A stretch of 27,715 bases of DNA. Source: Strigamia acuminata (taxonomy: Eukaryota > Arthropoda > Chilopoda > Geophilomorpha > Linotaeniidae). A program made the position numbers and the translations under genes. The stretch lies in contig CASHSZ010000039.1 of the NCBI GenBank assembly GCA_949358305.1, positions 1 to 27,715 of the forward strand, written 5' to 3'. Under the pieces are notes generated by a model, which saw only the letters and a list, made by a program, of their open reading frames with translations, made no database searches and had not been told where the DNA came from. Shown piece after piece: positions 1 to 27,715 of this stretch; within the stretch, counting starts at the first letter, position 1; each line of letters begins with the position of its first letter.

Positions 1-238
1 GACGTTGTTTGTTTATTTTTGTCTATTTTATTTATTTATTTGTTTATTTATATATTTATGTTTATTTGTTTATTCATCTATTTGTTTCACGATGCTTTCA
101 AATTTTTATTTTTTTGTAACTCCGCTCACCAAGCAGCGTCGTTATCGAAATCCGCCATACCTGACCGCTGATTCCGCGCCGCCACGTGCTTCGCTGCTGA
201 GCAAGTTGAAAGTATTTATGCCGTTTATCTATTTATCA

Positions 239-271
<33 letters not shown>

Positions 272-534
272 CCAATCAACCAATTGACAACGACAACAAT
301 TGTTTCAACAATCCGACCATTCGTCCGCTTGTGTCTAAACGAGTGGAAGCGTGGAGAGGCGCGGAATTCGTCGCCATATTCTCGCTTGCCAGAAATGAAA
401 AGAGAATAATTCGGTTTATCATTGTTTGATTGATCTGTGGTTTTATTCACCTTCCTTTCCTTTTCATTGATTGTGTTTTGCTGTTCAATTCTCGTTTGTA
501 TTTAATTTACGGTAATCTAATTTTTACATTTCAG
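1..534. other. T-rich low-complexity flank with (CTAT)n microsatellite
   Basis: Mostly TTTA/TTTG-type low-complexity DNA with a (CTAT)n run at about 237-271. A less repetitive CpG-containing island lies at 130-210 and another at 320-400. No convincing exon was found. The long frames here are made of repeats. The segment ends in a good splice acceptor (polypyrimidine then CAG) at 531-534, directly before the first exon of gene A, so an upstream exon of gene A may lie here or outside the window. Confidence 0.6.
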
Positions 535-1578
535 ATGGAGAACGGAAAGAACGTCATCTGGGGTGAAGTGCGCCCGGGCACGAGGTGAGAGTGGTTGGTC
601 GATCGATTGGTTTTATTTATTCGACACATTTTATTTTATTTCATTTTATTTTTATTTTATTTTTAAGGGGCCCATCGCGATTGTCGTTTGGGAAAAAGAA
701 CGTGAATAACCCCATCATTTGGGGTGAAATGCGCCCGGGCACGAGGTGAGAGTGGTTGGTCGATCGATTGGTTTTATTTATTCGACACATTTTATTTTAT
801 TTCATTTTATTTTTATTTTATTTTTAAGGGGCCCATCGCGATTGTCGTTTGGGAAAAAGAACGTGAATAACCCCATCATTTGGGGTGAAATGCGCCCGGG
901 CACAAGGTGAGAGTGATTGGTCGATCGATTGGTTTTATTTATTTGACACTTTTTATTTCATTCTATTTTATTTTTATTTTATTTTTAAGGGGTTCGTCGC
1001 GATCGCCACCTTCGACGAGGTCGCCGCAGACCATCTATGTGCGGCCCGGGGAATTTGGTAATAACATATTCTTCGGGCCGAGGCGCTATGTGCCAGAGTG
1101 AGTAAAGCAATTTATGGTCGATTCGTCGGTCGCGATTTGATTAATCATTTTTTTTTTTTTCCATAGTAACTTACCATGGTTGCCACCTATGCGTGCCAAT
1201 AATTTCCAATGCAACAGGCGCCACGCGCGGGATCGCCCAACACCACCGACGCATGGGTGGTCGGATATCCCAAGATCCACCCGAAACTATGTGTTTCAAT
1301 TCTGCACAACTTGCTACCAGTTTGGTGGTTGCAACCCGTTCGTCACCAGTTACCAGTCACCAGTCACCCGCGACCGCCACCAGTTCGTCGCGCTATATCT
1401 ACCTGTCCAGTTAGTTAATTAATTATTCTTTTTATCATTCTTTTTTTTTTTTTTTGTTTGTTTGTTTGTTTGTTTGTTTGTTTGTTTGTTTGTTTGTTTG
1501 ATATATATATATATACATATATTTTTTTTTCTTCCTCTTAGTGGGACATCGTTATCAAACGTAGCGCCATCGGCGTAA
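535..1578 (+). CDS. Gene A: small multi-exon protein with duplicated 26-residue exon modules
   Basis: Proposed exons are 535-584, 668-745, 829-906, 990-1097, 1167-1409 and 1542-1578, with a TAA stop at 1576-1578. All use GT-AG introns and all phases agree (total 594 nt, 197 aa). Exons 2 and 3 are 78 nt each and nearly identical. Exon 4 (108 nt) is a diverged relative, and all three are phase 2-2, so each can be duplicated without breaking the frame. The module reads roughly GPSRLSFGKK followed by NNPIIWGEMRPGTR. It contains an FGKK site that looks like an amidation/dibasic cleavage signal and an RPG motif repeated in exon 4 (VRPGEFG). The C-terminal exon is Cys-containing (CTTCYQFGGC). The first ATG sits right after a splice acceptor, so a leader exon may be missing and no signal peptide is visible. 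If intron 5 is retained, translation stops at 1422. I do not recognise the family. A peptide precursor is possible but unproven. Confidence 0.6.
559..989 (+). repeat. Tandem duplication of exon plus intron, 161-bp period
   Basis: The stretch beginning TGGGGTGAAGTGCGCCCGGG recurs at 559, 720 and 881, a period of 161 bp. The first two units are almost identical through exon and intron. The third intron copy (907-989) is shorter and diverged. The duplication carries the donor site and the whole 78-nt exon, so it expands the coding repeat of gene A. Confidence 0.85.
1441..1531. repeat. Poly-T, (TTTG)n and (TA)n microsatellites
   Basis: A T run is followed by about eleven TTTG units and then an (AT)n tract, all inside the last intron of gene A just before the acceptor at 1540-1541. 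Length variation here would change the spacing to the last exon. Confidence 0.9.
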
Positions 1579-1624
1579 TTTTTCATTTTTTATTGTATTT
1601 TGTTCGTTTGTGGTTTATAATTTA

Positions 1625-1672
1625 AATAAAAATTGAATTTGAGATAAGTGGCCACGATTGATTGGGTTTATT
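1625..1672. promoter_or_regulatory. Two opposed poly(A) signals between convergent genes
   Basis: AATAAA at 1625-1630 on the + strand lies 47 nt after the gene A stop. TTTATT at 1667-1672, which is AATAAA on the - strand, lies 74 nt after the thymidine kinase stop. The two signals are in the order expected for overlapping 3' ends of convergent transcripts. Confidence 0.6.
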
Positions 1673-1745
1673 TGATCGCAAAAAAAAAAAAAATTTAATT
1701 CGAATGAATCTATCGGTGTTAAAAACGACACGACCGGTTTGTTAG

Positions 1746-2303
1746 TTAGCCGATTGGTGAACAATTTGCGAAACACGCGCGACACGTGGGGGCGTATTTC
1801 TCGGCACCCCCTATCACCACGACGTCTTCTTCGCCCGACGTCCGCTTCGTGAACGCGGCTTCCCCTCGACACCGGTAGCACGTTGCCTTCAGCTTCACGA
1901 TGTGCTCTGATTTCGGGAGCAAATCGCAGACTTGACCGAACGGGTTCAACTTGAAATCCCCATCGAGGGCCGCGATTACCACAGTCTTTCCTTTCTCTGC
2001 CATTTCTTGACAGAATTGTACCAAGTCCTCGAAAAACTGGCCCTCGTCAATCCCGATAATCCCGAAATTTTCGGATTGTCTTCGGGCTTCCGCGAGGTTT
2101 TCGACGGCGCGCGCCGCTCTCGATTTTCCGTCACGAGCGACGATTTCTCCGGGAATGTGGCGGTTGTCGATTTTGGGCTTCAATAACAACGCTTCTTCTC
2201 CTTCTAGGCGCCTCAAGAGTTCAGTTGTTTTCCCTGCAAACATCGGGCCCACTATTAACTGGATATTGCCTCGTGGTCGATCCTCGATGGCCGACGTCGA
2301 CAT
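1746..2303 (-). CDS. TK1: Thymidine kinase, TK1 type, single exon
   Basis: 185 aa, complete. It phosphorylates thymidine with ATP to dTMP in the cytosolic salvage pathway. Visible motifs, in order: P-loop GPMFAGKT (residues 19-26), the DEGQFF segment (86-91) with the catalytic Glu at 87, ALDGDFKLNPFG (112-123), the paired zinc cysteines CYRC (142-145) and CRAC (174-177), and the thymidine-binding VIGGAEKY (163-170). These match the TK1 family, and the C-terminus is short compared with vertebrate TK1, so the long regulatory tail is absent. The start is the first Met ahead of the P-loop. No intron interrupts the coding region, unlike the neighbouring genes. A donor-like CACG|GTAAGC on the - strand near 2594 could mark a 5' UTR intron. 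It is convergent with gene A. Confidence 0.93.
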   Translation of the reverse strand: MSTSAIEDRPRGNIQLIVGPMFAGKTTELLRRLEGEEALLLKPKIDNRHIPGEIVARDGKSRAARAVENLAEARRQSENFGIIGIDEGQFFEDLVQFCQEMAEKGKTVVIAALDGDFKLNPFGQVCDLLPKSEHIVKLKATCYRCRGEAAFTKRTSGEEDVVVIGGAEKYAPTCRACFANCSPIG

Positions 2304-3342
2304 CTCGTCTTGTTGCGTCTACCATCGAGGAAAAAGAGAAAGAATTTAAACGAATAAATGAAAAACGAAAAACTGACAAAATCGTGAGTCCGACTGCAAA
2401 ACTAAAATTGGATAGAGATCGAGAACAAAATGGCGGTGATAGTGGTGTAACCACGGGGATTCCCGCCCGTGCTCGCGCATCGACCCGTTCTGGTTCATTT
2501 AGTTAGTTGGTCGGTCGGTTTAATTGACGAGTCGGTCAAATTGTTGGAGATTCTTCCCCTTTTTCTATTTTGAAAATTGACTAGGTTTGCTTACCGTGCA
2601 AACGAAACTCGATATAGCGAATGAACCAATGCGTACAAGTGCGCGAAGCAAAGCGCGGTATGGTAGGAAAGCTTTAGCCCGTCGCTCGCTGCAAAGACGC
2701 GAGAATACGACGCGACACTCGGTGACACAAATTAGAAATTAAGAAAAAAAATAAATAAATAAATAAAGAAATAAAAAAAAATAAAGAGAGGATTCTTTCC
2801 ATTCTCTTCTTTACGTTTTCTCTTTTCCTCTCCATTTCTTTGCGCCCACCCGCGAGAGAAGCGCACATCAGTGCACCAACGCAAACGCGTCGCCTCTAAT
2901 GGTACGCGCGTTTGAGCGCGCCCTAATGCGTGATAATGAACGCAACGTGGTCGAGAGGGGCGACAATCAGAATTTAATGAAATGAATATTTTTTTTTTTT
3001 TTTTTTTTTCAGTTTGATTTGAGATTATTGAAATATTAAAATTTACAATTAAAATAGCACACAATTCCAGACGCAATCACAATTGCGAACAATGATGGAT
3101 TCTGGGATTAATTTAAAGTTTGCGTTAAATCGTAAATGCGCATGCGCAGATACCGCGCAGCGAGGTGCACAGGTATAATTTCCTCCGATGAATTTTACTT
3201 CGGATTTTACGGACAATTTCAATGTGGAAAATTTATTTATAGTCGTCAGTTATTTGGCAACAATATTATTACATTTTTAATCAGCATTTTAATCATAACT
3301 TTTGTCAGTTGTGTAGCTTATTTTTGATTTGTTATTGTGACT
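2304..3342. other. Intergenic region upstream of thymidine kinase
   Basis: This holds the presumed TK promoter and 5' UTR (2304 to about 2660), A-rich and T-rich tracts at 2740-2790 and 2990-3010, a GC-rich CpG patch at 2860-2960, and AT-rich DNA to 3342. No exon chain with matching splice sites was found on either strand. Confidence 0.5.
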
Positions 3343-4640
3343 GACCAGAAGGCCAGTCTGAGACCGAGAGGGGCGTGCAAAAGGGACACCTATCGGCACT
3401 GGCGTCAGAAGAACTCGGGTACCGCGCCACTCGGTGGGTACTGTGCCGCTCGACCGAGCGACGACGGCCCCTCGCTCTGCTCTCGGTCTGAAGGCTTTCG
3501 CAAAATGCAGCGGACGCGGTGATTAGAACTCGCGTCGACTCCGACGGGACGTCAACTCTGGAAGGTAAAATTAAAATATGAAACGGCGGATATTTTACGA
3601 AACTTTTGTTCCAGTCGGTTGCTACGAAGATAATCTCGTTAATCATTGGAATACGAACCGCGGAACCGGTTCCAAGATCCGAAATTTAAACTTTAATCGT
3701 CCGCTCGTTGTCGATCGCCAGGCACCTGTAAGTGATAAACGCGTCCTTTTCATTTTCTTGTCGCGTCTCGGGAGTTTGTGGATCTATAACCTGGCCTAAT
3801 CTGACCTAATTCGAATCTGAGTTTGGATCTGAATTCTGCGTTTGCTTTATCGTTTCAACATTATGAGAGTTTCCTTTTATTAAACAATTATATTTTTAAT
3901 TCTACTTGCTATTTAACTGCGTCCCGGTGCGTTGCCATAAGCACCGGACACCTTCGGACATTTATCCACGTTGGTGAACATTATTATCGATGCCGGTGTC
4001 AAAAATCCATGTCGCGCTTACATACATCGCACCTCGCATATTATCGCGCGTGGGAACGCGTTCACGCGTGTGCATGGCAAACAAAGACACGCTCATGCGA
4101 GCACATTGTCGAGGACTTCGCTCACGATCGCGCACTGACACCAGAACGTGTTGCATCAAAATATTGAAATTTTCTACGACCAGATGCCGAATCTGTCATG
4201 TGCAAAGAGAGTGTGTGGAAACGAACGGACAAATAAATAAATAAATAGATAAACCAAGTGTTTTTCATAACTGTTTGTTTGTTTGTACCGGGCGGAACGT
4301 TGTGATGTCGATGTGAGAGTTTATTTTGGAAGAATTTGTTGGGACTGTCGACGCTCGTCGGTGCCAACTGCCCCGGTTGACCAACGGCTGAACAATAGAG
4401 TGGTTGCGCAACCCGAATGCAGACTTTTGTGACCGAAACCCCCCGGATTTCCGCGAGGGCTCGAATCAGTCCCGGTTGGTCTGAAGGTGTTAGTAGATCC
4501 ATCGGATGCAGTGACCGAAATTCGCGTCATTTACGATGGCGCGCCGTGCATCGCGTAATGGAATTTAAACCGTAGACCAGTTTAAGCGTTCACAATCTCA
4601 TTTCACGCGACATCTATCGTGATAATCTGATTAATGGTTG
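3343..4640. repeat. Cluster repeat, copy 1 (long form)
   Basis: First copy of a repeat family that recurs across the left half. It carries the core GACCAGAAGGCCAGTCTGAG at 3343, a GC-rich body with CTCGACCGAGC (3440-3480), and an AT-rich stretch with AAGATAATCT (3625). It also has the long B segment (about 3711-4200, containing ACCTGGCCTAATCTGACCTA) and a TTATTTTGG...GTCG...CCAACTGCCCC segment (4320-4375). Other copies are at 6301, 7321, 10460, 11386, 11986 and 12580. Boundaries are approximate. The - strand frame at 3962-4159 resembles the one at 7084-7314 only because both lie in B segments. Confidence 0.65.
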
Positions 4641-4906
4641 GGGTACACGGTGTGACGTAATTACTCAGAATCGTCACGTTAAAAAACAAAACGAAATGGG
4701 TGGACGGATGGGAATTTTTATTTCAGTCAGTTTTATTTACTCGCCTAAAAAAGAAAAAAAGAAAAAAAAAGAAAGAAAAAAAAAAGAAAAAAAAAAGGAA
4801 AAAGGATAACAACGAATACGACGATTGGTCGAGTGGACGGAGATACCCGCCGCGTGGAACCGTGTGCCGAGAGGATGGAGACAGACAGCCGCCATGTTTC
4901 CGGATT
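4641..4906. other. Intergenic region with (A)n-G tract
   Basis: This contains a long A-rich AAAAAG-type tract (4745-4806) and then CpG-containing sequence leading into gene B. Apart from the possible promoter or 5' UTR of gene B, nothing is recognised. Confidence 0.5.
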
Positions 4907-5529
4907 ATGTCACTTGGTGTCGCTCTATGCATCGATAGTGATCACGCGCGGGACAGACGACGTCGTGTTTCCATCTTCCAAAAAGTGAGTAGTTGACCGT
5001 TCTACCGTCACATTTATCAGTCAATCGATCGACAAATTGAAAAAAAAAACAACCCTCGATTACCTCTACGCCTCTCTCGACAACGTATCAATTAACACGC
5101 GCGTGCAAACACGAACGCCTGCATTGGTTCGGTCGGGCACCGCTCGCTCGCTCATTTGACAGACTCGTGACTTGCAATTTTTTATTTTTTCTTAGCCGTT
5201 ATTTTATTTTCCTTTGCATTCGACTTTAATTTAATTTCTATGTTCCAGACGATGAACAAAAACGAGAAAACCAACGACCACAACAACGACGGCGATGATG
5301 CAAGGTGAGAGATTCGACCGACCGGTTTCGATCGTTCGTTTATCCGTTTCTTCATTTCTTTATTTCTTTGTTTATTCAGTTGTCAGCCAATTGATCCGCC
5401 CCAGTCGCCATCGTGGCAGTGGACCGAACCCGGTCACATTCGACCCATCATGCGGGTTGCGCCATTCCAGCGCGCGACTCCGGAACCGATGTAATCCGGT
5501 CAAACGTCTCGTTTGATTTATTTATTCAT

Positions 5530-5560
<31 letters not shown>

Positions 5561-5667
5561 TTTTTTAAGCCATCCTCGCGGACGTTCCTTACTGTTTCTT
5601 CGCTTCGCGGGCGCCCAGTTGATGGGACCGGGACGTCCGATGCCGATGTGAGTTAATTCGATTCAAC

Positions 5668-5698
<31 letters not shown>

Positions 5699-5956
5699 GA
5701 CCGATTGGTTGGTTTGATTCGAATTGATTTATTTATTTATATTTATTTTATTTTATTTTCTATTTTTCAAGTCAATCCCGCGGGCGCGCCAGGATGCTAG
5801 CGCGTTTCGCGGCCACCGAACCGACGTTGCCAGGGCGTCCGGCGTCGAGGTAATTAATTCGGTTCAACGTTTCAATTTGTCCGCTCGTCCATCAGTTTGT
5901 TCATTTAGTTTATTCAATTTGATCTCTTCCTCAGTGACCCACGACCAGGCGCGTAA
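4907..5956 (+). CDS. Gene B: small multi-exon protein with two 26-residue exon modules
   Basis: Proposed exons are 4907-4984, 5249-5304, 5380-5490, 5570-5647, 5772-5849 and 5935-5956 (stop TAA 5954-5956), giving 140 aa. All are joined by GT-AG introns with agreeing phases. If translation instead starts at the ATG at 5252, the product is 113 aa. Exons 4 and 5 are exactly 78 nt, phase 2-2, and encode related modules that share an RGR...RFA...GRP pattern (GRSLLFLRFAG and GRARMLARFAA, ending GRPMPM and GRPAS). Exon length and phase match the repeat exons of gene A, although residue similarity between A and B is weak. AATAAA lies at 6030-6035. The exon at 4907 is the least certain. There is no clear signal peptide and no family was recognised. 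The second exon is acidic and Asn-rich. Confidence 0.55.
5516..5567. repeat. (TTTA)n microsatellite in gene B intron
   Basis: About a dozen TTTA units form the polypyrimidine side of the acceptor at 5568-5569. Confidence 0.9.
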
Positions 5957-6300
5957 TCGGCGATGTGACGAGTCGATTTTGAATCTTTTTTTATTTTATT
6001 TTTTTATTTTTCGTTTTTATTTTGTAAACAATAAAAACACTCAACTTTTATCATAGAATTTGAAAAGTTTGACAATTTCTTATTAAATTTTGAATTGGAG
6101 TGTGGGGGGAGCAATGGTCAAAACGTCGTTACGGGGAATCAGATGGAAATGTTAGCGATAAAGTCGTTCAAAGTCATAAAATCGGTGTCGATTTTTACGA
6201 GGCGTTGGGGACGGTTGGAACTCGAGTCAACCAATGGACACGTCGATGCCACTCCGTTGTAAAATGCCACACACAGACACACACGTGCACACGCGAACGG
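5957..6300. other. Gene B 3' flank
   Basis: This contains the gene B 3' UTR with AATAAA at 6030-6035, AT-rich DNA to about 6090, then CpG-rich sequence that appears to lead into the next repeat copy. The + strand frame from 6100 has no splice or motif support. Confidence 0.5.
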
Positions 6301-7320
6301 ATGAGTGTCGATGTGGGAGCTTATTTTTGGGACGAGTCGTCGGGGTTGCCGCCGCCTTCGCCACCGCTCAACGAGCCCAACTGTCACTATTCGTCGGGAT
6401 GGATGCGTTTTGTTCCCGACTTATTTATCTATTTATTAATTTTTTTCTTTTTTTTTGACCGGCCCGAAGGCCAGTCTGAGACCGAGAGGCAGGCGGGAGA
6501 CGCGTATCGCCGTTGGAACCAACAGCATCATAGAATGCAAAGAGTTAACCGCTGACCTCGAAAGGAAACTAGCAAACAAGCTGTACGATCGATTGGTCTA
6601 AAAATGCTCACAAAACCCATCGAGTGCAGTGATATAAACTCGCGTCGACTACGTTGGTGCAGCGTGTATTGCGAGATGAAATTTAAATCGTAAACCAATT
6701 GAGACGTTCACGATCTTGTTTCACGCAACATCTACCACGAAAATCTAATTAATGACTGGATCACATGACACAAAATTAATTCTACGACCGGGAAATCGAT
6801 TTCTATTTTTTAAAGACTTTTATTTAACTCGGCGCGAGATTCTACCTACAAACGATAAACGCATCCTTTTTATTTTCTTGTTGTCGTCTCGAGAGTCTGT
6901 GGATCTACAACCTGGCCTAATCTGACCTAATTCAAATCTAAATTTGAATCTGAATTTTGCGTTTTCTTTATTGTTTCAACATTATAGGAGTTTCTTTTTG
7001 TTAAACAGTTATATTTTTAATTCTTGTTGGTTGTTAATTGCGTCCTGGTGCGTTGCCATAAACACCAAACACTTCGCGGACATTCATCCACGTTGACGGA
7101 CATCATTACCGACGCCCGCGCCAAAAGCCCGTGTCGCGCTCACCCCCATCGCATCACGTGCATTATCGCGCGTCGTAACGCGCTCAAACGCGTAGATCGC
7201 GAGCAAAGACACACTCATGTCCATATGTTGCTGAGGACTTTGCTCACGGTCGCGCGTCGACGTCGAAACGTGTCGAAACGAGCCGAAAAATGCAGGCAAC
7301 CACGCGCGCGTCATGGGGTT
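6301..7320. repeat. Cluster repeat, copy 2 (long form)
   Basis: Begins with GATGTGGGAGCTTATTTTTGG at 6313-like spacing to GACGAGTCGTCGGGG, then a (TTTA)-type tract and the core GACCGGCCCGAAGGCC at 6457. A body follows (ACAAAACCCATCGA at about 6609, AATCTAATTAATGACTGG at about 6740), and then the B segment (6840-7320) with the same ACCTGGCCTAATCTGACCTA motif as copy 1. It is in the same orientation as the other copies. Confidence 0.65.
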
Positions 7321-7860
7321 TAAATAAGTGAACGGATGTCGGTGCGGAAACTTATTTTCGGGACGAGTCGTTAGGGCTGCTGTCGTCGCCGCTCAACGGC
7401 CCCAACTGCTCCCATTCGCCGGTAGACCGAGCGAGAACGGGTGCGTTCTATTTCCGATTCATTTATTTATTATTTTGACCGACCCGAAGGCCAGTCTGAG
7501 ACCGAGAGAGGTGTTTGTTTAGAAAGGACCCCCTATCGCCATACGCGAGAACCCGGCTACCACGCCGCTCGGCGGGTACTGCGCCGCTCGACCAAGCGGC
7601 GGGCCCGAGTTCCGCATTCGATCTGAAAGCGTTCGTGAAGCCCGTTGAACGTGTTCGGAGAGACTTCCGTCGACTATGACGGCGCCAGACCACCGGGAGA
7701 TGGAAATAAAATATGAAACGATTGGTTTTCTATAAAACTTTTATGGCAGTGAGTTGCGGCGAAGATAATTTAATTAATGATTGGAGCACGTGGCACAAAA
7801 TTAATTCTACGATCGGGAAATGCATTTCTATTTTTTAGACTTCTAAACCTTGTGTTTAGA
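7321..7860. repeat. Cluster repeat, copy 3 (short form)
   Basis: This has GGAAACTTATTTTCGGGACG (about 7347), the (TTTA)n tract, the core GACCGACCCGAAGGCC at 7477, a GC-rich body with the self-complementary arms of CCGCTCG and CAAGCGG near 7586, and the AT-rich end with AAGATAATTTAATTAATG. The B segment is absent. It ends near a small hairpin (AGACTTCTAAAC / GTTTAGAAAGTCT, about 7839-7867). Confidence 0.65.
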
Positions 7861-8678
7861 AAGTCTAATAATGAAACGGCTCTGTCTGTCCGTCTTCGAC
7901 GTCCGGTCACGTGACCTGTATGTAATGTTTCTACTTCCGGTACTTCCGGTTTGTGTAATATCCCAAAAAAATGAATTAAAAAATTAATCGGACGATTGGA
8001 AAGTAGACTTTTCTGGTGCAGTTTTTGGTCTATTTTCCAATTATAAATATGAAATTGGCATTAAATATAGTTAAAAAGAAGAAAATGCTAAATTACGGCG
8101 AAATGTAATGGAAAACAGCGCCACTCGGCGGATCCCGTAAGCTATAATGGAGGCAGAAATCTTCGTCGCAAACTGAAAAATATTGTTTTCTATCTCGAAA
8201 TGAGGTTTATAAATTTTGAAATCAGTCTCATTCGACTGGAAATCCAAATCTGCACCTGCCTGTATCTTTTATTTTTCAATTTGGTCAAGAAAAAGTACCG
8301 TTACGATCCACCGAAGTCGGCAACCGCGTGGCAAATTTGGTGGGAAATTTGAAAAAGACTGATTTTTAAAACTGAACAATTTTAATGATTAAATGAGGTT
8401 TCCTACGTGTAATTTGGCGCTGAAAACGATGGCGTCATTAGTTTTTGGATCAAATATAGTTACAAAGGCGAAAAAAGCAATTTACGGCAAAATTTAAGTA
8501 AACCAGAGCGCCATCTGACGGAAGCCGTGACCGAAACGTAATGTAATGTACTTCGTAATGAAAATTGGACAAATGGAAGTGAAATCTGAAAAAAAGGGGT
8601 ATCACGTTGAGATTCTCACTATTTGTTCATTTTTTCGTTTATTTTTTATTTTTTTATTTGTTTTCTTTCCTTTTCCAG
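7861..8678. other. AT-rich region with degenerate internal direct repeat
   Basis: The segment 8061-8132 (AAATATAGTTA...TTACGGC...AGCGCCACTCGGCGGA) recurs in diverged form at 8450-8522 (AAATATAGTTA...TTACGGC...AGCGCCATCTGACGGA), about 390 bp apart. The region starts with a CTGTCTGTCCGTC tract and a CGTCCGGTCACGTGAC patch that resembles 13188-13202. It is probably a decayed mobile element, of no recognised class. The T-rich end is the intron before the gene C exon. Confidence 0.45.
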
Positions 8679-8960
8679 TCGTCCGCCGCTTCCATCCCGC
8701 GTGCGCCGACGGGCAGGTTGAAGACGGTGGATCTTATAGTCCAAAGAGCGACGAAGGAGGAGGAACGAAAGAATGAAGGCAACAGAAACGTCCCCATGAG
8801 AGTCGAGATGCTTCCAGATGGAGACGTTCTTTTGTCGCATTCAGTGGTGAGCGCGTTAGTCCATGTGGGTGTGGTAAGAGTCACATCAGAAAAAGACGAA
8901 GGAGACGGCGACGAGTCTCAGAAAGAGAATCGAGAGGCTGGCAAAGAAGACGCGGGATAA
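8679..8960 (+). CDS. Gene C: terminal exon of an unrecognised acidic-tailed protein
   Basis: A strong acceptor (TTTCCTTTTCCAG, ending 8678) is followed by 93 open codons to TAA at 8958-8960, which overlaps AATAAA at 8959-8964. The frame reads SSAASIPRAPTGRLKTVDLI, then a charged helix-like stretch (ATKEEERKNEG), then VPMRVEMLPDGDVLLSHSVV, and ends in an acidic E/D/K-rich tail. Upstream exons were not located, so this is a partial gene. A donor-like GTGAGCG at 8847 could instead end the coding part inside the exon. It is convergent with the zinc-binding gene on the other strand. The product is not recognised. Confidence 0.4.
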   Translation, partial: SSAASIPRAPTGRLKTVDLIVQRATKEEERKNEGNRNVPMRVEMLPDGDVLLSHSVVSALVHVGVVRVTSEKDEGDGDESQKENREAGKEDAG

Positions 8961-9163
8961 TAAAAAATTGACCGTGTATTTGTAATAATGATAACAATAA
9001 CAATGATTAATGTGGATTTTTTTTTGTTTGTTTTCTTTTTTATTAAAAAAAAAAAAAAAAATTAAATAAATAGATAAATAATAAAAAGTAAAGAACAAAT
9101 AAAAGCAAATGAAGAAGAGTTGGACAGTGCAAATTATGGGGAAAAAATAAAATTAAATAAAAA

Positions 9164-9712
9164 CTAATGTCCATTGACGCCACCTCCATCGTTTCCGGCG
9201 GGCGCTTGGTAATCGTGTGCCTCCGCCCAATGAGTGACGAGATCCCCGGGAGAGGGCGTCGCCGCACAAAACGGACAGCGTCGCCCGTTGAGTCGGTGCA
9301 CTCGTTTCAACGCCTAAGAAGAAAGGGGAAAAAATAAAAATACGAATTAGTTAACTAGTGTGTGAGTGAAGAGGATAATCGGACACTCACCGATGCCAGA
9401 CAGACGAGCTCGCGCGAGAAATTTTTCACGTCCTTGTGGATGTTGTGTCGCTGTCGCTGATGGCGAAAGACGTCGACGCAGAAGAATCCGTTCGGTCCTG
9501 AGGCACATGGGGCGGGGGAGAAGAAGAAGAAGAAAAAAATTAAAATAAAATTAAAAAATATTTATGTATATAAAATAAATAAAAGATATAGAACAAAAGA
9601 TATAAAATAATAAGTAAATAAATAACCGTTTCTTACTATCGGGGTGTTTATCATCGCATAGAGCGCAGGAGTATGACCTGCCGCCACCCTCCTCTTGTGG
9701 TGCTTCCGCCAT
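9164..9712 (-). CDS. Small zinc-binding (CxxC / C2H2-like) protein, three exons
   Basis: - strand exons are 9712-9637 (76 nt), 9497-9391 (107 nt) and 9313-9164 (150 nt), joined with consistent phases (1, then 0) by introns with GTAAG and GTGAGT donors and CTCAG and CTTAG acceptors. The product is 110 aa and complete. It begins MAEAPQEEGGG, then has CALC (residues 16-19), a His/Arg-rich segment RHQRQRHNIH, and a C-terminal CPFC followed by LVTHWAEAH, which together form a C2H2 zinc finger with spacing C-x2-C-x12-H-x4-H. A Gly-rich tail ends the protein. The start is the first Met in the exon. AATAAA on the - strand is at 9044-9039. The gene is probably nuclear or cytosolic with metal-dependent folding. 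No named family was recognised. Confidence 0.7.
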
Positions 9713-9754
9713 TTTCCTTTTGTTTGTGAGACGAGTAAACAACTGAAAGTAAAT

Positions 9755-9756
<2 letters not shown>

Positions 9757-9805
<49 letters not shown>
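9757..9805. repeat. (GA)n microsatellite
   Basis: About 24 GA units lie just upstream of the 5' end of the - strand zinc-binding gene. A GAGA-type element so close to a start site could affect promoter chromatin, but this is inference. Confidence 0.95.
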
Positions 9806-9810
<5 letters not shown>

Positions 9811-10459
9811 TGATTGTGGTCGTGGGCGTGGTCCATTGACCGAGAAATCACACAAAGCATCAAACTTACTTACCAACGAACACGAGGTGGTAGTGAGGAT
9901 CAGACGGAAGATGAAACGCGCGCGTTTGATATAAGCTGCCGAACCAAAGTGTGTGTATGTCGTGAGCGGCTGATGTGACATCTGGTGGCAGTCCGAGAAC
10001 GATTTAAGTTTGAACTATGGAGCGTTGGCGAATGAACGGGTCTCTCTCGTTGGCAATCCTCGTTGTTCCGACGAATCCTGCTATCGCCGTCTTTGTGGTC
10101 CTCGTCACGGTCGTCGTTTTTATTTAACTCGAAACGAACGTTAATACTAAGTTTCCAATGTGCGTAGACGCGCGTGATTCGCGCGTTTTCCACATGTGGT
10201 GCCCCCGTCACGCGTGAATACAAAACGTCGACCCAATAAATTCCGAAACTGGGCTAATCTTGTTTTATTCGCCCATGTGCGCTTACCCATATATTTTGTT
10301 TTTCAGTTTGTGGAAAAGTTCATTGCCTGTGGTTTTCGGCGCGTACATGGCAAACGCGGGAAAATTTGCGGTGGTAGCGCGCTTTGGTGGCAATAAAAAA
10401 AAAAAACACCATAATGTTAAAAATGGGAATCCCGTCGGGTTTTTTTACGAAACATCTTG
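9806..10459. other. Intergenic CpG-containing region
   Basis: The upstream flank of the zinc-binding gene, followed by sequence with no exon chain. A 107-codon - strand frame (9900-10223) is rich in Arg, His, Asp and Ser, has no recognisable domain, and lacks flanking splice support. Confidence 0.4.
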
Positions 10460-11385
10460 CAGAAGCTTATTTTTGAACAAATTGTTTGGGGCTGCCGGTG
10501 CTTGTCGGCGCCAGCTGCCCCGTATTCTGTACAGAGAGAGACGTTCAAAAGAACATCTATTAACTCATACAGTAGAAAAACCACAGAAGTGAGTAAAACA
10601 ATCGCGGAAAACCAAAACCCTCCGGATTTCCGCGAGGGCCAGGATTGGTCTGGATTACTGGAATCACTCTCGAAGCCCGTCGAATGCGTTGATGGAGATT
10701 CGCACCAACTACGACAGCGCGTGGCAACTGGAAGGTGAAATTAAAATATAAAACGGCGGATATTTTACAAAACTTTTGTATCGGTCGTTTGGTACAAAGA
10801 TAATGTGATTAACTATTGGAATACGAACCGCGAAACCGATACCACGATCCGAAATTTAAACTTTAATCGTCCACCCATTGTCGATCGCCAGACATCTATA
10901 AGCGATAGGTGCGCCCTTTTCATTTTCGTGTCGCTCCCCCAGAGTTTGTGGGTCTAACCTGACCTAATCTTACCCAATTCGAATCTGAATTTGAATCTAA
11001 ATTTTGCGTTTTCTTTATCGTTTCAACATTATACGAGTTTCCTTTTGTTAAACAATTATGTTTTGAATTTTCGTAAGTGGTTGGTTAATTGCGTCCCGGT
11101 GCGTTGCCATAAACACAAAGCACTCTGCGGGCATTTATCCACGTTGACGGACATTATTATCGACGCCCGCGTCGAAAGACCGTGTCGAGCTCATCGGCAT
11201 CGCATCACACGCAATATCGCGCGCGCGAACGCGCTTGTGCGAGTATGTACGTCGCCGGGGACTCGGCTTCGCGGTCGCGCATCGACGTCGAAACATGCCG
11301 TATCGGTGTGCGGATGTTTTCTATGCCCACAACGAACCGAATCTGTCGGACGCGAGTAGAATGCACGTCAAGAGGTTTAGACTAA
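10460..11385. repeat. Cluster repeat, copy 4 (long form)
   Basis: It starts with AGCTTATTTTTGAACAA and GCCAGCTGCCCCG, then CGGATTTCCGCGAGGGC as in copy 1 (about 4445). A body follows, then the AT-rich segment (10740-10870) and the B segment (about 10887-11385) with GTTGCCATAAACAC and ATTGCGTCCCGGTGCG. It lacks the GACCGGCCCGAAGGCC core. Confidence 0.6.
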
Positions 11386-11985
11386 CGGATGAGTGTCGAT
11401 GTGGGAGCTTATTTTTGGGACGAGTCGTCGGGGTTGCCGCCGCCGTCGCCGCTCAACGACACCATTTGCCCCTATTCTCGTCGGGACGGGCGCGTTCTAT
11501 TTCCGATTTATTTGTTTCTTCATTTATTTATTATTTTGACCGGCCCGAAGGCCAGTCTGAGACCGAGAGAGCGAGGAAGGCGTTCAAGAAGGACGCCTAC
11601 AGCCACTGGAAGCGAGAACCCGGCTACCACGCCGCCCGGCGGGTACTGAGCCGCTCGACCGAGCGGCGGGCCCGAGTTCCGCTGGCGATCTGAAAGTGTT
11701 GGCAAAACCCATCGAACGTGTTGAGAAAGACTCCCATCGACTGGGACGGCGCGAGACCCCCGGAAGATGACAATAAAATACAAAACAACGGATTCCCTAC
11801 AAATTTTTTTTCCCGGTAAATTACGACGAAGATAATCTAATTAACGGTTAAAGTACGAACCGCAGAGTCGGTGCCACGACCGGAGAATTAAAAATTTAAT
11901 CGTCTTTCTTTTTCGGGTGATATTTTTTACTCCGTACCGATCGCCACGTCAGACACGAGTAGGATGCACGCGACCGCGCGCACGT
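11386..11985. repeat. Cluster repeat, copy 5 (start of tandem array)
   Basis: Tandem unit with GGGAGCTTATTTTTGGGACG, (TTTA)n, core GACCGGCCCGAAGGCC at 11538, the near-palindrome CCGCTCGACCGAGCGG (about 11651), GGCAAAACCCATCGAACGTG (about 11700) and CGGAGAATTAAAAATTTAAT (11881). The next unit repeats the same order with high identity. Confidence 0.8.
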
Positions 11986-12579
11986 ATAAACGAACGAACG
12001 AACGAACGGATGCCGACGCGGAAACTTATTTTCGGGGCGAGTCGTCAAGGCTGCCGCTGCCGCCGCCGTCGCTCAACGACCCCAACCGCATCTATTCGTC
12101 GGGACGGATACGTTCCATTTTCGGACTTATTTATTTATTTATTTATTTATTATTTTGACCGGCCCGAAGGCCAGTCTGAGACCGTGGCGAAGCAAGGGTG
12201 TTTTTATATCGGATACCGCGCCGCTCGGCGGGTACTGTGCGCCGCTCGACCGAGCGGCGGGCCCGAGTCCCGAGTTCGATCTGAAAGTGTTGGCAAAACC
12301 CATCGAACGTGTTCGGGAAGACTCCCGTCCACAACGACGGCGCGAGACCCCCGGAAGATGAAAATAAAATACGAAACGGCTCATTTTCTATAAAATTTTT
12401 ATTCCAACGAATTACGACGAAGATAACCTAATTATCGGTTAAAGCACGGACCGCAAAGTCGGTGCCACGACCGGAGAATTAAAATTTTAATCGTCTTTCC
12501 TTTTTCGGGTGATTTTTTTTTACTCCGTACCGATCGCCACGTCAGACACGAGTAGGATGCACGCGACCGCGCGCACGTT
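11986..12579. repeat. Cluster repeat, copy 6 (tandem array)
   Basis: A near copy of the preceding unit: CGGAGAATTA recurs at 11881 and 12472 (591 bp apart) and GGATGCCGACGCGGAAACTT at 12008 and 12601. An (AACG)n run marks the unit joint. The core GACCGGCCCGAAGGCC is at 12157. Confidence 0.8.
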
Positions 12580-12706
12580 TAAACGAACGAACGAACGAAC
12601 GGATGCCGACGCGGAAACTTATTTTCGGGGCGAGTCGTCGGGGCTGTCGTTGCTGCCGCCACCGCCGCCGCTCAGCGACCCCAGTTGCCCCAATTTTACG
12701 GCCAAT

Positions 12707-12745
<39 letters not shown>

Positions 12746-13145
12746 TTTTGACCGGCCCGAAGGCCAGTCTGAGAGACACGGGATGAACGCGCACAAATGC
12801 CACATCATCGACCGGACGCTGAAGCATCGACCGTTTACTCGGTCGAGGAAATTTTAAACTATATAACCATCGACCGGTCAGTTGGGGAGGCGCGCCCGGT
12901 ACTATACGAGACGGTCCGCCCCGATCTGAAAACGCTCGCCGAACCCGCAGAACGCGTTCGGTGAGACTCGCGTCGACTACGACGACGCGAGACTCCCGGA
13001 AAGTGAAAATAAAATACGAAACGATTGATTTTCTGTAAAAATTTTATTATGACGAGTTGCGACGAAGATAACCTAATTAATGACTGGAGCACACGGCGCG
13101 AAATTAATCCTATGATCGGGAAATGCATTTATATTTTTTAAAGAC
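12580..13145. repeat. Cluster repeat, copy 7 (end of tandem array)
   Basis: It begins with the (AACG)n joint and GGATGCCGACGCGGAAACTT (12601). It carries a long (TTTA)n tract (12706-12747) and the core GACCGGCCCGAAGGCC at 12750, then a diverged body. It ends with AAATGCATTTATATTTTTTAA (about 13121), matching the end of copy 3. Confidence 0.75.
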
Positions 13146-13567
13146 TCTGGTTTGACCAGGCACGAACGTTTATGTACGAGATCCAACGTCCGATCACGTG
13201 ACATGTGATATATTTCGCAAAACCACCACGCCGTTTCTCCAAATTAGGTTTTCACGAAACTCGATTCTATTTTTACCCACGTGGTCACGTGCCCTTCCCG
13301 ATATCAAAATCGCGTTTTAGCGAAACCCGAAGTTTCGTTTTTAATCGGCTGTTTTTGTTGGACACGAAGAAGCGTTATAGCGCGATCGCGCTAAGCGAGA
13401 TTTGTAAAGTTGAGGATGCGTTACAACGCGTTTTCAAAAAACGGTTTGCCAAGAATGATAAAACACGCGCGATCGTGCGGATTGTACGAATAGGTGAAAT
13501 CCGCAGAATCCGCCACGAGACTGCGAACAGGGGGTCAAGGTATAGGCCGCCGTAATGTTAAATATAG
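13146..13567. other. CpG-rich region with an unrecognised basic ORF
   Basis: A 116-codon + strand frame (13205-13555) is Arg/Lys/Phe-rich with many CGCG steps. It has no recognised domain and no splice partners. The CGTCCGATCACGTGAC patch near 13190 resembles 7900-7915. This is the last CpG-rich DNA before the composition changes. Confidence 0.35.
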
Positions 13568-13804
13568 GGTCCCTTTCGCACTCCGCGAAATCCGCATGCG
13601 CGCCATAGGGTTAAATGTCAGGAAGTGGGACATTGGGGAAGGGAATGCAAAGTTCCGAAACGAGATTGGGAATGCACGTTGTGTGGGGGCAAAGGGCACA
13701 CCAACTACAGATGTGCAAACAATGAAGGGGCATTTAATGACTCGAGAGAGGATAATCAAGTCGAGCCAGCCCCAGAAAAACCCCAACAGGCTCCGTTAAA
13801 ATAG
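13568..13804 (+). pseudogene. Gag nucleocapsid remnant with CCHC zinc knuckle
   Basis: The frame is open from 13568 to TAG at 13802-13804. It holds an incomplete first knuckle (the first Cys is missing; CQEVGHWGREC keeps C-x4-H-x4-C) and a perfect second knuckle, CTLCGGKGHTNYRC, with spacing C-x2-C-x4-H-x4-C. This is the usual nucleic-acid-binding end of retroelement Gag. Capsid sequence upstream is absent. The stop is preceded by TTAAAA, and a -1 slip on the last AAA would enter the frame of the following ORF. Confidence 0.7.
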
Positions 13805-13812
13805 AAGGGCAG

Positions 13813-15480
13813 ATGGGACAAGGACCAAGTCCCATCACAGCCCAAATCGTGGTAAAAACGGGTCTAGAGGATTTTGAGAGTTATGGAGTAGAGAAATTGG
13901 AAGATGATGACAGTTTGCAACCAGAGGAATGGCAACAGATTTTTGAGACTTTTGGTTCATCCATAGGGACATTGGTACAGGAGGGGGAAACTGAGATGAA
14001 CAGAAGGGAAAACACGCCGAATTTACAGGACATTCCCCGCCATCTCGACCTCTGTAAAATGGAAAAGGGAGAAGACACGCCTAATGAAGGGGACATTCTC
14101 ATTCACTGTGATCTCTATGAGGGGGAATTATTGGAAGCAGAAGTTAACTATTATTCTGAGGTTGTAGATGTCAAGGTGGAAGATTCAGTATTGGGAATAA
14201 GTGACACGCCAAAGGGTACACAGGTCACCGACCTCTCAGCACAATGGGTCGACCAGCAGATACAGGACGGAGAATTTGAGCGCACTGTTAATTACGATCA
14301 CATAGTAGACACAACGCAATGGGTTAAGCAGTGGCCATATTTTCTGTATATGTTTTTCCTGTATAGTGTAGTATTTGCAGTGGTGATTGCTGAACTTTCC
14401 GCAGGATTTTTGGTCAGGGTGGGATCCAAGGTAGGACTCACAGCCAGAAATCTCTGTTTAGTATGGTTTTATTCACTCCAGGGCCTAGTGATGCAAGGGA
14501 CAAGATTTTTGTCAGCAGCTGGGAAAATGAGGGAATTAGGGAAGTCACAAGTCAACCATTGGAATACATTGGGAACTAGATTTTGGTTCAAATTAAGGTT
14601 TTTAGTCGTAAGGGTAGGGCGACCTTTGGTGCATTTCGCAATTGTTAGTCGGAAGGTATCAAGGAAGTTCTATAAAAGGGTGGCTCAGATATTGGGATCC
14701 CTAAGCACAGGAAGTGCAACGACATTGAGGCTTTTAGTCGTAAGAGTTGGACGAGCTTTGGTGCATTTCGCAATTGTAAGTCGGAAGGTATCAGGGAAGT
14801 TCTATAAAAGGGTGGCTCAGATATTGGGATCCCTAAGCACAGGAAGTGCAACGACTTTAAAGTTTTTGGTCAAAAGAATGGGACAAACTTGGAGGCATTT
14901 CGCAATTGTAAGTCGGAAGATGTCAAGGAGGTTCTATAAAAGGGTGGGACGAACTATGGTGCATTTCGCAATTGTAAGTCGGAAGGTGTCAAGGGGGTTC
15001 TACAATAGGTGGGCTAGATTTTGGTCCAAGTTCAGAAACAGTGAGAGGATTAGATTTTGGTCCAAGCTCAAAAACAAGAAGAGGGCTAGATTTTGGTCCA
15101 AGTTCAAAAACAGTGGGAGGACTAGATTTTGGTCCGGGTTCAAGAAAATAGGGAGAACTATGGTGTGTTTCACTATGAATAGCTGGGAGACATCAAAAGG
15201 GTTCTACAATAGGATTGGAATAACAGAATTAAATAGAGCATTAGTTAAGGATCTGGTGACAAAAGATCCAGATGAATTTGCAATGAACATTTCTGATCTA
15301 GGGTGTACTAACATGATGGTACATCACTTCCAGATCTATTCAGAAAGGATACGGTATTTGACCGGGGAGAAGCACAACAAGTGGGAATTCCTCACTTGGC
15401 GTGGAATTTTGGATTTTTGGTTGTTTTCACAACATCATGGTTCGAATTTTCCCATTACTGGGGAGATCAATTTTGCATAA
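13813..15480 (+). CDS. Unknown 555-aa protein with membrane segment and two tandem repeat families
   Basis: A long intact ORF in the element, in the -1 frame relative to the Gag end; its frame is already open from 13756. Residues 1-170 are acidic, with a weak duplicated ENTPN / EDTPN motif (67-71 and 87-91). A hydrophobic segment at 174-201 is a likely transmembrane helix and 214-228 is a second weaker one. From 262 the protein is strongly basic: 44-residue repeats start at 262, 306 and 350 (core LVHFAIVSRKVS-KFYKR), a shortened copy follows, then four 12-residue repeats (core RFWSKFKNSGR) span 401-448. The C-terminal 100 residues are non-repetitive. I recognise no homologue, and no polymerase, protease or integrase motif. 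It occupies the place where pol or env would be expected. Function unknown; a membrane-anchored accessory or envelope-position protein is only a guess. Confidence 0.75.
   Translation: MGQGPSPITAQIVVKTGLEDFESYGVEKLEDDDSLQPEEWQQIFETFGSSIGTLVQEGETEMNRRENTPNLQDIPRHLDLCKMEKGEDTPNEGDILIHCDLYEGELLEAEVNYYSEVVDVKVEDSVLGISDTPKGTQVTDLSAQWVDQQIQDGEFERTVNYDHIVDTTQWVKQWPYFLYMFFLYSVVFAVVIAELSAGFLVRVGSKVGLTARNLCLVWFYSLQGLVMQGTRFLSAAGKMRELGKSQVNHWNTLGTRFWFKLRFLVVRVGRPLVHFAIVSRKVSRKFYKRVAQILGSLSTGSATTLRLLVVRVGRALVHFAIVSRKVSGKFYKRVAQILGSLSTGSATTLKFLVKRMGQTWRHFAIVSRKMSRRFYKRVGRTMVHFAIVSRKVSRGFYNRWARFWSKFRNSERIRFWSKLKNKKRARFWSKFKNSGRTRFWSGFKKIGRTMVCFTMNSWETSKGFYNRIGITELNRALVKDLVTKDPDEFAMNISDLGCTNMMVHHFQIYSERIRYLTGEKHNKWEFLTWRGILDFWLFSQHHGSNFPITGEINFA
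14596..14997 (+). repeat. 132-bp coding tandem repeat
   Basis: Units start at 14596, 14728 and 14860. The first two are nearly identical for the full 132 bp. The third diverges after its centre and is followed by a partial unit at about 14944 that again carries GTGCATTTCGCAATTGTAAG. All units keep the reading frame. Confidence 0.9.
15013..15156 (+). repeat. 36-bp coding tandem repeat, four units
   Basis: Units start at 15013, 15049, 15085 and 15121, each carrying AGATTTTGGTCC. Each encodes 12 residues with the RFWSKFK core, in frame within the 555-aa ORF. Confidence 0.9.
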
Positions 15481-15764
15481 AATGTTGATTTCATTTTGCA
15501 TGCTAAGGTTTTGAGTTTTTGGATATACTTTTGGCCTTAGGGTTAAAAGATTTTGGGTGGATTGAAATTTTTTGCATTTGGATGCAAACAGGAAGTTAGG
15601 ATTTTTGGATTTTGTGTTTTTGATTGGTTTTCTTATAATCCTAAATGTTGGATTGTGCCAATCATGACAGTTTTAATTATGACACTATGGCAGCAAGAGG
15701 AATGCTGGATCACATTTCATTCCAGGAATCAAGACAAAAGGGGGATTAACTTAAGGGATTAAAC
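15481..15764. other. Non-coding 3' region of the element
   Basis: T-rich sequence between the ORF stop and the polypurine tract. A 69-codon frame (15553-15762) has no support. There is nothing else recognisable. Confidence 0.5.
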
Positions 15765-15782
15765 GGAAAAAAAAAAAAGGGG
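15765..15782 (+). promoter_or_regulatory. Polypurine tract (second-strand primer site)
   Basis: A G-G-(A)12-GGGG run of pure purines directly precedes a TG, the arrangement seen at the 5' edge of a 3' LTR. Family knowledge says such tracts prime plus-strand DNA synthesis in LTR elements. Confidence 0.55.
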
Positions 15783-17456
15783 TGAGAAATGCAGACATGG
15801 TGACCTTAAGTGTTTTCTTGTTTTATTTTATTAATTAAATATATTGGGGCAGTTTTTGCAAATCTTTCTCTTGCCTTTTTCTCTCTCTTGAAAAGTAATA
15901 TTTTTGTATTGTATCACATGAAATTTTGAAGTTTTTTTTTCCCCTCTGTAAATATTTCGAGGTATTATTTTCACGTCATATTTTTTTGGTGAATTTTTTT
16001 TCCTCAAAGCAAATGAGTGGTGGTACTGTGTTTTAATTGTGTTTTGATTGTGTTTTGTCGCAGAATAATTTAGAGTGTGCAATGATTTTGTTGCAAAAGT
16101 TCCTTATGGAGATGATTTTCTCATTATAACATGTTGTGAAATTGTCTAATATTTAGAAGGATTTTTGTGTGTTCATTTTATCACAAATAGTGTTTTGTTG
16201 TAAAGATAAGTTTGATTGCAATTTTTTTTATGTATGGAATTTCTTGTGGAAATGATTTTCCCATTATGACATGTGTGAAATTATTGAAATTTGGAAAAGT
16301 GAGTTTTTTTTTTGTATATCAAGTTGTTGAGAATTTTATGATTCTTGCGTTGTATACCTTGTTGATTCATTACAAATTATTAGTGTTTTATTGCAATAGG
16401 GTATTGGCAGATGGTGAATTGTTAATTATTGTGGAGACATATGGTACGTGTCTAATATTGTTGATTGGTGGAATTGTTGTTATCAATTAGTGAGTGTATC
16501 GGATTCCAGGGGACTGGAATGATTATGTGTCTCAAATACTCTTGGGACGTAGAGTTTTTGCGACAGGGGAGATGTCGTATGGCAACTGTTGGCTGCTCAT
16601 ACATTTCTGTGGGGCAACTGTTGGCCATCCATACATCTCGATGGGACACTTCAGTGGGACACCTTGATTGGTCAGCCTCGTTTTGAACATTCAGATACCT
16701 GCTGTGACACCTGTGATGTGACTAAGTGATGAGTCACCAATTCCAGGAATACATGGAACCAATCGGCAAAAGGGATTAAGCAGAGGAGGAGCTTGGTGAG
16801 TCATCAACTCTCTGTTAAACATGGAAAATGGCATTGGTGATGACACTATTGGGATTAACAAGGGTGGGAACTAACATTCCTGCACTTGTGAAAGAGATAG
16901 TGGAAACACAGTGTGCAGAACCAGTTTTGCAGTTAGATGTTGTCTTGACCAGTTCACCCAGAGAGCAGTTCCAAGTAGCCCAGACCAAGCAGTAGAAGTT
17001 AGGCCACTTCAACCTGTTCCAAGCCAATTCTAAAGACCAACTAGAATTATGGATCCAGAGAAGACCTTCCTGAAACTTCAAGGAACTTTGGCTAAGAATC
17101 CAGAATGCCACATCTAAGTAGAACATTGGAACATTCAGGGAAAAGCAGTGTGAAGTGTGTGTCTTTGTGTGTGAAGCAGACAAAGGAAAATATCTGTGAG
17201 TACCAAGTTTGCCACCATTTGCAATTTTACTGTTTCTTGAATTGTTAGATTTAACCAATGTTAGCTTTGTGTATTTGTAGTCTAGTTAGTATGGTATTAT
17301 GTCCTGTAATTACATATACCATTTGGTAGTATTTGATAGTATTGTGTTAGGATTTATTGGTGTGAACCAGCCTTTTGTATAAAGGCAAATTAAATAAACT
17401 TTTGTTCTTTTCTATTTCAACTTTCTATGTGTTTGCCTTATTTGACTCTAATTTCC
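15783..17456 (+). repeat. Probable 3' LTR
   Basis: Starts TGAGAAATGCAGAC after the polypurine tract. A TATAAAG motif lies at 17370-17376, followed by AATAAA at 17391-17396, the TATA-then-poly(A) order typical of an LTR. A possible end is TCTAATTTCCA (to 17456), whose reverse complement TGGAAATTAGA resembles the start. No 5' LTR is present for comparison, so both the class and the right edge are tentative. Internal imperfect repeats lie at 16075-16355 (about 140-bp period) and 16578-16640 (GGCAACTGTTGGC twice). Confidence 0.4.
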
Positions 17457-17573
17457 ACCGGACCATAAGAAACCACTTTGCCACACAGGCGACTTTAGAA
17501 GGCTTGTGGTACAATTCCATAATAAGTCAACAACTATGGTTCTTTTAACGCTAATCATTACTGTTATTTTTAG

Positions 17574-19567
17574 GATTCTTTGCATTTGGTATCTGTCAAT
17601 GTAACTCGATCGACTGTAGCAACACATTTGGGAAATTGTGATCATTATAAATTTGGTAAGTACCGTTTGTCAAAAATAGACCATGCCCATTTTTTTTTAT
17701 TAATATAGACCGATTAATTAATAAAATTTTATTGGCTCACCATGCTGATCACCTGTTACCATTAGCACACAGAAATTCAGCATCATTGAGACTTGTCCAA
17801 GAACAGCTTTAGCTCTGGGCGGACACATATCGTGCACTCAGTGGTGTAGCTTAAAGCAAACTATTATTTGATCTGTGACACCCATGAAATATATTGATGT
17901 TGCGTTCAACACCCATATAAGTTACAAAAGTGTGACCGGTATGGTCTTCTCCATGACAGCCTGGGGAGTGTGGGGACTGATTACCATGGAGTGGGACGTA
18001 TACTCACGTAAATAAGACAAAGAACTCTACATTGTTGGGTTATTGGCCTTTAATTCGTTGTCTAGAGGTTGGACATTCTCGTCTAACTGCGTGTAGGCAG
18101 TGCTGTGAAGGCCTGTCACACCGGCAACTGACCCGTCATACACAGGGAGGGAGCCGCATGTATGACGTGGCTGGTCAAACATTACCATTCTGTCGTACTC
18201 ATCTGTACGGCCCATGACACCGCTCATGGAGGCTATAGTGGATGCATCATCGCACAACTGAGCGTCGCAATGGTGAATGGGGAGGACAGCAGAATCAGCA
18301 CAGAGTACGACGACTCTCGCTGGCTTCAGGACTTTACTTCACACGTCTGTCTCTGTTGAGACCCAGCACTCTTCTCTCTATTCCCCACACACTCAGCTCC
18401 CCCCTTCCATATACTGGGTTATACCACTCCGCGAGAAGGGATGACCTTAGGGCCATTGAGCGGTGTGTGGTATTGACGCTGGTCACCCTTGGGTGGCCAA
18501 GCGGTCACAAATGTTGTGTTAAAACTTGGAAGTTCCTAAGCATGTATTGAAAAAGATGTTATTGCAAGTATTTCTCTCAATGCTCTTAGTCTGTACTGTG
18601 TATGACCCGTCTTTCTTTATGAGATAAACAAATTTTTTGTTATTTTCCGTACAGGGAAAACAGAATATTCCGGCTTTTTTACTATGCATCCAGTTCCGTT
18701 TATTCCGTTTGGAGAACTTCCAATTTACGAATGCCCAAATGCTGTGTATAAAGTATGAATTAATGTTAGAATGCTGAAACTATGTAATCCCAATAACTAA
18801 GATCTTTTAATTTATTACTATTGCAAATTACTTTGTTATAGATATTTGTCAGTGATTATGATTCGTCTGATTATGAGAAATACGATCAAATAACAACTAT
18901 TGACGCTCCCGTTCACGGAACTACTACAAATGATATTCAGATGCGAGTTGTAAGAATCACAATATCATACTGCTAGTAATTTCGTAATTTGTTAATTATT
19001 TTATATACAGTTTCGTAGACTGAATACAAAAATAAATCCATGTACTGACAGCGCAGATCGCAAAAGATGCAGAAGAAACTGCTTAATAGAACAAATGCAG
19101 TGTGCTGAATTGTGCAGGTACAAAACAAATTGTCCAACAACTTACCATTTAAAATCTAAGTAAAATGTAATAATAGGTTACCTCTTCTTGAAGACATAAT
19201 TGACAATATTTTGCCTTGCAATTCAACAGCTGCAGCCAAAAAAAGTCTGAAATCGTTCATGCTCATATCCAATAACTTAACTAAATCGTGTCCTTGTTAT
19301 CCTCTTTGCGATGAAATTGACTTTAAAATAAATTCTTATGCACTAATTTAAAAGACCGATCAACCCTTTGCTATAGTGTTTCTAATGCTTAGCAACCTGG
19401 TGGAGCATATCATTGAAGTTAAAGTATACACATTGATTGCATTTATTTGTGATATTGGAAATAGTTTTGGGCTTGCTATGGGCATGTGTGTTTTGTCGTA
19501 TGTTAGGTATGCTCGTCGGGCCCTGTCTTGGGTAAAGGTAAACCATGAAAGTGCAAGAAGAAAATAA
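17574..19567 (+). pseudogene. DEG/ENaC channel, C-terminal part, with in-frame stop before TM2
   Basis: Exons are 17574-17655, 18655-18752, 18842-18949, 19011-19117 and 19177-19567. Phases agree and match the homologous exons of the next gene (1, 0, 0, 2). The first exon has GNCDHYKF, equal in position to CGNCLHYRF of the downstream gene. Ectodomain cysteines follow, then CPCYPLC, the family C-x-C-x3-C motif. TM2 is FICDIGNSFGLAMGMCVLS, where the filter G-x-S reads GMC. A TAA at 19349-19351 interrupts the same open frame between CPCYPLC and TM2; after it the frame stays open to TAA at 19565-19567. The exon with TM1 is not in the window: an LTR element sits just upstream. It is probably a decaying gene. 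Stop readthrough or a sequencing error cannot be excluded. Intact members form Na+-selective plasma-membrane channels. Confidence 0.75.
17874..18509. mobile_element. Possible solo LTR inside DEG/ENaC intron
   Basis: A more GC-rich 636-bp block begins TGTGACACCC and ends AAGCGGTCACA, giving matching TGTGAC / GTCACA termini. It contains an ATATAAG motif early on. Composition differs from the AT-rich intron around it. No clear target duplication flanks it, and no coding domain is visible, so the call is tentative. Confidence 0.3.
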
Positions 19568-20860
19568 AAACATGTTGTTTATGATAGTGAAGAACTTCAG
19601 TGAGCAAAGGTTTTTATTTTTAAATTTTAGTCATTGCTGCACAGCTTAGGTAGGACAAACCTGTAGTACTGTATATCAGATTAAATTGGAAGACTCATTT
19701 TTCGATTCCATTTGTAGTTTTGAATTTTTATGTCATTTTTCTGTCCTTATCTTGTTATTATATAAAGACATATGTCCACCTTTTGTTCTGTATAAAACAT
19801 TTACACATAATCAATTTAATAATACGCTGGACTAATTGCCTTTTGAAAATTTGACAAATATGTTATCAATTACGATTCTAGTAAAGGGTGTCCCAAAAAT
19901 AACGCAAGATATGAATTAACCGCCATTTGTGCAGTAAATTGTTGGCAACCCTGAAACAACAACGATTTGTGTGATGAATTCTGTCTGTTGGAGGACCCCA
20001 AGCTTAATTTGGCGAGGACGTGTTGCTTTTTATTGTTTTGGCAATAATGTTTGACTTAAACGCGAGGTGGATTAAGGCTTCAACCCTTAATCTACACACT
20101 TAGTCCAATGGAAATCTTCAAATACAATAAGAATTCGAAAATACTGTGAAAACTAGAGTGTTTCACAAGTGGGGGAACGCGCGTCAGTGCACAGAGTTGT
20201 GCAGATAATCCAACATCGAAGCGGCGCTTTTGGACATGAGATTGGATGACGCGCGGTCGGAAGTCTGGTTTTACCCTAAGTTCTTTATTTTGCACATGTA
20301 AACCCCATAAAATGTCGCAATTTCTTTGAATGCAAAGCATGTTTTATTTCGACCAAGAAGAAAATCATCAGATAAGTTAAAATTTCAATCTGCTTTCAAC
20401 AAAAATTACTTTATTAAAATTGCGAGAATTAAAAAATAATCCATAAACTACTATCTAGGTAATTCAACGCTTCACTTCATGTCTCAATTTATGAATTGAA
20501 CTTTTGTGTACAGTATGTTGAAAGTAGCTTAATTTCATTGCCTGCACGCAATAATGTATTTATTTTCACATTTTCTTGACTTGATGACTTGTTTGCGTTT
20601 ACGTTAATTAGTGTAAGTGTCAGCGTACAATTTACTTGAACTTGCAGTTTATCAGGTACAAAAAAAATGTATACATTCAAGCAAATTTTTTTCTGTATTT
20701 ACCTAATTATTAAAGTCAAAAGGCCGTCCAGTGACTAACGAAATATATTGTACACATTTGTCATCACTTAAGGGATTAAAAAACCAAAATTATTCGTCAG
20801 AATACAAAATGTGGCATTTTAATTAAAAGTCGGCTGAAAATTGTTCCTCAATTATCTCTC
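19568..20860. other. AT-rich intergenic region between the two DEG/ENaC loci
   Basis: AATAAA overlaps the end of the upstream gene (19562-19567). The region has no exon chain. It holds a likely transposon remnant (19886-20345) and otherwise AT-rich sequence leading to a TATA box at 20861. Confidence 0.5.
19886..20345 (-). mobile_element. Possible decayed mariner-superfamily transposon end
   Basis: The + strand begins GGGTGTCCCAAAAATAACGC, a form typical of terminal repeats in an IS630/Tc1/mariner-type group. On the - strand a short frame near 20340-20250 reads CDILWGLHVQNKE, which loosely resembles the LWG.. stretch near the end of those transposases. The other terminal repeat was not found, so the copy is truncated. 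Weak call. Confidence 0.35.
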
Positions 20861-20900
20861 TATAAAAGTGACACTAATCACCATCTATCACAGACAGTTC
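20861..20900 (+). promoter_or_regulatory. Candidate core promoter of the fused DEG/ENaC gene
   Basis: TATAAAAG at 20861-20868 is followed about 30 bp later by CACAGACAGTTCGTGCG, a plausible initiator region with ACAGTTC near 20894. It lies about 660 bp upstream of the start codon, in the correct orientation. A 5' UTR intron is possible but was not defined. Confidence 0.45.
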
Positions 20901-21419
20901 GTGCGATTGAACATACACACGTGCGGTGTCTTAATTTGTCATTATCATTTTCTTTTTCTTGCTATTCATTGTACCGTATTAAAACCACAAAAGTAATTTA
21001 TAAAGTATGATAGAAATGTAATGTGTTCCTTACGATGTGATGGAGTTGGATTGTTGTTGTTAATGGAGTACGAACACTCCAAAATATGCTTAGTATGTGA
21101 CCCGTATAAGTTTTTTCCCGGTTAATTTCTATTTCGTTGTTTTGAATGGCAAACTAAACTACAAATTGTAAATCGATAAACCTCATTAATGGTTCAGGAA
21201 GTGAATTAACGGTGAAAGAAAGTGAAGGAATAATTTCAAAAATTATAGATATTAGTTAGAACTTTGCATTAAAAAGATACAAGTTGCACGCAAATAAATA
21301 AGATTCGCTAAATGATCAACTACGATTTACAGTTGTTTATTAGTGTGTTTTGGTTCTCAGACTAACAGGACGTAAAAATTTATTATTCATTTTTATTAAG
21401 CTGATTTTGAAAGTGTAAA

Positions 21420-21443
21420 ATGGCATTCATTTATGAGGCTTAA
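21420..21443 (+). other. Seven-codon upstream ORF with a copy of the gene start
   Basis: The sequence around ATGGCATTCATTTATGAG (21420) closely resembles that around the main start, ATGACATTCATTTGGATT (21560), including the preceding AAGTGTAAAA. It reads MAFIYEA and stops, so if transcribed it is a short upstream ORF or a relic of a start-region duplication. Confidence 0.45.
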
Positions 21444-21559
21444 CAAAAAGCGCCGTGACCCAGGGGAAGATTCATAATAATCTACTTGTAAATCAGTATC
21501 GTATGTACATTTTAAAAATCATAGAAAGTTATTGAACTGTAATTTAGGAAGTGTAAAAA

Positions 21560-24500
21560 ATGACATTCATTTGGATTGACACGAAGCTTCGTTCTAAAAT
21601 TTACAAAATAGTGAATAAATTCAGGACCGATAATCATCAACTACCAGATGATTACCAAATATTGGTTGATTCCATGCGTTCGATTTACGTCCGCGGATTG
21701 TGGTTTTGCGTAGTATTTGCTTGCTTACTCGGTAGCTGCTATCAAATAACAGACAGAGTTCTTTATTACGTGTCAGCTCCAACAGCCGTTGACATTCGAA
21801 TTGGTAGTTTGCAGCCGCTCAAATTTCCTACTATTGATGTCTGTTCAGGTGAAAGTGACTACGTACTTGATTTATTTAAGGAAAGCGTTGACCCATTAGC
21901 TTGTTATTTTCCACTTATAAAAATTTGGACTATGAACGAAGGCGACGAAGTTGACATTTTGAAAGTGTGGACTTATAAGAACGAATCTCTCATATTGGAT
22001 ACACTTGATGCAACAGACGTAAGTTGTTTGAATAATTTACTAATAGATTTAATACTTAATAAATTTTTCGGCTGTTTAGTAAATGTTTAGAAATAATAAA
22101 ATGATATTTTCACATTTTTTCGGTAGAATCTTCATTTAAAAGTTTTACGAAAATCGTTTTATAAATCTCTTTATGGTCAGTGCACCAGAGTGGAAATAAC
22201 CAGTTAAGTATACGAATTTAATGTTTGGATTAGGCAATATATAAACTAAACCACAAAATCGTTTTAAAATGTTTAATTCTGTAAAACAAAGTAATCAGTT
22301 TTATTCAATTTGAGTAAAATTTTAATTGATTTATGCAGGAAAATTAGAAGGGAAAATGTTAAAGGGTGAACTTTTAATGAAGTTACGTAAATCAAAGCGA
22401 TGCAATCCATCTATGCCAATGGTAATATTTTTTTTTGGATGTTATATGTTAAATTTATTACCGTAATTTGTCTAGGTTGCAGTACAGGACAAAGTTGATT
22501 TTGCATTGGTTCTTCCAGTATTAACTGGATATTTTTATGATTTGGAACTCATCTTCAAATCAGTAAGCAAATTTTCTAAGCATTAGTAATATTGGCATAC
22601 TAAAATACTAATTTAACATGGTTTGCAATAATGTTTTATTTTAATTTATGTATTTAAAACAGTACTATTTCAGTAGTACACGCAATCATCCGTGTGTTAC
22701 GAATGAAGAATTTACTAAATGTTACAAAAATTGTATGAAGAAGAGACTCTCTGAAGCTAAATGCAAGTCAGTTCAGTGCAGCAAATAATTCAATTAACAA
22801 ATATAAATTAATCTAAATCATTAATACGTCGTATTTGTTTAGGCTGCCCTTCGTAGATCAAAATATTAAACTACCAACTTGCAATAGTTCTGATCTTATA
22901 AATGCAGAAAATAGTTATTTCAATGCTTTCAAGACTATCCTGATTCCTAAAGTATACACCGTATGCAATTGCACGCCAACTTGCAGCCAATACACCTACG
23001 CTTTTCGGCCTTCTATCACTGCAGCAGATGATACTCGCATAAAAGTTTCACTGCATCAAATCGAAATGTCCATATCTCAGCGATTAGCCTACGATGGAAT
23101 CAGTTTATTAACGGATATTGGTGGAAACTTGAGTTTATTCATGGGTTTGTCAACGCTGTCAATTATTGATATTCTTCAACAAATCATCTTGTGGGTAAAC
23201 AGAGGAAAAAAGATGAAAAAACTGGATCGAATGGAAGCTAAGATTTTCAAAATATACACAGCCAGCATAAGAGAAGCTAAAGTAAGAAATGCTAAACTGG
23301 AACAATCAGCCAAAACACTGCATAATTCCAAGACCAATTACATGTGGTACATAACGCTATTTCTGTGTCTTGCTTTGGCAATATTTATGATTCAAGAACG
23401 TGCATCTTATTGTTTTAAACATCCTACTCGTAATATTGTGCAATTGGAGTTTTTACACAATATAACATTTCCAACAATAACTATTTGTGGAGAAACCTCA
23501 AAATTTATTCAACGTACGGAGAAACATATACGTAAACATAAGCTTAACATTACCAGATGTGAAGTGGAATTACTAGATTTATATTTGCCAGACAAGTTGA
23601 CTTTGGAAAAATTGTGGGAGAGTACACAGTTTGCTCCCACTGATACTGCAAATCAAGTCAAGGTAAACCTTATTGTTTACATCACCATAATGTAACGAAA
23701 AGAGAGAGATTTTATTTCTTCTACAGCGGCATGCCTATCCAAGACACGATTAGTGGCACCCAAGCACATACTACTCAAACCCAGGTGTAAGTGGTCACCT
23801 CTTTTCAGTATGTAATCAAAATTTTTATTTCAAGTTTTTCAGGTTTAGTGTAATAAATAAATAAATTTGCACATGAGGGTTGAAAAATACACTGAATTTA
23901 CTTTAATTCAAAAAAAAAAAACCAAAATAAAGAAATAAAAAAAAAAGTTATGACTGATTTCAGTTGTGTCACTTGCCTCAAATGAAAGTGGTCACTGCAC
24001 TACTTGACTCATGTGAAAGTGGTCAAGTCATTTTAATATCTTGTAACATCTCCTTTAGCATTAATTACTGCCTGAATACGGTCAGGCATGGTTTCTATTA
24101 GTTCTTGACAATATTCTGGAGTGATCGAGTCCCACACTTCGTCAAAACCTACGTGTGATGGGTTTGGAAAACTGAGCAAATGAGTTGACTTTATGTTTAG
24201 AATCATTTTCCAACATTAAATTAAGGGTTTCATGGACCAATATACTTATGAAAAAGTATTGGAGGGTTGTTATGCTTTCATTTGCAGATAATAAACTGCC
24301 TTTGACATGGATATTTCAGCAGGAAAATGATTCTAAACATAAAGTCAACTCATTTGCTCAGTTTTCCAAACCCATCACACGTAGGTTTTGACGAAGTGTG
24401 GGACTCGATCACTCCAGAATATTGTCAAGAACTAATAGAAACCTTGCCAGACCGTATTCAGGCAGTAATTAATGCTAAAGGAGATGTTACAAGATATTAA

Positions 24501-25154
24501 AATGACTTGACCACTTTCACATGAGTCAAGTAGTGCAGTGACCACTTTCATTTGAGGCAAGTGACACAACTGAAATCAGTCATAACTTTTTTGTTTATTT
24601 CTTTATTTTGGTTTTTTTTTTTTTGAATTAAAGTAAATTCAGTGTATTTTTCAACCCTCATGTGCAAATTTATTTATTTATTACACTAAACCTGAAAAAC
24701 TTGAAATAAACATTTTGATTACATACTGAAAAGAGGTGACCACTTACACCTGGGTTTGAGTAGTATAAGCGTTACAACCCCAGTAACAGTTTAACCCTTC
24801 CTCTTTTCCGGCATTGTTTATAAATTCAGAAGTGGAATGATGATCGAACAAAGTGGTTGATTTGTTCACCGCATCAAAGTAAAAGAAGTAATGGTATAAT
24901 AGGGGTAGATTGGGACGAGGGCGCTTTAAATTGTACATTGGATTGTTACGCTTCAGCATAAATAAACTACTTATAATTGCCTGTCACATCTCAGTACAAT
25001 ATTGCAGTTGATCGTTTATGAAGCAGTGGTTTTCTTGTCAAATATTGAATTAATGTGCTTTACTATTTGCAGCAAGTACTCCGAATTGAATTTTTACGAC
25101 CAAATCAATCATACGTACCAACTCCTTGCGGAAACTGTCTTCACTACAGATTTG
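21560..25154 (+). CDS. Fused two-module DEG/ENaC channel (partial, 3' end beyond window)
   Basis: Exons are 21560-22018, 22127-22202, 22339-22421, 22476-22562, 22663-22766, 22843-23662 and 25073-25154, all GT-AG with agreeing phases (570 codons so far). Module 1: TM1 about residues 46-64, post-TM1 motif FPTIDVC (89-95), YGQC (169-172), Cys-rich exon (236-269), CNCTPTC (311-317), and TM2 about 355-387 with LLTDIGGNLSLFMGLS, which contains the G-x-S filter (GLS). In the same exon a Lys-rich linker of about 48 residues leads to module 2: TM1 at 437-454 and FPTITIC (479-485), the family hallmark, then in the next exon CGNCLHYRF (562-570). Both linker ends are predicted cytosolic, so the topology fits. 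The usual His-Gly gating motif before TM1 reads RG in module 1 and HN in module 2. The family forms trimeric Na+ channels in the plasma membrane. The remaining exons should lie downstream, past the LTR element in the next intron. Confidence 0.82.
23771..24763. mobile_element. Foldback element with 441-bp inverted arms, Tc1-derived
   Basis: The left arm 23771-24211 and right arm 24322-24763 are inverted copies that differ at only a few positions plus one indel, separated by a 110-bp loop. Termini read CTACTCAAACCCAGG and its complement, each flanked by TA (23769-23770 and 24764-24765), the target duplication of Tc1/mariner elements. The right half plus loop carries the 3' half of a Tc1-type transposase gene; the left arm is the same DNA inverted. 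It sits in the intron between the last two visible exons of the fused channel gene. Non-autonomous. Confidence 0.92.
24215..24500 (+). pseudogene. Tc1-type transposase C-terminal fragment
   Basis: Read in more than one frame: a segment in the loop reads VVMLSFADNKLPLTWIFQQ, then ENDSKHKVNSF, corresponding to the FQQDND-PKH region around the second catalytic Asp of DD34E transposases, here with Glu in place of the first Asp of the NDxKH block context. After a frame break, DEVWDSITPEYCQELIETL and a C-terminal AVINAKGDVTRY end at TAA 24498-24500, typical of the family terminus. The catalytic Glu region is deleted. It is inactive. Confidence 0.75.
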
Positions 25155-25274
25155 GTAAATAATACAATTTTAAAAATACAATATTTTATCGATCAATAGT
25201 TGCGGCTCTTATTCAAAACTGCCATTTTTGTCAGCAATTACAATTTCGGTTTTTCGTTTGTTACATTTGTTTAA
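25155..25274. other. Intron start and inverted repeat before LTR
   Basis: GTAAAT donor at 25155, then AT-rich intron. An 11-bp inverted repeat, CGTTTGTTACA (25255-25265) and TGTAACAAACG (25275-25285), straddles the proposed LTR start. Confidence 0.45.
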
Positions 25275-25993
25275 TGTAACAAACGAAGTCTGAACGTCAC
25301 AAACGAAGTGTACGTTGTTGTGATCTCAAATGTTCCTTTTATTTGGAATATTTGGAGTATAAGAAATTAATAATTTAATCTATTTAATGTGTTAAATAAA
25401 TTGTTTTACAGTCCCTTTAATTATTTAGAAATAGTAGAAATTGGTAATTTAAGGAATCAATTTATTTTAGTGTTTTTAATGAATTATTTGTTAAAATAAT
25501 TACATATTTTTTGCTTGCTTGTGCAAATAAAATACTCATTTTATTTGCAATTGCCAAGTGCTTTCGGCTGTTAAACAGAAGCCGTTAGGACTGCCATGGC
25601 AACCTAACTGCCAAATTGGGGGGTTGCTATGGCCAGCTCCTAATTTGCACCGTTGCTGGGCACGAAGTGTGCCAGGTGCATGCCACGCATGCGCACTCGA
25701 CCGATTTTCCGGCCAAAGTTTGAGTAATAAATTCGTTTATTACTCACTCTTTGCCTCCTCCTCACACCGTTCACACCGACACAGCTTTGTTCAACCAAAC
25801 CAACACTGTTTTGTCCGTGATCCGTGAGTAATTGCAAAGTTTCATCCGATTTGCTTGATGCCAATCCACATCAAGTGACTCCTTCCCGGACGACGAAGTC
25901 GACGTGCAACGGACCGAGCAACCGTTGTTTCCGCCGCCGCCCGAAGATAAACGTACACACGCCATCGTAGACCGACGCCTGGAAGACGCCAAG

Positions 25994-26152
25994 CTGACGA
26001 GGGACGACGCGCGCCAAGCCGACGAAACCTCGACGCTAGCCACCGACGACGGTAATTCGATCAACATACGTTGAAGATCGACGCCAGCCAGCCGCCGAGT
26101 TGACGAGGGACGACGCGCGAAAGCCGACGAAACCTCGACGCTCGACCTGCCG
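25994..26152 (+). repeat. 106-bp direct repeat in the LTR
   Basis: TGACGAGGGACGACGCGCG occurs at 25995 and 26101, each followed by AAGCCGACGAAACCTCGACG. The block is strongly CpG-rich compared with the AT-rich flanks. A second short duplication, AAAAAACCCCTAGACAC, lies near 26607 and 26636. Confidence 0.85.
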
Positions 26153-26803
26153 ACGACGATAATTTGCCGAGAAGAAACGGACCTGAAAACCGAATTCGAC
26201 AGTGCGAACTACGCCAGTTGGACTCGTGAGTTTTCAACGGAGAATTTCCCGTTTCAACTCGAGGGTTCACACCTCGTATTCTCCACCCCGGCCTGGCTAT
26301 TTAGCTGGCCACGATTCTGGCTCCACAGCCGAATCACATCGCGAAATCTCACGATTCCGCGCCCGTTTGTGTGCATTTGCACCAATTTTCACGGCGATTC
26401 GTTGCCGCCATTTTCTCAACCTATTGTTTCCGCGCGCGCGAACAATTCCATTGTTCTCGCGCCTTTCTCTTCTTTCCTTGTTTAACTTTATCAATATTCA
26501 TTTAATTATTCATTTATCCCTTGTATTTATATTACTCCTTAATTTTAACGTTAATAAAACTGTTTATCCTTTTTTAAATTACTTGTTATTATTGCATTTG
26601 CTACCAAAAAACCCCTAGACACAAAAACCACAGCCAAAAAACCCCTAGACACCAACTTAACTGCCAAACCCGATAGAAGACCTTTTACGGCATTCAACTG
26701 CTTTCCACAGGTTGAATACCGGGACCTTTTGCATTGAATTAGATTAATATTCTGTGCAATTATTATTATCATATATTTTGGGAACATCCAGGAACGCAAC
26801 ACT

Positions 26804-26821
26804 TGGGGGCCCGTCCGGGAT
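26804..26821 (+). promoter_or_regulatory. Primer binding site, tRNA-Pro type
   Basis: TGGGGGCCCGTCCGGGAT differs at one position (C for T at position 8) from the well-known site complementary to the 3' end of tRNA-Pro used by gammaretroviruses. That change would still allow a G-U type pair or match a variant tRNA. It follows the LTR end by two bases. Confidence 0.85.
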
Positions 26822-26962
26822 TATCCCAATTTTTAGAATTTTTAGAATTTAAAGTAAGATTAAAAAATTAAAAAATCTTGTTTTTCCCCATTTTAGTATT
26901 TTTTACCTATTTTTCTAACTTTCCTATCATCTTTCTTCTCTTTTTGTAACATTCTTGCCATC

Positions 26963-27715
26963 ATGCCTAAGTTACATGATGAAGTCCCTTCGCCAATTGA
27001 GGGAAGGACGTATAGTCGTCCAATAGTCGGGTCTAACTGCCCACAAGGTGCCCAAACTCGGCGCAGTAGTTTTCCAAAGGAAGTAACGGCTAAACGCTCA
27101 GCCGAAACTCGATTGGAAATCGCCGAAGCCGAGATATCGGCTGAAATTTCACTTGATGCGAAAAAACGTTCATTTCAAAAATTCAAAAATGTTTCAACGG
27201 ATCGTGAAATGGATGCTGAAACAAAAAGGAGTATTGACAAAGTAAATGATCGTACTCAACCACGCACCTCGACTCCAAGACAAAGATATGAATTTCCTCA
27301 GCGGTCACCAGAGTTTGAAGCGCTCGTTGCCGAAGTTCTCCTCGTAGATCCAGACGCGGCCGAGAAAATTCGCCTAGCCACGATCAATTTTGAAAGCGAA
27401 CAATTTGTCGATGAAATGGATTATCGAATAGAGACATTAGCATTCGAAATGGAACTAACTCGTGACCGATTGAATTTATCACAAGCCAAACTCGTTTTAA
27501 ATAAACATTGTGCGGCCGAGGAAAATGCAAATGAAAGTGCCGAAATTGAAGAATTGGAAAGAACAAGCAGAGAGCTTGACGAAACTAAACAAGCTCTAGA
27601 CGAAGAAATTTGTAATAGAACTAAAGCCCGCGAATTGGAACTTCAAGAAATAGCCAATCTGCGACAAGTGCGTACAAAGAATTTATCCCACCGTGAGGAC
27701 GAATCCTTCACCTTA
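26963..27715 (+). CDS. First ORF of the LTR element (Gag position), partial, coiled-coil rich
   Basis: Open for 251 codons from the ATG at 26963 to the end of the window without a stop. An in-frame TAA at 26915-26917 and no other ATG between fix the start. The first 60 residues are Pro/Arg-rich. Residues about 40-90 and 140-250 are rich in Glu, Lys, Ala and Leu with heptad-like spacing, and predict long alpha-helical coiled coils. No zinc knuckle or major homology region is reached. Its position after the primer site argues for Gag. Long coiled coils at the N-terminus are unusual for many LTR elements though known in some retrovirus groups. Intact in what is seen, so the element could be young. 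Confidence 0.7.
   Translation, partial: MPKLHDEVPSPIEGRTYSRPIVGSNCPQGAQTRRSSFPKEVTAKRSAETRLEIAEAEISAEISLDAKKRSFQKFKNVSTDREMDAETKRSIDKVNDRTQPRTSTPRQRYEFPQRSPEFEALVAEVLLVDPDAAEKIRLATINFESEQFVDEMDYRIETLAFEMELTRDRLNLSQAKLVLNKHCAAEENANESAEIEELERTSRELDETKQALDEEICNRTKARELELQEIANLRQVRTKNLSHREDESFTL

Follow-up and report, generated by a model that had tools for sequence, protein, structure and literature searches.

Subunits of DEG/ENaC channels are usually separate proteins with two transmembrane segments, TM1 and TM2. A gene near the end of the 27,715-nt stretch of Strigamia acuminata DNA analyzed here (the window, on contig C50) was taken in a preliminary description to encode two such subunits as one polypeptide, and the question is whether the two channel modules really belong to a single gene product and, if so, how that product could form a pore. 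We consider the best explanation overall to be a natural concatemer that arose from a single fusion and then expanded, and we give this reading a probability of about 0.7; a pore shared by its modules is the preferred but less certain form of it. The step on which it builds, that the two-subunit polypeptide is translated as one intact chain, is very probable from the gene structures. The predicted chain would have about 800 residues and four helices, in the order TM1-ectodomain-TM2, a linker of 40–54 residues, and again TM1-ectodomain-TM2. Because a DEG/ENaC subunit has its N- and C-termini in the cytoplasm, connecting TM2 with the following TM1 through a linker leaves the topology unchanged. 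The product would be a naturally occurring concatemer of two subunits of a centipede DEG/ENaC channel resembling BRTNaC1, and the whole two-module gene would have been duplicated into hundreds of copies after the fusion.

Two modules in one reading frame

The central exon of the window gene, exon 6 (translated frame starting at 22844), encodes 273 residues with no stop in the translated frame and runs, as had been claimed, from TM2 of module 1 through the linker into a second TM1. None of 20,000 Markov-1 simulated stretches of matched length and composition gave such an open frame by chance. Scored against the PF00858 profile (curated cut-off 23.6 bits), the exon reached 56 bits (E = 4.7e-15 for the whole) and was found to carry two PF00858 stretches, each passing alone; the better one, at residues 163–227, lies on the TM1 side, and the other is read as the TM2 side. 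Exon 1 scored 35 bits (E = 1.1e-08). Exons 1–7 of the window gene have GT-AG borders, and their end phases (0,1,0,0,2,0,1) bear out the earlier view that they fit a single message, as does the agreement of exon 7 with its module 1 counterpart, exon 2, both of which end in phase 1 (Table 1).

Table 1. Features of the window gene and of the neighboring gene; positions without a contig name are those of the window.
Feature	Position	Strand	Remarks
Exon 1: start codon, N-terminus, module 1 TM1, ectodomain start	21560..22018	+	phase 0 end; GT donor; identical on C4
Exon 2: module 1, GQC segment	22127..22202	+	76 nt as in L032; AG/GT borders; phase 1 end
Exon 3: module 1	22339..22421	+	83 nt as in L032; phase 0 end
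Exon 4: module 1	22476..22562	+	87 nt as in L032; phase 0 end
Exon 5: module 1, cysteine-rich	22663..22766	+	phase 2 end
Exon 6: fused exon	22843..23662	+	one open frame, two PF00858 stretches; at least 204 full-span copies in genome
Exon 6 part: TM2 of module 1, DIGGNLSLFMGLS, after the cysteine-rich end	from about 23114	+	
Exon 6 part: linker	about 23186-23347	+	
Exon 6 part: TM1 of module 2	about 23348-23416	+	
Exon 6 part: FPTITIC	about 23468-23488	+	
Exon 7: second exon of module 2, GNC segment	25073..25154	+	82 nt as in L032; phase 1 end; identical on C4
Exon 8	C4:12005146-12005049	minus	script with imposed phases
Exon 9	C4:12004922-12004815	minus	script with imposed phases
Exon 10	C4:12004681-12004575	minus	script with imposed phases
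Exon 11	C4:12004511-12004130, then TAG	minus	script with imposed phases
Neighboring two-module gene, module 2 exons	about 17574-17660, 18655-18753, 18842-18950, 19011-19118, 19178-19567	+	order, similarity to L032

On C50 the gene is cut by the contig end, and the remainder of module 2 is absent from the window. Positions 21495–27715, the first seven exons included, are identical to chromosome C4, where the complete copy has 11 exons and encodes 802 amino acids in two modules; its exons 8–10 (98, 108, and 107 nt) equal their counterparts in L032 in length. L032 (C4:12045001-12055000, minus strand) is a complete sister gene of 11 exons and 805 residues, with borders placed by hand from GT-AG sites, and its end phases run 0,1,0,0,2 in module 1 and 0,1,0,0,2 again from the fused exon. 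The L032 protein scored 125.5 bits against PF00858, in three stretches.

Four more clusters yielded whole-gene models of 796–815 residues (L038, L034, L036, and L037). These came from a script requiring the phases of L032, which means that only their open frames and conserved residues, and not the phases, count as independent evidence. Six stretches were put through the script; no model resulted for L035, whose start exons lie outside the stretch given, and L031 gave a spurious second half. In an alignment of six proteins (A1), P88, C93, P466, and C471 are invariant, as are many cysteines, and the P-x-x-x-x-C segment after TM1 and the cysteine-rich ectodomain are both present, as in DEG/ENaC channels. 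DEG/ENaC chains have one module each, whereas all eight full-length proteins examined have two; by these sequence features each module is a member of DEG/ENaC and the chain is a new architecture.

Size and origin of the gene family

Two seed searches of the genome (237,517,015 bases) recovered at least 204 distinct fused exons spanning TM2 to TM1, or 203 when the C50/C4 duplicate is left out, a lower bound because only 141 of 1417 and 142 of 1459 candidates were scored. They are spread over eight contigs, with at least 100 on C1, 54 on C6, 18 on C3, 14 on C4, eight on C11, seven on C8, two on C9, and one on C50. The matched stretch is free of stops in 195 of the 204, and an in-frame stop is present in nine. 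These exons, together with five further locus models and two proteins of S. maritima, uphold the central proposal of the preliminary description, two DEG/ENaC subunits in one frame.

Gene order points the same way. The next match on the same strand within 25 kb is a last exon for at least 156 of the 204 fused exons (median distance 1.9 kb), which makes two modules per gene the rule, and at least 91 have the complete order of start exon, fused exon, and last exon. Among the matches listed, the next neighbor is another fused exon in seven cases and a start exon in one, and a downstream neighbor is absent for 40. No positive case of a three-module gene, with one fused exon following another and neither a last nor a start exon between them, was seen among the 204; seven candidates remain, six from lineages for which there was no last-exon query. 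One of these six, C1:6185342, has a PF00858 TM2 match in between, at C1:6183461-6183901; the seventh, C1:28574361, belongs to the L035 lineage, which was queried, and no last exon was found in the 19.5 kb that separate it from the following fused exon.

The genome also seems to contain single-module genes. To judge from its open frames, L070 looks like a normal gene of this kind, and many of 93 scored PF00858 matches resemble separate last exons. A separate probe search located TM1 fragments of second modules in a further 28 open frames (274–363 residues; counted by eye), which are not in the count of 204.

The search of a related genome for proteins with two ASC domains, as the preliminary description had proposed, was successful: S. 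maritima has full-length counterparts for two divergent lineages, T1JD34 (791 aa; 60% identity over 97% of the L032 protein) and T1ITL7 (805 aa; 36% identity over 96% of the L034 protein), both uncharacterized predicted proteins. Outside Strigamia, searches of at most 100 words each matched only one two-module protein, a mite model discussed below. Modules 1 and 2 of one chain share 24–28% identity. We built a tree from BRTNaC1, PDPNaC1, and the 16 modules that eight two-module proteins provide. All first modules formed one clade (99/97), the second modules formed another (100/100), and the branching inside the two clades agreed: L036; L034 with (L037, T1ITL7); and L038 with (window gene, (L032, T1JD34)). 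Two clades with mirror-image branching argue for one fusion before the expansion, the halves having stayed together since. From these sequences, the origin is a single event of tandem duplication with fusion that took place before the sampled Strigamia lineages split, in their ancestor. The placement of BRTNaC1 and PDPNaC1 was weak (75/48), and the position of the root is unsure because these single-module rows sit on long branches.

For 14 overlapping pairs of fused exons (some genes occur in several pairs), dN/dS was 0.30–0.93 over the exon, with 13 pairs at or below 0.71. Over the linker (40–54 codons) it was 0.41–2.46, above the whole-exon value in 13 of the 14 pairs and greater than 1 in four. 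The window gene and its nearest paralog gave the highest exon value, 0.93, and 2.46 over 54 linker codons. This pattern fits a fast-evolving, receptor-like family kept in frame, and not decaying copies.

Pore residues and assembly

Pore positions are given in ASIC numbering, in which the filter occupies 10'–12' (PMC5449180, in the part consulted). First modules have a G-x-S filter in all 50 loci read (of 60; L001 and L002 among them are the same gene), the search pattern itself having required G at 2', G or A at 10', and S, C, T, or A at 12'; GG occupies 2'–3' in 48 of the 50 and an acid 18' in 38. Second-module filters vary (GLS, GFS, GMS, GIS, GVS, GMC, ATS), and 2'–3' reads GN or AN in 11 of 11 second modules, nine of which were found with a pattern that required it, and in all of 17 short stretches on which no pattern was imposed. 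A reading of the GMC filter as the mark of a dead pore was dropped, since BRTNaC1 itself reads G-I-C.

Both modules could be read at 18' in 21 chains (19 tabulated, with L026 and L028 added by eye); for 12 of these, known from short stretches, modules that are chromosomal neighbors (at distances of up to 18 kb) were taken as a pair. The acid is in module 1 only in 11 chains, in module 2 only in five, in both in three, and in neither in two. A rule of exactly one acid per chain failed on the three chains with both, and our claim is therefore limited to at least one acid in 19 of the 21. Second modules have the acid in eight chains and R, H, Y, Q, or L in the other 13. The charge of E18' is essential for sodium selectivity in ASIC1a, and in ASIC1a concatemers one E18'Q among three subunits keeps the permeability order whereas two do not (PMC5449180, in the part consulted). 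The distribution of the acid would suit two unlike modules lining one pore; we take it as suggestive, because it concerns a single residue position and because two of the 21 chains lack the acid and eight carry it in module 2.

The chances are about equal for and against modules 1 and 2 lying next to each other in one trimeric pore whose third place is filled by a single-module subunit or by a module of another chain. Covalent linkage of this kind would hold a canonical module 1 (GG, G-x-S) and a diverged module 2 (GN or AN at 2'–3') together at a fixed 1:1 ratio, and the earlier suggestion that fusion forces subunit order or stoichiometry is plausible on this basis. Against a shared pore speaks the arithmetic: DEG/ENaC pores have three subunits, and chains that supply two modules each do not add up to three. 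The third module could be contributed by a single-module subunit, by a further chain whose other module stays outside the pore, or through the pairing of two pores; the former two sources taken jointly, against all else, are roughly an even bet.

Other explanations differ in what becomes of the second module. Three chains might instead make two linked trimeric pores, one of first and one of second modules. In that arrangement no module is left unused and the symmetry stays three-fold; linkers of 40–54 residues could reach from one pore to the next, and modules 1 and 2 each retain the full module exon set. However, in the 13 chains without an 18' acid in module 2 (the other eight have it), the second pore would be without the carboxylate ring needed in ASIC1a (PMC5449180, in the part consulted), and we think this double-barreled form unlikely. 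The chain could also be a polyprotein, cut in the linker to release two ordinary subunits in equal amounts, and the linker, which contains many lysines and arginines, is indeed under the weakest constraint of the parts compared. Yet no conserved cleavage motif was seen by eye in alignment A2, and by the established topology the linker is cytoplasmic, away from the convertases of the secretory pathway; processing of this sort is improbable. As for a double-barreled assembly, we know of no example in DEG/ENaC channels.

It is very improbable indeed that the gene is an artefact, whether a pseudogene, an assembly error, or two separate genes taken as one. Such doubts arise from the in-frame TAA in the neighboring gene and from C50 itself, which is short and unplaced and lacks colinearity with the compared C4 stretches in its left part. 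Against them, the window gene is identical and complete on chromosome C4, the great majority of fused exons match without a stop, and S. maritima provides full-length proteins for the two lineages tested. Conservation also makes it unlikely that a separate promoter, polyadenylation, or a frameshift lies between the modules. The natural concatemer is the preferred reading. A more far-reaching version, in which more than 200 genes encode covalently paired canonical and diverged subunits sharing a pore, as a receptor family of asymmetric sensory channels with fixed pairing, each passed on as a single gene, is offered tentatively and could well be wrong.

Closest relatives and surroundings of the gene

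The nearest solved relative of both modules is BRTNaC1, the Scolopendra broad-range thermal receptor 1 (PDB 8YMR, 8YMW, 8YMX). It aligns nearly end to end with module 1 (profile E = 1.6e-40) and with module 2 (E = 4.6e-9 for L032 and 1.1e-15 for L036), at 22–31% identity per Strigamia module, and has the same short ectodomain. It is, however, a 431-residue chain of one module, with three chains per entry, whereas the Strigamia chain has two modules. PDPNaC1, a proton-dissociation-permeated sodium channel of the Scolopendra antenna (PDB 9JF7), shares the module layout and matches module 1 with a profile E of 7.3e-36; according to the portion of PMC12714832 consulted, it is a single-module homotrimer of 421 residues, unlike the two-module Strigamia chain. 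Both channels occur in centipede antennae (PMC12714832 and PMC12804983, in the parts consulted), and a sensory role for the Strigamia proteins is a guess by analogy with them.

Engineered ASIC concatemers join C-terminus to N-terminus through a short linker, much as Strigamia does (PMC10329638 and PMC5449180, in the parts consulted). They are man-made; the constructs described there link three subunits, those of PMC10329638 with added linkers of 19 residues, whereas the Strigamia chain links two and is natural and inherited. The mite model mentioned above, LOC100901449 of Galendromus occidentalis (P0006, 1010 aa), also has two ASC-like halves, which are 57% identical to each other, compared with 24–28% for the Strigamia modules; it is a database model and a weak match, covering 9% of the query, and may be an independent concatemer or two tandem genes merged by annotation. 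The literature searched, including the consulted parts of PMC12714832, PMC12804983, PMC4244043, PMC9151784, and PMC5620054, yielded neither a natural DEG/ENaC concatemer nor such a family in Strigamia, and the S. maritima genome paper (PMC4244043) does not use the words pickpocket, ENaC, amiloride, or sodium channel in its main text. Searches of plasmids and phages gave no match, which is uninformative for an animal gene.

Joined DEG/ENaC subunits have so far been a laboratory tool, and no natural form was found in the literature searched. If the concatemer is real, evolution would have fixed subunit pairing in DEG/ENaC channels, as it has in four-domain sodium and calcium channels, and would have supplied ready-made proteins for asking how fixed pairing affects gating and selectivity. 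Soil centipedes would also have a great many candidate sensory channels in these genes, and the geophilomorph repertoire may then be among the largest DEG/ENaC repertoires known.

Upstream of the window gene lies the neighboring two-module gene (Table 1), which is 90% identical to L032 in DNA over 18417–19883. Its module 1 was not found on C50, where the one fused exon and one start exon found both belong to the 21560–25154 gene. Its last exon has an in-frame TAA at 19349–19351, where L032 reads CAA; the copy of this exon on C4 has two TAA in the match, like the window. The neighboring gene may be either a pseudogene or a nonsense allele. In the left part of C50 (window 1–17485), only short pieces match the C4 stretches compared, and the contig may be a rearranged haplotype or a misassembly.

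In the window gene, the intron between the fused exon and exon 7 holds a palindromic element (23768–24766), with arms at 23910–24211 and 24322–24623 (302 nt, 99% complementary) and further arms of 179 nt (94%). The intron after exon 7 contains an LTR retroelement, at about 25280–27715 and reaching the contig end (L033, L069); the coding exons and splice sites flanking it are intact. Positions 25316–26801 (1486 nt) are identical in L069, about 17 kb further along C4, so the insertion looks recent. At the other end of the window, a thymidine kinase frame lies at 1749–2318 (minus strand; PF00265, E = 1.2e-52), and the surrounding 1700–2400 has at least 40 copies in the genome, itself included, at 99–100% identity. 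Given so many near-identical copies, the thymidine kinase is probably cargo of a recently active mobile element.
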